Made by a program: the position numbers and the translations under genes
Notes under the pieces: generated by a model
Told to the model about the DNA's origin: nothing
The model's input: only the letters and a program-made list of their open reading frames with translations
Databases searched by the model: none
DNA from: Candidatus Zixiibacteriota bacterium
Lineage (GTDB): Bacteria > Zixibacteria > MSB-5A5 > DG-27
Reading direction: 5' to 3'
NCBI GenBank assembly: GCA_030605835.1
Contig: JAUWHO010000029.1
Location: 1-64,000, forward strand
Length of the DNA: 64,000 nucleotides
Shown here: positions 1 through 64,000 of the stretch, one piece after another
Position numbering within the stretch: position 1 is the stretch's first letter
Layout of the letters: the number at the start of each line of letters is the position of its first letter

Positions 1-458
1 TGACTACCACTTACTCCCTGAGCAGACTGAGCCATGGCGATCGAGCCGGTCTCGTGATGAAGCCCGCTCTTCTCCACCGGGAGATAATATCCAGGACCAC
101 CGGTGCCGACGCCATAAGGGTCTCCGCCCTGGACGACGAAGCCGGGAATGACCCGGTGGAAGATCAATCCGTCGTAGAAACCGCTGTTGACCAGCTTCAT
201 GAAGTTCTTTGAATGCTCCGGAGATTTGTCGAAGAAGACCTCGATTTCGATATTACCGAAATCAGTTTCTACCACAACCGTTGGATTGTAATCGTAATCG
301 GTCTTGATTGCTTGAGAGACCGGCGCCTTTTTTTCGTGAGAAGTGGAGGCCTTCTCTTCAGCCGCCTTCATCTCGGCAACTTTTCCCTCTTCGGTTTTCT
401 CCCCACAGGAGAGAATGAATAGACCCAGAATCGCCAGTAAAGCTGCAAACCTGCTCAT
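1..458 (-). CDS. cyclophilin-type peptidyl-prolyl isomerase, lipoprotein (3' end outside window)
   Basis: Catalyses cis-trans isomerisation of Xaa-Pro bonds, probably as a folding helper in the periplasm. The first 152 codons are visible. Translation starts at the ATG at 458 behind a GGAGG at about 469-473. Residues 2-17 are hydrophobic and end in the lipobox ILSC with Cys18, so the protein should be a lipid-anchored lipoprotein. After a charged linker (about residues 20-50) the cyclophilin fold begins (VETDFGNIEIEVF), followed by the signature FHRVIPGFVVQGGDP containing the catalytic Arg, then GTGGPGY and the start of a SIAMAQ strand. The reading frame is still open at position 1, so the last third is missing. 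It is divergent from fdhE and not obviously linked to it in function. The family call is firm; the substrate is unknown. Confidence 0.9.
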   Translation of the reverse strand, partial: MSRFAALLAILGLFILSCGEKTEEGKVAEMKAAEEKASTSHEKKAPVSQAIKTDYDYNPTVVVETDFGNIEIEVFFDKSPEHSKNFMKLVNSGFYDGLIFHRVIPGFVVQGGDPYGVGTGGPGYYLPVEKSGLHHETGSIAMAQSAQGVSGS

Positions 459-723
459 AGAAGTTTTTCCTCCATTTGGAATATGGGACCTCAACTGCGT
501 ACAACTCGCATTTCAGAACGCTGCTGAATATAAGCCAAAGTGAGAAGCTTCGCAAGCATAGTTTCGATCGGCTCAAACCCGCTGAACGTAGCATCCAATT
601 TAGCGACGTCAAAGAAAACTGGTGACGAACTGCAAGGTTTCCAAAACAACGGTGAGATACAGACTGCCGGGGAAAAGGTCCTCAAACATCTGCAAATTTT
701 TTTGCCGAGCCGGGAGTTTTTAC
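459..723. other. intergenic stretch without recognised gene
   Basis: This lies between the divergent cyclophilin and fdhE genes. Short frames exist on both strands, but none has a convincing ribosome binding site or recognisable protein. The promoter for the cyclophilin gene should be here, though I see no good consensus for it. Confidence 0.5.
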
Positions 724-755
724 TTGACAACTTTGGAACAGATTCTGTTTATTAT
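724..755 (+). promoter_or_regulatory. putative sigma-70 promoter for the fdhE operon
   Basis: A perfect TTGACA lies at 724-729, followed by TTTATT (748-753, spacer 18) or TATTAT (750-755, spacer 20). The spacing is less ideal than at other promoters in this window, so the site may need an activator. A perfect palindrome lies just downstream at 770-786. Confidence 0.45.
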
Positions 756-769
756 GGATAATTTTTTTA

Positions 770-786
770 GGCTCATCTGATGAGCC
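770..786. promoter_or_regulatory. perfect palindrome, candidate operator of the formate dehydrogenase block
   Basis: GGCTCATC T GATGAGCC has two perfect 8-base arms with a single central base. A one-base loop is too tight for an RNA hairpin terminator, so a dimeric DNA-binding protein site is more likely. It sits just after the putative -10 box and about 30 bases before the fdhE start, a typical repressor position. The regulator is unknown. Confidence 0.4.
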
Positions 787-816
787 CCCTTCTTTGACTG
801 TTGAGTTGCTGATAGA

Positions 817-1647
817 ATGATTGAGAACGAAAACGAGTTTTTCCAACTACATTCGAGCATAACCAGGGCGAAGTCCCTTTTCAAAGAGAGATTCGAACAG
901 CCACTGAGGGGGGTCTCACTCGAGGATGCCGAACAGAGGTTGAAGAGCGGGCGGCACCTCGTTGACTTCCAGAAGATCGAATTTCCGGAGGAAGAGCTGC
1001 GTAAGCTCTTTGAGGATTTCTGTTCGGTTATGAAAGGGTTCAAATTTCATGAGGTCGCCGAGGTGGAAACGTTGAAAGCCGCCGTGGAGGCCGGAGAGCT
1101 GAATTGGGGATCGCTGGTCAAAAAGACTTACTCGGGTGATCCCGATTTCTTAAGCTCGCTCGGAGAACGCCTCGGTGTCAGTGTCGATTTGCTTGCCTAT
1201 TTGGGGACAAACCTGGGGAATCCCTTTTTCGAGATGTATGCCGGCCAGCTGCGGGGGAAAGTAGACCTCGAAGACTGGCTCGAAGGACGTTGCCCCCTGT
1301 GCGGCAGCGAGGCCGCCTTCGCCAGGCTCAGAAGGGACGATGGCAAGCGCATCCTGTGGTGCCAATTCTGCGGAACGGAGTGGGGATATCCCAGAATCAA
1401 ATGCCCCTTCTGCGCCACCGAGAATCACAAAAAACTGAGATACCTCTTCACCGAAGAGGAGAAGCGCTATCGGGTTTACCTCTGCGGCGAATGTAAACGT
1501 TACATAAAAACCCTCGACGAAAGAGAGATCCCCGAGGATGAAAAACCGGATTTGTCCTTTGAGAACCTAAAGACTCTATATCTGGATATCCTGGCGGAGA
1601 AGGATGGATACCACGGTCGGGACTCCCGGCAGGGAGCGAGGGTATGA
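817..1647 (+). CDS. fdhE: formate dehydrogenase accessory protein FdhE
   Basis: FdhE is a rubredoxin-like iron-binding protein needed in the cytoplasm for maturation of Tat-exported, molybdenum- or tungsten-containing respiratory formate dehydrogenases. The 276-residue protein has a helical N-terminal half and a C-terminal metal-binding half with four CxxC pairs starting at about residues 159 (CPLC), 182 (CQFC), 196 (CPFC) and 223 (CGEC), the family hallmark. Its length is slightly below that of E. coli FdhE (about 309 residues). It is the first gene of the + strand block that carries the selenocysteine formate dehydrogenase, the Mo-cofactor nucleotidyltransferase and fdhD, which supports the role. 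A weak promoter and a palindrome lie directly upstream. Confidence 0.9.
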   Translation: MIENENEFFQLHSSITRAKSLFKERFEQPLRGVSLEDAEQRLKSGRHLVDFQKIEFPEEELRKLFEDFCSVMKGFKFHEVAEVETLKAAVEAGELNWGSLVKKTYSGDPDFLSSLGERLGVSVDLLAYLGTNLGNPFFEMYAGQLRGKVDLEDWLEGRCPLCGSEAAFARLRRDDGKRILWCQFCGTEWGYPRIKCPFCATENHKKLRYLFTEEEKRYRVYLCGECKRYIKTLDEREIPEDEKPDLSFENLKTLYLDILAEKDGYHGRDSRQGARV

Positions 1648-1731
1648 GCCGATTCTATTAGATGACGATTGTGAATGTTTTCACTATGCACGCAGTCTCC
1701 CCTCCGTAGTTGGAATGAATACTTATCTTGC

Positions 1732-1753
1732 CGGTCAGTTCAGTTCCTGACCG
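1732..1753 (+). other. stem-loop between fdhE and the cytochrome gene
   Basis: CGGTCAG at 1732-1738 pairs with CTGACCG at 1747-1753 around an 8-base loop. No T-tract follows, so it is not a standard terminator. It could be an RNA processing or protection element that sets different transcript levels for fdhE and the structural genes. Confidence 0.35.
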
Positions 1754-1805
1754 CTGACAGAAGAAAAATAGAACGAGAGAATATCAAAGAAGGAGAGGCA
1801 TAATC

Positions 1806-2288
1806 ATGAAAAGATACAGCATTCTCGCTCTGGCGCTCCTTTTCTCCGTTGTCGCCGTGGCTGGCGTGCTTTTGGTGAACGGCTCTGTGGCCGCCCCTCA
1901 AAAGGCACAGCAGACCGCCTTCGAAAAGAAGTGTTCGGTCTGCCACACTCTGGAGAGGGTCAAGACCGAAATCGAGATCATGATCAAGGAGATGCACGAG
2001 AAAGCTGGCATAGAGGTCAGCGATGCCGAGCTCAAAGAGATTGAGGAGTCGTTCACTCTAAGACCGGTCAAGGAACCTCACCGGGCGATGTTCCAGGAGA
2101 AGTGCCAGAAATGTCATGGGCTGGACGTGGTCATCAAGGCCCATCAGACCAAGGATGAGGCCCAGATGAAGATGACCATCGAGCGGATGTCCAAGAAGAA
2201 GAGCTCCAAGATCAGCAAAAGGGATATCGAGAAGATTCACAAGTCGATGTTCATGCTCAACGAGATCTACGAAAAGGATGTCGAGTAA
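1806..2288 (+). CDS. small periplasmic c-type cytochrome with two heme-binding motifs
   Basis: A 160-residue protein with a signal peptide (about residues 1-30, ending GSVAA) and two covalent heme c motifs, CSVCH near residue 43 and CQKCH near residue 100. Most of the remainder is charged helix rich in Lys and Glu. It should be exported by Sec and loaded with heme in the periplasm. A strong Shine-Dalgarno sequence (GAAGGAGAGG) precedes the ATG. The next gene, about 65 bases downstream, is the periplasmic formate dehydrogenase alpha subunit, so I infer that this cytochrome accepts electrons from the dehydrogenase. The operon has no cytochrome b (FdnI-type) subunit. I cannot assign it to a named cytochrome family with certainty. 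Confidence 0.85.
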   Translation: MKRYSILALALLFSVVAVAGVLLVNGSVAAPQKAQQTAFEKKCSVCHTLERVKTEIEIMIKEMHEKAGIEVSDAELKEIEESFTLRPVKEPHRAMFQEKCQKCHGLDVVIKAHQTKDEAQMKMTIERMSKKKSSKISKRDIEKIHKSMFMLNEIYEKDVE

Positions 2289-2352
2289 CAGATAGGCAAG
2301 AAAATAAGTAGAAGTAAATTGTTAATAGATACCAGGAGGTGAAAAGACAGAG

Positions 2353-5325
2353 ATGAAACTCTCTCGAAGAGGTTTCTTGAAGGTGACGGGCGCAGCCACC
2401 ACCGGGGCGCTTTTGGGCAACTTCGCTTTCAACCGCAAGTCCTCGGAGGCCTACGCCCAGACCTTGAGAACCCGCTATGCCGAAGAGAGCACCACCATCT
2501 GTCCTTACTGCGCAGTGGGTTGCGGGATGATAGTCTCGGTCTCCAGAGGCAAGGTAATCAACATCGAAGGAGATCCCGACCATCCCATAAACCAGGGTTC
2601 GTTGTGCAGTAAGGGGAGTGCCCTCTTCCAGGTCGCCAACAACGACCGCCGCATGACCAAGGTCCTCTACCGGGCTCCCTACTCCGACCGCTGGGAGGAG
2701 AAAAGCTGGGATTGGACCATCTCTAGGATCGCGGAGAACATCAAGAAGACCCGGGATGCAAATTGGGTCGGCAAGGATTCGAAGGGACGAGTGGTCAACC
2801 GCGTCGAAGCCATCGGCGCTCTGGGGGGAGCGGCACTTGATAATGAGGAGTGTTACCTCTGGTCCAAGTTGGCCCGGGCTTTGGGGATCGTTTACTTGGA
2901 ACACCAGGCCCGCATATGACACTCCGCTACCGTCGCCAGTTTGGCGGAAACATACGGTAGGGGAGCCATGACCAACCACTGGATCGACATCAAGAACGCC
3001 GATTGCATAATGATCATCGGCTCCAATGCCGCCGAGAATCACCCCGTCTCGTTCCGGTGGGTGACCAAGGCGATGGAGAAGGGCGCCAAGCTGATCAACG
3101 TCGATCCCCGCTTCACCCGCACCTCCTCCAAGGCCGATATTTACGCTCCCCTGAGATCCGGCGCCGACATCGCCTTCATAAACGGCGTTATGAACTACAT
3201 CATCGAGAATAATCTTTACGACAAAGATTATCTAGTTGATAACACCAACGCCAGTTTCTTGGTCAACGAGAAGTTCAGTTTCAAGAACGGTCTGTATGTC
3301 GGTTACAACAAGAAAAAGAAAAAATACGACAAAAAGTACTGGAGATACCAGCTCGACGAAAACGGAATCCCCAAGGTCGACAGGACCCTCCAGAATCCCC
3401 GCTGTGTCTTCCAGCTTCTGAGAAAACACCTTTCTCGTTACAACCTCGATGAGGTGTCGGCAATTACCGGGACTCCCAAGCACCTGTTGCTGGAGGTCGC
3501 CAAGATCTATGGAGCTACCGGAGCCAAGGGAAAATCTGGTACCATAATGTATGCTATGGGCACCACCCAGCATACCGTTGGCACCCAGAACGTCCGCAGC
3601 TACGCCATGCTCCAGCTTCTGTTGGGGAATGTGGGAATTGCCGGCGGAGGCATCAATGCCTTAAGAGGGGAGTCCAACGTCCAGGGTTCGACCGACATGG
3701 CCTTACTCTTCCACATCCTCCCGGGCTATCTTAAGACCCCGCGGGTGGAAGATCAGAGCTTAAAGCAATACCTGGAGCACTGGACCCCTAAGTCTGCAGA
3801 TCCCAAGAGCGCCAATTGGTGGCAACACACCCCGAAATATATGGTCAGTCTCCTGAAGGCTTTCTGGGGAGAGCACGCCACCAAGGGTAACCAGTTTGCG
3901 TACTCCTATATGCCCAAGGTGAGCGAGAACTACTCCCACATCACCATGTTCGAGGCCATGTACGACGGCAAGATCAAGGGCTTAATCTGCATGGGGCAGA
4001 ACCCGGCGGTTGGAGGTCCTAACGTCAGGAAGGAAAAGAAGGCCTTAGAGAAGTTAGATTGGCTGGTGGCGGTAGACCTGTGGGAGACCGAGACCGCCTC
4101 CTTCTGGGCAACTCCGGAGGTAGATCCCAAAAAGATCAAAACCGAGGTCTTCATGTTGCCGGCGGCAGCCTCCATGGAGAAGGAGGGCAGCATCACCAAC
4201 AGCGGCCGCTGGATGCAGTGGAGATACCAGGCAGTCCATCCGCCCGGAGATGCCAAATCAGATCTGTGGATCTTAGATAAGCTGGCAAAACAGCTCAAGA
4301 AACTGTATAAGAAGGACGGTGGTGCCTTCGCGGAGCCGATAGTCCATCTCAACTGGAATTACGGCCCCAAAGAGGAGCCGAATGTCCATCTGGTCGCCAA
4401 GGAGATCAACGGATACGATCTGGTCACCGGCAAGCTGGTGCCCTCATTTGGAAAACTCAAAGATGACGGCACCACCTCCTCCGGCAACTGGCTCTATTGT
4501 GCCAGTTACACCGAGAAGGGAAACATGGCCGCTCGCAGAGACCCAAGGGATGCCACCAACAAGATCGGGCTTTATCCCAACTGGTCCTGGTGCTGGCCGG
4601 TGAATCGCAGAATCATCTATAACCGCGCCTCCTGCGACCTCAAGGGGAATCCTCACGCCCCGCATAAATATGTGGTAAAGTGGCTTGCTGACGAAAAGAA
4701 GTGGGTCGGAGATGTCCCCGATGGCGGCTGGCCACCAGGAACCAGGCACTCCTTCATAATGAAGCCGGAGGGACACGCCCGGCTGTTCGGTTTCGGTCTG
4801 GCCGACGGTCCCTTCCCGGAGCACTACGAACCGCTGGAGAGTCCGGTGAAGAACCGCATGTCCAAGACCCAGATTAATCCTGTGACCAAGGTCTGGAGAG
4901 GGGCGATGAACGAGATCGGAAACAAGAAGAAGTATCCCATCATTGCCACCACCTACCGGGTCACCGAACACTGGCAGGCGGGGCAGATGACCCGCAACAA
5001 CGCCTGGCTGGTGGAGCTCATGCCCGACATGTTCGTGGAGATGAGCAAATCTCTGGCAAAATCCAAGAGGATCAAACATGGTGATCGGGTGAAGATAAAG
5101 ACCGCTCGCGGGGAAATCACCGCCTACGCGGTGGTGACCGAACGCTTCCAAGCTTTCAAGCTGAACGGGAGGCTTTACGAGCAGGTCGGTCTGCCGTGGC
5201 ATTTCGGGTATAAGGGTTTGGCACAGGGTTTCAGCGCCAACATCCTCACCCCCCACGTGGGAGACGCCAACACCATGATCCCGGAATACAAGGCGTTCCT
5301 CTGCAATGTAGAGAAGGAGGTGTGA
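2353..5325 (+). CDS. fdnG: respiratory formate dehydrogenase alpha subunit, selenocysteine-containing
   Basis: Oxidises formate to CO2 at a molybdenum (or tungsten) bis-MGD site on the outer side of the inner membrane. The gene reads as one protein of 990 residues if the in-frame TGA at 2917-2919 is decoded as selenocysteine (residue 189). Flanking residues HQARI-U-HSATVASLA match the FdnG active site, and a SECIS-like hairpin follows. The N-terminus carries a twin-arginine signal (SRRGFLK), so the folded enzyme is exported by Tat. A 4Fe-4S site follows (Cys50, Cys53, Cys57, Cys85), then the molybdopterin domains (GRGAMTNHW, GSNAAENHPVSFRW, GNVGIAGGGINALRGESNVQGSTD). Length is close to E. coli FdnG (1015). 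It starts after AGGAGG and is followed four bases later by the beta subunit. Expression needs selABCD elsewhere in the genome. Confidence 0.96.
2927..2960 (+). promoter_or_regulatory. SECIS-like element for selenocysteine insertion
   Basis: Eight to ten bases after the UGA (2917-2919) the mRNA can form a two-part hairpin. The lower stem is CTACCGT (2927-2933) with ACGGTAG (2954-2960). The upper stem is CGCCA (2934-2938) with TGGCG (2942-2946), closed by a GTT loop about 20 bases from the UGA. A 7-base bulge (GAAACAT) lies on the 3' side. A short hairpin with a GU-containing apical loop at this distance is what bacterial SelB recognises. It lies inside the coding region, as is normal in bacteria. 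Confidence 0.8.
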
Positions 5326-5329
5326 CCAG

Positions 5330-6142
5330 ATGGCTGCAAAAGCGATACTCTTCGATTTAGATAAATGCATAGGTTGCCGCGCCTGTCAGGTGGCCTGTAA
5401 AGCCTGGAATCAGCTCCCCGGAGAGGAAACCAGATTCTTCGCGGCCGCTGGGGGTTACCAGAACCCCCCATCCCTTTCGCCCAAGACTTACACCCTGGTC
5501 AAATTCTACGAGACCACCGTGGGCGATAAGTTCAGGTGGATGTTCCGCAAGCACCAGTGCATGCAGTGTGTCGACCCGGCGTGCGTGAAGGCTTGCCCGG
5601 TGGAGCCGGTGAAGGCCATGACCCACGACAAGAAGCTCGGAGTCGTTTACGTCAACAAAGAGCTCTGCATCGGCTGTGGAGCCTGCTACGAGTATTGTCC
5701 CTTCGGGATCCCGCGCATAGACGACAAAACCGAGAAGGCCACCAAGTGCACTTTCTGCTACGATCGGGTTTCCAACGGCATGGAGCCGGCCTGCGTGAAG
5801 GCCTGCCCCACCGATTGCCTAGTCTACGGAGACCGAGACATGATCTTGGAGATGGCTCACAAGGCCCAAAAGAGACTGAAGGCGAAGGGGAGAAACCCTC
5901 AGATTTACGGAGAGAGGGAGCTGGGAACTGGATGTAGCAAGATCTACGTGCTGCCGGAGCCTTTAGGCTATTTCCCCGACCTTCCCAAGAAGCCCAAGGT
6001 CTCCGAGGATCTGGGACTCTTCCACGAGTTCTTGAAGCCCCTTGGCTCGCTGAGCATATCTGCCGCGGTCATAGGATTAGTGATTGCTAGAGTGAAAGAA
6101 GCAAGGCAGACCGAAGAGGTCACAGAGAAAGTCGAAGCTTAA
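5330..6142 (+). CDS. fdnH: formate dehydrogenase iron-sulfur (beta) subunit
   Basis: An electron-transfer subunit that carries electrons from the catalytic subunit through four 4Fe-4S clusters. The 270-residue protein shows the ferredoxin-type motifs in order: CIGCRACQVAC (from about residue 16), CMQCVDPACVKACP, CIGCGACYEYCP and CTFCYDRVSNGMEPACVKACP. Near the C-terminus (about 240-258) is a single hydrophobic stretch, LGSLSISAAVIGLVIA, a likely membrane anchor as in FdnH. It has no signal peptide, which fits co-export with the Tat substrate FdnG. Its Shine-Dalgarno GGAGG lies inside the end of fdnG and the genes are four bases apart, so translation is probably coupled. No cytochrome b subunit follows. 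Confidence 0.94.
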   Translation: MAAKAILFDLDKCIGCRACQVACKAWNQLPGEETRFFAAAGGYQNPPSLSPKTYTLVKFYETTVGDKFRWMFRKHQCMQCVDPACVKACPVEPVKAMTHDKKLGVVYVNKELCIGCGACYEYCPFGIPRIDDKTEKATKCTFCYDRVSNGMEPACVKACPTDCLVYGDRDMILEMAHKAQKRLKAKGRNPQIYGERELGTGCSKIYVLPEPLGYFPDLPKKPKVSEDLGLFHEFLKPLGSLSISAAVIGLVIARVKEARQTEEVTEKVEA

Positions 6143-6162
6143 ACCAGAAAGGAGAACTTGAA

Positions 6163-7386
6163 GTGAGAAAAACTGTATTTCTCTCAATCGCCATCGCTTT
6201 GATGTTAGTTGTGAACGCCTCGGCCGGGGTGGATGTCAAACCTTACGGTTTCATCTTGGTGAACGTTGGCATAAATGATGTTCTGGGCACCGATATTCCG
6301 GTGAAGGCCGGGATCGCGGACACGACCACCAGGACCAACTTCCTCATCACCCCCCGGCAGACCCGCTTCGGGCTGAAGATGTCCTCTGAGTGGGAAGACT
6401 GGGAAATAGGCGGTCAGATAGAGCTCGACTTCTGGGGCTTGAAAGGGAGCGGAGCCAACGGGCTCGCGATGCAGTCTGCGCCCCGTTTGAGAAGAGCCTT
6501 CTTCAAAATGACCAGGGAAAACATGACTTTCCTGGTCGGACAGGAGTGGGTATTCTTCGCCCCCCTCTCTCCCACCTCCATCGCCCACGTCTCCATTCCG
6601 GAGTTCTCCAGCTGCGGAAACCTCTGGAACCGGATGCCACAGATCAGGTTTGAGCACCAGCATGACCTCGGCGAGAACGGATCCGTCCTTTTCCAGTGGG
6701 CGCTGCTAAGACCTCTGGGGGCGGATGTCGCCACCGCCACCAGGACTCAGGGAGAGGCTTTCGGGGCCGGTGAATACAACGGCCTTCCCTTCTTCCAGGG
6801 TAGGGTCTCCGCCAGCTTCGACAATAATGTGACGATCGGTTTCTCCAGTCATTACGGCCAAGAGGACTGGGACAAGGCCTATCCGACCATGGATTTTCAC
6901 GAGGATAAGACCACCACCGCCGCCGCCGCCGTGGACTTCAAAGCCAAGGCCGGGATTTTCGGCCTCTCTGGGGAGTGGTTCATGGGAAGTAATTTGCGGA
7001 TGCTCTTCAGCAACGCTCACGTTTGGGCCGAGTTCGACGCCGTCAGCGGAAAGAACAAGGTCAAGGGGGTGGAGGCCAACGGTGGATGGGGACAAATCTC
7101 CCTCAAACCGCAGAACACAAATCTCTCCTTCAACACCGGGGTGGGAACCGAAATCCTCAAGGAAGAGCACGTCGATTCCCTGGCAGCCGCGGGAGCGGCC
7201 CAGCTGTGGAAAAATCTGACCTTCTTCGCCAACATCATGGCCAAGCCGATGGACAATGTCACCGTTGCGTTTGAGTACGGTTACCTGAAGACCACGTACA
7301 AATACTGGGATGCGACCGCGGCCGCACTGGCGGAGAGCGATGCTAATAACAGTAACTTCAATCTGGCCTTTAAATTCGATTTTTAA
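6163..7386 (+). CDS. outer-membrane porin-like beta-barrel protein
   Basis: A 407-residue protein with a GTG start behind AGGAGA, a signal peptide (MRKTVFLSIAIALMLVVNASA) and a long run of alternating strand-forming segments with aromatic girdles (RQTRFGLKMSSEWEDWEIGGQIELDFWG, NLAFKFDF at the C-terminus). The last residue is Phe, typical for BAM-inserted barrels. The RxTRFGLK...GQIELDF pattern resembles DcaP-like or other trimeric porins. It lies between the formate dehydrogenase beta subunit and a membrane protein in the same transcription direction, so it may bring formate, or a metal oxyanion for the cofactor, across the outer membrane. That role is inference. Confidence 0.75.
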   Translation: MRKTVFLSIAIALMLVVNASAGVDVKPYGFILVNVGINDVLGTDIPVKAGIADTTTRTNFLITPRQTRFGLKMSSEWEDWEIGGQIELDFWGLKGSGANGLAMQSAPRLRRAFFKMTRENMTFLVGQEWVFFAPLSPTSIAHVSIPEFSSCGNLWNRMPQIRFEHQHDLGENGSVLFQWALLRPLGADVATATRTQGEAFGAGEYNGLPFFQGRVSASFDNNVTIGFSSHYGQEDWDKAYPTMDFHEDKTTTAAAAVDFKAKAGIFGLSGEWFMGSNLRMLFSNAHVWAEFDAVSGKNKVKGVEANGGWGQISLKPQNTNLSFNTGVGTEILKEEHVDSLAAAGAAQLWKNLTFFANIMAKPMDNVTVAFEYGYLKTTYKYWDATAAALAESDANNSNFNLAFKFDF

Positions 7387-7398
7387 GGAGCGGAAAAT

Positions 7399-8049
7399 AT
7401 GAGCGACAAAAAGAGGCTTATCTTAGGAATCATACTTTTCGGCTCCATCTGGGGCGGGTTGGAGGCGCTGGGAATAAAAGTGATGGGTGCGACCGGCTTC
7501 CACCCCAGCTCCCCTGTTCTGGCCCTGATTGCGATTCTCTTATTGGCATCCGCCCGGGTGGTTTTCCCCAGGGCCGGCACCACCATCCTGATTGCGCTGG
7601 TGGCCGCTGGCTTTAAGTTCCTGAGCCTCCCCAGTGTGTATTTCTGTCAGCTCTGCGCGGTGCTTTTGACCGGCGTGGTCTTCGACCTCGCCTTCAGTCT
7701 GGCGGAGAGAAAAGGCTTGACCAAAAGCCTGGTCAGTTTGGGGATGGTGGGGTTGGTCGCCAGCTACATAAACTACCTGACCTTTGCCTTCTCGGAAGCG
7801 TACCTCTTTGTCAATGCCTACTGGGCTGAAAGAGGAGTGGCTGGTCTTCTCAGATGGGTTTACACCGACGGGAGCTATGCCGCTGCTTTGAGTTTCTTCG
7901 GGATCATAGTTGGAGCAGCTCTGGGGAGAAAGCTGGCGCCGAGGTTCTTAAGGTGGTCCGCCGATGGCGGAAAGGAGAAAGCATACGCCCGGGGACTTAT
8001 TTTGACTTCACTCGGTTTCTGGGTGTTGGGGCTGGTGCTTTATAGCTGA
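7399..8049 (+). CDS. polytopic membrane protein of unknown function
   Basis: A 216-residue integral inner-membrane protein with about six or seven hydrophobic segments (roughly residues 7-28, 38-57, 59-77, 79-101, 109-130, 161-181 and 196-216). It has only one histidine (FHPSS) and no heme-ligating His pairs, so it is not a substitute for the cytochrome b subunit of formate dehydrogenase. Its size and layout resemble small vitamin or metal uptake components such as ECF S-proteins, but I see no diagnostic motif and do not assign it. It follows the porin by 12 bases behind AAGGAG and is followed by a strong hairpin at 8095-8124. Its position suggests a role in formate, molybdate or electron transport. 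Confidence 0.65.
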   Translation: MSDKKRLILGIILFGSIWGGLEALGIKVMGATGFHPSSPVLALIAILLLASARVVFPRAGTTILIALVAAGFKFLSLPSVYFCQLCAVLLTGVVFDLAFSLAERKGLTKSLVSLGMVGLVASYINYLTFAFSEAYLFVNAYWAERGVAGLLRWVYTDGSYAAALSFFGIIVGAALGRKLAPRFLRWSADGGKEKAYARGLILTSLGFWVLGLVLYS

Positions 8050-8094
8050 TCTCTTCTAGCTGAGAATCAGCTTAACCTACATATCGTTTGAATT

Positions 8095-8124
8095 GGAAAG
8101 GGAGAGGAATACTTCTCCCTTTCC
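8095..8124 (+). other. strong stem-loop before the mobB segment
   Basis: GGAAAGGGAGA (8095-8105) and TCTCCCTTTCC (8114-8124) form an 11-base-pair stem with an 8-base loop. No T-tract follows. It lies 20 bases before the 52-residue gene and could be an attenuator, a processing site or a 3' protection hairpin for the structural-gene mRNA. Confidence 0.5.
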
Positions 8125-8143
8125 TGTCAAATAAGGAGAAAGG

Positions 8144-8302
8144 ATGGAAAATCCGGGACAAGTAAAGATCAAGGTGAACCAGAAAGAGCTTTCCTTGAAT
8201 CCGTTCGTCACCAATCTGACAGGGAGCATCGTCTGGGCGATCGTCTCCTCCCTGAAGACCGATGAGGAAGCTCACGAAGTCGTCATTGAAGTCTCTCGAT
8301 AA
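8144..8302 (+). CDS. conserved-looking 52-residue protein upstream of mobB
   Basis: Starts with ATG at 8144 behind AAGGAGAAAGG and ends with TAA at 8300-8302. The sequence begins MENPGQVKIKVNQKELSL, continues with NPFVTNLTGSIVWAIVSSLK and ends EVVIEVSR. It reads like a single small alpha/beta unit: a first strand (VKIKVN), a helix (FVTNLTGSIVWAIVSSLK) and a last strand (EVVIEV). It sits 19 bases before mobB, inside the formate dehydrogenase and molybdenum cofactor block, with strand-helix-strand spacing that looks selected rather than random. I recall small proteins of this shape next to mobB in other anaerobes, but cannot confirm that here. Function unknown; it could be a cofactor or metal-handling partner. 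Confidence 0.7.
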   Translation: MENPGQVKIKVNQKELSLNPFVTNLTGSIVWAIVSSLKTDEEAHEVVIEVSR

Positions 8303-8321
8303 TTCGGGAGTGAGAATAGAT

Positions 8322-8846
8322 ATGTCTTCAGGTTCCCTTCGGGGAAAAGTGTTGCTGGTGGTGGGGAGAAAGAAGGTCGGCAAAACCAGCCTCATCGAGA
8401 AGCTTCTGTCAGCATTGAAAGAGAGAGGCTACAAATTAGGGAGCATCAAATACACCACCGGAGATCACGAATTCGATACTCCCGGGAAGGATTCCTACAG
8501 GCACGCCAAAGCGGGGGCGGAAACTACCATGATTCTCTCTCCCCACAAAGCCGCTATCTTCTCAAGCAGCCTGAGGGACAGACAGTTTGAAGAGGTTCTA
8601 GATTTTCTTTTCCGGGGATACGACCTGGTGCTGGGGGAGGGATTCAGAAGCTCACCATATCCGAAAATCGAAGTTCACAATACAGAAGGCAACTCCGCCC
8701 CTCTCTGTTCGCCAGAGGATAACCTGATCGCTTTAGTCTCCAAGAGAAAGGTTGATATTGGCGTACCCTGCTTTTCGCCGGAAACAATTGACCCCTTAGT
8801 AGAGTTCATCGAAGAAAGGTTTTTAAAAAAAGATAGAAAGCAGTGA
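8322..8846 (+). CDS. mobB: molybdopterin-guanine dinucleotide biosynthesis adapter protein MobB
   Basis: A P-loop GTP-binding protein that assists MobA in attaching GMP to molybdopterin to make the MGD cofactor needed by FdnG. The Walker A motif VVGRKKVGKTSLIEKL is near the N-terminus, followed by the family segments GSIKYTTGDHEFDTPGKDSYRHAKAGA and DLVLGEGFRSSPYPKIEV. About 174 residues from the chosen ATG at 8322, which follows GGGAGTGAGA. A longer frame from 8262 would overlap the 52-residue gene and has no ribosome binding site; a GTG at 8310 is a possible alternative. The stop codon overlaps the GTG start of the TonB-dependent receptor. Confidence 0.92.
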   Translation: MSSGSLRGKVLLVVGRKKVGKTSLIEKLLSALKERGYKLGSIKYTTGDHEFDTPGKDSYRHAKAGAETTMILSPHKAAIFSSSLRDRQFEEVLDFLFRGYDLVLGEGFRSSPYPKIEVHNTEGNSAPLCSPEDNLIALVSKRKVDIGVPCFSPETIDPLVEFIEERFLKKDRKQ

Positions 8847-10825
8847 CAGCCAAGATTCTGAAACCTCTCGCGGTAGCGTTCCTTCTGGTCCTTCTTTTTC
8901 TTTGGAATATCGCCGAGGCCGACATCGCTTCGGATTCCCTGCGGACCTACTATTTGGGGGAGGTGGTGGTAACCGCAAAGAGGTCTCCGGCAAGCCTGAC
9001 CACCAGCCTGCGGGAGGTGACAAAAGAGGAGATGGCCGCGCGCCAGATTCAGACCGTGGCGGAGGCGATTCAGACTCTGCCGGGAGGGTATGTCTCTATC
9101 GGTGCCCGCAACGAGATGGTGGTGCAACTGCGCGGAATTGAACAGAGGCAGGTTGCAGTCCTTTTGGACGGGGTGCCGATCTACGTGCCCTACGACGGGG
9201 TCGTCGACCTCGGGGAGATCCCCATGGAGGTGGTGGAAAAAATCACCGTCACCGCCGGAAATGCCTCGGTGTTGTATGGGCCCAATTCCCTGGGGGGAAC
9301 CATAAATATCATCAGCAAGTCGCCCGGAAGACTTCAGAGCCACGTCCAAACGACATTTGGCAGCGGAAATCTCCAGGTCTATTCATTAGGGGGAAGCGGA
9401 ACGGTGGGGAGTTTCGGTTACCTGTTGACGGGATCTTATCGCCGGCAGGATCATTTCCGCTTGAGCGATGATTTTCCCGAGGCTCCCAACGAGGACGGAG
9501 AATACCGCGACAACAGCGATTACGAGAAATTTGATTTCCTTGCCAAGCTATCCTGGCGTCCCAATAACCGACACCATACCGCGCTGTCGCTCTCTCATCT
9601 GACCAATGAGAAGGGCGTTCCCCCGAAAATCTACGATGAGCGACCGCGCTTTTGGCGTTTTCCGGAGTGGAGAAAGTGGGTGCTCAATTTGACCACCAGC
9701 CAGACCTTCGACCCCGGTTGGTTCCTGAAAGGGACCTTCTTCTACGACAAGTATGACAACATCCTCGATTCCTACGACGATGACACTTATAGCACTCAAA
9801 CGAAAAGGTATGCCTTCCATTCCGTCTACGACGATTACTCCGCCGGTTTCAACTTCTATGTGACCAAGTCCTTCTCTGAGAAAAATGAGTTGACCCTGGG
9901 GGCGGGCCTCAAAAGGGATGTCCACCGGGAGCAGCCGGGCAGAGGTGAGCCCTTCGAGTGGTACGAGATCCAAAGCTACAACCTCGGTCTGGAGGATGAG
10001 TGGACTGTCTCGAGGAAGCTGGCGCTCTCCGGAGGCCTGAGCCTGAATATGCTGCACCCCATCTTCGCCGAAGCTGCACCATTGCGAGACGATATGAGCA
10101 CCCTCGACGGTCGGTTGGGAGCCCACATTTCTCTGACCGAGACTATGAGCCTGTTCGGCTCCATCGGGAAAAAGACCAGATTCCCAACCTTGAAGGAGTT
10201 ATACTCCGGGTATGCCGGACGCAATGTTCCTAACCCGGATCTGAAGGAGGAATCGGCCACAAACATGGAACTGGGTGTCTCTCTGTTGTGGGGTCACTCC
10301 GGCAGAGCGGAGCTGGTCTTATTCGACAGCGAGATCACCAACCTGGTTGTCGACAGGGTCGTTGTTGTGGAGGGCGAAGAGAAAGAAATGCTGGACAATA
10401 TCGGCAAGGCTCGTCATCTGGGGATGGAGCTGGGGGGGAACTTCTCTCCCGCAGGGAATCTCTCTCTGTCCAGCAGCTACACCTTCCTGAAGGCTCTGAA
10501 CCGCTCTCCCGGCCAGGAGGGGAACAAGCTTCCCTATCGTCCCCAACATCGGATTCTTGTGGGGATTGACTACACCTTGCCAACAGAATCAACTCTGAGA
10601 CTCAACAGCACTTTCACCAGCGAGAGGAGCTATTTTGACCGCGATGATAACCTCCAGGAGCTGCCCGGGTATTTCACCGTTGATTTCCACCTCAGCCAAC
10701 ATCTAGGCGAATACCTGAGTTTCAATTTTTCGCTTTACAATCTATTCGATGAGTATTACGAGTCCGAATACGGTATCCCCATGCCGGGGAGAAATTTTTC
10801 AATCGGAATCGAGATGAGTTATTAG
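8843..10825 (+). CDS. TonB-dependent outer-membrane receptor in the molybdenum cofactor operon
   Basis: An energy-gated outer-membrane receptor for a scarce, tightly bound nutrient. The 660-residue protein has a GTG start overlapping the mobB stop (GTGA), a signal peptide (about 1-27), a TonB-box-like LGEVVVTAKR, then a plug domain (EAIQTLPGGYVSI, VQLRGIEQRQVAVLLDGVPI, ITVTAGNASVLYGPNSLGGTINIISK) and a 22-strand-type barrel ending NFSIGIEMSY. The barrel contains LRLNSTFTSERSYFD and LYNLFDEYYESEYG, typical of cobalamin or siderophore receptors. It is wedged with no gap between mobB and mobA. I infer that it may import a molybdenum, tungsten or similar chelate used for the formate dehydrogenase, but the substrate cannot be read from sequence. 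No TonB/ExbBD genes are nearby. Confidence 0.9.
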   Translation: MTAKILKPLAVAFLLVLLFLWNIAEADIASDSLRTYYLGEVVVTAKRSPASLTTSLREVTKEEMAARQIQTVAEAIQTLPGGYVSIGARNEMVVQLRGIEQRQVAVLLDGVPIYVPYDGVVDLGEIPMEVVEKITVTAGNASVLYGPNSLGGTINIISKSPGRLQSHVQTTFGSGNLQVYSLGGSGTVGSFGYLLTGSYRRQDHFRLSDDFPEAPNEDGEYRDNSDYEKFDFLAKLSWRPNNRHHTALSLSHLTNEKGVPPKIYDERPRFWRFPEWRKWVLNLTTSQTFDPGWFLKGTFFYDKYDNILDSYDDDTYSTQTKRYAFHSVYDDYSAGFNFYVTKSFSEKNELTLGAGLKRDVHREQPGRGEPFEWYEIQSYNLGLEDEWTVSRKLALSGGLSLNMLHPIFAEAAPLRDDMSTLDGRLGAHISLTETMSLFGSIGKKTRFPTLKELYSGYAGRNVPNPDLKEESATNMELGVSLLWGHSGRAELVLFDSEITNLVVDRVVVVEGEEKEMLDNIGKARHLGMELGGNFSPAGNLSLSSSYTFLKALNRSPGQEGNKLPYRPQHRILVGIDYTLPTESTLRLNSTFTSERSYFDRDDNLQELPGYFTVDFHLSQHLGEYLSFNFSLYNLFDEYYESEYGIPMPGRNFSIGIEMSY

Positions 10826-11422
10826 ATGACCGGGATAATCCTCGCTGGAGGCAAAAACACCAGAATTGCAGAAGAGAAAGCCTTCATTCAGCTTGAAGGT
10901 GGCCAACCCCTCATCGCCCGGATCATCAAAGTCCTCAAAGCTCTCTTCCCGGAGATATTGATAGTCGCCAATAAGAGGGAGGCGTATCGGGATTATGACC
11001 TCCCGGTAGTGCAGGATTTGATTAAGGGCAAAGGCCCCTTAGGAGGGATCTTCACCGGGCTCTGCTATTCCACTTCTGATTACAACTTCGTGGTGGGGTG
11101 CGACATGCCCTTCATAGAACCCTCGCTCGTGAAGTTCATGGTAGAGAGCTCTGAGGGGTACGATGTCGTCATTCCCGAAATCGGAGGGGAGGTGGAGCCG
11201 CTCTTTGCCCTGTATTCAAAAAGCTGCATTGCGGTTATCTTCGAGCATCTGATGAGGGACAACCTCAAAACCAGAGAAATCCTGGATAAACTGAAGGTGA
11301 AGAGGATCGGCAAAAAAGAGATAGACCGATTTGACCCCCGGCGTTTGAGCTTTTTTAATCTTAATACTCCGGCAGACCAGAAGAGGGCCGAGGAGCTTCT
11401 CCAAGATTATGCCTCAAAATAA
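10826..11422 (+). CDS. mobA: molybdenum cofactor guanylyltransferase MobA
   Basis: Transfers GMP from GTP to molybdopterin, giving the MGD form bound by FdnG; cytoplasmic. The 198-residue protein has the nucleotidyltransferase signature ILAGGKNTRIAEEKAFI at residues 4-20, the middle motif QDLIKGKGPLGGIFTGL and the metal-binding VVGCDMPFI. The length is normal for the family. Its ATG follows the TAG of the receptor gene directly, with no intergenic base, so the two are transcribed together and probably coupled. FdhD follows 27 bases later. Confidence 0.93.
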   Translation: MTGIILAGGKNTRIAEEKAFIQLEGGQPLIARIIKVLKALFPEILIVANKREAYRDYDLPVVQDLIKGKGPLGGIFTGLCYSTSDYNFVVGCDMPFIEPSLVKFMVESSEGYDVVIPEIGGEVEPLFALYSKSCIAVIFEHLMRDNLKTREILDKLKVKRIGKKEIDRFDPRRLSFFNLNTPADQKRAEELLQDYASK

Positions 11423-11449
11423 CCTGTAAGTCTCAGGAGTGAGGTCCAG

Positions 11450-12247
11450 TTGGCACCGGCGACGAAAAGCTATCCGGTAATCAGGATTAAAGGGGGAAAG
11501 AGATCCGGCGAAAGGGATACGGTTGTAGATGAGGGAGAACTGACCATCTTTCTGAACGGCCAGAAGGTCGTCACCCTCTCTTGCACCCCCAAGGAAGAGA
11601 AATACTTGGCCCTCGGGTTTCTCTTCTCGGAGGGGATAGTCAAAGATAGAGGGGAGATAAAGAGAGTAGCCTCATATCCGCAGAGAGAAGAGGTGAGGGT
11701 CTTCACCAAAAGGGAGGACAAGCTCTCCGGGGACTTCCTTCAAACTGCGGTTCTGACTTCAGGCTGTGGAAAGGGTAAGAGCTTCAAGTCTCTGGAGAAG
11801 ATAAACCCTCTCGAAGATATTCTGCTCAATTTCGACTTCAGCCTCACCCCCTCTGAGATTCTATCTTTGATGAGGGAGTTCGACAGCAAGTCAACGTTGT
11901 TCAAAAGGACCGGCGGTGTGCACGGTGCCGCCCTTGCTGACAGGGAGAGAATCCTGCTGTTTGCCGAGGATGTCGGTAGACATAACGCCGTCGATAAGGT
12001 TCTGGGCAAAGCCCTTATGAAGAGAATCATCCTGAAAGATAAGCTGATCCTCTCCAGCGGCAGAATATCCTCCGATCTATTGGTTAAAGTCTGGAGGGCC
12101 GGATTGAGCCTCATCTGTTCGAGGTCTGCGCCCACCGGTAAGGCCTTGGATTTGGCAAAGAACCTGGGAGTAACCGTGGTCGGGTTTGTCCGGGGAAGGA
12201 GAATGAACGTCTACACTTATCCAGCCAGGATAGCCACCTCCGAATAG
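11450..12247 (+). CDS. fdhD: formate dehydrogenase sulfurtransferase FdhD
   Basis: Transfers sulfur from a cysteine desulfurase to the molybdenum cofactor of formate dehydrogenase, which is essential for activity. The 265-residue protein starts at TTG behind AGGAGTGAGG. Family segments are EKYLALGFLFSEGIV, VLTSGCGKG with the conserved Cys (one Cys rather than the CxxC of E. coli), RTGGVHGAAL, EDVGRHNAVDKVLG and LILSSGRISSDLLVK, and ICSRSAPTGKALDLAKNLGVTVVGFVRG. Last gene of the + strand formate dehydrogenase block; it converges with the agmatinase gene. Confidence 0.95.
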   Translation: MAPATKSYPVIRIKGGKRSGERDTVVDEGELTIFLNGQKVVTLSCTPKEEKYLALGFLFSEGIVKDRGEIKRVASYPQREEVRVFTKREDKLSGDFLQTAVLTSGCGKGKSFKSLEKINPLEDILLNFDFSLTPSEILSLMREFDSKSTLFKRTGGVHGAALADRERILLFAEDVGRHNAVDKVLGKALMKRIILKDKLILSSGRISSDLLVKVWRAGLSLICSRSAPTGKALDLAKNLGVTVVGFVRGRRMNVYTYPARIATSE

Positions 12248-12370
12248 AATCCCCCAGCCTTAGCGCAATCTGCCGGTCGGATGCGGTGAATTGATAAATG
12301 GTTAGTCGTTGGCAGCCAGTGGTCAGCACTTGATGGCTGACGGTTGCTAATTGCTGGTTACCAATTGACG
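12248..12370. other. short convergent spacer with word-like degenerate repeats
   Basis: Lies between the convergent fdhD and agmatinase genes. It is built from variations of short words (GGTTAGTCGTTGGCAGCCAGTGG, GATGGCTGACGG, GCTAATTGCTGG). Similar phrases recur at 14690, 29600 and 40825. No gene and no clear terminator seen. Confidence 0.4.
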
Positions 12371-13267
12371 TTATCCCTTTGAGGAATTCCTTTGCCTTTG
12401 AAAAATATATCCAATGATCCTATAGACCAGGCTGGCAGTGAGGAAATCCGAAGTCTGATTCCCCGGTATGGGCGATAGCTCGACGACGTCGAAGCCAACC
12501 AGGTTCTTTTCGGCAACAACTCTCTTCAGAAGTGATAAGACTTGCTGCCAGGAGAGTCCCCCGGGTTCGGGAGTTCCCACCGCCGGTATTATGGAGGGGT
12601 CAAACACGTCCATATCAACGGTGAGATAGACATTCTCGGAGAGGCGCTCCAGGCATTTCTCTATCCAATCTCCCTTATCGTCGATCTGCTCAGCATAGAT
12701 GGGTCGCAGTTTTCTCTCCCGTATAAAATTGAACTCCTCTCGACTCAGATTCCTCACCCCCACCGGCACGATCGGACAGACCTCATCGACGCGACGCATC
12801 ACGCAGGCGTGATTGAAGGGGCTACCCTGGTAACGGTCTCTCAGATCTCCGTGAGCATCCAGCTGCAAGACGGATAAGTCTCCATATTTCTCCCGGTAAG
12901 CTTTTACCGCACCCAAAGAGAGGGAATGCTCCCCTCCGAGGAGGACGACTATTTTGTCCTTTTCGATGAATTCCCGACAGGCCCTTCTGACCTTTTCGAT
13001 CATGTATTCCGGTCCCCGAGTGTCAACCTCTAAGAAGTCACAGGTGAAAATACCGATCTCGCTGGGGTCGGCCTTGAGTTCGAGGTCGAAGGTCTCCACC
13101 TCCTGGGAGGCTTGTATTATAGCGGAGGGACCCAACTTCGTCCCCGGACGATAAGTGACCGTGGCCTCGTACGGAACCGGCAGAATGACGATCCTGCAGT
13201 TGTCGAGAGTTGAGCTTCGATTCTCCAGGCCCAAGAAACTCTGTGGACGGAAAGAGAGCTCTTCCAT
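12371..13267 (-). CDS. speB: agmatinase (ureohydrolase family)
   Basis: Hydrolyses agmatine to putrescine and urea with a binuclear manganese site; cytoplasmic. The 298-residue protein shows the ureohydrolase metal ligand motifs in order: LLGGEHSLSLGA, QLDAHGDLRD and TVDMDVFDPSIIPAVGTPEPGG. PYEATVTYRPGTKLGP near the N-terminus is also typical of agmatinase rather than arginase. It is the last gene of a three-gene operon that begins with a pyruvoyl-dependent arginine decarboxylase, which would make its substrate. The spacing to the methyltransferase gene is 11 bases. Confidence 0.92.
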   Translation of the reverse strand: MEELSFRPQSFLGLENRSSTLDNCRIVILPVPYEATVTYRPGTKLGPSAIIQASQEVETFDLELKADPSEIGIFTCDFLEVDTRGPEYMIEKVRRACREFIEKDKIVVLLGGEHSLSLGAVKAYREKYGDLSVLQLDAHGDLRDRYQGSPFNHACVMRRVDEVCPIVPVGVRNLSREEFNFIRERKLRPIYAEQIDDKGDWIEKCLERLSENVYLTVDMDVFDPSIIPAVGTPEPGGLSWQQVLSLLKRVVAEKNLVGFDVVELSPIPGNQTSDFLTASLVYRIIGYIFQRQRNSSKG

Positions 13268-13278
13268 AGAACGATACC

Positions 13279-14016
13279 TCAGTGGGCGATGTATAATAGT
13301 CTCTCTGCAGATTCAATCGCTTCGTGCCTATCGAAGCTCTCGATGACTATCTTTCGGAAGCCGGCTTTCGCCAGAAGTTGAGTGACCTCTCTTTGAGGAT
13401 AAGCTCGCTCCCGAATCACCTGTTTGAAGTGGTCGTATAGATCACCCCGTTTACGTACGAAACCCTCAATTACGATTTCGATCCTATCCCCGGCGGGATT
13501 CCGCTTCCCCTCGGTCAAAACGAGGTAGCCTTCCTCCCTGTCGATTTCCACGTTGTCCCAGATTTGCAGACCTTTCGGAGTAATCATATCGAAGATGAAT
13601 CTTCCCCGAGCATTGAGATGTCTGCGAGCGGTCTTGAGTGCTAAAAGCAGGTCCGCTTTGGAGGTGAGGTGATTCAACGAATCGAAGAAGCAACATACCA
13701 GGTCGAACCTCTCCTTTAGAGAAAGCCGGCGAATGTCGCCTCGGACAAATCTGATCATCTTTCCCCCTCTTTTTCTCCTGGCCTGCTTTAACATCAGCTC
13801 GGAGAGATCCACGCCGGTGACCCGGTATCCCTCCCCCGCCAACAGCACTGCCAAGTCTCCGGTGCCGCAGGCCAGATCGAGAACGGTCTCGACCGGGGAG
13901 GGGACGACCGTTAGAGTCTTTTTCAGACGCCGGAAGGCCTGTCGGGAGAAATCGTCCCACCCTAAGAAATCGTAATAGGAGGCGAACTTGGAATAACCAC
14001 CAGGGGATTTAGTCAT
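13279..14016 (-). CDS. class I SAM-dependent methyltransferase in the polyamine operon
   Basis: A 245-residue Rossmann-type methyltransferase. Motif I is VLDLACGTGDLAVLLAGEGYRVTGVDLSELML at about residues 42-73, followed by FVRGDIRRLSL and DLVCCFFDSLNHLT. Substrate unknown. It is encoded between arginine decarboxylase and agmatinase with gaps of 15 and 11 bases, so it is co-transcribed with them. It may act on a polyamine or be an unrelated passenger; nothing in the sequence decides this. Confidence 0.85.
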   Translation of the reverse strand: MTKSPGGYSKFASYYDFLGWDDFSRQAFRRLKKTLTVVPSPVETVLDLACGTGDLAVLLAGEGYRVTGVDLSELMLKQARRKRGGKMIRFVRGDIRRLSLKERFDLVCCFFDSLNHLTSKADLLLALKTARRHLNARGRFIFDMITPKGLQIWDNVEIDREEGYLVLTEGKRNPAGDRIEIVIEGFVRKRGDLYDHFKQVIRERAYPQREVTQLLAKAGFRKIVIESFDRHEAIESAERLLYIAH

Positions 14017-14031
14017 CGGGAGAGACCCTGG

Positions 14032-14589
14032 TTAGTGTAATTCCGGGAGAAACACCGCCGCCGCAACTACGGTGGTCCAGAGACCGTTTTTATGTCCCTC
14101 CGCCGATTGGGTGATGTTAGTAGTTCTCACGATCTTACCGGAGATGCGCCAGATCTCCTTGCGCTCGTCCCAGCTTTTGTCCAGGTCGATATCGATCCCC
14201 AGGGTGGAGGCCAACATCGTTGCCGCCAAATCTTCAGCATAGTCCCCGGCTTTCTTGGCGGTCTCGCCGAAGGCGGAGTGTTCCGAGATGTAACCGTACT
14301 GATGGCAGTCGTGGGGAATCGCAAGCCCAATGGAGGCGGAGATCAAGCGGTTAGGTTCATTGGTGGCGGTGCGGCTCATGACAGAGTGGACTATCTGGCC
14401 GTCGATCAGGCTTTTCAATCCCCGACTACGCGGGACCAGTTTACACTCCGGTGGGAAGATGCTGGAGACGCTCACAATGTTGAACTGTGCAATTCCAGCG
14501 GACCGCAAAGCTAACTCGTAGCTGGAGAGCTCTTCTCGATGGCGACCAACCCCCTTGGTCAAGAAAAGCTTCTTTGGTATGACTAACAT
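14032..14589 (-). CDS. pyruvoyl-dependent arginine decarboxylase
   Basis: Decarboxylates arginine to agmatine using a pyruvoyl group formed by self-cleavage at a Ser-Ser bond. The 185-residue protein from the ATG at 14589 starts MLVIPKKLFLTKGVGRH, a characteristic N-terminus. The cleavage segment is VSVSSIFPPEC, with Ser42/Ser43 as the likely cleavage pair, followed by GQIVHSVMSR and GLAIPH. A longer frame back to 14709 adds 40 residues of low-complexity sequence that do not fit the family, so I prefer the inner start. The ribosome binding site is weak (GGAGAAAG, rather far). First gene of the arginine-to-putrescine operon. Confidence 0.9.
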   Translation of the reverse strand: MLVIPKKLFLTKGVGRHREELSSYELALRSAGIAQFNIVSVSSIFPPECKLVPRSRGLKSLIDGQIVHSVMSRTATNEPNRLISASIGLAIPHDCHQYGYISEHSAFGETAKKAGDYAEDLAATMLASTLGIDIDLDKSWDERKEIWRISGKIVRTTNITQSAEGHKNGLWTTVVAAAVFLPELH

Positions 14590-14709
14590 CTTTTTAAAAA
14601 CTACTTTCTCCGAAATAAAGCAGCAAAAAAATAAACTGAACGAAGGGGAAACGCAATAGGAAATTTCCGCTCCCTCGATGGTCAGTTCACAGTTCATGGT
14701 TGATGACAA

Positions 14710-15172
14710 GACACGCCCGCGCTTTTTGTCTCTTCGAATACAATCCGTAGGGGTCGGAATTTATCCGACGCGGCGGTCGCGCTTCAACCCACCTTTGTTG
14801 GCCTTACTCCCGGTGGCGGCCACCTGAGGTGGCCCGCCTGTCTGCCTGTGGCAGACCTCCGGCGGGAGGCCACTGGGCTACCCAGATGTAGGTTCACGAA
14901 TCACAGAAATAAAGATCACGGATGAGGGCATCCGTGACCAACGGGTGGTCACCAGTGACAGAGCGTCAGGGCACGTCCCCGCCCGAGGCGGGGACTTCGG
15001 TCCTGACGCAACAGGAGAAAGGGCAGTGATAAATTCGCCCCCCTGCGGTGTAGATTTTTGTCGGGCTGGAAAGCCCGACCTATGCAGTTTGGGTCAGGAC
15101 GGGAGCGAGCCCCGCGGAATGGTATTCACTGCATGCTGTATGCTATCTACCCGCCTAAGGCGGGCTGTTTGC
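14710..15172. repeat. palindrome-rich intergenic region without a gene
   Basis: About 460 bases between the polyamine and polysaccharide clusters. It holds several perfect short palindromes: GTCCCCGCC-CGA-GGCGGGGAC (about 14976-14996), GTCGGGCT-GGAA-AGCCCGAC (about 15060-15079) and CCCGCC-TAA-GGCGGG (about 15150-15164). There are also degenerate inverted copies near 14825-14875 (GCCTGTCTGCCTGTGGCAGAC). These look like REP-like or MITE-derived debris. Frames here have no plausible start or protein features. Confidence 0.6.
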
Positions 15173-16378
15173 TCACTTGGGTAATATCCGTCCCCGATGC
15201 CGGAGGACTCTTCGCATCAGGTTGGCAGCTATAATCTGGAGACGAAACGCTTTTTTGCCGAGGCGGTAGTTTACAAGTCCGGTGAAAAGCAACCTCATCC
15301 GCCAGCGGTCAAGGCTGGGGAAGCGACTGCGGTATGCCTGTCCGAAGAAACTGCGGTTGATCAACTGCGGGGTGACATAAGAGGGAGTCTGCCAGAAACC
15401 GGTGGAGAAGGTGGCCAAATATCCGGCCTTCTCGATCGCCAGCTTCTGACAGGTCTCGTCATATCCCCCGCCGGGCCAGGCCATGAAATCTATCTGACAC
15501 TTCAGTCCGGCCTCTAAAAGTCGCTTGCTCCCGATCAGCTCCTCTTCCAGGCGCCTGGTATGCTCCTCCTCGCTTTCGTAATAGCCACTTGACTTCTGCA
15601 CCGAGAGGAAATCGGCGGCGACGGCGAACAGCTGCTCCCTCCAGTCCGGATTCTCGAAAAAACCCACCCCCCCGTTTTCGCGGACGAAATCGGCAAGAGA
15701 TTGGTCTAAACTCTCATCCGGGAAAAAACGCCTCGCCAGAACGGATTTTTCAAACTGATAGACCGGGACACCGTAGGGCACCGCCTCCGGGTTGAATTTC
15801 TTAAGCCAGAGGTGTTTGTCCTGGGGTCTGGAGTTCCACACCAGCCAGAAGTACGGGTCTCCGGGATGGTGAAAGTCGGCTATCTCGTCACCGAAGAAAT
15901 ACCAGGTGTGGGTTTTGCAGTGTCCTTGAACGTCTATAACCCCGCTGGAGGCCAATTCCCGGAGCTCCGGCCAGGAGAGATAACCCCACCATTCCAGATC
16001 TTCCCTGGCACATCTTCCTTTCCAGACCTCTTCCAGATTGGGACGACAAATCTCCCGGGGGTCGATGAAGTCGGTGGCGACGAACACCGTCCCTTTCATG
16101 CCGTACTTTTTCAACAGCGGGTATGCGAAAACCCAGTTGTCCAGAAAGCCATCATCGAAGGTCAGAGCCACCGGCTTTTGGGGTAGTTTCCCTTCTCCAT
16201 TAAGATACTCATAAATATCGTAGAGGGAGACGGAGGTGAATCCCTTCTGTCTTAGATACCGAAGCTGTCTCTCGAACTCCTCCACCGGCAGGGAGAGGTG
16301 GCTCCATACGTGATTCTCGGCGTTATCGGCGATGGAGTGGTAAATCAATATGGCTAAATCCAGCGGCTTTGACGGCAT
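15173..16378 (-). CDS. polysaccharide deacetylase family protein (NodB domain)
   Basis: A 401-residue carbohydrate esterase 4-type enzyme, expected to remove acetyl groups from surface glycan or peptidoglycan. NodB motifs are visible: ILIYHSIAD near the N-terminus, VALTFDDGFLDN with the catalytic and zinc-binding Asp pair, and GHCKTHTW with the H-x3-H zinc ligands. About 140 residues after the H-x3-H motif come extra insertions before the closing FMAWPGGGYDE segment, which explains the long length. It lacks a signal peptide. It is the last gene of the - strand glycan cluster, downstream of a glycosyltransferase, so it probably modifies the polymer or its lipid-linked unit. Confidence 0.87.
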   Translation of the reverse strand: MPSKPLDLAILIYHSIADNAENHVWSHLSLPVEEFERQLRYLRQKGFTSVSLYDIYEYLNGEGKLPQKPVALTFDDGFLDNWVFAYPLLKKYGMKGTVFVATDFIDPREICRPNLEEVWKGRCAREDLEWWGYLSWPELRELASSGVIDVQGHCKTHTWYFFGDEIADFHHPGDPYFWLVWNSRPQDKHLWLKKFNPEAVPYGVPVYQFEKSVLARRFFPDESLDQSLADFVRENGGVGFFENPDWREQLFAVAADFLSVQKSSGYYESEEEHTRRLEEELIGSKRLLEAGLKCQIDFMAWPGGGYDETCQKLAIEKAGYLATFSTGFWQTPSYVTPQLINRSFFGQAYRSRFPSLDRWRMRLLFTGLVNYRLGKKAFRLQIIAANLMRRVLRHRGRILPK

Positions 16379-16487
16379 GATGGTTCAGCAATTAGCGTGA
16401 AAGCGGATAACCAACCTCAAGATGAGGAAAGGTCAAAGGGAAATCCTCAAATTCAGGGTCAAAGGAGTAGCACCAACTTAAAAAAGG

Positions 16488-17714
16488 TCAGTCCAGATCT
16501 GTTCTGTGTTTACTCAAAGCATAACGACAAGCATCCAGAGCCCTCCGGGCGTTATCATTCCAGGTGTAGTTCTCCACGATGGTTTTGCGGGCCGCCTGCC
16601 CTAACTGTCTGCGAAGCCCAGCATCGTCGAGCAGCTTTTTGATTTTGTCAAGCATCTCGGTTCGGTTGCCGGGTTCGTAAAGGAAACCGTTCTCCCCGTC
16701 GGTTATCAGCTCCGCCAGCTGCCCCTGACGTGGGGCCACCACCGGTTTAGCCATGGCCATATACTCGAAGATCTTCAGCGGCGAAAAGTAGAAAAACTCC
16801 ATCGGGGGATAGGGTGCCACCAGGATATCCATCGCCGCCAAGTACTCCGGCATTTCCTTGTAGGGAACCAACCCGGTGAAGATCACCCGGTCGGAGTAAG
16901 GAGGCCTTATCTTCTCCAAATACCTCTCACTGGGAGCCTCCCCGACGAGGGCGAAACGGACTTCAGGATGATAGTCAGCCAGGCTGGGAATCGCTTCCAG
17001 AAAGGAATCGATTCCGTGCCAGGCCTTAAAACCTCCGGAGAAGCCGATCACCAACTTCCCCTGCAGACCCCACTTCTGTCGGACTCTCGCGGGCGAGCTC
17101 TCCGGAGAAAACCGGTGGGGGTCGGCCCCGTTGGGGTTGACGAAAATCCTCTCGGCGGGCACCCCTTTTTTCACGAAATAATCCTTCAGGGGGTTAGTCA
17201 CCACCGTGATGGCATCTGCCCACTGGTTTGTCTTCACCTCCATGAAGTTCAAAAGGGAGGGGAAAAGGATTCTCCTCTCAACAAATGCCTCCTTCTCGAA
17301 AAGCGGGGCATTGACCTCCCAGACGAAGGGGATTTTCTTCAGCTTTGCCGCCAACAGGGAGGAGACCACGAAGCTTTTGCGGACTATGAGGAGGTCGGGT
17401 TTCTCGCGAGAGAGTATCCAAAGCTCCCTTCCAAAGGAACGGAGATTTCTGAGGAGGAAACCCAACTGCCACAGCACTGCACTCCTCATTCCCGCGGTGG
17501 GCCGGGAGGCCAAACCTCTCTTACCTCCGGCAGATTCAGAGGCAGTACGGTTCGACTCCCTATCCGGGATCCCCTCGAGAGGATCCCGGAAATCAGGATG
17601 CATATGGAACGCCTTGAGCTCGGGCACCAGCCCTCGGAAGGCCCCCAGAAACCCCACGATATGAATCCTGGGACCCACCACTTTGCCAGAGTATGTCAAG
17701 TAAACGATCTTCAT
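16488..17714 (-). CDS. glycosyltransferase family 4 protein
   Basis: A 408-residue GT-B glycosyltransferase that adds a sugar from a nucleotide-sugar donor during assembly of the surface glycan. The N-terminal half begins MKIVYLTYSGKVVG; the C-terminal donor-binding domain contains LVIGFSGGFKAWHGIDSFLEA, VRFALVGEAPS, VIFTGLVPYKEMPEYLAAMDILVAPY and the E-x7-E-like FFYFSPLKIFEYMAMAKPVVAP. I chose the ATG at 17714, since homologues begin with MKI; a TTG at 17729 would overlap the flippase stop. The enzyme is probably cytoplasmic or membrane-associated. Acceptor and donor unknown. Confidence 0.9.
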   Translation of the reverse strand: MKIVYLTYSGKVVGPRIHIVGFLGAFRGLVPELKAFHMHPDFRDPLEGIPDRESNRTASESAGGKRGLASRPTAGMRSAVLWQLGFLLRNLRSFGRELWILSREKPDLLIVRKSFVVSSLLAAKLKKIPFVWEVNAPLFEKEAFVERRILFPSLLNFMEVKTNQWADAITVVTNPLKDYFVKKGVPAERIFVNPNGADPHRFSPESSPARVRQKWGLQGKLVIGFSGGFKAWHGIDSFLEAIPSLADYHPEVRFALVGEAPSERYLEKIRPPYSDRVIFTGLVPYKEMPEYLAAMDILVAPYPPMEFFYFSPLKIFEYMAMAKPVVAPRQGQLAELITDGENGFLYEPGNRTEMLDKIKKLLDDAGLRRQLGQAARKTIVENYTWNDNARRALDACRYALSKHRTDLD

Positions 17715-17725
17715 CTCGGGGATTC

Positions 17726-19168
17726 TCAAACTCTGGCCAATTTGCGGGCAGCATCTCGGAGTAGGCGGAGCTCATCGGCATCAAAGGCTTGGACCGCAAA
17801 CAGAAAGAAGAAATAGATCAGGATCCCCAGAGGGATGACGAGAAAGATGTTCCATCTCTGCACGAGAAGAAGACCTCCTCCCATGACCAGCCCGCCCAAG
17901 ATCGGCTTCAGCAGGGTGTTTAAGGGCTCGAAATCCGCCTTCAAGTAAGGTCGGGCACAAAAGAGGGCGGCTACGAAGACGAAACCTTGGGCCAGCAGTA
18001 TCGATATGGCGGAGCCGAGGGCCGAGAAAGGCGGCACCAAAATCAGATTGGAGACCACGCTGATTCCGGCGGAGATGCCCATGATCCAGAGAAGCGTCTT
18101 TTCACGTTTGACTGCAATCAGGACGGAACCTAGGGCGTAGTTCAGGAAGGTGATGAGCAGTCCCCACATCACTATTCGCAAGACTTCGGCGGCGGCGGCG
18201 AATTTGGGACCGTAGATTAAGCCGATTATCCCTTGGGGAAGGACCGTGGAGCCGATCGCCAGGGCAAACCCGATGATGAAAAGATACTTGAAGGAATATC
18301 TGAAGGCCTTCCCGAACGACTCTGTGGCAGATTCAGCCGCAAACTTCGACATCGCCGGCAGAAACCCTCCCCGGATCCCGATCGGAATGAAGGAGAATAT
18401 CATCCACAACCGCATGGCGGCGGCATAGATGCCGGTTACCTCGTCTCCTTTCAAGAAGGACAATACCAACACCCCAACCCGTCCCTGAATCATCGTCACC
18501 AGCGCCAAAGCCACGAAGGGAAAACCTCCCTTGAGAACCTCCTTGGCGACTGCGGGGTCGAATTTCAGGCGGATCGGTTTGATCTTTTTGTGGATTAGAA
18601 ACAGCGAGATTGAAAAGGATAGGAGCTTCACCGTCGCCAAAACCACCACCAATTCCACCAGCCCGTAACCTAAGATGATTATCCCCCAACCTAAAAGCCA
18701 ATACATGACGCTCAGCGCCAGACGGGTTATGGCCTCGTATTCAGCCTTTTGATGGGCGCGGAAGAAGGCGCAATTATAAAGCACGAAGTTCTGAAAGATG
18801 GTGTCCACGGAGCAGATATAGACCACCAACAGCTTGAGGTCTTTGATTCCCAGAAGGTGGGCCAGCCCGATGACTACAAGCAGATAGGGAATCGCCAAGA
18901 AGACCTTGATCAGGGCTATATTGGCCCAGTAGGACTGGGTCTTTTCCCGGTCGCGGGCGATCTCTCTGACGATGAGAGGCTCAAAGCCAAACTTGTTTAT
19001 GAGCCCCAAAAGCTCCGTGAAAGCCAGCCCAAAGGCCAAGACCCCGAAGTTCTCAGCGCCCAAAAGCCGGGCGATGGCCATGAAGAGGAGGAGCCCGAAA
19101 GCCTTTCGGGCCACCTCCACCAGCACTAAAACCCCGGTGTTCTTGGCAACGACTCTGGCCTCGCCCAT
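17726..19168 (-). CDS. oligosaccharide flippase, Wzx-like
   Basis: A 480-residue polytopic membrane protein of the MATE/MOP superfamily with about 12-14 hydrophobic segments. It is expected to flip undecaprenyl-linked glycan units across the inner membrane. The N-terminus VLVLVEVARKAFGLLLFMAIARLLGAENFGVLAFGLAF is the usual start of this family; a hydrophilic loop near 265-290 is followed by RYSFKYLFIIGFALAIGSTVLPQGIIGLIYG. It lies four bases after the ligase/polymerase gene and its stop touches the glycosyltransferase start. Confidence 0.92.
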   Translation of the reverse strand: MGEARVVAKNTGVLVLVEVARKAFGLLLFMAIARLLGAENFGVLAFGLAFTELLGLINKFGFEPLIVREIARDREKTQSYWANIALIKVFLAIPYLLVVIGLAHLLGIKDLKLLVVYICSVDTIFQNFVLYNCAFFRAHQKAEYEAITRLALSVMYWLLGWGIIILGYGLVELVVVLATVKLLSFSISLFLIHKKIKPIRLKFDPAVAKEVLKGGFPFVALALVTMIQGRVGVLVLSFLKGDEVTGIYAAAMRLWMIFSFIPIGIRGGFLPAMSKFAAESATESFGKAFRYSFKYLFIIGFALAIGSTVLPQGIIGLIYGPKFAAAAEVLRIVMWGLLITFLNYALGSVLIAVKREKTLLWIMGISAGISVVSNLILVPPFSALGSAISILLAQGFVFVAALFCARPYLKADFEPLNTLLKPILGGLVMGGGLLLVQRWNIFLVIPLGILIYFFFLFAVQAFDADELRLLRDAARKLARV

Positions 19169-19172
19169 AAAT

Positions 19173-20744
19173 CTATGTGGAGCTCTTTTCCAAAAAGCCG
19201 GTTTTGTGGGCTTCCTCGTCGGGCATCTTTCCCAGCGCGATGATCAACCCCAACATCGCCCAGGACATCGGCCCGTAACCGATCTCGTAGATGTTGAAAA
19301 AGGCGGTGACAAACCAGGTGATTTCCCCGCCCAAAAGACCCCAGATAATGGCCGCCAGAAAATGGTTTTTCCCCTTGGCAGATTTATACCCCCGCCAGAA
19401 TACCGCAAAGAGGAAGGCACACAAAAACACCGCCGCCCCGATACCGCTTTCGCAGGCTATCAGGAGGGGCATGTTGTGCACCAGCGCCAATCCAGACCAG
19501 CCGGCAGCCTCCGGGGTGTCGTCATATCTCCTCTTCTCCGCCTTGAAATGCCCCAGCCCCACTCCCAGAATTGGATTGGCGGCGATCATATTCAAAGCCA
19601 CCCGGCTCATGGGAATACGGGGGTTGTCGAGGAAATCCCTGTAGGCGGCCTCCAGCGGAGAAAAACCGGGGAAACGGTACTTCGATTCCTCCAAGTAGAG
19701 CCGCGCCCGGAAATCGCTGGAGACCAGTAGCAGCAGACAGAAGACCGTCAGTCCCGTGACTGCGAAGTAGAGAAGAATTCTGCGGGCAGCTACCCCACGT
19801 CGGCGCAGGCTCAGAAACATGATCATCGGCACCGATGTCAAAGCCCCCAACCAGCCGGACCGCGACAGGGTGAAATAGAGAGTGGCCAAGGAGAAGAGCG
19901 TAACTCCGGACAAAAGCCACAGATGTCTCCTCTTTATCCGCTCCACGAACATGAGAGCCAAAAAGATCGGCCACATGGAACCGATGAATCTCGCCAGGCC
20001 GTTGGGATGGGCGGTGGTGCCGGTAACTCGAGAAACATACTTGAGTCCGACCGCGGTCTCCTTGGTTTCGCCCCCGAGGATATCTAAGCCCAGAGTGCTG
20101 CCGGTCGCTTTCTGCAGGAATCCCAGACCGTCCTGAAAACAGAGAAGCAAAAGGAATATCCAGAGCAAGCCTTTGAGTTGAGTTCCGTTCTTGATGGCTT
20201 TAGAGAAGTAGAGATAATACAGGAAAATCTTTGCCACCAAGATGACCTGGAAGAGGCTCCTCACCGGAGAGATGGCCACGAAGCTTGAGGCCACCACGAA
20301 AACGAAGTATAAGACGAAGAGGAGGTTGGGCTTCTCCAGCAGATCCAGGCGCTCTTCCCCGTAAGCGATCTTCTTGAACCAGGTCAGAAGAAGGTAAAAG
20401 AATATGACATCAGGGAGGGTGATCCTTATTCCCGGCAAGATTCCACGAACTAACTGGTGGTTGTAATAATCGGAATGTTGGTAGAATAAGTTGACGTCGA
20501 TCCCTATGAAGCAGAAAGCAAAAAAGGTCCCCGCCAGAACGAAAAGCTCGAAGTGCCCAACAGCGTAATTGAGGACCAGGATGACGCCCAAGCTTGCGAT
20601 GCCGAAGACGAAGAGTGCCAGGGGCATTCTACCCCCGCCGCTGGCGGTCAAAACGATGACCCCCGCCAAGGCCCCAGCAATTACGACCGTAATAAAGAAA
20701 GACCAGATCTGGGAGCTGGAGGTGGGTTGGGCGGTCCGGTTCAA
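19173..20744 (-). CDS. O-antigen ligase/polymerase family membrane protein (Wzy/WaaL-like)
   Basis: A 523-residue protein with 12 or more membrane segments. A large loop lies near residues 340-420 and contains NPILGVGLGHFKAEKRR, the Wzy_C-type signature, preceded by RVTGTTAHPNGLARFIGSMWP. The protein would polymerise flipped glycan units or ligate them to an acceptor in the periplasm; presence of wzx and wzz favours polymerase. It starts at TTG behind GGAGG. The distinction between polymerase and ligase cannot be made from sequence alone. Confidence 0.88.
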   Translation of the reverse strand: MNRTAQPTSSSQIWSFFITVVIAGALAGVIVLTASGGGRMPLALFVFGIASLGVILVLNYAVGHFELFVLAGTFFAFCFIGIDVNLFYQHSDYYNHQLVRGILPGIRITLPDVIFFYLLLTWFKKIAYGEERLDLLEKPNLLFVLYFVFVVASSFVAISPVRSLFQVILVAKIFLYYLYFSKAIKNGTQLKGLLWIFLLLLCFQDGLGFLQKATGSTLGLDILGGETKETAVGLKYVSRVTGTTAHPNGLARFIGSMWPIFLALMFVERIKRRHLWLLSGVTLFSLATLYFTLSRSGWLGALTSVPMIMFLSLRRRGVAARRILLYFAVTGLTVFCLLLLVSSDFRARLYLEESKYRFPGFSPLEAAYRDFLDNPRIPMSRVALNMIAANPILGVGLGHFKAEKRRYDDTPEAAGWSGLALVHNMPLLIACESGIGAAVFLCAFLFAVFWRGYKSAKGKNHFLAAIIWGLLGGEITWFVTAFFNIYEIGYGPMSWAMLGLIIALGKMPDEEAHKTGFLEKSST

Positions 20745-20783
20745 ATTCTAACCTCCGGGTAAAGGTTAACGCTCCCTGTAGAG

Positions 20784-22907
20784 CTACATCCTGCGATAGA
20801 AGAAGCTGGGTATATGCTCCACCCGGAAATTCAGGGCGATCCCGTAGATTCTGAGCTGGGCCCTCTCCAGGCTCAAGATGGCCCGCTGCACCACCTCACG
20901 TCGGGTCTTGCCCGCCCCCAGGACCAATACCACCGCATCTCCCAAGGAGGCGATCTCCAGGATCTCCGGAGAGTGCAAAATCGGTGGGGCGTCAACCACC
21001 ACCACAGTAGTGCCGATTTCCCGCAACCTCTCGATAACTCCCTTTACCCTGGTGGCCAGGGGCAAGAGATTGAACTCGCCCACCAGGTTGTCCATCTCCA
21101 AGAGGTTCAGATTCGGGAGGCGGGTGGCGTTGAAGGCCGCCGTCAGCTCCTGGGTTCCTATCATCGCGGCAGTACTGACGCTGCCGCCGTTGGATAGGGA
21201 GGGGGGACCGGAATGTCTCCCGGGACGACCGAAGCTTATGTTCATGGTCTCCATGGAAAGGGCTTCCTGGGCATCCTCGCTCAAGGCTTTTTGGAGCGAG
21301 CCACACCTCAAGCAGACCGTCTCCCCCAGGCTCTCCTCCGCGACGATGCGCGCTAAACCCGAGGAGACGGTGGTAACCCCCTCGCCCTTGGTGCTGCTGG
21401 AGATTATAATGACTCTGAAGTTGAGATTGGGATCGGCTTTCTTGATCTGTCTCCAGAGATGGTCACATTCGGTCGCCAGCTTCGGAAGGGAAATCTCCAG
21501 GGAGCGGGGAGAGACCACCTCGGCTTTCTCCGCCATGGGAATGGAGGCCAAAACCGGAAGCTTGAGTCTGCTCTCCACCTCCTCCACGCTGCCGAGGCCG
21601 TGGTCCAAATACTCTTTGAAGAAGGCGAATCCAACCCCGCCGAACAGACCGATCAATATCGAGACTATGAAGTTCAAGGGGAGGTTGGGGAAGGAGGGCT
21701 TGGTGGGAACCGTAGCCTTCTCCAAAACCCTCACGCTGGAGATCTTCTGGTTGTCCATGGCGCTCTGGACCCGAGCCTCCTCGGTCTTCTGCTGGTAAAG
21801 AAGGTAGTTATTTCTGGCCTCCTCCACGATCAAGTTGAGCCGATCGTACTCCGCCTCCTTCCACTCGAGGCCTTTGAGGGCGGCGCGAACCTCCTTGATG
21901 TCCCTGCTGTAAATCTGTCGCAGGCCCGCAATCTCTATGCCCAGGCGCTCTTTGGTGACCTCTATCTTTCTGTCGATATCCCTCACTGCCTTGTGGTCCT
22001 CGCCGTAGGTCTCCACCGTGGCGGTACGCTGAAGTTCTAAGTTGATTATCTCCCCTTTTAGGGATCTGAGCAGTTCGTCGTCGGAGGCGCTGGCCATCTC
22101 CATGGGGTCTTCAGTCCCTCTGGTGCCGGTCAGGTTTCTGAGGTTTATCTCCGCCGTCGCCAGGCGCCCGAGGTAGTTCGTCTTCTGCTGCTTGATGTCG
22201 AAGATGTCGTTTCTCCCGGTGAAGCTTCTGAGACCGGCGGCAGCTTCGTCCAACCGCTGTTTATAGATCCCCGCTTGATCCTCCAAAAACAGGGCGGCGC
22301 CACTGACGCGATGTACCTCGATATGACGCTCGATGTAAGACTCCAGGAGAGTGTTGACCACCTTGGCTGCCCTTCTGGGATTCTTGTCGGTGTAAGTTAC
22401 CTGCAAAACGTTGGTGAGGGTGATCGGCTCCACCCTGATCTTTCTAGACAACCTGCCGATGGCGGCGGTGGTGGGGTCCATCTCCGGGGCACCCGAAAGG
22501 GGAGCGAACAATTTCGAGATCCCTTCCGAAATCCCTGACAGGGCGTCTAGAAGAGGCCCTCGGGATGCCTCTTTACCTGGTGCTCGGGTCAACCCCACCT
22601 CACTGACCACCCTGGCCAAAACCGGCCGCGAATACATCAACTGGATCTCCGACATGACGTCGCTCTGGCTCAGCTGGCTGATGGGTCTGACCTCCTGGGC
22701 GGTCGCCCAGGGATAGAAGGGAGCCTGCTCCGTCCCCGGTTTTATCAGGACCTTAGCGGAGGCATTATATTTCGGTGGCAGAACGTAGCTCAACCCCATC
22801 ACCACCACCACCACTGCCACCAGGAAAATCACAATCGTCCACTTCCTCTTGAAAAGCGTGTAAAGGACTTTCCTCTTGGGAAAACCGGTTTCCGTATCAT
22901 TCTGCAT
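20784..22907 (-). CDS. Wzz/GumC-type chain-length protein with degenerate tyrosine-kinase domain
   Basis: A 707-residue inner-membrane protein that controls glycan chain length. An N-terminal membrane helix at about 29-50 is followed by the Wzz domain (YNASAKVLIKPGT), a long periplasmic coiled-coil region with LSESYIERHIEVHR-like segments, and a second helix at about 420-440 preceded by the Pro-rich PTKPSFPNLP. The cytoplasmic C-terminal part is related to bacterial tyrosine kinases (BY-kinases), but the P-loop reads SSSTKGEGVTTV: the Lys of GKS/T is Val, and the Walker A' Asp motif is replaced (VCLRCGSLQ). The VVVVDAPP strand is kept, and no Tyr-rich tail is present. It is probably a catalytically dead kinase module. 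ATG start behind GAGGAGGAG. Confidence 0.88.
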   Translation of the reverse strand: MQNDTETGFPKRKVLYTLFKRKWTIVIFLVAVVVVVMGLSYVLPPKYNASAKVLIKPGTEQAPFYPWATAQEVRPISQLSQSDVMSEIQLMYSRPVLARVVSEVGLTRAPGKEASRGPLLDALSGISEGISKLFAPLSGAPEMDPTTAAIGRLSRKIRVEPITLTNVLQVTYTDKNPRRAAKVVNTLLESYIERHIEVHRVSGAALFLEDQAGIYKQRLDEAAAGLRSFTGRNDIFDIKQQKTNYLGRLATAEINLRNLTGTRGTEDPMEMASASDDELLRSLKGEIINLELQRTATVETYGEDHKAVRDIDRKIEVTKERLGIEIAGLRQIYSRDIKEVRAALKGLEWKEAEYDRLNLIVEEARNNYLLYQQKTEEARVQSAMDNQKISSVRVLEKATVPTKPSFPNLPLNFIVSILIGLFGGVGFAFFKEYLDHGLGSVEEVESRLKLPVLASIPMAEKAEVVSPRSLEISLPKLATECDHLWRQIKKADPNLNFRVIIISSSTKGEGVTTVSSGLARIVAEESLGETVCLRCGSLQKALSEDAQEALSMETMNISFGRPGRHSGPPSLSNGGSVSTAAMIGTQELTAAFNATRLPNLNLLEMDNLVGEFNLLPLATRVKGVIERLREIGTTVVVVDAPPILHSPEILEIASLGDAVVLVLGAGKTRREVVQRAILSLERAQLRIYGIALNFRVEHIPSFFYRRM

Positions 22908-22925
22908 TTTTGTGCTCCTCCTCGG

Positions 22926-22944
22926 AAACAGATTGAATCTGTTT
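22926..22944. promoter_or_regulatory. perfect palindrome between promoter and wzz-like gene
   Basis: AAACAGATT G AATCTGTTT has two 9-base perfect arms and one central base. It lies between the -10 box (22964-22969) and the start codon at 22907 on the - strand, a repressor-like position, so I take it as a candidate operator for the polysaccharide operon. Confidence 0.45.
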
Positions 22945-22963
22945 TAACCCCGTGCAAACTCTT

Positions 22964-22991
22964 AATATACGCAGTCGTGACTCTTTGTCAA
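22964..22991 (-). promoter_or_regulatory. sigma-70-type promoter for the polysaccharide operon
   Basis: On the - strand, TTGACA (22986-22991) and TATATT (22964-22969) are separated by 16 bases. It would start a transcript about 50 bases before the wzz-like gene and read through to the deacetylase. Confidence 0.7.
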
Positions 22992-23064
22992 ATAAAAACA
23001 CTACCCTGTATCTGAAATCCTTCTCTATATCGGTTTTAAAACCTCTGGGTTTAAACTCGAAAAG

Positions 23065-24168
23065 CTATTTCCCCTTCAAAAGCCTCTCGAAGAGCTTCTC
23101 GTATTCGTCAGTTATCGCCCCCCAGTTATAATGCTTCTCAATTCTGTCGAGAGCTGATACGCCCTTCTCCCTGACCAGTTCCGGAGAGCCGAGCAGCTCT
23201 TTTAAGACCTCCGCCAGACTGTCTGTTCCAACTTTGCCGTCGTAAGAGAAACCACAATCTCCGATCGTCTCCAAGTTCTCGGGGGTGTTGTTGACCACGG
23301 CGCACTTACCACAGGCCATCGCTTCCAGCAGAGCCGGGTGGGTCCCCCCCACCCCGGAGGTCTCCACGAAAAGGTACGAGTTGGAGCTCAACTCCCGATA
23401 TCCCTCCCCGAAAAGATAACCGGTAAAGATGATGTTGGGGTTGGAGGTGCTTCCCAGGGAGTCGATATACTCTTCGGCGTAGTGTGCATAACCGACGATT
23501 ACGCACTTCATATCGGTCTTTAGCTTTTCGAAGGCTCCAACCAGATGATGGGCGCAGTTCTCCGGAACCAGCCGCCCCACGAAGAGGAGATACCTCTCCG
23601 GCTCCAGCCTGAACTTCTCCAGATACTCACCCGGGGGAACGTTGATGGCGTTGGCACCATATGCGATATACGTGGAGGCACAGTTGTATTTGTCCTGATA
23701 GTAACGCTGGATCACCCGGGAGTCGGTCACCATCTGGTTGGGCAGCCTGGTAGCTAAAAACTCCGCAAACTGAATGTATTTCTTTGCCAGAGGAGGCCAT
23801 TTTTCTCTTTTCCAGTCCAGGCCGTCGACGTTGAGCACCACCTTCTTTCCGGTGAGGCGCGGTATCCACGAGACGAGACTGTTGCCGGCAATGAACATCA
23901 AGACGATGTCGAAACTGCTGAAAGCGGCATGCCAGGCGGAAACGAAGGAGTGCACAATGGTATCTAAGTATTTGCTCTCGATGGTCGGTAGCTTGAGCAG
24001 TCTCATTCCCCGGTGGGTGGGTCCGGGATGGGTGATGAAATGTGAACGGCAGTAGACTGTGACCTGATGACCCCTTTCGACCAGACGAGCCCCCAACTCT
24101 TCAACGCAAGTCTCAAACCCGCTGTAGTTTGCAGGTATCCCCCTTGTGCCCAGCATCGCTATCTTCAT
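23065..24168 (-). CDS. glycosyltransferase with DUF1972-type N-terminus
   Basis: A 367-residue GT-B enzyme. The N-terminus MKIAMLGTRGIPANYSGFET and ERGHQVTVYCRS are characteristic of the DUF1972 group, which includes rhamnosyltransferases of capsule and exopolysaccharide clusters. NVDGLDWKREKWPPLAKKYI is also typical. The C-terminal half contains YLLFVGRLVPENCAHHLVGAF and the donor-site segment VGGTHPALLEAMACGKCAVVNN. It starts at ATG behind AAGGGG. It lies upstream of the wzz-like gene on the same strand but is separated by a promoter, so it may be transcribed apart or together. The sugar transferred is not known. Confidence 0.9.
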   Translation of the reverse strand: MKIAMLGTRGIPANYSGFETCVEELGARLVERGHQVTVYCRSHFITHPGPTHRGMRLLKLPTIESKYLDTIVHSFVSAWHAAFSSFDIVLMFIAGNSLVSWIPRLTGKKVVLNVDGLDWKREKWPPLAKKYIQFAEFLATRLPNQMVTDSRVIQRYYQDKYNCASTYIAYGANAINVPPGEYLEKFRLEPERYLLFVGRLVPENCAHHLVGAFEKLKTDMKCVIVGYAHYAEEYIDSLGSTSNPNIIFTGYLFGEGYRELSSNSYLFVETSGVGGTHPALLEAMACGKCAVVNNTPENLETIGDCGFSYDGKVGTDSLAEVLKELLGSPELVREKGVSALDRIEKHYNWGAITDEYEKLFERLLKGK

Positions 24169-24484
24169 CCCATTCCCCTTGGGAAATCATCTCCCGGCGG
24201 CAAAACAGAAGTGAGGCACCCCCCAGATTTCGGACTACTCTGATATGGCATTTGTATGAACTTCAGCTTCAAGGCTAAATCGGTCTCCTTCCCATCAGCA
24301 AAGCGGACGAACCTCCCAGCTTACCCCGCTCCGCGATAGCACAAAACGGTTGCGGTCAAGTTCGTGCATCGACAGAACACCCCGATTGCTCAAATATATG
24401 CCTCCAGCAGAAAAAATCAACAGTTTCTTGACAGCTCACGGGTTTCGGCTCACGCAGAATGGGCTTTTTTTGAACATTTTCCCC
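24169..24484. other. intergenic spacer without recognised gene
   Basis: About 315 bases between the divergent glycosyltransferase and the first secreted Asp-box protein. A TTGACA at 24428-24433 has no -10 partner. No convincing coding frame or hairpin seen. Confidence 0.5.
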
Positions 24485-24513
24485 TTGACAAACTCTGTTG
24501 ATGGGTTTATTAT
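24485..24513 (+). promoter_or_regulatory. strong promoter of the first secreted Asp-box gene
   Basis: TTGACA (24485-24490), a 17-base spacer and TATTAT (24508-24513). The layout is repeated before the paralogue at 26895. Transcription should start near 24520 and give a leader of about 170 bases. Confidence 0.8.
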
Positions 24514-24600
24514 TAAACTGCACTGAATTGATTCTGTTAGCTCTTCTTTCTTTTTAGTGTTTTTAGTTTAAGTCAACAGCGCTGAGCAATTCAATGAGTA

Positions 24601-24691
24601 AGGAGGTGATTGTCAAGAGCAATATCTTTCCAAACCCAAACCTATCCACTTCAAACCACAAACCTTAAGAAACTGCAATTAGGAGGTTTAA
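24601..24691 (+). repeat. conserved 5' leader, copy 1, with an upstream Shine-Dalgarno-like block
   Basis: The leader shares blocks with copy 2 (27011-27100): AGGAGGTGATTGTCAA, ATATCTTTC, CTTCAAACCACAAACCTTAA and GCAATTAGGAGGTTTAAATG. The first block is a perfect match to the 16S rRNA tail but lies 90 bases before the gene; the last block is the actual ribosome binding site. Distance from the -10 box to the upstream GGAGG is identical in both copies (89 bases). Confidence 0.8.
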
Positions 24692-26809
24692 ATGTCCAAG
24701 AGATTTGCAGTCGCATCAATTCTCTGTCTGGCGGCGGTTTTTCTCGTCTCCAGCACCGTTTTGGCCAAGGTCAAAATCGAGGATGCGATGAAGTTTGAGG
24801 TTCTGGCCGATCCCACTTCCCCCCAGATGGATGGCGTCGGCATTCCTCTTAACCCGGGCATGATTCTGACGTCGCCGGGCACCCAGATCGGCATCACCCA
24901 CTACGATTACCAGACTAACGGTTCTACTGGTAACAGGGTGGCTCTGGATGATCTCGGCGGGGTTCACGTCGACTGGATGAGGTCTCCAGTTTTCTGGGGT
25001 TCTGATCGTCAGGTCTATTACAATTTCCGTGATGAGACAGGTGTTTGGGCTTGGCCGGGTGTCGGCACCCAGGTTAGTACCACCGTGGGTGCAGGCTATA
25101 CCAACGTGAGCGTCCTGGCCGACGGTCGGGCGGTAGCCGCCTACCACAGCGTCGGAAACGGTCTCTACAACGTCATCGCAATGGATGTTCTGCGTGGTTT
25201 CGGATCTTTCACCGAGCTGGATGCCCCCGAATGTCCATCGGCATTCTACTATGTGTGGCCTTACATGACCATCGACCGCAGTGGCCGCATTCACATCGCC
25301 GACGCCGAGAACAGCGGCACCGGAACCCCTCAGCAGATTTGCTACACCAGTTCCGCCGACGAGGGAAACACCTGGACCGACCCGGTATTAGTCGACACCC
25401 TGATGGACATCTCTCAGCTTCTCACCTCTTCGAGAGTGTCCGACAAGGTCTGTATCGCCTTCACCCATCCTCGAGACCTGGTCGCCCCTACCCAGTACAA
25501 CAACGACATTTGCTATTATGAGTCTCTGGATGGAGTGACCTGGAACTTCAACGGTGGCATGGTGAACGTCACCAACTACCAGTTCGCAGACACCACCCGG
25601 GCTTACACCGACTGCGACGCGGTGTACGACTATAACGACAATCTGCACCTGCTCTGGAACACTCCGTATTACGATGAGGGCGGCGGTTTCATTACCGTCG
25701 ATGCCTGTCTGTTGATGCACTGGTCGCAAGCCACCGGGATAACCATGGTTGCCAACACCTGGTGGCCCTCCTCCCCCGGCGCCTGGAACCGCTCCAGCTC
25801 CAAGATGTCACTGGGAGTGGACCAGAACAACAACATCTTCGCCCTCTGGACTCAGTTCACCAGCAGCGACAGGTCTGTTGGCGCCTGGTCCAACGGGGAG
25901 CTCTACATCAGCTACTCCACCGACGGTGGTGCCACCTGGAGCACTTCCCAGAATATCACCAACACTCCCACCCCCGACTGCTGGCCGGGAGAGTGCGACA
26001 GCGATCACTGGTCCACCCTAGCGGAGCAAGTCGATGCCAACCTCCACATCACCTACATCAACGATAAGGATGCCGGTGGCATTCCTCAGACCGAGGGTGT
26101 AGACACCGAGAACCCGGTGATGTATCTGGAGGTTGCCAACCCGATCTCCGGAGTATCCATGAGCTGCGAGGCCATCACCCCGGTCTTCTGCCGCGGCAAG
26201 AACTTCTACTTCTCATTGACCGTCAACAACCAGAGCGGTGGAAACGTCTCCGGTCAGCTCTCTTTCGCCGGCTATGCTGGCTATGACTGCGACCCGGGGA
26301 ACACCCTGGTCACCATTCCGAAGGCCAAGAGCTATGCTCCCGGCGTCACAACGGAGTATTACTTCTTCAAGGTTCCGAACGCCGCTGGGCCGGGTCAGTA
26401 TAGTGCCTCCATCGGTGGCTCTCTGAGCGGTTTTGACGTGTACTGCTGTATGAACGTTGACATCGTTCAATGCGTGCCCTGGAAGATTGGCGACAACACC
26501 GAGTGGGATTTGGTAGAGGTCGATCGTCCGGAGGTTGAGCTTCCTACGTTCACCTCGCTTAGCCAGAACTATCCCAACCCCTTCAACGCCAACACCAGCA
26601 TCAGCTACACTCTGGCTGAGGCCGGGAATGTGGGCCTCTCGGTTTACGACATCTCCGGTCGTCTGGTGGCTAGTCTGGTTGATGGGCATCAGGAGTCTGG
26701 CGAGCACACCGCAACCTGGAACGCCTCCGAGTTCTCCAGCGGTGTTTACTTCTACAAGCTCACAACTGCCGATTACACCGCCACCAAGAAGATGCACCTG
26801 CTGAAGTAA
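24692..26809 (+). CDS. secreted Asp-box (BNR-repeat) protein with C-terminal sorting domain, paralogue 1
   Basis: A 705-residue exported protein. The signal peptide is MSKRFAVASILCLAAVFLVSSTVLA. Sialidase-type Asp-box motifs (S-x-D-x-G-x-T-W) occur as SSADEGNTW (about 219), SLDGVTW (about 279) and STDGGATW (about 409), so the main part should be a beta-propeller. Next comes a Cys-rich beta domain (about 485-600, with SCEAITPVFC and DVYCCMNV), then a linker and an 85-residue C-terminal domain (SLSQNYPNPFNANTS, VYDISGRLV, SGVYFYKL), the sorting domain used by type IX-like secretion in the FCB group. No sialidase active site (RIP, catalytic Tyr) is apparent, so enzyme activity is uncertain. It is monocistronic, with its own promoter and terminator, and may be a surface or extracellular binding protein. 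Confidence 0.85.
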   Translation: MSKRFAVASILCLAAVFLVSSTVLAKVKIEDAMKFEVLADPTSPQMDGVGIPLNPGMILTSPGTQIGITHYDYQTNGSTGNRVALDDLGGVHVDWMRSPVFWGSDRQVYYNFRDETGVWAWPGVGTQVSTTVGAGYTNVSVLADGRAVAAYHSVGNGLYNVIAMDVLRGFGSFTELDAPECPSAFYYVWPYMTIDRSGRIHIADAENSGTGTPQQICYTSSADEGNTWTDPVLVDTLMDISQLLTSSRVSDKVCIAFTHPRDLVAPTQYNNDICYYESLDGVTWNFNGGMVNVTNYQFADTTRAYTDCDAVYDYNDNLHLLWNTPYYDEGGGFITVDACLLMHWSQATGITMVANTWWPSSPGAWNRSSSKMSLGVDQNNNIFALWTQFTSSDRSVGAWSNGELYISYSTDGGATWSTSQNITNTPTPDCWPGECDSDHWSTLAEQVDANLHITYINDKDAGGIPQTEGVDTENPVMYLEVANPISGVSMSCEAITPVFCRGKNFYFSLTVNNQSGGNVSGQLSFAGYAGYDCDPGNTLVTIPKAKSYAPGVTTEYYFFKVPNAAGPGQYSASIGGSLSGFDVYCCMNVDIVQCVPWKIGDNTEWDLVEVDRPEVELPTFTSLSQNYPNPFNANTSISYTLAEAGNVGLSVYDISGRLVASLVDGHQESGEHTATWNASEFSSGVYFYKLTTADYTATKKMHLLK

Positions 26810-26860
26810 ATCACAGATTACGTGGAGGCAACGCTGCCTTCACAAATCTGACCTCAGACA

Positions 26861-26893
26861 AAAGCCCTCGGGAGAAAACCCGGGGGCTTTTTT
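26861..26893 (+). terminator. rho-independent terminator of paralogue 1
   Basis: AAGCCCTCGGG pairs with CCCGGGGGCTT around AGAAAA, followed by a T-run ending at 26893. Nearly the same sequence ends paralogue 2. The -35 box of the next gene begins two bases later. Confidence 0.92.
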
Positions 26894-26894
26894 C

Positions 26895-26923
26895 TTGACA
26901 AATCGTGTTAGGAGATTTATATT
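26895..26923 (+). promoter_or_regulatory. strong promoter of the second secreted Asp-box gene
   Basis: TTGACA (26895-26900), 17 bases, TATATT (26918-26923). It follows the T-run of the preceding terminator almost without gap, so each paralogue is its own transcription unit. Confidence 0.8.
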
Positions 26924-27010
26924 GATAGTGAGCACTGAGAAAACTCTTTTTGATCTTCTTCCTGTGGGTGCTTTTTAAGTTCAGCTCGCGCATTTGATAC
27001 GTTATTAATG

Positions 27011-27100
27011 AGGAGGTGATTGTCAAAGGGGATATCTTTCTGAGCACAAATCCATCCCCTTCAAACCACAAACCTTAAAAAACGCAATTAGGAGGTTTAA
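27011..27100 (+). repeat. conserved 5' leader, copy 2
   Basis: Homologous to 24601-24691. AGGAGGTGAT is at 27011-27020, 89 bases before the start codon, and the working ribosome binding site AGGAGG is directly before the ATG. A short frame GTG...CCT TAA of 20 codons exists in both copies (ending SNHKP), but its GTG overlaps the Shine-Dalgarno sequence, so it may not be translated. Confidence 0.8.
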
Positions 27101-29260
27101 ATGTCTAAGAGATTAACAGTCGTATCAATTCTCTGTCTGGTGGCCGTTTTTCTGATTTCCGGTTCGGCTCTCGCCGGAGAAGTAGACAAAGCCAGAATTT
27201 CTGACATGACGGATGCCGCCGGAGGTTTGGCCGACCTTATCTCTCCGCCAGCCGGTGCCAGCCATACCATCCCTCTGAATCCAGGTCAGGTCTTGACTTC
27301 ACCTGGTTACATGGTCGGCACCACTCATTACGATATGCAGACTAACGCTTCGACCGGTAATCGCATCGTCAAGGACGCCTCCGGCAACATCCACGTCTGC
27401 TGGATGAACGGGGTCAATCAGGTGTCCGGCAACCGTTGGATCTACTACAACTTCCGGGATGCCGCCTCCGGCTTCTGGAACTGGACCACCACCGGGACCC
27501 AGGTGAATCCTCCTCCCCAGGGAGATGGTTACACTAATCTGGACGTCCGCAGCGGTGGTGAAGCCGTAATCACCTACCACAGCATCGTTGATGCAGACTG
27601 GACGGTGGTTTCGGCTGACCTTCTGCCCGGTTTCGGACAATTCACCGAATATGACGTCCCCGATATCCTTTCGAACCCGGAGATGGAATGCATCTGGTCT
27701 TATGTCGCCGTTGACCGCCAGGATCGCATCCAGATCGTAGCTCACGAATACATCAGTGCAGGCGGGGAGCCCAAACGGCTGATGTATACACGCTCAGATG
27801 ATGGCGGTCGCACCTGGCCCGACCCAGTGATCGTGGATACTCTTCACAGCATTGCTGGAATAATTGTGGCCTCCTCGGTGGACGACAAGGTTGCTATAGT
27901 CTATGGTCATCATACTGTCAATCCCGACGTCCGCCACGACCTCTATTATGTTGAGTCGGAGGATGGCATCACCTGGGACTGGAACAATAAGGTCAACGTC
28001 ACCAACTTTTACACCAACCCTAGCCTTGACAGCACCGTAGCTTACCAGGACAACGACGCCGTTTATGACAAGGACGGAAACCTGCACATCGTCTGGATCG
28101 GGACTCACTGGGCTAGCGGCGGGGGTTGGTATTACCATTCTTATTTAATGCACTGGAGCGAAGCTACCGGAATCACCGAGATCGCCGAGCATCCCCAGCA
28201 TGATTTCACCAGCTGCTCGCCTGGCGATCATAACCTAGCTTTCGCCAAGCTGAGTATAGCCTGCGATTCCGACAACAACCTCTTTGTGATCGCCACCCGC
28301 TTTGACAACCAGGATTGTTCCGTGGGCGGTTACGCCAATGGGGAAATTTACGGCACTGGCTCCCGCGATGGTGGCGCCACTTGGGGGGATGTAGTGAACT
28401 TGACCAACTCCCCGACTCCCGACTGCTGGCCCGGAGAGTGCGACAGCGACCACTGGTCCAGCCTGGCAGAAATGGTGGATGACTCCCTCTACATTCTATA
28501 CATCAATGACAAGGACGCCGGCGGCGCTCCCCGGCCAGAAGGGGTCGCCACCGAAAACCCGGTAATGTATTACGCTTTTGACAAAGATGCGCTTCTACCA
28601 GCCGGGGTCTCTATGAGCTGCAAGACCTTCCCGGCTTTCTGCCGTGGCTCCGAATTCCTCTTCAGGCTGATCGTCAGGAATGAGAGCCCGGGGAATGTCT
28701 CCGGGACTCTGACTTTCAGCGCCTACTCTGACCATTACTGCGACCCAGCGAATCTGCTGGTCAGCATCCCGCGGAATAAGACCTTCGCTCCTGGTACAAC
28801 CGTCAGCTACTATGGCTTCGAGATCCCCAATCAGATCAGCACCGGTCCGTACAGCGCCTCAGTCGGGGGTGCCCTCGGAGGCTCTGACGTCTACTGTTGC
28901 ATGAACACCAACATCATCCGGTGTTCCCCTTGGAGATCGGAAGATCATACCGCCTGGGAGCTGGTTGAAGTTGACCGAGCTGACTTCGAGCTTCCTACGT
29001 TCACCTCGCTTAGCCAGAACTATCCCAACCCCTTCAACGCCAACACCAGCATCAGTTACACGCTGGCTGAGGCCGGGAACGTGAACCTCTCGGTTTACGA
29101 CATCTCCGGTCGTCTGGTGGCTACCTTGGTTGATGGGCATCAGGTGTCTGGCGAGCACACCGCAACCTGGAGCGCCTCCGAGTTCTCCAGCGGTGTTTAC
29201 TTCTACAAGCTCACCACTGCAGATTACACTGCCACCAAGAAAATGCACCTGCTGAAGTAG
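27101..29260 (+). CDS. secreted Asp-box (BNR-repeat) protein with C-terminal sorting domain, paralogue 2
   Basis: A 719-residue paralogue of the preceding gene with the same order of parts: signal peptide (MSKRLTVVSILCLVAVFLISGSALA), a propeller with Asp-boxes SDDGGRTW (about 232), SEDGITW (about 285) and SRDGGATW (about 421), the shared motif PTPDCWPGECDSDHWSSLAE, a Cys-rich beta domain (SCKTFPAFC, DVYCCMNT) and the 85-residue sorting domain ending KMHLLK. The propeller part has diverged clearly, whereas the last 85 codons are almost identical in DNA to paralogue 1. No catalytic residues could be recognised. Both proteins may be abundant surface or secreted products, given the strong promoters and terminators. 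Confidence 0.85.
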   Translation: MSKRLTVVSILCLVAVFLISGSALAGEVDKARISDMTDAAGGLADLISPPAGASHTIPLNPGQVLTSPGYMVGTTHYDMQTNASTGNRIVKDASGNIHVCWMNGVNQVSGNRWIYYNFRDAASGFWNWTTTGTQVNPPPQGDGYTNLDVRSGGEAVITYHSIVDADWTVVSADLLPGFGQFTEYDVPDILSNPEMECIWSYVAVDRQDRIQIVAHEYISAGGEPKRLMYTRSDDGGRTWPDPVIVDTLHSIAGIIVASSVDDKVAIVYGHHTVNPDVRHDLYYVESEDGITWDWNNKVNVTNFYTNPSLDSTVAYQDNDAVYDKDGNLHIVWIGTHWASGGGWYYHSYLMHWSEATGITEIAEHPQHDFTSCSPGDHNLAFAKLSIACDSDNNLFVIATRFDNQDCSVGGYANGEIYGTGSRDGGATWGDVVNLTNSPTPDCWPGECDSDHWSSLAEMVDDSLYILYINDKDAGGAPRPEGVATENPVMYYAFDKDALLPAGVSMSCKTFPAFCRGSEFLFRLIVRNESPGNVSGTLTFSAYSDHYCDPANLLVSIPRNKTFAPGTTVSYYGFEIPNQISTGPYSASVGGALGGSDVYCCMNTNIIRCSPWRSEDHTAWELVEVDRADFELPTFTSLSQNYPNPFNANTSISYTLAEAGNVNLSVYDISGRLVATLVDGHQVSGEHTATWSASEFSSGVYFYKLTTADYTATKKMHLLK

Positions 29261-29314
29261 ACCACAGATTACGTGGAGGTGACCCATTCACCCCACGAAA
29301 TTTGAGGCTAAATC

Positions 29315-29348
29315 AAAGCCCTCGGGAGAAAACCCGGGGGCTTTTTTT
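29315..29348 (+). terminator. rho-independent terminator of paralogue 2
   Basis: The same stem and loop as at 26861 (AAGCCCTCGGG-AGAAAA-CCCGGGGGCTT) with a T-run. It ends the tandem secreted-protein pair. Confidence 0.92.
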
Positions 29349-29647
29349 GCTGAAGTTCGGCTGAAGGACCACTATATCGAGCCCCGGAAAGTCTACAGGG
29401 AGGGCAAAGTCAAAGATGGCCTAGGAGATTACAGGGAATTGTGCAAAGATTACAGAAGAGCTGGACTACTACAAAGAAGGTAAAAAGGTATCTCGGAAAG
29501 GAGCGAAGGAGCCTCCATAGATAGCTCAGGTAGTGAGCTCGAAAAATAAGGGATAAGAAACAGGGAAACGGAGTCCCTGGCCTCGTCCACCCACCGGGGC
29601 CTTTATTGGTTCACGGTTCACAGTTCACGGAAGAACCCTGTGTCCTG
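29349..29647. other. intergenic region with possible coding debris
   Basis: About 300 bases between the terminator and the convergent purA gene. The first part contains phrases that read like a decayed Tyr-Lys-Gly repeat gene (codons for VYREGKVKDG near 29390, DYYKEGKKV near 29465) but no start or long frame. The end (29605-29650) contains the word-like TTCACGGTTCACAGTTCACGG. No intact gene. Confidence 0.4.
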
Positions 29648-30934
29648 TCACCTGTTCCCTTTCCTGTAGATTATCTCGCGCCGGGCAACCCCGGTGGAGA
29701 TGAGTCCAACCTTGACGCCGACTAAATCCTCTATGAAGGAGACGTAAGCCTTCGCTTTCTGGGGCAATTCCTCCCAGGAGGTCAGGCCGGAGGTCTGCGA
29801 CTGCCAGCCGGGAAGGGACTGGTAGAGCGGCTTGAAATTCTCCCAACAGCTCAAATCTTCAGGAAAGCGATCCGTTTGGATACCGTTAATCTGGTAGGAG
29901 ATGCAAACATTTATCTCCGAAAATTCGTCCAGGACGTCCAACTTGGTCAGCGCCAGTTTGTTTGCCCCGTTGATCCGAGTAGTGTATTTCAAGGCCACCA
30001 AATCCAGCCATCCGCAGCGACGAGGACGCCCGGTGGTTGCCCCGAACTCGTTTCCCCTCTTCCTTAACCCCTCTCCAATCTGGCCAGTCTCTTCCGTTGG
30101 GAAGGGCCCGTTGCCCACCCTGGTATTGTAAGCCTTGGCTATTCCGATGGTCTCGTGAAGCGCCACCGGGGGGATGCCCAGCCCGGTGAAAATCCCTCCC
30201 ACCGAGGTGTTGGAGGAGGTGGTGTAAGGATAGGTACCGAAATCGACATCTAAGAGAGCACCCTGGGCGCCTTCAAACAGGATGTTCTTTTTCTCCTTGA
30301 TCGCCTCCAGAAGTAGAGTTGAGGTGTCACACAAAAGAGGAATCAATCTCTCCTTGTAAGAAAGCAGGTGGTTCAACAGATAATCTCTGTCGAAGGCCTT
30401 TTTGTCTTCGGACCTATCCGCAAAATCTTCCTTGAAGCTCAAAGTGAGATTTAGTTTCCTCTCCAGCGTCCCCCGGTCGAAGATGTCCGAGACCCGAATG
30501 CCGAGGCGGTTCACCTTGTCCACGTATGCAGGACCTATCCCGCGAGATGTCGTCCCAAGAGCTTCATCCCCCTTGTCAGAGTCTTGAAGGCGGTCAATCA
30601 TCTTGTGATAGGGCAAGACCAGATTCGCCTTTCCGGAGAGAAAGAGCCTGCCGGTCAGATCGTATCCCCTGGCTTTCAGCTCCTCCACCTCCCGGAAAAG
30701 TTGCTCTAAGTCCACCACCACCCCGTTGCCAATGACACATACCTTCCCCGGGTGCAGAGCGCCGGAGGGAAGAAGGTGAAGGATGAACTGCTCCTTTCCA
30801 AAAACGACAGTATGTCCGGCATTGGCGCCACCCTGAAAACGGGCGATGATATCGGCCTTTTCCGCCAGGAGGTCAACTATTTTCCCCTTCCCCTCATCTC
30901 CCCACTGAGCTCCTAAGACCGCGATGTTTGGCAT
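29648..30934 (-). CDS. purA: adenylosuccinate synthetase
   Basis: Joins IMP and aspartate using GTP in the first committed step of AMP synthesis; cytoplasmic. The 428-residue protein has normal length and all main motifs: VLGAQWGDEGKGKIVDLLA at the N-terminus, GGANAGHTV, TTSRGIGPAYVDK, EGAQGALLDVDFGTYPYTTSSNT and GRPRRCGWLDLV. It starts with ATG behind AAAGGAGAG and lies 10 bases after engB, with which it is probably co-transcribed. Confidence 0.97.
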   Translation of the reverse strand: MPNIAVLGAQWGDEGKGKIVDLLAEKADIIARFQGGANAGHTVVFGKEQFILHLLPSGALHPGKVCVIGNGVVVDLEQLFREVEELKARGYDLTGRLFLSGKANLVLPYHKMIDRLQDSDKGDEALGTTSRGIGPAYVDKVNRLGIRVSDIFDRGTLERKLNLTLSFKEDFADRSEDKKAFDRDYLLNHLLSYKERLIPLLCDTSTLLLEAIKEKKNILFEGAQGALLDVDFGTYPYTTSSNTSVGGIFTGLGIPPVALHETIGIAKAYNTRVGNGPFPTEETGQIGEGLRKRGNEFGATTGRPRRCGWLDLVALKYTTRINGANKLALTKLDVLDEFSEINVCISYQINGIQTDRFPEDLSCWENFKPLYQSLPGWQSQTSGLTSWEELPQKAKAYVSFIEDLVGVKVGLISTGVARREIIYRKGNR

Positions 30935-30944
30935 TGGCTCTCCT

Positions 30945-31556
30945 TTATCTTTTCGAAAGGGTCTTGGCGTAAGTTAGCTGCGCCTCCATCCACCTTAGAA
31001 TCTCCCTTTTACCCTCTCCCGTAACAATTGAGAAGAAGATCTTGTCCAATGGGCCGTAAAGCTCATCCTTCTCAAGCTCCCTTGTGAACTCGGCTCGGGA
31101 TCGATTCGTCAGTTTGTCCACTTTGGTCAAGGCCACTAACACTCTCACCCCCAAATCTTGCAGATACTCAGTGAGCTGGCGATCAAGAGGCGTGGGGGGA
31201 TGACGACTGTCGATGATGTGCACCAGCCCGGCCAGATATTCTGAATCTTCAAGGTAGTTGCTCACCAGCTCCGCCCAAGCCTTCTTGAGGGATTTCGGGG
31301 CCTTGGCATAACCGTAACCGGGAAGGTCAACGAGATAGAAACCTTCGTTTATCAGAAAGTAGTTCAGACACCGGGTCTTACCCGGAGTGGAGGAGACCTT
31401 CGCCAAGCTTTTCCGTCCCACCAATCGATTCAACAGCGAGGATTTGCCGACGTTGGAACGACCGGCGACGGCCATCTCCGGAAGTCTCCGTTTAGGCAGC
31501 TTGTCGAGGCTGTAAACAGACGTTACAAACTCGGCGTTTTTGATCTCAAGGGACAT
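30945..31556 (-). CDS. engB: ribosome biogenesis GTPase EngB/YsxC
   Basis: A GTPase needed for assembly of the large ribosomal subunit. The 203-residue protein has the G motifs GRSNVGKSSLLNRL (G1), TPGKT (G2), DLPGYGYAK (G3), LTKVDKL (G4) and the EngB-typical HIIDSRHPPTPLD. It is encoded between clpX and purA on the - strand. Confidence 0.96.
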   Translation of the reverse strand: MSLEIKNAEFVTSVYSLDKLPKRRLPEMAVAGRSNVGKSSLLNRLVGRKSLAKVSSTPGKTRCLNYFLINEGFYLVDLPGYGYAKAPKSLKKAWAELVSNYLEDSEYLAGLVHIIDSRHPPTPLDRQLTEYLQDLGVRVLVALTKVDKLTNRSRAEFTRELEKDELYGPLDKIFFSIVTGEGKREILRWMEAQLTYAKTLSKR

Positions 31557-31692
31557 TGAAGGTTCCGGTGCTGTCGAATGCCCACGTTGGACAGCTTGCG
31601 TCAGATGTGGGCAGCTGACGCCACCTCAAAGAATAGGGCACAAAAGACAGGAGACCGGAAACAGGGAATTGCCGGTGAACTGTGATCTATCC

Positions 31693-32952
31693 TCACGCCC
31701 TCTTTCTCTTCAAATCCTCTACCATTATGTAAGTGGGAGGCTGTCCCCGCGAAACAACTTCAGGAGTTATAATGCACTCCGCAATCCCCTGCTGAGAGGG
31801 TAGCTGAAACATGATATCCCGCATCGCCACCTCTAAGATACTTCTCAAGGCTCGTGCTCCTATCTCCCGCTTCAAAGCCAGATCCACAGCCGTATCCAAA
31901 GCATCTTCGGTGAAGGTCAACCTCACTCCCTCCAGCTCGAAGAATTTCTGATACTGCTTGACTAATGCGTTTTTCGGCTCTGTTAAGATCTTGAACAGGG
32001 CCTCTTTGTCGAGAGCATCCAGGGCGCTGACCACCGGCAGTCGACCGATGATCTCGGGAATAAGCCCGAACTTCAGAAGATCTCCCGGCTCCACGCAAGA
32101 TAACACCTGCCCGATGGACATATCCTTGAGAGCCGACTCCGCTTGAAAGCCGATGACCTTCTTGCCTAAGCGACGCTGGATTATTTTCTCCAATCCGTCG
32201 AAGGAGCCACCACAGAGGAAGAGGATATTCTTGGTGTTGATGTTGATCAGGGGTTGTTCGGGATGTTTGCGCCCGCCTCGTGGTGGCACCGCCGCGATCG
32301 TCCCCTCCAAAATCTTTAAAAGCCCCTGCTGGACTCCCTCCCCGGAGACATCTCTGGTTATGGTGGGATTGGCATCCTTGCGCGCAATCTTGTCCAGCTC
32401 GTCGATGTAGGCGATTCCCCGCTCCGCGAAGGCAACATTGTAGTCGGCGGCCTGCAGCAGCCGCACCAGGATGTTCTCGACATCCTCCCCGACATAGCCG
32501 GCCTCGGTGAGAACGGTGGCATCGGCAATGGTGAAGGGAACCTTGAGTAATCGTGCCAGAGTCTGTGCCAGGAGGGTCTTACCGGTCCCGGTGGGTCCCA
32601 GAAGGAGGATGTTGGACTTCTCCAGTTCGACCTCATCTTCCTTTTCGGGGGGATTCAGGATCCTCTTGTAATGGTTGTAAACCGCAACCGCAATGGTCTT
32701 TTTGGCAAGCTCCTGCCCGATGACATACTGGTCTAAAAAGGCCTTAATCTCCACCGGCGTGGGCACAACTTTCAGGTGCTCGCTGATGGAGCCGATCTTC
32801 TCCGTCTGAACTACCTGGTTTAAGGTTTCGACGCAGAAAGAACATATTGCCGCCCTGGAGGAGGCGAAAAGCCTCTCGGTGCGGCTCTGAGGACGCCCAC
32901 AGAAGTAACATTCCCCGATCGGCTCTTCGCGGTCATTTTTGCTATTGGACAT
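31693..32952 (-). CDS. clpX: ATP-dependent Clp protease ATP-binding subunit ClpX
   Basis: A AAA+ unfoldase that feeds substrates to ClpP. The 419-residue protein begins with the Cys4 zinc-binding domain ([14 protein letters not shown]...CSFC), then Walker [16 protein letters not shown], Walker [12 protein letters not shown], the pore and sensor region [20 protein letters not shown] and the C-terminal domain with [10 protein letters not shown]. The loop used for ClpP docking is harder to read: the usual IGF appears as VIGFQAES. It follows clpP by about 43 bases on the - strand. Confidence 0.97.
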
Positions 32953-32995
32953 AGGACCAGTTTACCTGCAGTCGATCGGAAGCGAAAGTAAGAAG

Positions 32996-33619
32996 CTAGC
33001 TTTCCCTCTTGACATATACCTCATCCACCAGGCCGTAAGCCTTGGCCTCTTCGGCGGACATGAAGAAGTTGCGATCGGTATCTTTTTCGATCTTCTCTAT
33101 CGGCTGGCCGGTATGCTTGGAGAGGATTTCGTTGATACGTCTTTTCACCTCCAGCATCTCCTTGGCGTGGATCTCGATGTCGGAAACCTGTCCCTGCACC
33201 CCACCCCAGGGCTGGTGAATCAGAATCCGGGCATTGGGGAGGGCCGCCCTCTTCCCCTTGGCACCTGCCGCCAACAGAAGCGCCCCCATGCTTGCCGCCA
33301 ATCCCACGCAAGTGGTGGCCACATCTGGCTTGATAAACTGGATGGTGTCGTAAATTGCCATGCCTGCGGTCACGGTCCCCCCGGGCGAGTTGACGTAGAG
33401 AAAAACATCCTTTTCGGGCTCTTCGGCCTCCAAAAATAGAAGCTGGGCAATAATCAGATTGGCGACATTATCGTCGATGGGAGTGCCCACAAAGACAATG
33501 CGGTCCTTCAGAAGCCGGGAGTAAATATCGTAAGCTCTCTCCACTCTCCCGCTCTGTTCCACGACCATCGGTATTAGAGGCATATCAATCTCCTGCTGTT
33601 TTATGTTCAGTTCGCTCAT
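32996..33619 (-). CDS. clpP: ATP-dependent Clp protease proteolytic subunit ClpP
   Basis: A serine peptidase that forms the degradation chamber for ClpX. The 207-residue protein has the catalytic Ser in [14 protein letters not shown], His in [11 protein letters not shown] and Asp in [11 protein letters not shown]. The N-terminus contains the processing-site-like [22 protein letters not shown]. Order on the - strand is tRNA-Leu, tig, a foreign-looking nuclease gene, clpP, clpX. Normally tig and clpP are direct neighbours, so the nuclease gene interrupts the cluster. Confidence 0.97.
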
Positions 33620-33693
33620 TCAACATCCTGCGCGTATCCGACGTGGCCGGGACAATTTGCGCCAGCAGTTAAGCTCGAACCAGATACACACCA

Positions 33694-34740
33694 CTATCCG
33701 ACTTTGCCGCCCTCCTGCTTGAATGACTCAGACAGATGCCTGAACAATTCTTCTAAGTTAGGATTTGTGAGACTCTCCTGTTTCAGCCGGTCAATTAGGG
33801 ATAGATGTTCCTCTTCTAGTGCGGTAAGGCGAAATTCTCCAATCAAATTCGAGGAAGACGATAGACCCTTGAGACGGTCAAAAACAGCGTAATAGTCGCC
33901 ATTCGACACAACTACATACCGCACTCCCCGATCAAGTGCATACGTGTATCCTTGTTGAACCGCTCCATGACTGTTGTATAAACTCAGGTTCCAATCTTTT
34001 TTCACCTCCACGATAACAAGAGGGCTGTCTCCATCCCAGATAGAAATGTCGATCCGACCTTGGCGATACCTGATGTCTCTGTGCTTCTTGTAGCCGATAG
34101 CGCAAAAGAAATCTTCAACAAGAGATTCGTGGGCTCTTTCCTGGTGTTTAGGATCGGCTTTCAGTCGCTTAACTGCTTCAACCACTGAGTCAAGATAGTC
34201 TGGAGGAGGATCAACATAGTTTATCTTAGCAGACTCCTCTGGGGGCGTCTCCCCGAGCAAGCGCCGTATGTATGGTGGAACCTCGTCCAGAAGACTACCG
34301 ACTGTACCGTATGGCTCCCACGCACGTTCACCGGGGCTGAGAATGTCTTTTGCCCTTACATAGTTAGTGTATTTCCAGTCGACTTCCCTGAAATGCGAAT
34401 AAAATTCTTCCTTATCATCAACTCCAGTGTTGTGTTTGAATTCTTGATAGCGGTACTCCGAAGTGACAACACCTACTCCGAAGAGACCATGATTAACATT
34501 ATTAACACCTACATAGTCACCAACATTCAGAGACAAGAATTTAGTGAATACATCAATTACGCTTGCCTCACTTTCGTATTTCTTTGACCTGATAATTAAG
34601 ATAGCTTCATCAATGGATTTTCCCGTCAGGTCTTCATCCATCCATCCAATTGCTATATATCCACCAGATAGAAAATTATTCCACGCATCTTCCTTCTTGC
34701 CTTGAATGTGCGTTGGGCAAATTGTCATAAATCGTGGCAT
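33694..34740 (-). CDS. restriction-endonuclease-like protein (PD-(D/E)xK, HsdR_N-type domain)
   Basis: A 348-residue protein. The C-terminal half (about 195-310) looks like the N-terminal nuclease domain of type I restriction subunits: a DIRYRQGRIDISIWDGDSPLVIVEVKKDWN segment supplies the Asp and the E-x-K of the PD-(D/E)xK site, followed by QQGYTYALDRGVRYVVVSNGDYYAVFDR. The N-terminal half (about 1-150) has GGYIAIGW, VGDYVGVNN and FGVGVVTSEYRYQ, resembling a small beta-barrel of the PUA/EVE kind that reads bases, though I cannot name the family. AT content is higher than in its neighbours (about 37% GC in 34381-34440). No methylase or other restriction genes are near. A Shine-Dalgarno AGGAGGTAG precedes the ATG. 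Possibly a solitary defence nuclease acquired by transfer. Confidence 0.75.
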   Translation of the reverse strand: MPRFMTICPTHIQGKKEDAWNNFLSGGYIAIGWMDEDLTGKSIDEAILIIRSKKYESEASVIDVFTKFLSLNVGDYVGVNNVNHGLFGVGVVTSEYRYQEFKHNTGVDDKEEFYSHFREVDWKYTNYVRAKDILSPGERAWEPYGTVGSLLDEVPPYIRRLLGETPPEESAKINYVDPPPDYLDSVVEAVKRLKADPKHQERAHESLVEDFFCAIGYKKHRDIRYRQGRIDISIWDGDSPLVIVEVKKDWNLSLYNSHGAVQQGYTYALDRGVRYVVVSNGDYYAVFDRLKGLSSSSNLIGEFRLTALEEEHLSLIDRLKQESLTNPNLEELFRHLSESFKQEGGKVG

Positions 34741-34769
34741 TAATCTACCTCCTCAACCAAATTGGAATG

Positions 34770-36101
34770 TCAACTAACATCGTATGGGAGACCCCTCTCC
34801 CGTATCTCCGATTTGGAAATCAGAAAATCGGTGACCTTCTCCTCTAAAAGCTGTTCTTCGATCCTCTGTTTTTCTTTCTCATCGGATAGATTCTGCCTGA
34901 TCTTTTCTTTGGGGAGCTGAAATCTCTCGGCGTATCTTCCTACCCATCCCTCCAGATCGTCCGCGGTGACCTCGATTTTCTCCTCTTCGGCGATGCGGTG
35001 AAAGAGAAGCTCCCAGCGCAGTTGGTCGATGAGGTGGGGGCGATAGCTCTCCTGGAATTTCTCCTCTTCCAAATCTGTGAGTTTGCTTTTCAATCCCTGG
35101 CTAACTGACTTGGTGTAGTCGGATACGAAGGATTCCGGAATCTCGATGGGGTTGGCCTCCACCAACTTCCGGATGAGGTTTCTCCGTAGAATCTGTTCCG
35201 CCTCCTTGCGGGCCTTGATGTCCAGGTCGGCTTCGATGTTGGACTTAAGCTCGGCGATATTCTGAGGGTCGGGCCGACCGGTCCAACCGGTGAACCTTCT
35301 TGCGAACTCCTCGTTCAGCTCCGGGAGCTTCCTTTCCTTAACCTCCTTGATCTTTAACCGGTATCCGACGCTTTCCTCTGATGAGCCTTTCTCGGGGCGA
35401 TCGTCGGAGCGGGCGACAGTGACCTCCACCAACTCCCCACCCCCTTTCCCGACTAAAGCTTCGTAGAACTCCTTTTGAATTGCGTCGGGCTTCAGGCTGA
35501 TCTCGATATTCTCGCGTCTCTCCGGGCTGGAAGCCTCCGGAGTCACCTTCTCTAAGTCCACCGTCAATACATCTCCACTGCGGGCATTTCGCTCGACCAC
35601 CTCATCTTCAGCGTGGCTTTCTTGGAGTTCTTTTAGGGTCTTGTCGATGAGCTTATCGGTGATCAGAAACACCGGTTTCTCGACCTCCAACTCCTTGTAG
35701 TTCAACTCCTGAATCTGAGGTGGAACTTCGATCTCCACTTTGAACCTCAAAGGTTGGTCGGGCTTCAACTCGATATCGGAGATCTCCTGCATTGAAATCG
35801 GGGAGAGGTTTTTCTCCTTCAGAGCCTGTTCGTAGGCTTTGGGGACCAAACTCTCCTTGACCTCCTGGGTGGCGGAATCACTGTAGCGCGCTTTCAGAAG
35901 CTCCAGAGGAGCTTTCCCCTTGCGATAGCCGGGGATCGATAACCCCTGACGCAGCCTCTTGTAGGCGGCCTCGAATTCCCGGTTGACCTCCGATGCCGGA
36001 ACCTCTATCTTTAGAATTCTCCTGCACCCCGGCTTCTCGGTCACGGTGACTTTCAAGCCAGCCTTCAATTCCTGGTTTATTTCGTTAACTCCCGGTTCCA
36101 A
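34770..36101 (-). CDS. tig: trigger factor, ribosome-associated chaperone
   Basis: A chaperone that binds nascent chains at the ribosome exit tunnel. The 443-residue protein has the N-terminal ribosome-binding domain with the signature SIPGYRKGKAPLELL, a middle domain with GDVLTVDLEKV and a long C-terminal helical arm. An open frame runs upstream to 36221, but it crosses tRNA-Leu. The TTG at 36101, with GGAGGAG at 36108-36114, is the likely start. The stop lies 29 bases before the start of the nuclease-like gene. Confidence 0.93.
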   Translation of the reverse strand: MEPGVNEINQELKAGLKVTVTEKPGCRRILKIEVPASEVNREFEAAYKRLRQGLSIPGYRKGKAPLELLKARYSDSATQEVKESLVPKAYEQALKEKNLSPISMQEISDIELKPDQPLRFKVEIEVPPQIQELNYKELEVEKPVFLITDKLIDKTLKELQESHAEDEVVERNARSGDVLTVDLEKVTPEASSPERRENIEISLKPDAIQKEFYEALVGKGGGELVEVTVARSDDRPEKGSSEESVGYRLKIKEVKERKLPELNEEFARRFTGWTGRPDPQNIAELKSNIEADLDIKARKEAEQILRRNLIRKLVEANPIEIPESFVSDYTKSVSQGLKSKLTDLEEEKFQESYRPHLIDQLRWELLFHRIAEEEKIEVTADDLEGWVGRYAERFQLPKEKIRQNLSDEKEKQRIEEQLLEEKVTDFLISKSEIRERGLPYDVS

Positions 36102-36144
36102 ATTTCGCTCCTCCAGGTTGAGACAACCTGGGCTATCGTTTGAA

Positions 36145-36227
36145 TGCGAAAGGGGGGATTTGAACCCCCACCCCTTAAGGGACTGGATCCTAAATCCAGC
36201 GCGTCTACCAGGTTCCGCCACTTTCGC
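36145..36227 (-). tRNA. tRNA-Leu (anticodon UAG)
   Basis: An 83-base class II tRNA. The acceptor stem pairs GCGAAAG (36221-36227) with CTTTCGC (36146-36152). The anticodon arm is CTGGA TTTAGGA TCCAG with anticodon TAG; a variable arm (TCCCTTAAGGGG) and T arm with GGTTCAAATCC are present. CCA is not encoded. It lies just before tig and shares the promoter at 36257-36285. Confidence 0.95.
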
Positions 36228-36256
36228 AAAGACTGATCTCCTCTCTTCTTTCGAGC

Positions 36257-36285
36257 AATATAGCTCCGCAAGGGAACAGTGTCAA
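36257..36285 (-). promoter_or_regulatory. promoter of tRNA-Leu and tig
   Basis: On the - strand, TTGACA (36280-36285), 17 bases, TATATT (36257-36262). The transcript would start about 22 bases before the tRNA. Confidence 0.8.
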
Positions 36286-36349
36286 GGTCAACGGAATCGT
36301 AACTCGTAACCGAGACAAAACGATGCCTCAAGGGGAGAGGTCCGCAGTT

Positions 36350-37012
36350 TTATCCAGGCTTAGCCAGCACCAGGTAATCACGGTATACGCTCAGAATCCG
36401 ATAATCGCTGATCCCCGCTTCCTTAAGCAATCTAACAATTTTGCCTCGGGGGTAGAAATAGACCGGGCATCCCTTCAAGGTCAACCTGACCTTTCTAATT
36501 ATCGTGCGCAGCAGCCACTTCTTGGGAAAACTCATCACCATCAGTTTCGTGCTGAGGCCCTTTGCCTTCTCAATATATGGGAGGGGATCGGGGATGTAAT
36601 CGAAAAAGCCGATCGCCAGAGAGTAGTCGAACTCTCCCTCGAAAGCGTGAGTCAAGAAATCCCCGGAGATGAGTTCCAGCTTGTCGGAGACTCCAACGAG
36701 ACTGGCGTTTTCAGAGACTATCTCTAACATCTTTTCTGAGAAATCAATCCCCATCACCCGATCGGCACCCCTCTTCGCGAACTCCACAAGATAGTGACCG
36801 GGCCCGCAGCCGATATCCAGAACCGACCTCCCCTCTATGGGTTGACAGTTCTCCAGGGTTAATCTGAACCGCTCGGGGATGGACCTTCGGAAATACCAAT
36901 CCAAGAATCGATGCAGAGGCCCTTTTCTGGGACGATAGATGGCCTCAAACTCGGAGGCCCTTTCGGTGAAGAATTTTTGGACCTTACCTGAGTTTGTAGC
37001 TTTCAAGAACAC
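36350..37012 (-). CDS. class I SAM-dependent methyltransferase
   Basis: A 220-residue methyltransferase. Motif I is VLDIGCGPGHYLVEFAKRGADRVMGIDFSEKML at about 70-102, followed by LELISGDFLTH and FDYSLAIGFFDYIPDP. Its length and C-terminal YFYPRGKIVRLLKEAGISDYRIL are typical of small-molecule or lipid methyltransferases. Its start overlaps the end of the upstream deacetylase gene by 29 bases, which suggests translational coupling. Substrate unknown; a role with a glycan or lipid is inference from the partner gene. Confidence 0.85.
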   Translation of the reverse strand: MFLKATNSGKVQKFFTERASEFEAIYRPRKGPLHRFLDWYFRRSIPERFRLTLENCQPIEGRSVLDIGCGPGHYLVEFAKRGADRVMGIDFSEKMLEIVSENASLVGVSDKLELISGDFLTHAFEGEFDYSLAIGFFDYIPDPLPYIEKAKGLSTKLMVMSFPKKWLLRTIIRKVRLTLKGCPVYFYPRGKIVRLLKEAGISDYRILSVYRDYLVLAKPG

Positions 37013-37823
37013 TCTCCATGGGAGCGAATTTGAACTCCGAAAACAGACGGTGCAGCCGGCCTTGAGTCTCCTTCAAGTTAGCGTAAAAGGTGAATCTCAA
37101 GGGAAGGGGAAGTGTGACTCGGGGACATTCGGGGTCGATCTCGCGGGGATGCAGATAGAAGATGAAGGGATGGCCTTCCTGGTTTATTTTCGATAATCCC
37201 CACCTGGTCAAAGAGAAGGGGAGGATCCGAAAATAGGCACCTCCACAGACGGGAAGATTGTATCCTGCGACCTTGACGGTCGAGAGGGGAAATTCCCAGA
37301 TCTCTCCGTTTCTGGTAGCAACTCGGTGGGGAAACCTCTCCGCCCCCGGGATGCCGTAACGGTAATTCCTGGTCGGGAAGATGCTGGAGTCGTGTTCGAT
37401 CCCGAGCTCAGCCAGGATATCGAAAGCCCAGAGCGATCTTTTGGTTATGGAGAAATAGGGAGCGCGGAAACTTCTGACCTTTTCCCCGATCAGATCCTCC
37501 GTCAACTTCAAGGCCTTATCTAAGTCGGCTCTGAATTTCTCTTCTGTCAACTCATATATGAACTGGTGGCCGTAAGTGTGGCTGCCGATCCTGTGTCCAA
37601 GCTTGTGCACTTCCCGGACCAGATGGGGGCTCTCTTTGCTGATATGACCTAAAATGAAGAAGGTCGCCTTTATTTCATATTCATCTAAAAGACCCAAAAG
37701 CTTGTGGAGATTCATCTCCAGCCTTTTCTCGTAACCGTTCCAGTCCTCCGGAGCAAGACCGATCCCCTGATACCAGTCCTCCAAGTCTACGGTGAAAGCG
37801 TTAGTGATCTTGGTCTCGTCCAT
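36984..37823 (-). CDS. polysaccharide deacetylase (XrtA/DUF3473-type)
   Basis: A 279-residue carbohydrate esterase 4 enzyme. AFTVDLEDWYQG at the N-terminus, ATFFILGHISKESPHLVREVHKLGHRIGSHTYGHQFIYEL with the H-x3-H zinc ligands, and FRAPYFSITKRSLWAFDIL match the deacetylases found in exosortase-linked exopolysaccharide systems. A DUF3473-like tail (GAYFRILPFSLTRWGLSKINQEGHPFIFYLHPREID) follows. No signal peptide. The ATG at 37823 has no good Shine-Dalgarno; a TTG at 37829 is the alternative. A near-consensus promoter lies directly upstream. Confidence 0.88.
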   Translation of the reverse strand: MDETKITNAFTVDLEDWYQGIGLAPEDWNGYEKRLEMNLHKLLGLLDEYEIKATFFILGHISKESPHLVREVHKLGHRIGSHTYGHQFIYELTEEKFRADLDKALKLTEDLIGEKVRSFRAPYFSITKRSLWAFDILAELGIEHDSSIFPTRNYRYGIPGAERFPHRVATRNGEIWEFPLSTVKVAGYNLPVCGGAYFRILPFSLTRWGLSKINQEGHPFIFYLHPREIDPECPRVTLPLPLRFTFYANLKETQGRLHRLFSEFKFAPMESVLESYKLR

Positions 37824-37855
37824 TGTCAATTAGAAGCCGGATTCCACGGAGTTGA

Positions 37856-37883
37856 ATTATACCGCTTCAAAATCTCTTGTCAA
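37856..37883 (-). promoter_or_regulatory. promoter of the deacetylase-methyltransferase pair
   Basis: On the - strand, TTGACA (37878-37883), a 16-base spacer and a perfect TATAAT (37856-37861). It implies a short leader of about 25 bases before the ATG at 37823. Confidence 0.8.
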
Positions 37884-38061
37884 GCCTGATGGGGCTGGCC
37901 CTTTAGCAGATTGCTATCTTCCAGAGTAAGTATAAGCTTGAGTGGTGGACCGGTTGCGTGAAAACAGCGCTAGCAAAACACAAGCGGAGAACCCTCCATT
38001 TCACTCCGGTGGAGGAGCTCCTCGCAGACCCCTCCTGAGAAACTGTTTTATCTGAATCCCC

Positions 38062-39579
38062 TCAGCGGCAGGATTGGGATTCAGCCGTCACCGGCTGGGG
38101 GTTTCTTTTCAGTCTCTGGTAAAGCTCCAGATATTTCTTTGCAGAGGCCTCCCAGGAGAAGTCCAGCGACATCCCATAGCGCATTAGCTTTTCCCAGCTC
38201 TCCTTTTTACGATAGGCCTCTAAAGCCCTATTGACTGCCTCTAAAAGTGCCTCCGGGGAGTATTCCTCGAAGACGAAGCCACATCCCAGACCGGTTTCGG
38301 GGTCATAGTCATCGATACTGTCCGCCAATCCGCCGGTCTTTCTGACGATCGGAACGGTGCCGTATTTTAAGCTGTAAAGCTGATTCAAACCACAGGGCTC
38401 ATAGCGCGAAGGCATCAGAAACATATCCGCGCCGGCCTCGATGCGGTGCGCTAAAGCTTCGTCGAACCCTAACTTCAAACCGACTTTCCCAGGATATCTC
38501 CTTCTCAAGCTACGGAAGAGCTTATGATAGCGCTCTTCCCCGGTCCCCAGAATTACCATCTGCAAATCCAGCTTCATGAGCTCCTTGGAGGAGGCCTCGA
38601 TCAGGTCAAAACCTTTCTGGGAGGCCAGACGCGAGATGATCCCGATAAGCGGAAGCCTCCTTCCGGGGTTGGGGAGACCCATCTGTTTGCTGAGAGCTAA
38701 ACGGTTCTTTCTTTTTCCCTCAAGGTCATCCGCCCGGTACTTGAAGGGGAGAAATCTGTCAATTTCGGGGTTCCAGACCTTATAGTCGATGCCGTTCATA
38801 ATCCCGTGGAGGTCAGACTGTCGCGCCCGCAAAAGCCCCTCCATCCCGCACCCGAATTCGTTGGAGGAGCTTATCTCCTGAGCGTAGCGACACGATACGG
38901 TGGTGATCAGGTCGGCGAAATGTATCCCCGATTTGAGGTAGCTGACCATGCCCCAGTATTCCAAACCAGCGGTTGGGTAGAAAAACTCGGCGGGGAGATT
39001 CAACTTCTCAGAAATCTCTGCAGGGAAATTGCCCTGATAGGCGATGTTGTGAATGGTGAAGACCGTCTTAGTCTCTGAGAAGAAGGGATCTTGTGAATAA
39101 ATGCTCTTGAGGTATGCCGGTATCAAACCCGTCTGCCAGTCGTTCAGATGGATGAGGTCAGGTTTCCAATCCAGAGCCTTCAACGACTCCAACACGCCTC
39201 TGCAGAAAAGCAGGAAACGCTCGTCGTTGTCGGGAAAATCCTTTCCGGTCTTTTTGTCAAGGTAGAGACCGTTCCGCCTGAACTTTGTCAGCGAATCGAT
39301 AAAAAACCATTCCACCTCGGAGTCCGGGAGCTTGCACCTCTTCAGCGTGAAAGTCTCCCTGCGGTCTCCTGTGGGGACTTCTAAACCTTTGACCACGGTT
39401 TCTATTCGGTAAGTCCTTTCATCTATGGACCCGTATCCAGGCAGGATGACTCTCACCTCGACACCCAAGTTTGCAAGCGCCTTCGGCAAGGCACCGGCGA
39501 CATCGGCTAGCCCCCCGGTTTTAGCGAAGGGCACCGCCTCTGAAGAGACTATAGCTATTTTCATCCCTGGTGATTTCAA
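38062..39579 (-). CDS. glgA: glycogen synthase (ADP-glucose type)
   Basis: Transfers glucose from ADP-glucose to a growing alpha-1,4-glucan; cytoplasmic. The 505-residue GT5 enzyme begins IAIVSSEAVPFAKTGGLADVAGALP, containing the nucleotide-sugar KTGGLADV loop. LIHLNDWQTGLIPAYL, IHNIAYQGNFP, GIISRLASQKGFDL and PSRYEPCGLNQLYSLKYGTVPIVRKTGGL follow. A TTG at 39579 has GGGAG at a good distance and is used here; the ATG at 39564 is also possible. It lies just downstream of galT on the - strand, linking galactose use and glucan storage. Confidence 0.95.
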   Translation of the reverse strand: MKSPGMKIAIVSSEAVPFAKTGGLADVAGALPKALANLGVEVRVILPGYGSIDERTYRIETVVKGLEVPTGDRRETFTLKRCKLPDSEVEWFFIDSLTKFRRNGLYLDKKTGKDFPDNDERFLLFCRGVLESLKALDWKPDLIHLNDWQTGLIPAYLKSIYSQDPFFSETKTVFTIHNIAYQGNFPAEISEKLNLPAEFFYPTAGLEYWGMVSYLKSGIHFADLITTVSCRYAQEISSSNEFGCGMEGLLRARQSDLHGIMNGIDYKVWNPEIDRFLPFKYRADDLEGKRKNRLALSKQMGLPNPGRRLPLIGIISRLASQKGFDLIEASSKELMKLDLQMVILGTGEERYHKLFRSLRRRYPGKVGLKLGFDEALAHRIEAGADMFLMPSRYEPCGLNQLYSLKYGTVPIVRKTGGLADSIDDYDPETGLGCGFVFEEYSPEALLEAVNRALEAYRKKESWEKLMRYGMSLDFSWEASAKKYLELYQRLKRNPQPVTAESQSCR

Positions 39580-39643
39580 GTTATCTACGCTCCCTTCTGA
39601 TGAGGTTGTGAGTAGCTGTGATCCTAAACCGTTCCGATCTTGA

Positions 39644-40681
39644 TTAGTGAACCAACTCCGCTTGCTGCTTGAGGGTGCTGTTTTTCAACTTCACCTCTCG
39701 GAGGTATCTGGCCGCCTCCTCTGGAGAGACGGGGTTGATATAGAAGCCAGTGCCCCACTCGAAACCGGCGACCTTCGTCAATTTCGGAATGATCTCGAAG
39801 TGCCAGTGGTACTCTCTTTCGTATCCCTCATCTACCGGAGAGACGTGGAGTACATAGTTATACGGAGGTTGGCTGAGAGATACGGACAATCGCATCAGGG
39901 TCTCCTTCAACAGGCTCGCTAACTTGAGGTCGTCCTCCTCGGGACTCTTCTCGAAGGTGGCATAATGTTTCTTAGGAAGTATCCAGGTCTCGAAGGGGAA
40001 ACGGGGCGCAAAGGGTTCCAGGGCGATGAAGGCCTCGTTCTCCGCCACCACCCTCTCGTTATCGCTCAGCTCCTGACGGATAATGTCACAGAAAACACAC
40101 CTCTCCTTGTAGTCGTAATACCTCTTGGCCCCCTCTAACTCCTCAGACACCCTCTTGGGAACGACGGGGGTGGCAATAAGTTGGCTGTGAGCATGCTCTA
40201 AAGAGGCTCCTGCCGCCTCTCCCTTGTTCTTGAAGATCATTATGTAGCGGAAACGGGGATCCTTTTTCAAATCCTCGTAGCGGAAGCGATAGGCTTCAAT
40301 CACACAAGCGATCTCCTGCTCCGAGAGGTCCACCAGATCCTGGTCATGATCGTTGGTCTCTATTATGACCTCGTGGGCACCAACTCCGTTCATCTTGTCG
40401 AACATTCCGTGCCCCTCCCGATTAAGATCTCCCTCAATCTTTAAGGCCGGATATTTGTTCGATATGATCCGCAGCGTCCATCCCGGGGTGTTGGGTTCGG
40501 ATCCGTCCGGTCTCAGGGCTCTGATCTCCGGAGGGGTCATCGATTCGTTACCGGGACAGAAGGGACACAGCTTGCTTTCCTTCTTCTTGGGTGTTTTCTC
40601 GAAGTCGCTGGGCCTTTTCCCCCTCTCGGTCGAGATGATCACCCATCTGCCGATGATGGGGTCTTTGCGAAGTTCCGGCAT
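39644..40681 (-). CDS. galT: galactose-1-phosphate uridylyltransferase
   Basis: Exchanges UMP between UDP-glucose and galactose-1-phosphate in the Leloir pathway. The 345-residue protein begins MPELRKDPIIGRWVIISTERGKRP. It has two Cys pairs (CPFCPGNE and CVFCDI) for zinc and the nucleophile motif ASLEHAHSQLIATPVVP. The ATG at 40681 follows AGGAGAGGATA; an upstream ATG at 40702 has a weaker site. Transcribed together with glgA from the promoter at 40783. Confidence 0.94.
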   Translation of the reverse strand: MPELRKDPIIGRWVIISTERGKRPSDFEKTPKKKESKLCPFCPGNESMTPPEIRALRPDGSEPNTPGWTLRIISNKYPALKIEGDLNREGHGMFDKMNGVGAHEVIIETNDHDQDLVDLSEQEIACVIEAYRFRYEDLKKDPRFRYIMIFKNKGEAAGASLEHAHSQLIATPVVPKRVSEELEGAKRYYDYKERCVFCDIIRQELSDNERVVAENEAFIALEPFAPRFPFETWILPKKHYATFEKSPEEDDLKLASLLKETLMRLSVSLSQPPYNYVLHVSPVDEGYEREYHWHFEIIPKLTKVAGFEWGTGFYINPVSPEEAARYLREVKLKNSTLKQQAELVH

Positions 40682-40782
40682 TATCCTCTCCTGTGATGGC
40701 ATCTCATATATCGACCGCTTATTATTCGAGCTTGACCGAACTCATCCACATCCCGCCGGGCTTTTGCTTAACAACGCCGCCA

Positions 40783-40810
40783 AATATAGCCTCACGCTCC
40801 TGTTTGTCAA
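40783..40810 (-). promoter_or_regulatory. promoter of galT-glgA
   Basis: On the - strand, TTGACA (40805-40810), 16 bases, TATATT (40783-40788). Confidence 0.75.
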
Positions 40811-40975
40811 GCCCGATCTGGTTAACGGCTAATGGTAAATAGTGAATAGCAAATCGTCCCCCCCCCTCAACCCTTGAAGATCAATTCACGGCAGCTTGCA
40901 CGCCTCAGGTAGGATTGAGACCGCATCCGATCTGAAAGCTAAATCTCAAGTTTTCCAGGGATTGTGAAAAAAGAG

Positions 40976-41004
40976 TTGACGGGGGAACCAATAGAGGTTA
41001 TAAG
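40976..41004 (+). promoter_or_regulatory. promoter of the PerR/Fur-type regulator
   Basis: TTGACG (40976-40981), 17 bases, TATAAG (40999-41004). Transcription would start only a few bases before the ATG at 41017, so the real start codon may be further inside. Confidence 0.7.
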
Positions 41005-41016
41005 GGTTATGTAGGA

Positions 41017-41502
41017 ATGGTTACTATTACGAATAAGGAACCCCTGTTGTCCCATAACCGAAAATTCAGGATGACTCGACAGCGTCAGGTCATCTTAGAG
41101 GAGATCAAAAAGGTCCGCACCCACCCGACTGCCGACCAGCTTTACGAGATGGCTCGGCGGCGACTGCCGCACATCAGTCTGGGCACTGTTTACCGTAACT
41201 TAGAGATTCTGTCCGAATGCGGGATGGTGCAGAAACTGGACTTGGGTGGTGCTCAGAGGCGATTTGACGGCAACACAAAAAAACACTATCATGTCCACTG
41301 CACTCGTTGTGGTCGTGTCGATGATGTGCCAATTGAAGCAGTAGTTAAGATCCAGACCACCTTTCAGGGTGCGAGCAACTATAAGATAACCGGGCACAAA
41401 CTGGAGCTTCTGGGGTTATGTCCCCAGTGTAAGAAGGCGAAGAAAGCTCTAACGAAGAGGCCGGGGCGAAGGGCAGGAAGAAAAAGTAACAGCCATCCCT
41501 GA
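41017..41502 (+). CDS. Fur-family metalloregulator, PerR-like
   Basis: A 161-residue DNA-binding repressor that senses metal or peroxide. The winged helix contains MTRQRQVILEEIKK, HPTADQLYEMARRRLPHISLGTVYRNLEILSECGMV. Metal-site features are the His of HPTAD, RRFDGN...HYHVHC and two structural CxxC pairs (CTRC and CPQC). The Asp in FDGN and the His of HPTAD fit the PerR-type regulatory site. A Lys/Arg-rich tail of about 20 residues follows. It stands at the head of the oxidative-stress island, so it is the natural candidate for controlling it. A TTG near 41050, behind AAGGA, could be the true start, which would drop about 11 residues. Confidence 0.9.
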   Translation: MVTITNKEPLLSHNRKFRMTRQRQVILEEIKKVRTHPTADQLYEMARRRLPHISLGTVYRNLEILSECGMVQKLDLGGAQRRFDGNTKKHYHVHCTRCGRVDDVPIEAVVKIQTTFQGASNYKITGHKLELLGLCPQCKKAKKALTKRPGRRAGRKSNSHP

Positions 41503-41579
41503 GCGAGAAAATGTGAGGCTTACAAGCTCAGTAAATACAGACGATACCATTAATCCGCTGATGCGAGAGGAGAAGTAAA

Positions 41580-42155
41580 ATGGCTAAAATGAAGGGAACG
41601 AAAACTGAGAGAAACCTGCTCACCGCTTTCGCGGGCGAGTCTCAGGCGCGCAACCGTTACACCTATTTCGCCAGTAAAGCGAAAAAGGAGGGGCTCGAGC
41701 AGATAGCAGCCATCTTCGGGGAGACATCTAACCAGGAGAAAGAGCACGCCGAGAGGCTCTTCAAGCTACTGCAGGGAGGCGAAGTTGAGGTTCAGGCAGC
41801 ATTCCCGGCCGGAGTGATTGGGACCACCGCGGAAAACCTCAAGGCCGCTGCCGGCGGAGAAAACTACGAGTGGACCGATATGTATCCCTCCTTCGCCAAG
41901 GTTGCCCGGGAGGAGGGTTTCGAAGAGATCGCCGAGATATTCGAAGCCATCGCCGTGGCTGAGAAGCAACACGAGAAGCGTTACCTCGGCCTTCTGGCGA
42001 ATGTCGAAGCCGGCACCGTGTTTAGAAAGGATAAACCTGTCGTCTGGCGCTGCCTCAACTGCGGCTATCTGCATGAAGGCAAGGAGGCACCGGAGCTCTG
42101 CCCCGCCTGTGCCCATCCCCGAGCTTACTACGAGCTTCTGTGTGAGAACTGGTAA
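41580..42155 (+). CDS. rubrerythrin
   Basis: A non-heme diiron peroxidase that reduces hydrogen peroxide in anaerobes. The 191-residue protein has a ferritin-like domain ([44 protein letters not shown]) and a C-terminal rubredoxin domain with CLNC and CPAC binding Fe(Cys)4. Length and domain order are those of classical rubrerythrin. It lies 77 bases after the regulator gene with an ATG behind GAGGAGAAG. Electrons probably come from the rubredoxin and the reductant system encoded downstream. Confidence 0.96.
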
Positions 42156-42163
42156 TCGAGGAA

Positions 42164-42193
42164 TTGACAACCACTTGACTGGCACTTTATCAT
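42164..42193 (+). promoter_or_regulatory. putative promoter for korAB
   Basis: TTGACA (42164-42169), 18 bases, TATCAT (42188-42193), directly after the rubrerythrin stop. The leader of about 110 bases contains no gene. Confidence 0.5.
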
Positions 42194-42311
42194 TAAGTAA
42201 GATGCCGAGGCAGGGGGTTCAAATCCTCAAGCCTGCAACCTCCACCGATTGTGGCACCGATAGAGTCGGCCCCGATGATGACACTGAACAGCTCCGAGGT
42301 CAGAGGATGAT

Positions 42312-43994
42312 ATGAGTGACGGCTCCTTCAACATACTCATCGGTGGAGAGGCCGGTCAGGGACTGGCGACCATCGGGGAGTTGCTCGCCAAGGCTTTTGG
42401 GCGCGGCGGTTACTCGCTTGTCACGACTTCAACTTATGAATCGCGGGTTCGTGGCGGTCACAGCACTGTGGCCCTGCGAGTGAGCGCTGAGAAGGTCGCC
42501 TCTCCCAGCGAATCCTTCGATCTGCTGGTCGCCCTGAATCCCGAATCCGCGAAGCTCCATCGGAAGGAGCTCTCCACTCAGGGGCTTATCATCCTGGATG
42601 AGGCTTTTCAGGTCGACGACGAGGCCTGTATCAGAGTTCCATTTAAAGAGCTGGCCAAAGGGAAGTTCTCAAACATCGCCGCCGTGGGAGTTGTCGGTTT
42701 CCTCCTCGGCCTTGAGGAGCAATCACTCCTCGGGGTGCTCGTGGACTTCTTCGGCAAGAAGAAACCCCAGCTGGCCGGAGAGAATCGAGAGACCTTGGCA
42801 AAGGCATTTCGGTGGGCTGCACAGCTGCCCTCTTCATTCCATCGAAAACTCACCCTTATCTCGGATCCAGCGCCGCGCCTGGTTATGAATGGAAACCAGG
42901 CCATTGCTCTGGGGGCGCTGTCAGCGGGGGTGAAGTTCTGTTCCTTTTATCCGATGAGTCCGGCCACCTCCATCGCTATTGGGCTGATCGGGAAGGCGAG
43001 ACAGATGGGACTGGTGGTGGAGCAGGCAGAGGATGAGATCGCCGCCGTCAACATGGCCATCGGTGCCTCCTTCGCCGGCGCCCCCAGCTTGGTGGCCACC
43101 TCCGGAGGCGGGTTTGCATTGATGGTGGAGGCGGTGAGCCTAACGGCGGTATCTGAAACCCCGTTGGTGATTGTGGTGGCACAGCGCCCCGGTCCGGCTA
43201 CCGGGCTGCCAACGCGCACCGAGCAGGCGGATCTGGAGTTCGTCCTCCACGCTGGCCATGGGGAGTTTCCCCGGGCCATTTTCGCCCCCGGGACTGTCGA
43301 GGAGTGCTTTCATCTGACCCGCAAGGCCTTCGAGCTGGCAGAGCGATATCAGGGACCAATGTTTCTCTTAACGGATCAGTTCCTCGCCGATTCCTATCGT
43401 GCAGTAAAGCCCTTTGATCTGAAATCCATCTCCCCGGTTCAAGTCGCCAGCGAGGTCTCGGCGTTGTCAACCCCGTACTGCCGATATACTATCACCGACA
43501 GCGGGATTTCGCCCCGGCTCCTCCCCGGCAGGAGCGAACGCCTTGTCGTTGCGGACAGCCACGAGCATACCGAGGACGGCCATATCACGGAGGATCCTTC
43601 GATGCGCAAGCGCATGGTGGAAAAACGGCTGAGGAAGCTGGAGGGGATTCGGGCCGAGACGATTCCTCCAGACAAGAACGGAGATGTCAATCCAGAGCTG
43701 CTCTTGGTCTCCTGGGGCTGCAGCAAGGGGGCGGTGTCGGAGGCCGCCTCCCGGATGAGATCCGAAGGGATGAGCGTCAGCACCCTTCACTTCTCTCAAG
43801 TTTGGCCACTCATCTCAGAGCAGTTCCGGCATCACTTAGAAGCAGCCAAGGAGGTCGTCTGCGTTGAGGGTAACGCTACCGGACAACTGGCTAACCTGAT
43901 TCACCGCGTGACCGAATTTCAGATGGCGAGGAGAGTGCTTCGATACGACGGGCTGCCGCTGACCCCGGAGTCGATCCTGCGGGAGTTGAATTAG
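42312..43994 (+). CDS. korA: 2-oxoacid:ferredoxin oxidoreductase alpha subunit with fused gamma domain
   Basis: Part of the enzyme that oxidatively decarboxylates a 2-oxoacid such as 2-oxoglutarate with CoA and reduces ferredoxin. The 560-residue protein starts with a gamma domain (GGEAGQGLATIGELLAKAFGRGGYSL, YESRVRGGHSTVALRVS) followed by the pyrimidine-binding alpha domain (GNQAIALGALSAGVKFCSFYPMSPATSI, VVEQAEDEIAAVNMAIGASFAGAPSLVATSGGGFALM) and a C-terminal transketolase-like part. The fused order is that of KorA/OorA and archaeal KgorA. It starts with ATG behind AGAGGATGAT and lies 13 bases before korB. No separate ferredoxin subunit is present. Its place in the stress island suggests supply of low-potential electrons. 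Confidence 0.92.
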   Translation: MSDGSFNILIGGEAGQGLATIGELLAKAFGRGGYSLVTTSTYESRVRGGHSTVALRVSAEKVASPSESFDLLVALNPESAKLHRKELSTQGLIILDEAFQVDDEACIRVPFKELAKGKFSNIAAVGVVGFLLGLEEQSLLGVLVDFFGKKKPQLAGENRETLAKAFRWAAQLPSSFHRKLTLISDPAPRLVMNGNQAIALGALSAGVKFCSFYPMSPATSIAIGLIGKARQMGLVVEQAEDEIAAVNMAIGASFAGAPSLVATSGGGFALMVEAVSLTAVSETPLVIVVAQRPGPATGLPTRTEQADLEFVLHAGHGEFPRAIFAPGTVEECFHLTRKAFELAERYQGPMFLLTDQFLADSYRAVKPFDLKSISPVQVASEVSALSTPYCRYTITDSGISPRLLPGRSERLVVADSHEHTEDGHITEDPSMRKRMVEKRLRKLEGIRAETIPPDKNGDVNPELLLVSWGCSKGAVSEAASRMRSEGMSVSTLHFSQVWPLISEQFRHHLEAAKEVVCVEGNATGQLANLIHRVTEFQMARRVLRYDGLPLTPESILRELN

Positions 43995-44007
43995 GGCGAG
44001 GAGAAGG

Positions 44008-44859
44008 ATGGTAACAATCGACGATTACGGAGACTACCAGACCGCCTGGTGCCCCGGCTGTGGGAATTTCCCGATTCTTGAGGCGGTCAAAAAGGCTCTG
44101 GCGGCAAGTAAGTTAGAGCCACATCAGGTGCTGTTGGTCTCCGGCATCGGCCAGGCTGCCAAAACCCCCCATTACATAAACGCCAACATCTTCAATGGCT
44201 TGCACGGTCGGGCCCTGCCGGTGGCCACCGGGGCTAAGCTCGCCTACCCCGAGCTCACCGTTGTGGTCGAGAGCGGAGATGGGTGTGTTTATGCCGAGGG
44301 CGGCAACCATTTTCTAGCTGCCATCCGACGCAACCCCGATCTGACTCTCCTGGTCCACAACAACCAGGTTTACGGTCTGACCAAGGGACAGGCCAGCCCC
44401 ACCTCAGAAGGGGACTTCGTCACTAAAGCTCAGCCGCAAGGGATGACCTCCTATCCCTTCAATGCCGTCGCAGTTGCCGTAAGCATGCAGGCCAGTTTCG
44501 TCGCCCGCGGCTTTTCCGGCCTCGGCGATCACTTGGCGGAGCTGATCCGGCTTGCGATTGCCCATCGAGGGCTTTCGCTTGTTGAGGTGTTGCAGCCGTG
44601 CGTCTCCTTCAACAAGCTCAACACCTACGCCTGGTACAAGAAACGATGCCAAATCCTGCCACCTGAGCATGACCCCACCAACTTTGAAGCCGCCCTGAGA
44701 GTCGCCTTTGAGTGGGGAGAGAAAATCCCCCTGGGCCTCATCTACCGGAACGAAAGGACCGTTTTCGAGGATCGGTTTTCCGCTCTCGATCGGGGGCCAT
44801 TGGTGGTGCAGGAGGTCGACCTCGAGAAATTGACAGAGATTATGGAGGAGTATCGATGA
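44008..44859 (+). CDS. korB: 2-oxoacid:ferredoxin oxidoreductase beta subunit
   Basis: Thiamine diphosphate-binding partner of KorA. The 283-residue protein has WCPGCGNFPILEAVKKAL at the N-terminus, ATGAKLAYPELTVVVESGDGCVYAEGGNHFLAAIRRN containing the GDG...N ThDP/Mg motif, and NNQVYGLTKGQASPTS. The length is normal for KorB. The exact 2-oxoacid cannot be read directly. The start ATG follows GAGGAGAAGG, 13 bases after korA. Confidence 0.93.
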   Translation: MVTIDDYGDYQTAWCPGCGNFPILEAVKKALAASKLEPHQVLLVSGIGQAAKTPHYINANIFNGLHGRALPVATGAKLAYPELTVVVESGDGCVYAEGGNHFLAAIRRNPDLTLLVHNNQVYGLTKGQASPTSEGDFVTKAQPQGMTSYPFNAVAVAVSMQASFVARGFSGLGDHLAELIRLAIAHRGLSLVEVLQPCVSFNKLNTYAWYKKRCQILPPEHDPTNFEAALRVAFEWGEKIPLGLIYRNERTVFEDRFSALDRGPLVVQEVDLEKLTEIMEEYR

Positions 44860-44964
44860 GGAATCTTCGGTGCGGAGTTGCGCCTGAGAAACCAATTCGA
44901 GTAGAACGATACAGTCAAAACTGAGAAGCTGCATGATAGTTTGTGGCCAACACAGAGGTGACTT

Positions 44965-45477
44965 ATGACCGTTGAGGAAGCAATCAAAACCGCCATCGAG
45001 TACGAGACCAGAGTGCGGGATGTCTACGCAGATGCTGTGAAACAGACTGCCGACCCGGTGGGAAAACGCATCTTGGGGGTGTTGGCTAACGAAGAACAGC
45101 ACCACTTAGACTATCTGCGAAGCAGACTTGAGCAATGGAAGACAACCGCGGAGGTGACCACGGAGGGACTGAAAACTGCCATCCCCTCCCGAAAGGCCAT
45201 AGAAGCAGGGGTGAACAAGCTCAAAAGCCAGATGGCCGGTCAGGACCGCGGCGTTGCCGAGCTGCAAATACTCAAAAAAGCTCTGGATGTAGAGCTGGAG
45301 ACCAGCAACTTCTACAAGAAGATGGTCAAAGAGCTGCCGGCTGAAGGGCAAGAGCTGTTCGCGCGTTTCGTGGAGATCGAGGAGGGTCATCTCGCCATCG
45401 TTCAGGCCGAGCTTGACTACGCCAGCGGCACCGGTTTCTGGTTCGATTTCATGGAGTTCAACCTTGAGGGAGCATGA
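44965..45477 (+). CDS. ferritin-like diiron protein 1 (rubrerythrin-type fold, no rubredoxin domain)
   Basis: A 170-residue four-helix protein with two metal half-sites: EYETRVRDVY with NEEQHHLDYL (E...ExxH), and VELETSNFY with EIEEGHLAI. This is the duplicated E...ExxH pattern of the rubrerythrin and ferritin-like superfamily, so a diiron centre is expected. The usual rubredoxin domain is absent. The C-terminus ends with an aromatic tail (GTGFWFDFMEFNLEGA), shared in style with the next protein. Probably a peroxide-handling or iron-binding protein. First of four such small genes in the island. Confidence 0.85.
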   Translation: MTVEEAIKTAIEYETRVRDVYADAVKQTADPVGKRILGVLANEEQHHLDYLRSRLEQWKTTAEVTTEGLKTAIPSRKAIEAGVNKLKSQMAGQDRGVAELQILKKALDVELETSNFYKKMVKELPAEGQELFARFVEIEEGHLAIVQAELDYASGTGFWFDFMEFNLEGA

Positions 45478-45536
45478 AAAGCTTTGTATGCTTAAACTCC
45501 TGAGATAAACCCTAATGATTCGGGGGATAGTAACAG

Positions 45537-46049
45537 ATGGATAAAGCGACGAAACGTATTGCCGAGGGGCTGCTGAAGGCCATCCAGTTGGAGGTTGACG
45601 GTCAACATTTCTACCGGATGGCGGCGAAGAGCACCGCCGACCCCAAAGGTTGGGAGGTGTTTGAGAGGCTGGCGGAGGAAGAGCAGGAACACTTGAGCTT
45701 TCTTAGAACTCAGTATAAGTCCATACTTGAGACCGGAGCGCCCAACAAAGAGGTCAAGTTGGGTTCTCAGGCTAAATTGGCTGACACCAGTCCCATCTTT
45801 TCTGAACAGATCCGGGAGCGCCTGGGCAAAGCTCACTACGAGATGAGCGCCCTCTCCATCGGAATTCAGCTGGAGCTCTCCGCGATCAAATTCTACAGAG
45901 CTGAAGCTGAGGCAGTGACGGACCCAACGGTGCGGTCGTTGTACACCGAGCTGGCGGAGTGGGAATCCGGTCACCACAACGCCTTACTGCGCCAGCAGGA
46001 GATGTTGAAGGAGGATTACTGGCACGCCGGAGGATTTTATCCTTTCTGA
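45537..46049 (+). CDS. ferritin-like diiron protein 2
   Basis: A 170-residue four-helix protein with LEVDGQHFYRM/EEEQEHLSFL and QLELSAIKFYRAEAE/EWESGHHNALL, giving two E...ExxH half-sites. An aromatic tail (YWHAGGFYPF) ends the protein, like that of the preceding gene. The gap to that gene is 59 bases and both run in the same direction. It may form a heteromer or a duplicate with the first protein. Specific function not known. Confidence 0.83.
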   Translation: MDKATKRIAEGLLKAIQLEVDGQHFYRMAAKSTADPKGWEVFERLAEEEQEHLSFLRTQYKSILETGAPNKEVKLGSQAKLADTSPIFSEQIRERLGKAHYEMSALSIGIQLELSAIKFYRAEAEAVTDPTVRSLYTELAEWESGHHNALLRQQEMLKEDYWHAGGFYPF

Positions 46050-46207
46050 CTCCAAAGCGCAAATGGTTCAGAAACAGGGTTTTTATTAATATAAGGGAGA
46101 AGTCAGTCTGTATACGATATTTTCCTCACTATGACACAAACGTTGTTAATAGTAATTAAGATACGAGCTTGTCGAAAAAACTTTCACTTTAGATAGGAGA
46201 CCTTAAG

Positions 46208-46582
46208 ATGACCGAAAGATTACAGATCTACAAGTGCGAAATCTGCGGCAACATCGTGGAGATGCTTCACGAGGGGAAAGGAGAGCTGGTCTGCTGCGGC
46301 CAGCCGATGAAGCTCTACCAGGAGAACACCGTAGATGCCGCCAGGGAGAAGCACGTCCCGGTGGTGGAGAAGACGGCCTCGGGTTTCAAAGTGAAGGTGG
46401 GGAGTGTCCCCCATCCCATGGAGGAGAAACACTACATCGAGTGGATTGAACTCATAGCCGACGGAAAAGCCTACCGTCACTTCCTGAAGCCGGGGGAGGC
46501 TGCCGAGGCTACATTCCAGATCGATGCCGAGCAGGTCACCGCCCGTGAATACTGCAACCTGCACGGATTGTGGAAGGCGTAA
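46208..46582 (+). CDS. dfx: desulfoferrodoxin (superoxide reductase, two-iron type)
   Basis: Reduces superoxide to peroxide without releasing oxygen. The 124-residue protein has an N-terminal desulforedoxin-like Fe(Cys)4 site (CEIC and the adjacent pair CC of VCCGQPM) and the superoxide reductase domain with His ligands in [24 protein letters not shown] and the Cys/His of CNLHGLWK. This is the two-iron class. Electrons would come from rubredoxin, encoded at 55125. Confidence 0.96.
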
Positions 46583-46656
46583 CAGATCTGGCAACAGCGC
46601 GGTTTGCTGAAACGTTGCTGTCAACGGAGATATTATTATTACTAAAGGAGGTAACA

Positions 46657-47109
46657 ATGAAACTCAAGTCGGTCGATGAGATTCTGGATTTCGCAGTGGA
46701 GAAGGAGCAGGAAGCTGCAGAGTTCTATACCGATCTGGCTGGTCGGGTGGAGCAATCGTGGATGGTTAAGGCCTTCGAAGATTTCGCCAGGGAGGAGGTG
46801 AAACACAAACAGAAGTTGCTGAAAATCAAGGAGGGAAAGCTATTGTTGCCTGCCGCCGATAAGGTCACAGACCTGAAGATTGCAGACTATTTGGTGGACG
46901 TAATCCCCAGCCCGGAAATCGACTACCAGGCGGCACTCATCCTGGCGATGAAGAAGGAGAAGGCCTCTTTCAGACTCTACAACGATCTTGCCGCCACCAC
47001 TGCCGACGAGAACCTCAGAGCAACTCTGCTAAGCCTCGCTCAAGAGGAGGCCAAACACAAATTGCGGCTCGAGGTCGAGTACGACGAGCATTTCCTGACG
47101 GAGGATTGA
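46657..47109 (+). CDS. ferritin-like diiron protein 3
   Basis: A 150-residue protein starting at the ATG at 46657, behind AAAGGAGG. Half-sites are EKEQEAAEFY/AREEVKHKQK and KKEKASFRLY/AQEEAKHKLR, the E...ExxH pattern twice. No rubredoxin domain. It lies between superoxide reductase and thiol peroxidase, so a role in peroxide removal or iron sequestration is likely. Confidence 0.86.
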   Translation: MKLKSVDEILDFAVEKEQEAAEFYTDLAGRVEQSWMVKAFEDFAREEVKHKQKLLKIKEGKLLLPAADKVTDLKIADYLVDVIPSPEIDYQAALILAMKKEKASFRLYNDLAATTADENLRATLLSLAQEEAKHKLRLEVEYDEHFLTED

Positions 47110-47166
47110 GACTATCGGTGCTGCTGTCACCGACCCGGGGGAAAGACTTTCAGAGTAAACAATCAT

Positions 47167-47186
47167 CCGCGGTTTCAAGACCGCGG
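47167..47186 (+). other. stem-loop before tpx
   Basis: CCGCGGT (47167-47173) and ACCGCGG (47180-47186) flank a 6-base loop directly before the AGGAG of tpx. It may regulate or stabilise the tpx message. Confidence 0.4.
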
Positions 47187-47198
47187 CAGGAGATTTCA

Positions 47199-47714
47199 AT
47201 GAAAGAACGAAGCGGAATTGCAACTATCGAAGGAAAGCCATTGACCCTGGTCGGGGAGGAGGTCAAAGTCGGTGATAAGGCTCCAGACTTCACGGTGCTG
47301 GACAACGATCTCTCGCCAGTCAACTTTTCGTCGTACCGAGGCAAAGTGTGCGTTATCTCCTCGGTCCCCTCTTTGGACACCCCGGTGTGTGACACCGAGA
47401 CCAGGAGGTTCAACCAGGAGGCCGGCAGGCTCGGCTCCGATGTCGTCATTCTCACCATCAGCATGGATTTGCCCTTCGCCCAAAAGCGGTGGTGTGGCGC
47501 CGCGGGGGTGGATAAGGTGCAGACTCTGTCCGACCACCGCGAGGCCTCCTTCGGCACCGCCTACGGGGTGCTGATCAAAGAACTGAGGCTTCTTGCCAGG
47601 GCGATATTCGTGGTGGATCGGGACGGGATCATTCAATATATTCAGCTGGTCGAGGAGCTCACCAAAGAGCCCGACTACGAGGCGGTGCTGAATGCGGTGA
47701 GGAAGTTAACTTGA
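47199..47714 (+). CDS. tpx: thiol peroxidase (Tpx family)
   Basis: An atypical 2-Cys peroxiredoxin that reduces hydrogen and lipid peroxides with thioredoxin. The 171-residue protein has the peroxidatic Cys in SLDTPVCDTETRRFN and the resolving Cys in KRWCGAAGV. The start ATG at 47199 follows CAGGAGATTTC; a longer frame upstream is not needed. Its product and the superoxide reductase could work in series. Confidence 0.95.
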   Translation: MKERSGIATIEGKPLTLVGEEVKVGDKAPDFTVLDNDLSPVNFSSYRGKVCVISSVPSLDTPVCDTETRRFNQEAGRLGSDVVILTISMDLPFAQKRWCGAAGVDKVQTLSDHREASFGTAYGVLIKELRLLARAIFVVDRDGIIQYIQLVEELTKEPDYEAVLNAVRKLT

Positions 47715-47845
47715 GTGTGTCTGGCTAGTTCAACAGATTTCTATCTGTAAATAGAAGCGATTGATCTCTGAGCATCTTTCTGTGTTTCCAAGCGGAAACG
47801 GATCCAGGGAGTTTGGTAACAATCGAGACAGCGGAGGACATTATT

Positions 47846-49318
47846 ATGAGAGAAGTAATGCTCTCGATGTCCTTGCTCCTACTTTTGGTTAGCACCGTTG
47901 GGGCGACGATGCAGAGCGAGGACACCCAGAACTGCATAGCTTGTCACGCCAGTGTCACCCCCGGAATTGTTGCAGATTGGGAGAAGAGTCGTCATGCCAA
48001 GAGGACTCCAGCTGAGGCTCTGAAAGCAGAGACGTTAAAAAGACGGGTTTCAGCAAGCAATGTTCCAGACAGACTTGCAGGGACTGTGGTCGGATGTGCC
48101 GAATGCCACACCATGAACCCGGAAAAGCATAAAGACAGTTTCGACCACAACGGTTATACAGTCCACATCGTGGTCACTCCCCCCGACTGTGCCACCTGCC
48201 ATCCGACGGAGAGGGCTCAGTACGAGCAGAATATCATGTCTTACGCCCACGGCAACCTCAACGACAATCCCCTTTACGGTGCCTTAGTTACCAGCGTTAA
48301 CGGCCTTCAGACTTTTGAGAAGATGAAGACCTCTCTTAGAGCTCCCGATGAGGAGACCAATTCTGAATCCTGCTTTTATTGCCATGGAACGAAAGTTGAA
48401 GTCAAACAAATGAGGGCCCGGGAGACTTCTATGGGGGATATGGAGTTCCCTCTTCTCTCCGGCTGGCCCAATCAGGGGGTGGGGCGTCTGAATCCCGACG
48501 GTAGCATGGGAGCTTGCACCTCCTGTCACACCCGACATCAGTTTTCCATTGAAATGGCAAGGAAACCTCACACCTGTGGGGAATGCCACAAAGGACCCGA
48601 CGTCCCCGCCTACAAGGTCTACCAGGTCAGCAAACACGGAAACATCTATTCTTCCCTGAGCGACGATTGGAATTTTAGTAATGTCCCCTGGGTGGTGGGT
48701 AAAGACTTTACCGCTCCCACCTGTGCCACCTGCCATGTCAGCTTGATCGTTACCGACGATGGTGAGGTCGTGGCCCAGAGAAGCCACCGGATGAATGACC
48801 GCCTCAGTTGGAGGATTTTCGGGCTCATCTATGCCCACCCTCACCCGAGATCTCCCAACACCACCATTATCAAGAATAGAGCCGGTCTTCCGCTCCCCAC
48901 CGAACTCACCGGTGAACCAGTGTCCAAATATCTGATTGACGAAAAGGAGCAGGCCGAGCGTCGTGGTAAGATGCAGAAGATCTGCCTCACCTGTCACGGC
49001 TTTGAGTGGGTCGAGGGACATTTCGCCCGCTTCGAGAACAGCCTCAAGACCACTAACGAGATGACCTTGACTGCTACCAAAATACTGATGACTGCCTGGG
49101 AGAAAGGTGTGGCCCAAGGGTTACCTCAGGGGGCAAATATCTTTGATGAGGCTATCGAAAAGATGTGGGTGGAAGAGTGGCTCTTCTTTGCCAACTCTAC
49201 CCGTTTTGCTTCTGCGATGGCAGGGGCGGACTACGGAGCCTTTGCTAACGGCCGCTGGTATATGTCCAAGAACCTCCAGGAAATGCTTGATTGGCTGGAA
49301 TTCAAACTGAAAGACTAG
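47846..49318 (+). CDS. octaheme c-type cytochrome, HAO-like, copy 1
   Basis: A 490-residue exported protein with a signal peptide and eight CxxCH heme motifs (CIACH, CAECH, CATCH, CFYCH, CTSCH, CGECH, CATCH, CLTCH). The spacing and C-terminal region ([25 protein letters not shown]) fit the octaheme hydroxylamine oxidoreductase superfamily. Members oxidise hydroxylamine or hydrazine, or in reverse reduce nitrite, hydroxylamine or tetrathionate; the direction depends on a cross-linked tyrosine that I cannot verify without an alignment. The start ATG at 47846 follows GGAGG. It sits between tpx and the arsenate reductase remnant in a cluster of oxidant-defence genes. Confidence 0.88.
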
Positions 49319-49334
49319 ACGACCTAGAGGCAGG

Positions 49335-49835
49335 ATGTCGAGTTACCAGGAGAGAGAGCAAATCCCCAGAAGCGCAAAGAGCCGGCTGCGAACCAGAGAA
49401 AAAGTGGAGCGGAGAGCCCTTTTTCTCTGCACGGACAACTCCTGCCGCTCTCAGATGGCAGAGGGCCTGTTGAGAGCGTTGGCTGGCGATGAGTTTGAAG
49501 CCCACAGCGCCGGCGCCAGAGCCGCCTTCAGTCCATCCCCTCACGATAGAAGTCTTGACAGAGATTACAGTAGATATGTCAAATCATAGAAGTAAATCGG
49601 TTGAGGAATTTATCGGAGAGAAGTTTGACTACCTAATAACCCTCTGTCGGGACTATGCCAGAGAGGTCTGCCCGGTCTTCCTCGGGAAGACGGGGGAAAA
49701 ATTGCACTGGAACTTTATAGACCCCGGGGAAGTTAAGAAAAAAACCGGGAGGCGATCGAAGGTTTCAGAAAGGTGAGAGAGCAAACAAAAGCGAAAATAG
49801 AAATCTTTGTACAAGAATCAAAGGAGCTTAGCTAA
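49335..49835 (+). pseudogene. arsC: arsenate reductase (LMW phosphatase type) broken by two frameshifts
   Basis: The first part encodes [19 protein letters not shown], with the phosphatase loop CTDNSCR, then HSAGAR. At about 49521 one extra base shifts the frame; dropping that G gives [17 protein letters not shown]. The second frame then covers KSVEEFIGEKFDYLITLCRDYAREVCPVF and LHWNFIDPGEV. At the A7 run 49738-49744 one base is missing; adding an A gives EAIEGFRKVREQ to a TAA at 49833-49835. The two shifts cancel, and the TAA overlaps the ATG of the next gene (TAATG). So either a recent pseudogene, an assembly error, or recoding. The intact protein would be a thioredoxin-type arsenate reductase of about 166 residues. 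Confidence 0.8.
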
Positions 49836-51043
49836 TGGCTGAACTTTCGGACAAAAAGAGGATATTAAAAGAGTTGATCAAGAAACTGCACCAGGGAGCA
49901 AGCCCCCAGGAGGTGAAGAAAGAGTTCCAAGAGGCTTTCGGGGATGTCACTCCGACAGCGATAGCCCAGGCCGAAGAGGAACTCATAAAGGAGGGGATGC
50001 CCAGAGAAGAGATCCACAGACTTTGCGACGTTCACATTGCGGCCTTCAGAGAGTCACTGGAGAGGCAAGAGACTTTGGCGCCTGAGGGACATCCCATCCA
50101 CATTCTCATGGAAGAGCACAAAATACTCCTGGGGTTTGCTGCTCGACTCAAGGATCTTTCCGGGAAGATGAAAACGAAAAGCGACTTCGGTTCTGTCGCC
50201 AACGAGATGGAACAGCTAAGAGAGCTGGAAAGACAGCTTAAGGATTCAGAGAGCCACTACCTCCGCGAGGAGAACGTACTTTTCCCTTATCTCGAAAAAC
50301 ATGGAATCACCCAGCCTCCGGCAATGATGTGGATGGACCACGACAAGATCAGAGAGATGAAGAAGAACCTCTATACGCTTGTCGACTCACGCGAGAGGCT
50401 GGTCTTTCAAGACTTCGTGAAGCAACTGGAGGAGTCGGCAATCTCACTGGCGGAGATGCTCTCCAGTCATTTCTTCAAGGAAAACAATATCCTCTTCCCA
50501 GCCGGCCTGAAGGTCATAGCGGAGAATGAATGGACGGAGATAAGACGGCAGTTTGACGACCTCGGCTACCCCTCCTTCACACCGGAATCCGCAAGGGCAG
50601 CCTTTGGAGGGATGGAGGCGCCAGTCTCTGAAGTTGAAGTCGTCGGCGCCCTGACTTTTGACACCGGGAGCATGTCAAAGAAGGAGATCGGGGCAATTTT
50701 CAGCGCTCTGCCGGTGGATATCACCTTCGTGGATAAGGATGGTACCGTCCGATTTTTCAGCCAAACCAAGGAGAGGATTTTCCCGAGAACGAAGGCGGTG
50801 ATCGGGCGGAAGGTTCAGCAATGCCACCCTGAGAAGAGCATACATGTAGTCAATAAGATCTTGGAGGATTTCAGAGGTGGCTTTCGAGAGGTGGCCGAGT
50901 TCTGGATTAACGTTGAGGGAAGATTAATCCATATCCGATATTTCCCTGTCCGTGACAAGCGAGGAGATTATCTCGGATGTGTGGAGGTGACCCAGGATAT
51001 TACGGACATAAAGAAGATTGAGGGAGAAAAGAGGTTATTATAA
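49835..51043 (+). CDS. DUF438 - hemerythrin - PAS protein
   Basis: A 402-residue cytoplasmic protein. Residues about 5-70 form a DUF438 helical domain (LKELIKKLHQGASPQEVKKEF). A hemerythrin-like domain follows, with metal ligands in HPIHILMEEHKILL, SHYLREENVLFPYLEKHG, MMWMDHDKIREM and SSHFFKENNILFPA. The C-terminal part is a PAS domain (LPVDITFVDKDGTVRFFSQTKERIFPRTKAVIGRKVQQCHPEKSIHVVNKIL). It may sense oxygen, nitric oxide or redox state and pass the signal to a partner. The ATG overlaps the arsC stop (TAATG), so translation was coupled to arsenate reductase. Confidence 0.88.
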   Translation: MAELSDKKRILKELIKKLHQGASPQEVKKEFQEAFGDVTPTAIAQAEEELIKEGMPREEIHRLCDVHIAAFRESLERQETLAPEGHPIHILMEEHKILLGFAARLKDLSGKMKTKSDFGSVANEMEQLRELERQLKDSESHYLREENVLFPYLEKHGITQPPAMMWMDHDKIREMKKNLYTLVDSRERLVFQDFVKQLEESAISLAEMLSSHFFKENNILFPAGLKVIAENEWTEIRRQFDDLGYPSFTPESARAAFGGMEAPVSEVEVVGALTFDTGSMSKKEIGAIFSALPVDITFVDKDGTVRFFSQTKERIFPRTKAVIGRKVQQCHPEKSIHVVNKILEDFRGGFREVAEFWINVEGRLIHIRYFPVRDKRGDYLGCVEVTQDITDIKKIEGEKRLL

Positions 51044-51183
51044 AAGGAACCTCGTCAGATAGTATATTCTCTTTTCGTTTGCACTTGCTGAGTTACCCTC
51101 CAAGTTCACACTACCCTGCAAACAGTATCAGTTATGCTACTGAAAGGAAGTTTCAGCCAAACTAAAATAATAAGGAGTGTGTC

Positions 51184-52419
51184 ATGAGCTACCGAGTGCT
51201 TCTCTTTTTCCTGCTGTGCTTGTTTCTGGCGTCCAACGCATTTGGTCACGAATGCATTGACTGCCACAAGAAAGTCACCCCCAACATCGTCTCCGATTGG
51301 CAACTGAGCAAACACCGCCCCAATGGAGTTGATTGCTCGCTGTGCCACGGTGATGGGCATAGGTCCGCTAAGGACGTAGAAAAGGTGGAAATTCCAACCC
51401 CTGAGACCTGTGCTAACTGTCACGAGACCCGAGTTGAACAGTTCAAGAATGGCAAACACGCTCTGGCCTGGGCGGCCATGAAGGCCATGCCGACTGCCCA
51501 CTGGCAGCCGATGGCACTTATGGAAGGGATGAAGGGTTGTGGTGGATGTCATAAGCTTGGACTGAAGACCGAGGCGGAGATAAGGGAGTTGAAGAGGGAT
51601 GGCGCCGGCTTTGGGGTGGCTTCGTGCGATGCCTGTCACACCCGACACCTCTTCTCCGCCGATGAGGCCAGACAACCTCAAGCCTGTCGAACCTGTCACA
51701 TGGGAATCGACCATCCCCAATGGGAGATGTATTCCTCTTCAAAGCACGGGGTTCGGCACTCGCTGAAGCAGACCGGGATCCTTCCTGAAACCGCAGCCGC
51801 CCCCACCTGCCAGACCTGCCACATGCAAGGAGGAGACCATGCGGTCCGAACTGCCTGGGGATTTCTGGCGGTGCGACTCCCGATGCCTGAAGACAAACAG
51901 TGGGCCAGAGACCGCGCCACCATTCTTCAAGGGCTTGGCGTCCTTGACCCCGAGGGGAACCCAACCCCACGGCTGGAGGTGGTGAAGGCCGCCGATGTTG
52001 TCCGACTGACACAAGAGGATTGGCAGCAGGAGCGGGATAAGATGCTGAAGACCTGCAATCAATGCCACTCCCTCAATTTCGCCAAAGGAGAGCTGGAAAA
52101 GGGTGATAAGATGATCGAGGAGGCAGACCACCTGATGGCAGAGGCGATTCGCACCGTGGCTTCGCTATACCAGGAGGGTATTCTTGCCAAACCGGAAAGC
52201 TATGCTTATCCTTTTCCGGACCTGCTCACATTCCACGACGCTCCCACGACGATTGAACAGAGGCTGTTCCTGATGTTTCTCGAACACCGCATGAGAACAT
52301 TCCAGGGCACCTTCCACGCCAATCCCGATTACGCCCTATGGTACGGCTGGAGTGAAATGCAGCGGGACATAACCGAGATTAAGACCATGGCTCAAGAGCT
52401 CAGGAGGAGGGGCAGGTGA
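51184..52419 (+). CDS. octaheme c-type cytochrome, HAO-like, copy 2
   Basis: A 411-residue exported protein with signal peptide MSYRVLLFFLLCLFLASNAFG and eight CxxCH motifs (CIDCH, CSLCH, CANCH, CGGCH, CDACH, CRTCH, CQTCH, CNQCH). The C-terminal half with RLFLMFLEHRMRTFQGTFHANPDYALWYGW is characteristic of the hydroxylamine oxidoreductase family. It is shorter than copy 1 and only distantly similar, so they are not a recent duplication. It starts behind AAGGAGTGTGTC. Likely a periplasmic nitrite, hydroxylamine or NO-handling reductase; the physiological substrate is unknown. Confidence 0.89.
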   Translation: MSYRVLLFFLLCLFLASNAFGHECIDCHKKVTPNIVSDWQLSKHRPNGVDCSLCHGDGHRSAKDVEKVEIPTPETCANCHETRVEQFKNGKHALAWAAMKAMPTAHWQPMALMEGMKGCGGCHKLGLKTEAEIRELKRDGAGFGVASCDACHTRHLFSADEARQPQACRTCHMGIDHPQWEMYSSSKHGVRHSLKQTGILPETAAAPTCQTCHMQGGDHAVRTAWGFLAVRLPMPEDKQWARDRATILQGLGVLDPEGNPTPRLEVVKAADVVRLTQEDWQQERDKMLKTCNQCHSLNFAKGELEKGDKMIEEADHLMAEAIRTVASLYQEGILAKPESYAYPFPDLLTFHDAPTTIEQRLFLMFLEHRMRTFQGTFHANPDYALWYGWSEMQRDITEIKTMAQELRRRGR

Positions 52420-52598
52420 CGGCGGCGAGGCCACTTCACCCGGTCCCGTGGAGCAAAGCATCTATCGAGGGAAAGGAATCACGACCGACCAAAAAGTCCA
52501 GCGTAGGAAGTCTCTGAAAGCCAGATTCCAAAGCGATGTCGAGCGTACCGCGGATCGCAAGTACTATAACCGATACTGCAAGCGAGGAGAAAACTGTC

Positions 52599-53117
52599 AT
52601 GCTGAGTGAAAAGATGCTGAAAGCCCTTAACCAGCAGATCAATGCCGAGCTCTACTCCTCTTATCTATACCTGTCGATGTCGGCATACTTCCAGTCCACT
52701 AACCTCGGCGGTTTCGCCAAGTGGATGCGGGTGCAGACCCAGGAAGAGCTGACCCATGCGATGAAGATCTACGACTACGTGAACGAGCGAGGAAATCGGG
52801 TCGTTCTCAAGCAGGTAGAGGAACCTCCCTCGGAATGGTCCTCTCCACTGGCAGCCTTTGAGGATACCTATCGACATGAACAGAAGGTCACCGGCATGAT
52901 TAACAAGCTGGTCAACCTCGCCGTCGAAGAAGGTGATCACGCCAGCAGCATCTTCCTGCAGTGGTTTGTGTCCGAGCAGGTGGAGGAGGAGGCCTCCGCG
53001 GACGAGATAGTGCAGAAACTGAAGCTAGTTGGCGACGACGGCGGTGCAATCTTCATGATCGACCGCGAGCTGGCTCAGAGGAGGTTCACTCCCCCGGCGG
53101 CCAAAACTAGTGGTTGA
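52599..53117 (+). CDS. ftnA: ferritin
   Basis: Iron-storage protein; oxidises and mineralises iron inside a 24-subunit shell. The 172-residue protein starts at the ATG at 52599 behind GCGAGGAGA. Ferroxidase residues lie in AELYSSYLYLSMSAYF, QEELTHAMKIYDYV and the helices containing DHASSIFLQWFVSEQVEEE. The length is normal for bacterial non-heme ferritin. Storing iron fits the peroxide-defence theme of the island. Confidence 0.95.
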   Translation: MLSEKMLKALNQQINAELYSSYLYLSMSAYFQSTNLGGFAKWMRVQTQEELTHAMKIYDYVNERGNRVVLKQVEEPPSEWSSPLAAFEDTYRHEQKVTGMINKLVNLAVEEGDHASSIFLQWFVSEQVEEEASADEIVQKLKLVGDDGGAIFMIDRELAQRRFTPPAAKTSG

Positions 53118-53178
53118 GCGGAGCTCATCTGACGCCAGAGGCCAGAGCGCTGCCTGCCCTGCGGTCTTGAAGGGGCAA

Positions 53179-53206
53179 TTGACATCACCAGTCGTCATCC
53201 TTAAAT
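53179..53206 (+). promoter_or_regulatory. putative promoter before ferritin-like protein 4
   Basis: TTGACA (53179-53184), 16 bases, TTAAAT (53201-53206). Moderate match. Confidence 0.45.
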
Positions 53207-53245
53207 TCAGTCGACTCGAGATGGTGAATTCTGAAAGGAGATACC

Positions 53246-53731
53246 ATGCCAGCTCCTGCAAAGGCAACGTTGGAAGGTTTAAGTAAGGGTATCCAGGCGG
53301 AACTCTCCGCCTACGTGTTCTACAAGAAGGCAATGGAGGTCACCAAGGACGACAAGCTGCGGGATCTTTTGGCAATACTCGCCGCCGAGGAGAAAGTTCA
53401 TTATCGTATCCTGGAGGGCCAATACGACAGTTTGGTCCGTTCCGAGATGTGGGTTAGCTACAATGATATTCTCAACAGGGAGGGATTGCCCGACATCGAC
53501 GAGAGGATGGCGGATGTTCACCTGAAGCTGTTGGAGGAGCTTACAGAGACCGCCTCGCCGATGCGGATCCTGGAAATTGCGCTGAGGTTAGAAGAGCAGG
53601 CGCGCGATCTGTATGCCGATTTAGGCCAGAAAACCGACGACCCCAACGGCAAAGAGACCTACGAGTATCTGGTCAAATTCGAGAACACCCACGTCAAAAA
53701 GATTCAGACTATGATGAAGGAGTTCAAATAG
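53246..53731 (+). CDS. ferritin-like diiron protein 4
   Basis: A 161-residue four-helix protein with GIQAELSAYVFYKKAMEV/AAEEKVHYRIL and RLEEQARDLYADLG/VKFENTHVKKIQ, giving two E...ExxH half-sites. No rubredoxin domain. It lies between ferritin and the flavodiiron protein gene, behind AAAGGAG. Probably acts in peroxide or iron handling; exact role unknown. Confidence 0.85.
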   Translation: MPAPAKATLEGLSKGIQAELSAYVFYKKAMEVTKDDKLRDLLAILAAEEKVHYRILEGQYDSLVRSEMWVSYNDILNREGLPDIDERMADVHLKLLEELTETASPMRILEIALRLEEQARDLYADLGQKTDDPNGKETYEYLVKFENTHVKKIQTMMKEFK

Positions 53732-53829
53732 GGGGATCTGATCGCAGACTCTTTCCAGGAGGCCAGGCTCTGCATCTGGATTCCCTACAACTTCAGAGGC
53801 AAACACCCACGTGAGGTTAAAATAACCCA

Positions 53830-55044
53830 ATGAGAGAACCCTTCCAGGCGGTGAGAGTGAGCAACCAGGTTTACTGGGTGGGTGCGATTGACTGGGGCTT
53901 GCGCGACTTCCACGGCTATGCGACCGAGCGCGGTTCGACCTATAACGCCTTTATCATTCTCGCGGACAAAGTCATCCTCATCGACACCGTCAAGGCTCCC
54001 TTCAAGGAGGAGATGCTCTCCCGCATCAGTTCCATCACCGACCCGGAGAAGATCGACTACATCATCTCCGACCATTCTGAGATGGATCATACTGGCTGTC
54101 TGCCGGAGGTGATAGAGATGGTGAAGCCGGAGAAGGTATTCGCCTCCGTTATGGGGGTCAAGGCTCTCTCCGAGCACTTTCATCTCGACCGGGAAATCGT
54201 GGCGGTGAAGGATGAAGAGAAACTCAGTCTGGGCACCATGAACTTGAAGTTCTTTGAGACCAGGATGCTCCATTGGCCGGACAGCATGTTCACCTACTTA
54301 GTGGAGGAGGAGCTGCTTTTCTCCCAAGACGCATTCGGCATGCACCTTGCAACCAGCGAGAGGTTCGATGACGAGATTGACGACAGTGTCCTGGAGTCTG
54401 AGGCCCGAAAATACTTCGCCAACATCTTACTGCCATATGCATCTTTAGTAACAAAGCTTCTCGAGAGGCTGGGCACACTCCACCTCAGCATCAAAACCAT
54501 AGCACCCGACCACGGACCCATCTGGAGGAGAGATGTAAACAAAATCTTGGATCTCTATTCTCAGTGGGCACTCCAGAGACCGACCAAAAAGGCGGTGGTG
54601 GCATACGACACCATGTGGGGAAGCACCGCCAAGATGGCCGCAGCGATCGGCGAGGGACTTAAACAGGGTGGAGCGAACCCCAGACTGATGCCGCTGCGGT
54701 CGCATAACCGCAGCGAGGTCGCCACTGAAATACTCGACGCCGGAGCACTTCTGGTTGGCTCCCCGACGCTCAACAACAATATCCTTCCAACAGTGGCCGA
54801 TGTTTTAACCTATCTTAAAGGTCTTAAGCCGCGCAATCTGATTGGAGGCGCCTTCGGCTCCTACGGCTGGAGCCCGGCGGGCGTGGGACAGGTGAAACAG
54901 ATGCTCCAGGAGATGAAAATTGACCTCGCAGGTGAACCTCTCAAGGTCAAATATGTGCCCGACAGCGATGCCCTTGAAAAGTGCTTCTCCTGGGGGGCAC
55001 TTATTGCAGAGAAGCTGAAGGAAATATGCGAGCGTGAACCGTGA
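53830..55044 (+). CDS. fprA: A-type flavoprotein (flavodiiron NO/O2 reductase)
   Basis: Reduces oxygen to water and/or nitric oxide to nitrous oxide, using electrons from rubredoxin. The 404-residue protein has an N-terminal metallo-beta-lactamase-like diiron domain (SDHSEMDHTGCLPE with the H-x-E-x-D-H motif) and a C-terminal flavodoxin domain (VVAYDTMWGSTAKMAAAIGEG, FMN-binding) with FGSYGWSPAGVGQ. There is no extra C-terminal extension, so it is class A. A rubredoxin gene follows 80 bases downstream, the usual partner. Confidence 0.96.
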   Translation: MREPFQAVRVSNQVYWVGAIDWGLRDFHGYATERGSTYNAFIILADKVILIDTVKAPFKEEMLSRISSITDPEKIDYIISDHSEMDHTGCLPEVIEMVKPEKVFASVMGVKALSEHFHLDREIVAVKDEEKLSLGTMNLKFFETRMLHWPDSMFTYLVEEELLFSQDAFGMHLATSERFDDEIDDSVLESEARKYFANILLPYASLVTKLLERLGTLHLSIKTIAPDHGPIWRRDVNKILDLYSQWALQRPTKKAVVAYDTMWGSTAKMAAAIGEGLKQGGANPRLMPLRSHNRSEVATEILDAGALLVGSPTLNNNILPTVADVLTYLKGLKPRNLIGGAFGSYGWSPAGVGQVKQMLQEMKIDLAGEPLKVKYVPDSDALEKCFSWGALIAEKLKEICEREP

Positions 55045-55124
55045 TACTGACTGAGAGGCAGATGAATCCATGCCGAGCAGACCTCACCCGCTGAAGGCAT
55101 TTAGCACAAGGGAGTGCAGAGGAT

Positions 55125-55286
55125 ATGAAAAAATACGTCTGTGACGTCTGTGGATACGTGTACGACCCCGAGGTGGGGGATCCCGAAAGCGATATCTCTC
55201 CCGGGACCGCATTCGAGGATCTTCCGGAGGACTGGGTTTGCCCGGTCTGCGGAGCCGGCAAGGAGGAGTTCTCCCCAGAAGAATAA
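55125..55286 (+). CDS. rubredoxin
   Basis: A 53-residue electron carrier with the Fe(Cys)4 motifs [17 protein letters not shown] and [12 protein letters not shown]. Starts with ATG at 55125 behind AGAGG and ends with TAA at 55284-55286. It lies just after the flavodiiron protein, to which it would pass electrons, and could also reduce the superoxide reductase and rubrerythrin encoded upstream. Last gene of the island. Confidence 0.95.
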
Positions 55287-55483
55287 TCTGCCCGGTACTC
55301 TCGACTTAACCACCGAAGCTCCATATTCGGGGGGAAGAACCCCGGGTGCCGCAGACCACAGACTTTGATCCCTGAGACCTGTTAGGTTGAAGCGGGTCTA
55401 ACGCGATGAGAAGCAGTCAATAATTGAGAGATATGTTGTCGCCGCTCGGTCGACCGGCTCCAGGTTCGGTCTTCTCGCTTCCC

Positions 55484-56182
55484 TCACCTTTTCGGTTTTC
55501 CGGCCACCAAGATCACGACCTCCCCTCGGAGGCCCTTCGAAGATACGTGAGTGAGTATCTCAGAGGTCTTACCCCTTCGGACCTCTTCGAACTTCTTGGT
55601 CAACTCTCTAGCGAGAACCGTTTGGCGGTCACCGAAGGTCCGGAAAATATCTTCAATCACCTGCTTGAGCCGGTGTCGAGATTCATAGAAGATGATCGTC
55701 CTCTCCTCCTCCTTAAGACTTTCTAGCTTCTTTAATCTCTTCGGCTGTTTCTGAGGTAGGTACCCTTCGAAGACGAAGCGGTCGGTGGGGAGCCCGGAGA
55801 CCACCAGAGCCGCTAAAAAGGCCGAAGGTCCAGGAACCGGGACTACCTCTATTCCCTCCCTGACTGCGGCCCGGACGAGATAGAAAGCGGGGTCAGAGAT
55901 TCCCGGGGTGCCGGCATCCGAGACCATGGCGATACTCCTACCGGATTTCAGAAAAGAGATTAACTTCGGAGTTTTCTTCTCCTTGTTGTGGTCATGATAG
56001 CTGGTCAGTTGGTTGTGGACCTCGTATCGCTGCAGCAACAGCCCGGTGTGGCGGGTGTCTTCGGCGGCGACTAAGTCCACCTGGGAGAGGACCCGAAGCG
56101 CCCGCAGGGTCATATCCTCCAGATTCCCGATGGGAGTGCTGACTATGTATAACTTCCCGTACTCGTCTGGAACTTCACTCAC
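55484..56182 (-). CDS. rsmI: 16S rRNA (cytidine1402-2'-O)-methyltransferase
   Basis: Methylates the ribose of C1402 in 16S rRNA. The 232-residue protein has YIVSTPIGNLEDMTLRALRVL at the N-terminus, EDTRHTGLLL, DAGTPGISDPAFYLV and VPVPGPSAFLAALVVSGLP, all typical for RsmI. GTG start. The C-terminus is shorter than the E. coli protein (286 residues), as in many other bacteria. Faces the preceding rubredoxin gene convergently. Confidence 0.95.
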   Translation of the reverse strand: MSEVPDEYGKLYIVSTPIGNLEDMTLRALRVLSQVDLVAAEDTRHTGLLLQRYEVHNQLTSYHDHNKEKKTPKLISFLKSGRSIAMVSDAGTPGISDPAFYLVRAAVREGIEVVPVPGPSAFLAALVVSGLPTDRFVFEGYLPQKQPKRLKKLESLKEEERTIIFYESRHRLKQVIEDIFRTFGDRQTVLARELTKKFEEVRRGKTSEILTHVSSKGLRGEVVILVAGKPKR

Positions 56183-56307
56183 GAGGCTGTCTCCTAAGGA
56201 GTGAATCTCATACCTTCAACACCAGCTGGCCCCTCAACTTTAATGACAGTTCTCGGGAAACATAGAACAGAAATCGCCCTGGCGCAAGAAGAGAAAACTC
56301 AAACCCC

Positions 56308-57126
56308 CTAATCGTGAGGGTAACGGAAATCGATCCCCACGGTGCGATGTGAGACCTTGGCAATGATCGGCAAACTGCGCTTGAATTGATTGAGCCTCAC
56401 AATCTTCTCCACCCTTTCGGCGAAAGTTCTCTTAAAGCCCAGTTTTACTAGCTGACTGATGGACTTTCTGCTGTCCACCATATAATAGAGCAAACGGTCA
56501 ACCTCCTCGTAGGTGAAGCCCAGTTCCCCCTCATCGGTTTGCCCCGCCCACAAATCTGCGGTGGGAGCTTTCTTGATTATCTGGTGAGGCACCTCGAGAA
56601 AACTCGCCAGTTGCCTGACCTGAGTCTTGTAGAGATCCCCGATGGGATTGATGGCGCAGGCGACATCCCCGTAGAGGGTGCCGTAACCCAAGAGAAGCTC
56701 GCTTTTGTTGCTGGTGCCGATCACCAGAGCCTTTTCGGAGGCGGAGAGGTCGTAGAGGATGCTCATCCTTTCTCGAGCCATCTTGTTCCCCTGCCGGTTG
56801 CGGTCGGCCTTGGGGAATTTCTCGAAGTAGACATCGACCATGGGGGTAATATCGATCTGATGGCTTTTCACTCGGGTCTTTTTCATCACCAGCTCGGCGT
56901 GCTTTTTACTTTCCGCGGAGGAGGTCTTGTAAGGCATAAAAACCGCGATGACGTTTCTGGGCCCCATCGCCTTTGCCACCAGATAGGTTACTGCGGAGGA
57001 GTCCAATCCCCCGGAGAGTCCCACAATCGCCCTTTTGAATCCGGCCTTGCCGGTCTCCTCGGTGATGAAATTGGCAAGAAGCTCGTAAACCAATTCCGGG
57101 TTTATGTTCAACTCCTCAAGCTTCAT
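56308..57126 (-). CDS. nadE: NAD synthetase, ammonia-dependent type
   Basis: Makes NAD from deamido-NAD with ATP and ammonia. The 272-residue protein has the PP-loop AIVGLSGGLDSSAVTYLVAKA and GTSNKSELLLGYGTLYGDVACAINPIGDLYKTQVRQLA. The glutamine amidotransferase (nitrilase) domain is absent from this protein. The ATG overlaps the stop of an upstream nitrilase-like remnant (ATGA), which suggests that a separate glutaminase subunit once preceded it. Confidence 0.94.
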   Translation of the reverse strand: MKLEELNINPELVYELLANFITEETGKAGFKRAIVGLSGGLDSSAVTYLVAKAMGPRNVIAVFMPYKTSSAESKKHAELVMKKTRVKSHQIDITPMVDVYFEKFPKADRNRQGNKMARERMSILYDLSASEKALVIGTSNKSELLLGYGTLYGDVACAINPIGDLYKTQVRQLASFLEVPHQIIKKAPTADLWAGQTDEGELGFTYEEVDRLLYYMVDSRKSISQLVKLGFKRTFAERVEKIVRLNQFKRSLPIIAKVSHRTVGIDFRYPHD

Positions 57127-57497
57127 AGTCTCAGCCTTCTCAGACGGTCGATTTCGGCAGCGATCAAATCTAATCTTTCGTGCCGCAAAAGAGGCGAGGA
57201 GAAGCTCGCTCCTCTCACCTCTTCGGTGTCGATGGTGACGACCAAAAAATCATCTTCAAGGTAAGGAGACTTCGCCACCGCCCCTCCGTCGGGGCCGATC
57301 TGCAACGTTTGCCCCAAGAAGAGACTTTCCGCCGGATTTTCCGCTGAATCTCCTCCGGCACTGATTCGGGGTTCTAATCGTCCCGGATCCCATCTCAGTC
57401 TCCTTCCTTCCCACCAAGCCAGCCAAAACCGTCCCCTAACTTCGACCCCAGAATGATCCGGAACGCTCTGACGGGGTAGAGCCGTTAGCCAGCAACG
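57123..57497 (-). pseudogene. C-terminal remnant of a nitrilase-family amidase upstream of nadE
   Basis: The frame is open from 57497 to the TGA at 57123-57125, which overlaps the nadE ATG. The last 60 residues read LQIGPDGGAVAKSPYLEDDFLVVTIDTEEVRGASFSSPLLRHERLDL, matching the C-terminal part of carbon-nitrogen hydrolases that feed ammonia to NAD synthetase. The catalytic Glu-Lys-Cys region is missing, and the frame has a stop at 57498. The only clear start is a TTG at 57317. Upstream, the AT-rich radical SAM gene ends at 57485, so the nitrilase was probably cut by that insertion. I treat it as a broken gene; a short expressed peptide is possible. Confidence 0.65.
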
Positions 57498-59086
57498 CTA
57501 TCTACCTTGAGATTTTGAATCTCTACTTTATCGCTTGCATTGTTTCTCAGATCACTGGTCATTAACTCAATTATATATTTTGTCTGTTTGTGAAAATGAA
57601 TATACATTGCCATCAAGTTAACCACATCTTCAACAGAAGATGGACGGACAAACAGAATGATAAGAATATTCCTCCAGAAATAGTAAGAAGTAGGCGGTCT
57701 AAGCCCAAGTTTATTAACAAGTTTGAGTAGTGAACGCACCGCCTTTAATTTTCTGCTAAATGAAGGCTTATATTTTCTTTTCGTTCTCAGAACCATACCA
57801 AGCCTCAAACATCTATCAAAGTAACTCTTTCGTTCATACACCTTTTCCAGAACATATACAAGATCGCCTATAATCTCACTCCTTGGCCTCTTGGTGACAA
57901 AATTCAGTCCACAAGTAGTCTGATCAATGCTATCCTTATTATTCTCATCTAACAGGTTTGAATTCTCAAGCAATCTATTTTCTTTTGCCAGTCTACGTGT
58001 CAGTTGAGTATTGGGAAGAGCATACAAAAGACCTATCATCGGTATAGATATCTTACCATAACTAATAGAGTCCGCAATCAATCTTGCGGTTTCACTGGTT
58101 TCATTATCAAATCCAATGATAAAACCACCATTTACAATCATTCCATAATTGTAGATTTTATGCAGATCCTCATAGAGTTTTCGGTTAAGGTTCTGGCTTT
58201 TCTGAGAGCATTTAATCACCTCCTCATCAACGGACTCTATGCCAATAAACACATACCTGAAATCTGTATCCTCCATCAATTTAAGAAGATCCTCATCATC
58301 TGCGAGATTAATTGAGGCCTCGGTTGAGAAAAAAAACGGATAATGATGAACTTCCGACCATTCCTTAACAGCCCGAAGCATCTCCTTTGCCTTTCCCTTA
58401 TGCCCTATGAAATTATCATCTACGAAATCCAGGTGACCTCTATATCCAAGCTTATACAATGTATCAAGTTCTTCGAGGATTTGCTTTGGGGTTTTGGTAC
58501 GTGGTCTTCTCCCAAAAAGCTCGATAACGTCACAGAACTCACAGTTATATGGGCAACCACGACAGAATTGGATGCCAATCATTAGATAATCATCGAAATT
58601 GAGTAAATCAAACCTTGGAACAGGACTTGTAGTAATGTCAGGTTTATTCTCAGGGGGGAGATACGACCCACTTTCCGCTCCCTTCTCTAAATCATCTAAA
58701 AATGGTATGATGGTGTCTTCAGCTTCACCGAGAACGAGATAATCAGCTTTCTGGTAGATCTTTGGTTGTGAAGTTGGGTCGGGACCCCCGCAAACAACTT
58801 TTTTGCCGCGAGCATGAACTCTGTCAATAAGCTTCAAGAAATCGATTTGCTGAGATAGCATTCCACCAATGAATACCAGATCAGACCAATCTATGTCAGA
58901 ATCATGTAATTCGGCTGTATTCATATCGATCAGCCTAATATCCCAGTCCTGGGGGAGGAGTGCGGCTAAAGTTATCAGTCCAAGCGGTGGAGCTGGATAT
59001 TTGGCCCCGGCTAATTTGCAAACATCTCGGTAGTTCCAGAATCCAAAAGGCGAGAATTCAGGATAGATTAGTAATACTTTTTTCAT
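57485..59086 (-). CDS. B12-binding domain radical SAM protein (DUF4070-type)
   Basis: A 533-residue protein with an N-terminal cobalamin-binding-type domain (VLLIYPEFSPFGFW, LGLITLAALLPQDWDIRLIDMN, KKVVCGGPDPTSQP) and a radical SAM core with QFCRGCPYNCEFCDVIELFGRRPR, where the three Cys bind the 4Fe-4S cluster. HLDFVDDNFIG, VFIGIESVDEEV and GGFIIGFDNE are the usual barrel motifs. The C-terminus is a helical DUF4070-like region. Members methylate unactivated carbons, for example in hopanoids; the substrate here is unknown. The AT content is well above neighbours (about 35% GC in 58021-58080), and there is no Shine-Dalgarno, suggesting acquisition. Confidence 0.87.
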   Translation of the reverse strand: MKKVLLIYPEFSPFGFWNYRDVCKLAGAKYPAPPLGLITLAALLPQDWDIRLIDMNTAELHDSDIDWSDLVFIGGMLSQQIDFLKLIDRVHARGKKVVCGGPDPTSQPKIYQKADYLVLGEAEDTIIPFLDDLEKGAESGSYLPPENKPDITTSPVPRFDLLNFDDYLMIGIQFCRGCPYNCEFCDVIELFGRRPRTKTPKQILEELDTLYKLGYRGHLDFVDDNFIGHKGKAKEMLRAVKEWSEVHHYPFFFSTEASINLADDEDLLKLMEDTDFRYVFIGIESVDEEVIKCSQKSQNLNRKLYEDLHKIYNYGMIVNGGFIIGFDNETSETARLIADSISYGKISIPMIGLLYALPNTQLTRRLAKENRLLENSNLLDENNKDSIDQTTCGLNFVTKRPRSEIIGDLVYVLEKVYERKSYFDRCLRLGMVLRTKRKYKPSFSRKLKAVRSLLKLVNKLGLRPPTSYYFWRNILIILFVRPSSVEDVVNLMAMYIHFHKQTKYIIELMTSDLRNNASDKVEIQNLKVDSVAG

Positions 59087-59921
59087 ATTATTTGATGAGG
59101 ATTACATTAATACAGCTAAGAGGTTCTGAGAATCCAAGCTCAGAAAGCCTCCAGGCTACTAAAAAGGAGCTAAGATCCACAATGTCAAACAAAATCTACG
59201 CTTCCAGAGGATTTTAATCCCTCAATTTGGCTTGACTATCGACACATTGGGGAACTCAATCAAAAGAATTGGAAGATTTCTCTGGAGAAAATATATACCT
59301 TTCATTCATCAAATCAATGAGAGAAAACCATTCTAATTTCACTTTACCAATTCTTGGTCTGTACCGGGAGGCCTGCTTTCTCCTTTGGACACTTCCGAAG
59401 GATCCGCCTCGGCGGAAAAACCGGCTCATAACCCCCAGGTCTGGGGGTCATATCCATCCCCTCCGAACGACTTGCTCCCACTGAGGCAAAATGTAGCCTG
59501 GCGGGGAATTCAAGACCTGCAAAAGTCCGCGGAGAGTGAGTTCGGCTCCATCTCCTGGCTGCAAAGGCCCATTTCAAGATGATGGGAGAGATGTAGCTCT
59601 CCCCACCAGCAAAGCTTTCTTATGATCCCATTCTTAATCATAAGAAGCTGACCAAGTTAGTTAATACCTATCACCAAATAGACCTAAGAAAGAATCTGTT
59701 CCTCTTTTCAAAAATCAAGATCGCCTGCAATTCAAGGCCTTAAATCGCTGCTTCCTCCCCGATCATAGTGGGTCTGTCAAACCATCAGCCTAAGAGGGTG
59801 AAATATAAATGTTGATTTTTCGCTTGAATAAGTGCACAATAGGGGACGATAAAGAAAACAGAGATGGTCACCTTGATGACCAACCGCTCGCATGCTCGAG
59901 CTTAAACAGAGGAAAAGTAAG
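59087..59921. other. long gene-poor stretch between the radical SAM genes
   Basis: About 830 bases. The AT-rich 5' part belongs in composition to the radical SAM gene. Around 59400-59450 are two tight palindromes (TCCGCC-TC-GGCGGA and CCCCCAG-GT-CTGGGGG) beside a GGCTCATAACC that resembles a Met anticodon arm. Frames on either strand lack starts and homology that I can recognise. No intact gene. Confidence 0.5.
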
Positions 59922-61385
59922 ATGTTTCTTGTCGGTATTGAGCCAAAGGCACCGGGGTTGCATATTTTTAGTCAGCTTTATCTTCCGCGATTAGGATTGC
60001 CGCAGTTACTGACTATTGCCGAGCAGATGGGGCACAGCTGTGAGATTTTTTGTGAAGAGATAGCTCCAATTCCCTGGGATAGGGTTGCGCAGGCAGATAT
60101 GATTTTGGTCTCCTCTATCACTTCCACCGTCCCCCGAGCTTATGCTCTGATAAAAAAGATCAAAAAAGAGGTCAATCCAGAAGCCCCTATCTTAATTGGG
60201 GGACCACATGTCACGTTCCTGCCGGAGGAAGCGCTTGATAATGGTGCAGACTACGTATTCCGTCATGAAGCTGACCAGAGCTTTCCTCAGTTTTTGAAAT
60301 GGTGGGCTTCAGCGAGAAAGCCAGAGGAACTTCTGGCCACACCCGGCCTCTCTTTCAGGATCGGCGATCAATATCATCATACCTCGTTGCCTTCAGTTGT
60401 TGACCTCGACACCCTGCCTACGCCAAATCTTGATCTGATTTACGGCTACCAGAAACCAAAGGCTATTCCGCTCATGACCGCTCGGGGTTGTCCCTGGGAC
60501 TGTGAATTCTGTTCGGAAATCGCCATGTTTGGCAGAGGATATCGTTTCCGTTCGGAACAGAAGGTGATTGGTGATATCAGTTATTACGACCGACGATACG
60601 GAAAAACCCAAATCTTTATAGCCGAGGATAATCTCGGGGCGAATAGGCCACGACTGGAAAGACTCTGCAACAGCATTGTCGATAATGGCTTGGTGCGCCC
60701 CTTTGATGGCCAGGTCAGATTGGATTTGGCCAGGCATCCCCGGACGTTGGCGATAATGAATCGCGCCGGCTTCGGGCGAGTTTACATCGGCTATGAATCA
60801 ACGAATCCTAAAAGTCTGGAGGCGACGGGAAAAGGCTTGCGCTCTGAGGAGATGGCGAAATACACAAAGATATTTCACGACCGGGGAATAGCCATCCATT
60901 CCATGTGGATTTTAGGCTTCGATGACGATACGGTGGAGACAGTCAAGAATACGATACGGTTCTGCATAAAATGGCGGATAGAGACAACTCAGTTCCTTAT
61001 CCTGGTGCCCCTGGTGGGCTCCCGGCTGTATGAGCGCTTCAAAAGAGATGGCCGGATCTTTAACTGGGACTGGTCTAAATATGATGGGCATCATGTCACC
61101 TTCTATCCCCGAGGGATGACTGCTCGTCAGCTTCAAATAGCCGTTATGCTCGATGCCATGCCCAGGTTATACAACCGCGGACAGACGCTGAAGATATTTA
61201 TTGACAACAACGTGCGGACTGCAAGGGGATTGTTTAGTCTGAAAAGATGGCATCCCATCCAGGAGCTGAAAGCCAATTTCTTAACACTACTTGCTCGCAC
61301 CTGGGGCCGAGGTGCCACCAGGAAAATGAGAAAACCTATCAGAGAATACTTGAAACAGATTCCGCTCCTCCCTTTCAAGACCTGA
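59922..61385 (+). CDS. B12-binding domain radical SAM protein, second gene
   Basis: A 487-residue protein starting at the ATG at 59922 behind AGAGGAAAAG. The B12-binding-type domain contains LPRLGLPQLLTIAEQMGHSCEI and ILIGGPHVTFLPEEALDNGADYVFRHEAD. The radical SAM core contains MTARGCPWDCEFCSEIAMFGRGYRFR with the CxxxCxxC cluster, and IFIAEDNLGANRPRLERLC. It is only distantly similar to the gene at 57485 and has the normal GC content of this genome. Likely a methyltransferase or C-C bond-forming enzyme with unknown substrate. The protein ends with an unusual basic region. Confidence 0.87.
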   Translation: MFLVGIEPKAPGLHIFSQLYLPRLGLPQLLTIAEQMGHSCEIFCEEIAPIPWDRVAQADMILVSSITSTVPRAYALIKKIKKEVNPEAPILIGGPHVTFLPEEALDNGADYVFRHEADQSFPQFLKWWASARKPEELLATPGLSFRIGDQYHHTSLPSVVDLDTLPTPNLDLIYGYQKPKAIPLMTARGCPWDCEFCSEIAMFGRGYRFRSEQKVIGDISYYDRRYGKTQIFIAEDNLGANRPRLERLCNSIVDNGLVRPFDGQVRLDLARHPRTLAIMNRAGFGRVYIGYESTNPKSLEATGKGLRSEEMAKYTKIFHDRGIAIHSMWILGFDDDTVETVKNTIRFCIKWRIETTQFLILVPLVGSRLYERFKRDGRIFNWDWSKYDGHHVTFYPRGMTARQLQIAVMLDAMPRLYNRGQTLKIFIDNNVRTARGLFSLKRWHPIQELKANFLTLLARTWGRGATRKMRKPIREYLKQIPLLPFKT

Positions 61386-61556
61386 TGATAGCTGTCGGCC
61401 ACTACGGCCTCACCGTGGTTTCGACATTCAATTCCGCGGAATTATTGCCTCCGGGTTGGAGAGAATTTGCCTGGAAGATAAGAGAGGTATAGGTAGTCAG
61501 CTAGAGTGGGAACTGTTCGACGCCTTCGGCAGTCTGGTGCTACTCCTGGTCAAGGA

Positions 61557-62129
61557 CTATTGCTTATCGACAGCCGCAAAATACTCCGTTCTATCCAGAG
61601 AGTAGTAAAGCATTCCCTCGTAGAATTCAGACCCAGGCGGCAGATTCTCCACGACTTTTGTCTGTTTCATCCCTAATTTCTCTATAACCTTTCTGGAGGC
61701 AACATTGTCCGGTTTCACCACGGCAACAATAGTATCCAGACCGATTGTGGAGAATCCATAGTCTAACAGTGCCTTGGCGGCTTCGGTCGCAAGACCTCTC
61801 CCCCAGTGATCGACTGACAGGCCGTAGTATATCTCAATTTCAGAGGGACTAAATTCAAGCGGTCCCAATCCGCACCAACCGATGATCTTATTGGTTTTCT
61901 TATGCGTTACTGCAAGGGTAAACTTGATTATGCTCCGCGGACTGTTTCTGTCATAACAATCAATAAGCCATTCCAGAATTTTCCTTAGCTCCTCCAGAGA
62001 GATAAGACCTTCAGCAAGATATCTTACAACTTCTTCTCGGGTGATTATTTCATGGAATTCCGAAACATCATTCATGGTGAAAGGTCTCAGTATCAGTCTA
62101 TCAGTTTCAATAAGACAGTCGCTGAACAT
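61557..62129 (-). CDS. GNAT acetyltransferase, RimJ/RimL-like
   Basis: A 190-residue enzyme predicted to acetylate an amino group using acetyl-CoA. ETDRLILRPFTMNDVSEFHEIITREEVVRYL at the N-terminus and YGLSVDHWGRGLATEAAKALLDYGFSTIGLDTIVAVVKPDNVASRKVIEKLGM are the typical family segments, including the acetyl-CoA-binding R-G-x-A motif. Substrate unknown. Confidence 0.9.
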   Translation of the reverse strand: MFSDCLIETDRLILRPFTMNDVSEFHEIITREEVVRYLAEGLISLEELRKILEWLIDCYDRNSPRSIIKFTLAVTHKKTNKIIGWCGLGPLEFSPSEIEIYYGLSVDHWGRGLATEAAKALLDYGFSTIGLDTIVAVVKPDNVASRKVIEKLGMKQTKVVENLPPGSEFYEGMLYYSLDRTEYFAAVDKQ

Positions 62130-62256
62130 CGGAAGCCAGTCCTTGCCACCTATCGAGGAGTCTTTTACTTAACCCCCTTTGGGTAAATGTGTGAAATTGA
62201 GATAGGCCTGTCAATATGGACGTGTCTCGTGCAGCGTAGATGCGTGAGACAATGGA

Positions 62257-63162
62257 TCATTCTACCCGGAGCAATGGTCTTGTGAGGCAGGTTGCACCGC
62301 CGGCCCCTTTCCTCGAAATCTCTTCTCCTTGATATTCCCGGACCTCAACGCCCTCATCCTCCAGCATCCGTTTTGTGAGAGGGTTCCCAGAGAGCATGAT
62401 GCATCTCCGGGGGGCAACGGCGAGGACATTGCAGCCCATGGTCGCGAATTCGGAGTCGGGTACTTCCAGAAGCCTCATTCCCCTGCTTATAAGCCAATCT
62501 CTGAAGGGAACCGGCATCAATCTGGAGTAAACCACGGCGAGGTCATAGTCGACGGGACTGATGAGAGACATCAAATGCAGGACCTTCCCGGGTCCCTGCC
62601 AGTGCGGAAGTGCAACCACCACAAATTCGTCGAGTAGGTCTCTGGTTAACGCTCTCAACCGGTGGATGCCCTGGACATTAGTCCGGTAGCCCTGCCCGAC
62701 TGCCAGGGTGCGTTCGTCCAGCCAGACGACATCGCCCCCCTCCAACCTTCCCTGCCCGGTTATGGCGCCAAGAATGGGGATACCCAGCTCCGACAGGAAC
62801 TCTCCGGCGGCTGACGGTTCCCCCTGACGCTCCTCTTTTCCCATATTACACAAGATTGCCCCCTTCTTCGTGACCAGCACAGGATCGTGCAGATAAATCG
62901 AATCGAGTCCGGTCTTATCGCTTTTGGGAAGGTAATGAATTTCCGATACTTCCTTCTTCAGCAACTCCACAAAATTCTCATATTCTTTCTGAGCCTTGCT
63001 GTAATCCGGACAGCCGGAATAGTTGAGTCTTTTCCACTGAGCCTCGATGTTTTCCTGCGAAATGAAGGCCTCCCTGGGATGTTTAAGCAGGATTCGTTGG
63101 ATTTTGGCGACTTCGGATTGACAGCCGAATTCCATAACTTCAGTCTGCTTCCGCCACGTCAA
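62257..63162 (-). CDS. arginine deiminase / dimethylargininase-like amidinotransferase family protein
   Basis: A 301-residue enzyme of the guanidino-group-modifying superfamily. Family motifs are DSIYLHDPVLVTKKGAIL, GRLEGGDVVWLDERTLAVGQGYRTN, VLHLMSLISPVDYDLAV with the catalytic His, and the Cys near the C-terminus in GGATCLTRPLLR. It could hydrolyse arginine, methylarginine or a related guanidine; the exact substrate cannot be read here. It lies next to an unrelated outer-membrane protein gene. Confidence 0.9.
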   Translation of the reverse strand: MTWRKQTEVMEFGCQSEVAKIQRILLKHPREAFISQENIEAQWKRLNYSGCPDYSKAQKEYENFVELLKKEVSEIHYLPKSDKTGLDSIYLHDPVLVTKKGAILCNMGKEERQGEPSAAGEFLSELGIPILGAITGQGRLEGGDVVWLDERTLAVGQGYRTNVQGIHRLRALTRDLLDEFVVVALPHWQGPGKVLHLMSLISPVDYDLAVVYSRLMPVPFRDWLISRGMRLLEVPDSEFATMGCNVLAVAPRRCIMLSGNPLTKRMLEDEGVEVREYQGEEISRKGAGGATCLTRPLLRVE

Positions 63163-63228
63163 TGATTGCAGAAGTTGGCAGGTTTTCTTCCGCGGTGTGA
63201 AAAGAGAACGACAAACCCGGCAACGAGA

Positions 63229-63693
63229 CTACTTGAAGAGATATCTAATACCTACGGCTCCGTTAAAATCGAGGTCGGTGTCCGGCACCAGGTCAAGGAC
63301 CGGCACCACTTCAACGAAAATATCCAGCGGTGTATCTGCAAACAAATAGTCCAGACCTACGGGAATACGAACCCCGATCTTATCGTCTTTTTCCCCTTCC
63401 TCAATTTTCATTCTCCCGCCGATCCCGAAGTAAAAGGGGAGTTTGCCCTTCTCTACTTGAATCAAACTGAAGTTATGGTATAGATAATCCGCGTGCAAAT
63501 GCAGGGCGTTATTCTTGCCTAACGACCAGGCAACCGCCCCGTCAATTGCTGTAGTACTTCCTGTCCAGAGCTTGAAGCTTGGCCCCGTCGGTTCACCGAT
63601 AATGACCCCCAACCCGAATGTGCGGTCTTGTGCCACCGCATAGCCGCTAAAGCAGACGACAACTAGTAGAAAAACTAATGTTAATCTTCCCAT
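63229..63693 (-). CDS. small outer-membrane beta-barrel protein, BAPKO_0422/DUF3996-like
   Basis: A 154-residue protein starting at the ATG at 63693 behind GGAGATG. It has a signal peptide (MGRLTLVFLLVVVCFSGYAVAQ), then an eight-strand-type barrel with FGLGVIIGEPTGPSFKLWTGSTTAIDGAVAWSL, a pattern typical of BAPKO_0422-like barrels, and ends GIRYLFK with aromatic residues near the C-terminus. A slightly longer frame from 63711 lacks a better start. Function unknown, probably structural or a small porin. Confidence 0.82.
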   Translation of the reverse strand: MGRLTLVFLLVVVCFSGYAVAQDRTFGLGVIIGEPTGPSFKLWTGSTTAIDGAVAWSLGKNNALHLHADYLYHNFSLIQVEKGKLPFYFGIGGRMKIEEGEKDDKIGVRIPVGLDYLFADTPLDIFVEVVPVLDLVPDTDLDFNGAVGIRYLFK

Positions 63694-63857
63694 GACTGCA
63701 TCTCCTTCCATTGAATTGTGAAACTATACTCCCCCCTTATGAATTGATTTCGGTAAAAATGCCCTGCTATTTAGATTATGAGGCCACACTGCTCCCAATT
63801 AGCCAAACCCCTTTGCGGCACGTGTGCGAAACTGCGACAGCAGAGATTCTTCTCCGG

Positions 63858-64000
63858 CTATTCTTGCTTCTCACCCTGCGGTGGGACGAGTGTAAAGCCG
63901 AGCTGCTGATAGAAATCCAACATGTTGAAATAGAGCCACTCCTCTGCGAACTTCCCATTGGCGATGCGATAACTGGAAAGGCCTGATATCTGCATCTTTT
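63858..64000 (-). CDS. SnoaL-like / ester cyclase family protein, C-terminal part only
   Basis: The last 46 codons of a gene that enters from beyond the window. The visible sequence SSYRIANGKFAEEWLYFNML and DFYQQLGFTLVP matches the end of SnoaL-type ester cyclase or nuclear-transport-factor-2-like proteins. Stop codon TAG at 63858-63860. Nothing more can be said from this fragment. Confidence 0.7.
   Translation of the reverse strand, partial: KMQISGLSSYRIANGKFAEEWLYFNMLDFYQQLGFTLVPPQGEKQE

Follow-up and report, generated by a model that had tools for sequence, protein, structure and literature searches.

Among described systems, one of the closest precedents for the proposal made here is BtuB with its inner-membrane importer. 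In organisms that may be unable to make cobalamin, this pair takes up the bulky, finished cofactor in a TonB-dependent manner. By profile, BtuB is also the best PDB match of the TonB-dependent receptor studied here. However, the receptor scores far below the BtuB cut-offs (138 of 600 bits for TIGR01779; 111 of 836 for PRK10641), is linked to mob and fdh genes, has no cobalamin riboswitch, and is accompanied by a membrane protein without a family match. FepA, CirA and TonB-hemin receptors share its fold of Plug and barrel, and the clade to which the receptor belongs (clade I, below) groups with proteobacterial receptors. The iron-type models likewise score below their cut-offs (siderophore/haem models TIGR01783, 149 of 223.5 bits; TIGR01785, 165 of 317 bits). 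Unlike those receptors, it has no iron genes nearby, and its distribution follows the absence of moaA/moaC and the presence of formate dehydrogenase.

ModABC, TupABC and WtpABC serve molybdenum and tungsten enzymes, but move oxyanions across the inner membrane and supply no pterin. ECF-type S components (PF09819, YkoE-like) are small polytopic vitamin permeases. One adjoins a relative of the receptor in another genome (G061), but the membrane protein of the present locus shares no detectable sequence match with it (hhalign). In Caenorhabditis elegans, mature dietary Moco replaces de novo synthesis, although this is an animal that takes up protein-bound Moco (PMC9793310). Within the literature searched, outside which many subscription papers lie, there is no described bacterial system for uptake, import or salvage of Moco or molybdopterin. 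As regards Moco uptake, work on type 11 secretion receptors offers speculation only (PMC12282271), and a Desulfitobacterium genome report contains an annotation phrase only (PMC4511579). Acquisition from outside of ready-made Moco or a late precursor, the most likely role of the receptor, is described for no bacterium in that literature.

A TonB-dependent receptor within a formate dehydrogenase operon

The window analysed is a 64,000-nucleotide stretch of a Candidatus Zixiibacteriota genome (G000). Its formate dehydrogenase locus comprises the following features.

817 to 1647, + strand: fdhE (PF24859, PF24860)
1806 to 2288, + strand: c-type cytochrome (weak cytochrome c matches; conserved in relatives)
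2353 to 5325, + strand: fdnG, Tat-exported formate dehydrogenase alpha subunit (TIGR01553, 1158 bits, second part)
5330 to 6142, + strand: fdnH, iron-sulfur beta subunit (TIGR01582, below its cut-off; Fer4_11)
6163 to 7386, + strand: putative outer-membrane porin (no Pfam match of its own; a PF07396-type porin fills this slot in relatives)
7399 to 8049, + strand: polytopic membrane protein of 216 aa, family undescribed (hydrophobic segments; co-occurrence with the receptor)
8144 to 8302, + strand: 52-aa protein resembling the C-terminal region of certain MobB fusions (PRK14494-type model, E 1.4e-5)
8322 to 8846, + strand: mobB (PF03205, E 4e-37)
8843 to 10825, + strand: TonB-dependent receptor, clade I (PF07715, PF00593, mob/fdh linkage, profile search, tree)
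10826 to 11422, + strand: mobA, molybdenum cofactor guanylyltransferase (PF12804 and NCBIfam MobA models)
11450 to 12247, + strand: fdhD, formate dehydrogenase sulfurtransferase (TIGR00129, above cut-off)

All operon genes from fdhE through fdhD lie on the + strand. The receptor ORF encodes 660 aa from a GTG start, and its first 4 nt are shared with the end of mobB (stop TGA, 8844-8846). The mobA ATG at 10826 comes immediately after the receptor's own stop (10823-10825). The original prediction had described both contacts correctly, and such gene overlaps make a single transcript likely. For mobB, the listed ORF spans 8262-8846 and the likely start is the ATG at 8322. An in-frame TGA within fdnG (2917-2919) is, as read in the sequence, translated as selenocysteine.

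Both receptor domains were matched above their cut-offs (Plug PF07715, E 1.5e-21; TonB_dep_Rec_b-barrel PF00593, E 3e-38). Reading of the sequence shows a hydrophobic N-terminus resembling a signal peptide and a TonB-box-like motif (YYLGEVVVTA), both kept in the alignment.

The porin slot is occupied by PF07396-type, phosphate-selective-like proteins in most relatives; the window and G007 have a barrel there that looks unrelated. ORFs similar to the 52-aa protein (KVNGKELSLNPFV...) were found in three other loci (L017, 2363-2584; L022; L116, near the low end).

Recurrence of the receptor across the phylum

A profile built from nine receptors was searched over 133 genomes of one phylum, mostly MAGs and not independent of one another. 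It returned 19 matches above 420 bits and one contig-end fragment (G042), with a separate group at about 220 bits and below. This type of receptor is thus present in 20 of the 133 genomes, mostly adjoining mobA, mobB, fdhD or formate dehydrogenase genes where the contig allows. The order mobB-receptor-mobA occurs in the window genome and in G001, G008, G030 and G130, at receptor identities of 49-87% for the latter four. Recurrence of this order in four further genomes, and of mob/fdh linkage in many more, argues that the arrangement did not arise by chance. Receptors adjoin mobA in seven additional genomes (G007, G037, G096, G094, G097, G062 and G066), usually with mobB and fdhD as well and mostly on the opposite strand. 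Others lie beside formate dehydrogenase genes (G063, G026) or mobB (G107). Three loci were cut by contig ends (G052, G108, G042). No mob gene was found near the receptor in G047 or G061, where it accompanies a lipoprotein gene. Outside the group, eleven receptor loci were read and all were without mob/fdh neighbours.

The survey thus revealed recurrent linkage to mobA, mobB and fdhD within the phylum, which supports the earlier view of the receptor as a functional part of a molybdenum-cofactor/formate dehydrogenase operon. Inside the receptor family, members were not found in siderophore or B12 operons devoid of mob genes. When genome contigs were scanned with the single protein, the matches were a near-identical contig from Zixibacteria and a weak one from Fulvivirga, and no others.

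Maximum-likelihood analysis divided the receptors into clade I, comprising the five with the mobB-receptor-mobA order, and clade II, comprising all others. Clade I groups with proteobacterial receptors, and the loci of two of these adjoin iron ABC transporters. As such receptors are among the closest proteobacterial relatives (26-28% identity), the clade I receptor may have an iron receptor as its ancestor. Within two genera (g8 and g40) the clades swap: G008 carries clade I and its congener G047 clade II, and G130 carries clade I and its congener G052 clade II. In G047 the formate dehydrogenase operon is intact, mobB and mobA have no receptor between them, and a clade II receptor with its lipoprotein gene lies elsewhere. 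Such replacement within genera argues for one shared role.

Cofactor synthesis genes and the receptor

MoaA was called from TIGR02666 matches of at least 200 bits or from split pieces, and MoaC with PF01967. By these measures, about 42 of the 133 genomes encode MoaA and 40 encode MoaC. Both genes are missing from 19 of the 20 receptor genomes, the exception being G026. Completeness is 100% for two of these 19 genomes and 90% or higher for six more, which rules out missing contigs as the explanation. Of the 20 receptor genomes, 17 have no MoeA, a protein encoded by 39 of the 40 MoaC genomes; a MoeA homologue is kept in the window genome and in G037.

A formate dehydrogenase like that of the window (FdnG) was found in 18 genomes, 17 of which carry the receptor. 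The remaining genome, G131, has neither the receptor nor the membrane protein, and instead encodes moaA-moaC-MOSC-mogA and moeA. G131 belongs to the same genus as G042 and shares its formate dehydrogenase gene order. In G042, which lacks moaC, the membrane-protein gene lies between fdnH and fdhD; in moaC-bearing G131 it is missing. Across the set, MoaC occurs in all seven genomes with NarG-length enzymes versus 2 of the 18 formate dehydrogenase genomes (Fisher 7e-5, ignoring common descent). Two genomes hold both systems: G026, with the receptor, the membrane protein and a full moa set, and G025, where moa genes accompany the membrane protein.

In G131 the formate dehydrogenase alpha gene is broken in two, and its parts lie far from each other on a single contig (L111, L112), with the operon halves flanking the break; this reflects either a rearrangement or an assembly error.

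Several candidate markers were set aside. PF01568 also matches NuoG-type proteins; the only other PF01568 protein in the window genome is NuoG, which needs no Moco. CbiQ/EcfT is present in 112 of the 133 genomes and was uninformative, and ModA is scarce throughout the phylum, with no ModA-type binding protein (PF13531) found in the window genome. MoaE, the large subunit of MPT synthase, was dropped as a diagnostic since it occurs in only ten genomes overall and is absent from about 31 of the 40 MoaC genomes. Its scarcity suggests an unrecognised MPT synthase in most moaA/moaC genomes of the phylum. Riboswitches (B12, TPP, Moco) were absent from the loci scanned, where Rfam gave one tRNA only.

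A membrane protein family co-occurring with the receptor

The membrane protein at 7399-8049 has about six to seven hydrophobic segments by hydropathy and matched no Pfam family and no PDB relative. It is found in 23 genomes, including 18 of the 20 with the receptor (Fisher 7e-16, ignoring kinship). Its invariant residues include GS.WG..E, K73, C83 and Q84. AlphaFold models built from two-row alignments were unusable (pLDDT 44 for the membrane protein and 29 for the receptor). The membrane protein was not found on the viral contigs or plasmids searched. G061 lacks the membrane protein and encodes an ECF-type permease (PF09819) downstream of the receptor; the two proteins have no sequence match (hhalign probability 0.5%).

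Distant relatives adjoin AOR-type aldehyde ferredoxin oxidoreductase genes in six genomes (G004, G025, G043, G084, G107 and G108), in neighbourhoods that often add ferredoxin and a ThiF-family protein. AOR is classically a tungsten enzyme. Further relatives lie beside xanthine-dehydrogenase-type or XdhC genes (G027, G025). The genomes with these AOR- or Mo-hydroxylase/XdhC-linked relatives are mostly moaA-less. The membrane-protein family thus tracks molybdenum/tungsten pterin enzymes of three kinds, judged by its formate dehydrogenase, AOR and xanthine-dehydrogenase-type neighbourhoods.

The cluster of AOR, ferredoxin, ThiF-family and membrane-protein genes is itself recurrent (L063, L064, L066, L047), in genomes mostly without moaA/moaC, among which G004 is 100% complete.

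A lipoprotein encoded at clade II loci

In eight clade II genomes, with one locus truncated at the end of its contig, the gene for a two-domain lipoprotein overlaps or abuts the receptor start. The protein has no Pfam match. The motif order of its repeats recalls the PF00174 molybdopterin-binding domain, and hhalign aligned it with two PF00174 proteins at E 0.004, the top two of 80 comparisons, while other PF00174 proteins scored no better than decoys. Assignment of the lipoprotein to this domain is suggestive only.

Small PF00174 proteins were also seen in a modA-TOBE-permease operon or beside nifQ on plasmids of Deinococcus psychrotolerans (L137) and Caballeronia (L138), hinting at molybdenum handling rather than catalysis. 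In Pseudomonas aeruginosa (L126; CP109682.1, 249497-263353), a TonB-dependent receptor gene overlaps a PF00174 gene between dauR and moaA-narIJHG. This receptor was rejected as a family member, as it scores like iron-type receptors.

Proposed salvage of molybdopterin or Moco

The gene order, its repeated occurrence and the mutual exclusion of receptor and moaA/moaC were observed directly, and from them we infer that the receptor probably forms the outer-membrane step of a salvage importer for molybdopterin or for Moco loaded with molybdenum or tungsten. The bis-MGD enzyme, MobA, MobB and FdhD are kept while the first steps of molybdopterin synthesis are missing, so an outside source of pterin would be needed. 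Salvage fits the occurrence of receptor and membrane protein where moaA/moaC are gone and their absence from moaA/moaC-bearing G131. As MoeA is mostly gone too, the imported molybdopterin would most likely be metallated.

In the proposed route, TonB energy would pull molybdopterin, most likely as Mo- or W-loaded Moco, inward through the receptor into the periplasm. Where a lipoprotein gene immediately precedes the receptor gene, as in other genomes, its product may assist. The membrane protein, the putative partner of the receptor (in G061, the ECF-type permease), would then move the pterin into the cytoplasm. There, MobB and MobA would add GMP and FdhD would provide sulfur, with the resulting bis-MGD cofactor serving the Tat-exported selenocysteine formate dehydrogenase. 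We advance more tentatively, at just under an even chance, a fuller picture in which bacteria have a dedicated uptake system for finished Moco. Here a TonB receptor would work with a permease of a new inner-membrane family and, optionally, with a surface lipoprotein that binds the cofactor and has a molybdopterin-binding fold.

Several points speak against salvage. Free Moco is unstable to oxygen, G026 and G025 combine import-candidate genes with moa genes, a MoeA homologue persists in G000 and G037, the scarcity of MoaE among MoaC genomes leaves room for an unrecognised MPT synthase and with it for cPMP import, and a truly novel route to cPMP would mimic the moaA/moaC pattern. A rival reading, in which molybdopterin is made by a non-homologous route and the receptor and membrane protein serve another need of formate dehydrogenase, gains from the phylum's existing departure from the textbook pathway, given that MoaE is lacking in most MoaC genomes. 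However, among formate dehydrogenase genomes MoaA/MoaC are missing only where the receptor is present, the operon offers no candidate for an alternative enzyme, and the membrane protein bears no enzyme signature; we regard this route as improbable. A related proposal has cPMP or some other early precursor imported in place of MPT or Moco. Retention of MoeA in G000 and G037 and the lack of a recognisable MPT synthase in most moaC genomes are in its favour, but the loss of MoeA from most receptor genomes, set against its near-universal presence with MoaC, points to a form past metal insertion and makes an early precursor highly improbable.

The original prediction had suggested a chelated metal or a selenium compound as cargo. 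This has become less likely, since metal import would not remedy the loss of moaA/moaC and pterin import would. Import of molybdate or tungstate on a metallophore still draws on the operon context, on a fold that classically carries metal chelates, on BtuB and siderophore receptors as the nearest solved relatives, and on the P. aeruginosa locus, where another such receptor and a PF00174 protein stand beside moaA and nar genes. The window genome's lack of a ModA-type binding protein would also agree with it, but ModA is too scarce in the phylum for this to be diagnostic. Such import leaves unexplained both the tracking of moaA/moaC loss and the absence of the receptor from moaA-bearing G131, and the operons showed no gene for making a metallophore. 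We consider it unlikely. If a common receptor for siderophores, haem or cobalamin had simply been caught up in the operon, this would account for the relatives beside iron ABC transporters and for the weak scores from general haem and B12 models. Yet those scores fall far below the haem, B12 and siderophore cut-offs, the operons contain no iron, haem or B12 genes, the cobalamin riboswitch is absent, and two receptor clades are linked to mob/fdh genes. This reading appears the least probable.

Implications of Moco salvage

Under the proposed salvage, a genome without moaA/moaC could be wrongly annotated as incapable of molybdenum or tungsten use. If salvage of molybdopterin or Moco operates as proposed, formate dehydrogenase or AOR would be run by bacteria without moaA, moaC or moeA. 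A bacterial importer would explain what an undescribed family of membrane proteins does and make the membrane crossing of the cofactor directly testable. It would also be evidence of trade in Moco or its pterin between cells and, on the fuller picture above, would turn Moco into a vitamin that sediment communities share and exchange.

Follow-up and report, generated by a model that had tools for sequence, protein, structure and literature searches.

A PerR-headed island of putative oxidant-defence genes with an IhOCC-type octaheme cytochrome in Candidatus Zixiibacteriota

The octaheme cytochrome c IhOCC, found in the sulfur-reducing hyperthermophilic archaeon Ignicoccus hospitalis, reduces nitrite and hydroxylamine. 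In metagenomes, genes for HAO-like octaheme cytochromes are assigned to the nitrogen cycle, for example in a mat where they ranked with the most abundant genes of this category (PMC8940962). In D. vulgaris NO, hydroxylamine and hydrogen peroxide are detoxified by NrfA, according to a review (PMC12285233). Gene clusters headed by perR were described in delta-proteobacteria in 2004, perR-rbr-roo in Geobacter and perR-rbr-rdl in D. vulgaris (PMC545781). The island analyzed here lies in a stretch of 64,000 nucleotides (the window) from a metagenome-assembled genome that is 96% complete. It shares with these clusters perR in first and rubrerythrin in second position, flavodiiron and rubredoxin-type partners, and a local promoter with a PerR box, the sequence of which almost equals that of the perR site in D. 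desulfuricans. Unlike them, it comprises 17 genes, adding KorAB, superoxide reductase (SOR), Tpx, ferritin, four erythrin-like proteins, a hemerythrin-PAS protein and two octaheme cytochromes. As PerR-headed clusters have been known since 2004, the island is an enlarged variant of them, and not the undescribed system suggested in an earlier note on this DNA.

The genes are all carried by the plus strand at 41047-55286, separated by at most 179 bp (Table 1), and are flanked by minus-strand genes, glgA/galT on one side and rsmI/nadE on the other. The single orientation and the gene list given in the earlier note are both confirmed, all listed genes being identified by Pfam and NCBIfam models. 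The four erythrin-like proteins lack rubredoxin domains and feature two E...ExxH motifs apiece, as judged by eye. The gene listed as arsC is present as an LMW-phosphatase/ArsC-like gene, but is spread by two frameshifts over three frames; as the sister species G001 has an intact copy of 147 aa, the frameshifted gene is either a pseudogene or an assembly error. The same gene directly precedes hhePAS also in loci L057, L067 and L069. The G+C content of the island (0.542 vs. 0.525 in the remaining window) gives no clear signal of horizontal transfer, and no RNA family reached the gathering threshold in the interval 38000-58000.

Table 1. Features of the island (window coordinates)
Feature	Coordinates	Strand	Evidence
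Likely perR promoter, TTGACG-17-TATAAG	40976..41004	+	read from sequence
Predicted PerR box, TGTAGGAATGGTTACTATT	41010..41028	+	17/19 identical to published D. desulfuricans perR site
PerR, TTG start (longest ORF from 41017)	41047..41502	+	FUR Pfam; best PDB match 2FE3
Rubrerythrin (rbr)	41580..42155	+	Pfam Rubrerythrin + RUBY_RBDX
KorA, 2-oxoacid oxidoreductase gamma-alpha fusion	42312..43994	+	TIGR03710 over cut-off
KorB	44008..44859	+	TIGR02177 over cut-off
Erythrin-like protein 1 (flp1), without rubredoxin domain	44965..45477	+	Rubrerythrin Pfam
Erythrin-like protein 2 (flp2)	45537..46049	+	Rubrerythrin Pfam
Superoxide reductase (desulfoferrodoxin, sor)	46208..46582	+	TIGR00320 over cut-off
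Erythrin-like protein 3 (flp3)	46657..47109	+	Rubrerythrin Pfam
Thiol peroxidase Tpx	47199..47714	+	NF001808 over cut-off
OHC1, IhOCC-type octaheme cytochrome c, apparent signal peptide	47846..49318	+	8 CxxCH; 4QO5 E=2.5e-126
LMW-phosphatase/ArsC-like gene, frameshifted	49335..49836	+	two LMWPc pieces, different frames
DUF438-hemerythrin-PAS protein (hhePAS)	49835..51043	+	Pfam
OHC2, second HAO-superfamily octaheme cytochrome, apparent signal peptide	51184..52419	+	8 CxxCH; 6H5L E=1e-30
Ferritin (ftn)	52599..53117	+	Ferritin Pfam
Erythrin-like protein 4 (flp4)	53246..53731	+	Rubrerythrin Pfam
Flavodiiron protein (fdp)	53830..55044	+	ODP + Flavodoxin_1 Pfam
Rubredoxin (rub)	55125..55286	+	Rubredoxin Pfam

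The regulator proposed at the head of the island is indeed of the PerR type, and has a predicted PerR box at its own promoter. The five regulatory metal ligands (H37, D85, H91, H93 and D104, B. subtilis numbering) are all conserved in the alignment with B. subtilis PerR, the best PDB match, and the protein is the sole Fur-family match found in the genome. Because the operator overlaps the ATG at 41017, translation probably starts at the TTG at 41047. The box is the top match in the window of a matrix derived from published Desulfovibrio sites (18.2, vs. 13.8 for the runner-up), and is overlapped by a 17 bp palindromic motif, identified de novo and common to the regions upstream of 10 perR genes (class members plus two Desulfobacterota), which scored 121, vs. 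77 at most in shuffles. When the genome was scanned with this motif, only the sequence at 41014-41030 had fewer than three mismatches, sites with three mismatches occurring at control frequency. The order -35, -10, box is found also upstream of perR in L032 and L036. The perR promoter is not listed by the promoter consensus scan, which requires a T at the last -10 position.

PerR control of the whole island, also implied by the earlier note, is less apparent. No second box of comparable quality was found in the genome, and a box for every island promoter was rejected as a hypothesis, the box at the head being unmatched at the others. The site at 46146, before sor, is weak, with a score of 13.0 that shuffled windows also reach, and is not conserved in G001. 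PerR control past perR-rbr would thus depend on read-through. No excess of terminators was found in the island; promoter-like sites are located at 42164, before korA, and at 53179, before flp4. Given these sites and the single good box, PerR regulation may be restricted to perR-rbr. The single box would also suit a looser arrangement, in which stress genes accumulated without joint control, and the octaheme cytochromes are respiratory enzymes residing nearby by chance.

The collinearity observed within the genus argues against such a loose collection. In G001, the only same-genus genome compared (52% complete), perR-rbr-korAB-flp1-flp2-sor-flp3-tpx-arsC-hhePAS reside on one contig, with the glgA flank as in the window, and flp4, fdp and rub on a second one, at the rsmI/nadE flank, adjoining cydAB. 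The order is kept except for ohc1, missing between tpx and arsC and not found elsewhere in this 52% complete genome, and for a cydAB/ohc2-ftn difference across the contig break, the stretch matching ohc2-ftn coinciding with contig ends. Both the gene set and its order, sought in relatives, are thus conserved within the genus; elsewhere in the class the set is retained but the order is reshuffled between families, a variation which favours the loose collection. The order is rub-flp-fdp-sor-ohc1-peptidase-arsC-hhePAS-ohc2-x-korAB in G047, and perR-permease-rub-flp-fdp-ohc1-ferredoxin-arsC-hhePAS-korAB-tpx-like in G059; G063 has perR, fdp in two ORFs, and ohc1-hhePAS-...-ohc2-...-sor-...-rbr. Loci L067, L068 and L069, from other families of the class, each hold ohc1 along with fdp and hhePAS; sor is present in L067 and L068, korAB in L067 and L069. 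As several families of the class co-locate the same gene families, the island is not a product of chance. Among 98 class genomes, SOR was found in 23, flavodiiron protein (FDP) in 54 (E<=1e-30), rubrerythrin in 46 (1e-30) and KorA in 14 (1e-60). Close ohc1 homologues (E<=1e-100) are present in 12 of 133 class genomes. Those of L033 and L092 adjoin a ferritin-like gene (named by eye in L092), and those of L087-L089 are found within multiheme-cytochrome clusters, again as expected of respiratory enzymes.

OHC1 and OHC2 contain exactly eight CxxCH motifs each. Almost the entire length of OHC1 can be aligned with IhOCC (profile E=2.8e-160), and in the alignment the cross-link tyrosine of oxidative HAO is absent, Phe464, three residues before a conserved Gly, occupying the position of NeHAO Tyr467. 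A Phe in place of the cross-link Tyr is taken to favour reduction (PMC8940962). By these features OHC1 is classed within the HAO superfamily as an octaheme cytochrome of the reductive type, with IhOCC as its nearest solved relative. For OHC2, alignments disagree on the cross-link position, pairing a Tyr with the Tyr of kustc1061, but a Leu with NeHAO Tyr467. OHC2 homologues (51-81% identity) are common in the class, where most of them lie outside islands of this kind. This distribution, a further point for the loose collection, led us to reject ohc2 as a core member. Of the two octaheme cytochromes counted in the island by the earlier note, ohc1 is upheld, as it recurs in clusters of this type, a second phylum included. 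A replacement of cydAB by octaheme cytochromes was left aside, the comparison resting on nine genomes only and a CydA-like gene being found near ohc1 in some Desulfobacterota loci.

The affiliation of both cytochromes to the HAO superfamily fits a nitrogen-oxide stress or nitrite-ammonification island, in which OHC1 and OHC2 would reduce nitrite and hydroxylamine, FDP would act as NO reductase and the hemerythrin-PAS protein as NO sensor, oxidant-defence genes being present because oxygen and nitrogen oxides co-occur. The best NCBIfam models of FDP, though below cut-off, are NO-reducing flavorubredoxins, and in one class relative Hcp, ferredoxin, a distant octaheme cytochrome and a NapC-like cytochrome are encoded just upstream of perR. 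On the other hand, the regulator is of the PerR and not of the nitric-oxide type, and unsupervised clustering of the neighbours of ohc1 brought up genes dealing with peroxide and superoxide, Hcp and NrfA clusters being absent from the families listed. We regard this reading as rather unlikely, though it is the main rival. Nitrogen-oxide stress, one of the roles envisaged in the earlier note, is accordingly not retained as the main one, though the nearest studied octaheme cytochromes use nitrogen oxides.

Homologues of ohc1 (E<=1e-130) were found in 98 of the 395 Desulfobacterota genomes sampled. Sixty of their neighbourhoods were analyzed along with L032, L034, L035 and L036 (64 loci, mostly 17 kb), with 20 stretches drawn from 14 of the same genomes as controls. 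Two or more of eleven oxidant-defence query proteins are encoded in 23/64 ohc1 loci and 0/20 controls (Fisher p=6e-4, a value to be read as indicative because of kinship among the loci), fewer than two families in the other 41/64. One or more of perR, rbr, sor, ftn and fdp are found in 29/64 loci vs. 1/20 controls. Unsupervised clustering of the neighbours singled out SOR and peroxiredoxin (20 loci each), rubredoxin (15), rubrerythrin and FDP (14 each), ferritin (12), PerR, a HEAT-repeat protein and a flavodoxin-like protein (10 each), and KorA (5). None of these families occurs in the controls, and almost all members lie on the same strand as ohc1. This recurrence in a second phylum of ohc1 with SOR, Rbr, FDP and PerR, along with the strand bias, makes the loose collection improbable. 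The order in L107 is perR-rbr-rub-fdp-ohc1-sor-korA-korB. Each of the 10 ohc1 loci with perR has its best PerR-matrix site at this gene, which is not the case for the lone control perR. In six loci a gene for a five-heme cytochrome, a possible electron donor to OHC1, directly precedes ohc1. At least 13 changes of context were counted on the ohc1 tree, so the linkage has often been gained or lost; the window copy clusters with the class island copies and with that of G030 (97, asterisked).

KorA is encoded in 6/64 Desulfobacterota ohc1 loci, in five of them at most seven genes from ohc1, and in several class islands. The inclusion of korAB in the island is thus matched in similar clusters, another phylum included. 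KorA of the window is 56-65% identical to copies from Desulfobacterota ohc1 clusters, vs. 34-42% for class copies outside the genus. Similarly, perR, korAB, sor, tpx, ftn and fdp of the island resemble the copies in Desulfobacterota clusters more closely than those observed in the class beyond the genus.

The reading we prefer, with a probability of about 0.6, is that of a modular, PerR-headed oxidant-defence island of an anaerobe, made up of a cytoplasmic arm fed by rubredoxin, for which KorAB may provide the electrons, and a periplasmic arm formed by octaheme cytochrome. Judged by sequence, it combines a regulator with the ligands of a peroxide sensor, a predicted Desulfovibrio-type operator at the promoter of the latter, and a downstream set recurring across families and in another phylum. 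Peroxide would oxidise PerR and derepress perR-rbr, and part of the downstream genes through read-through. KorAB might supply low-potential electrons to rubredoxin, either via ferredoxin or directly, and rubredoxin would reduce superoxide reductase, rubrerythrin and FDP, by which the cytoplasm would be cleared of superoxide, peroxide and O2 (or NO). Tpx would also remove peroxides, ferritin and the erythrin-like proteins would store iron and scavenge peroxide, and the hemerythrin-PAS protein may sense O2 or NO. In the periplasm, OHC1 would draw electrons from the quinol pool to reduce small oxidants such as nitrite, NO and hydroxylamine, and possibly H2O2. The neighbours of OHC1 suggest oxygen-derived species as substrates, the chemistry of its relatives nitrogen oxides. 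Among characterised octaheme cytochromes, the closest ones use nitrogen oxides and not peroxide, which counts against the preferred reading, as do the 41 ohc1 loci with fewer than two defence families, the frequent changes of context on the tree and the lack of an ohc1 match in G001. It is doubtful that OHC1, in both Desulfobacterota and Zixibacteria, serves as the periplasmic arm of a PerR-linked defence removing mainly peroxide and other oxygen-derived species rather than nitrogen oxides, with KorAB feeding the cytoplasmic arm.

The linkage is described in none of the listings and abstracts retrieved by searching for octaheme cytochromes with rubrerythrin, or PerR with HAO. Within that literature, the finding that an IhOCC-type octaheme cytochrome and KorAB repeatedly belong to PerR-headed clusters appears to be new. 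If one widespread HAO-like subfamily belongs to PerR-headed oxidant defence, nitrogen-gene counts in metagenomes would be misleading, and sulfate reducers and Zixibacteria would possess a periplasmic defence enzyme that is directly testable. The recurrence of ohc1 in PerR-headed clusters of distant bacteria suggests that oxidant defence has a periplasmic arm which was overlooked. Among known proteins, D. vulgaris NrfA differs from OHC1, being a pentaheme enzyme of another family, not reported as PerR-headed in PMC12285233. The Kuenenia HAO-like octaheme cytochrome 6H5L is the best PDB match of OHC2, but a distant one. OHC1 has eight hemes as IhOCC (4QO5), and like it features a Phe replacing the HAO cross-link Tyr; unlike IhOCC, its relatives sit in PerR-headed oxidant-defence clusters.

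Among the nine genomes compared (handles G; loci, handles L), cydA resides within or close to the islands of three (G001, the only same-genus genome, G031 and G057; loci include L058, L059 and L060), and was not found in G000, G047, G059, G063, G061 and G008, which encode octaheme cytochromes in the islands or in neighbouring regions.

Further genes are associated with related clusters (see table); the resemblance of the L071 gene to the L060 fumarase was judged by eye. The reading of the arsC-like gene is split over three frames in the window, the G001 copy being intact. The hemerythrin-PAS gene lies immediately 3' of it in G001, L067 and L069 and, because the genes directly adjoin, their products may function jointly.

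Coordinates of the features
Feature	Position	Setting
arsC-like gene	window:49335-49836	
GGGAAC-like element	window:40983-40988	
Class II fumarase gene (Pfam Lyase_1, FumaraseC_C)	L060:11078-12469	within island
Class II fumarase-like gene	L071:5936-7342	
ZIP-family metal transporter	L062:11978-12793, L138:7103-7936	defence clusters, Zixibacteria and Desulfobacterota
Hybrid cluster protein (Prismane), ferredoxin, distant octaheme cytochrome, NapC-like cytochrome	L059:718-7573	immediately 5' of perR, G031

The GGGAAC-like element and its relatives are found about 30 bp 5' of the predicted PerR box in several genomes of the class, and in sequence resemble the -35 element of ECF-sigma promoters.
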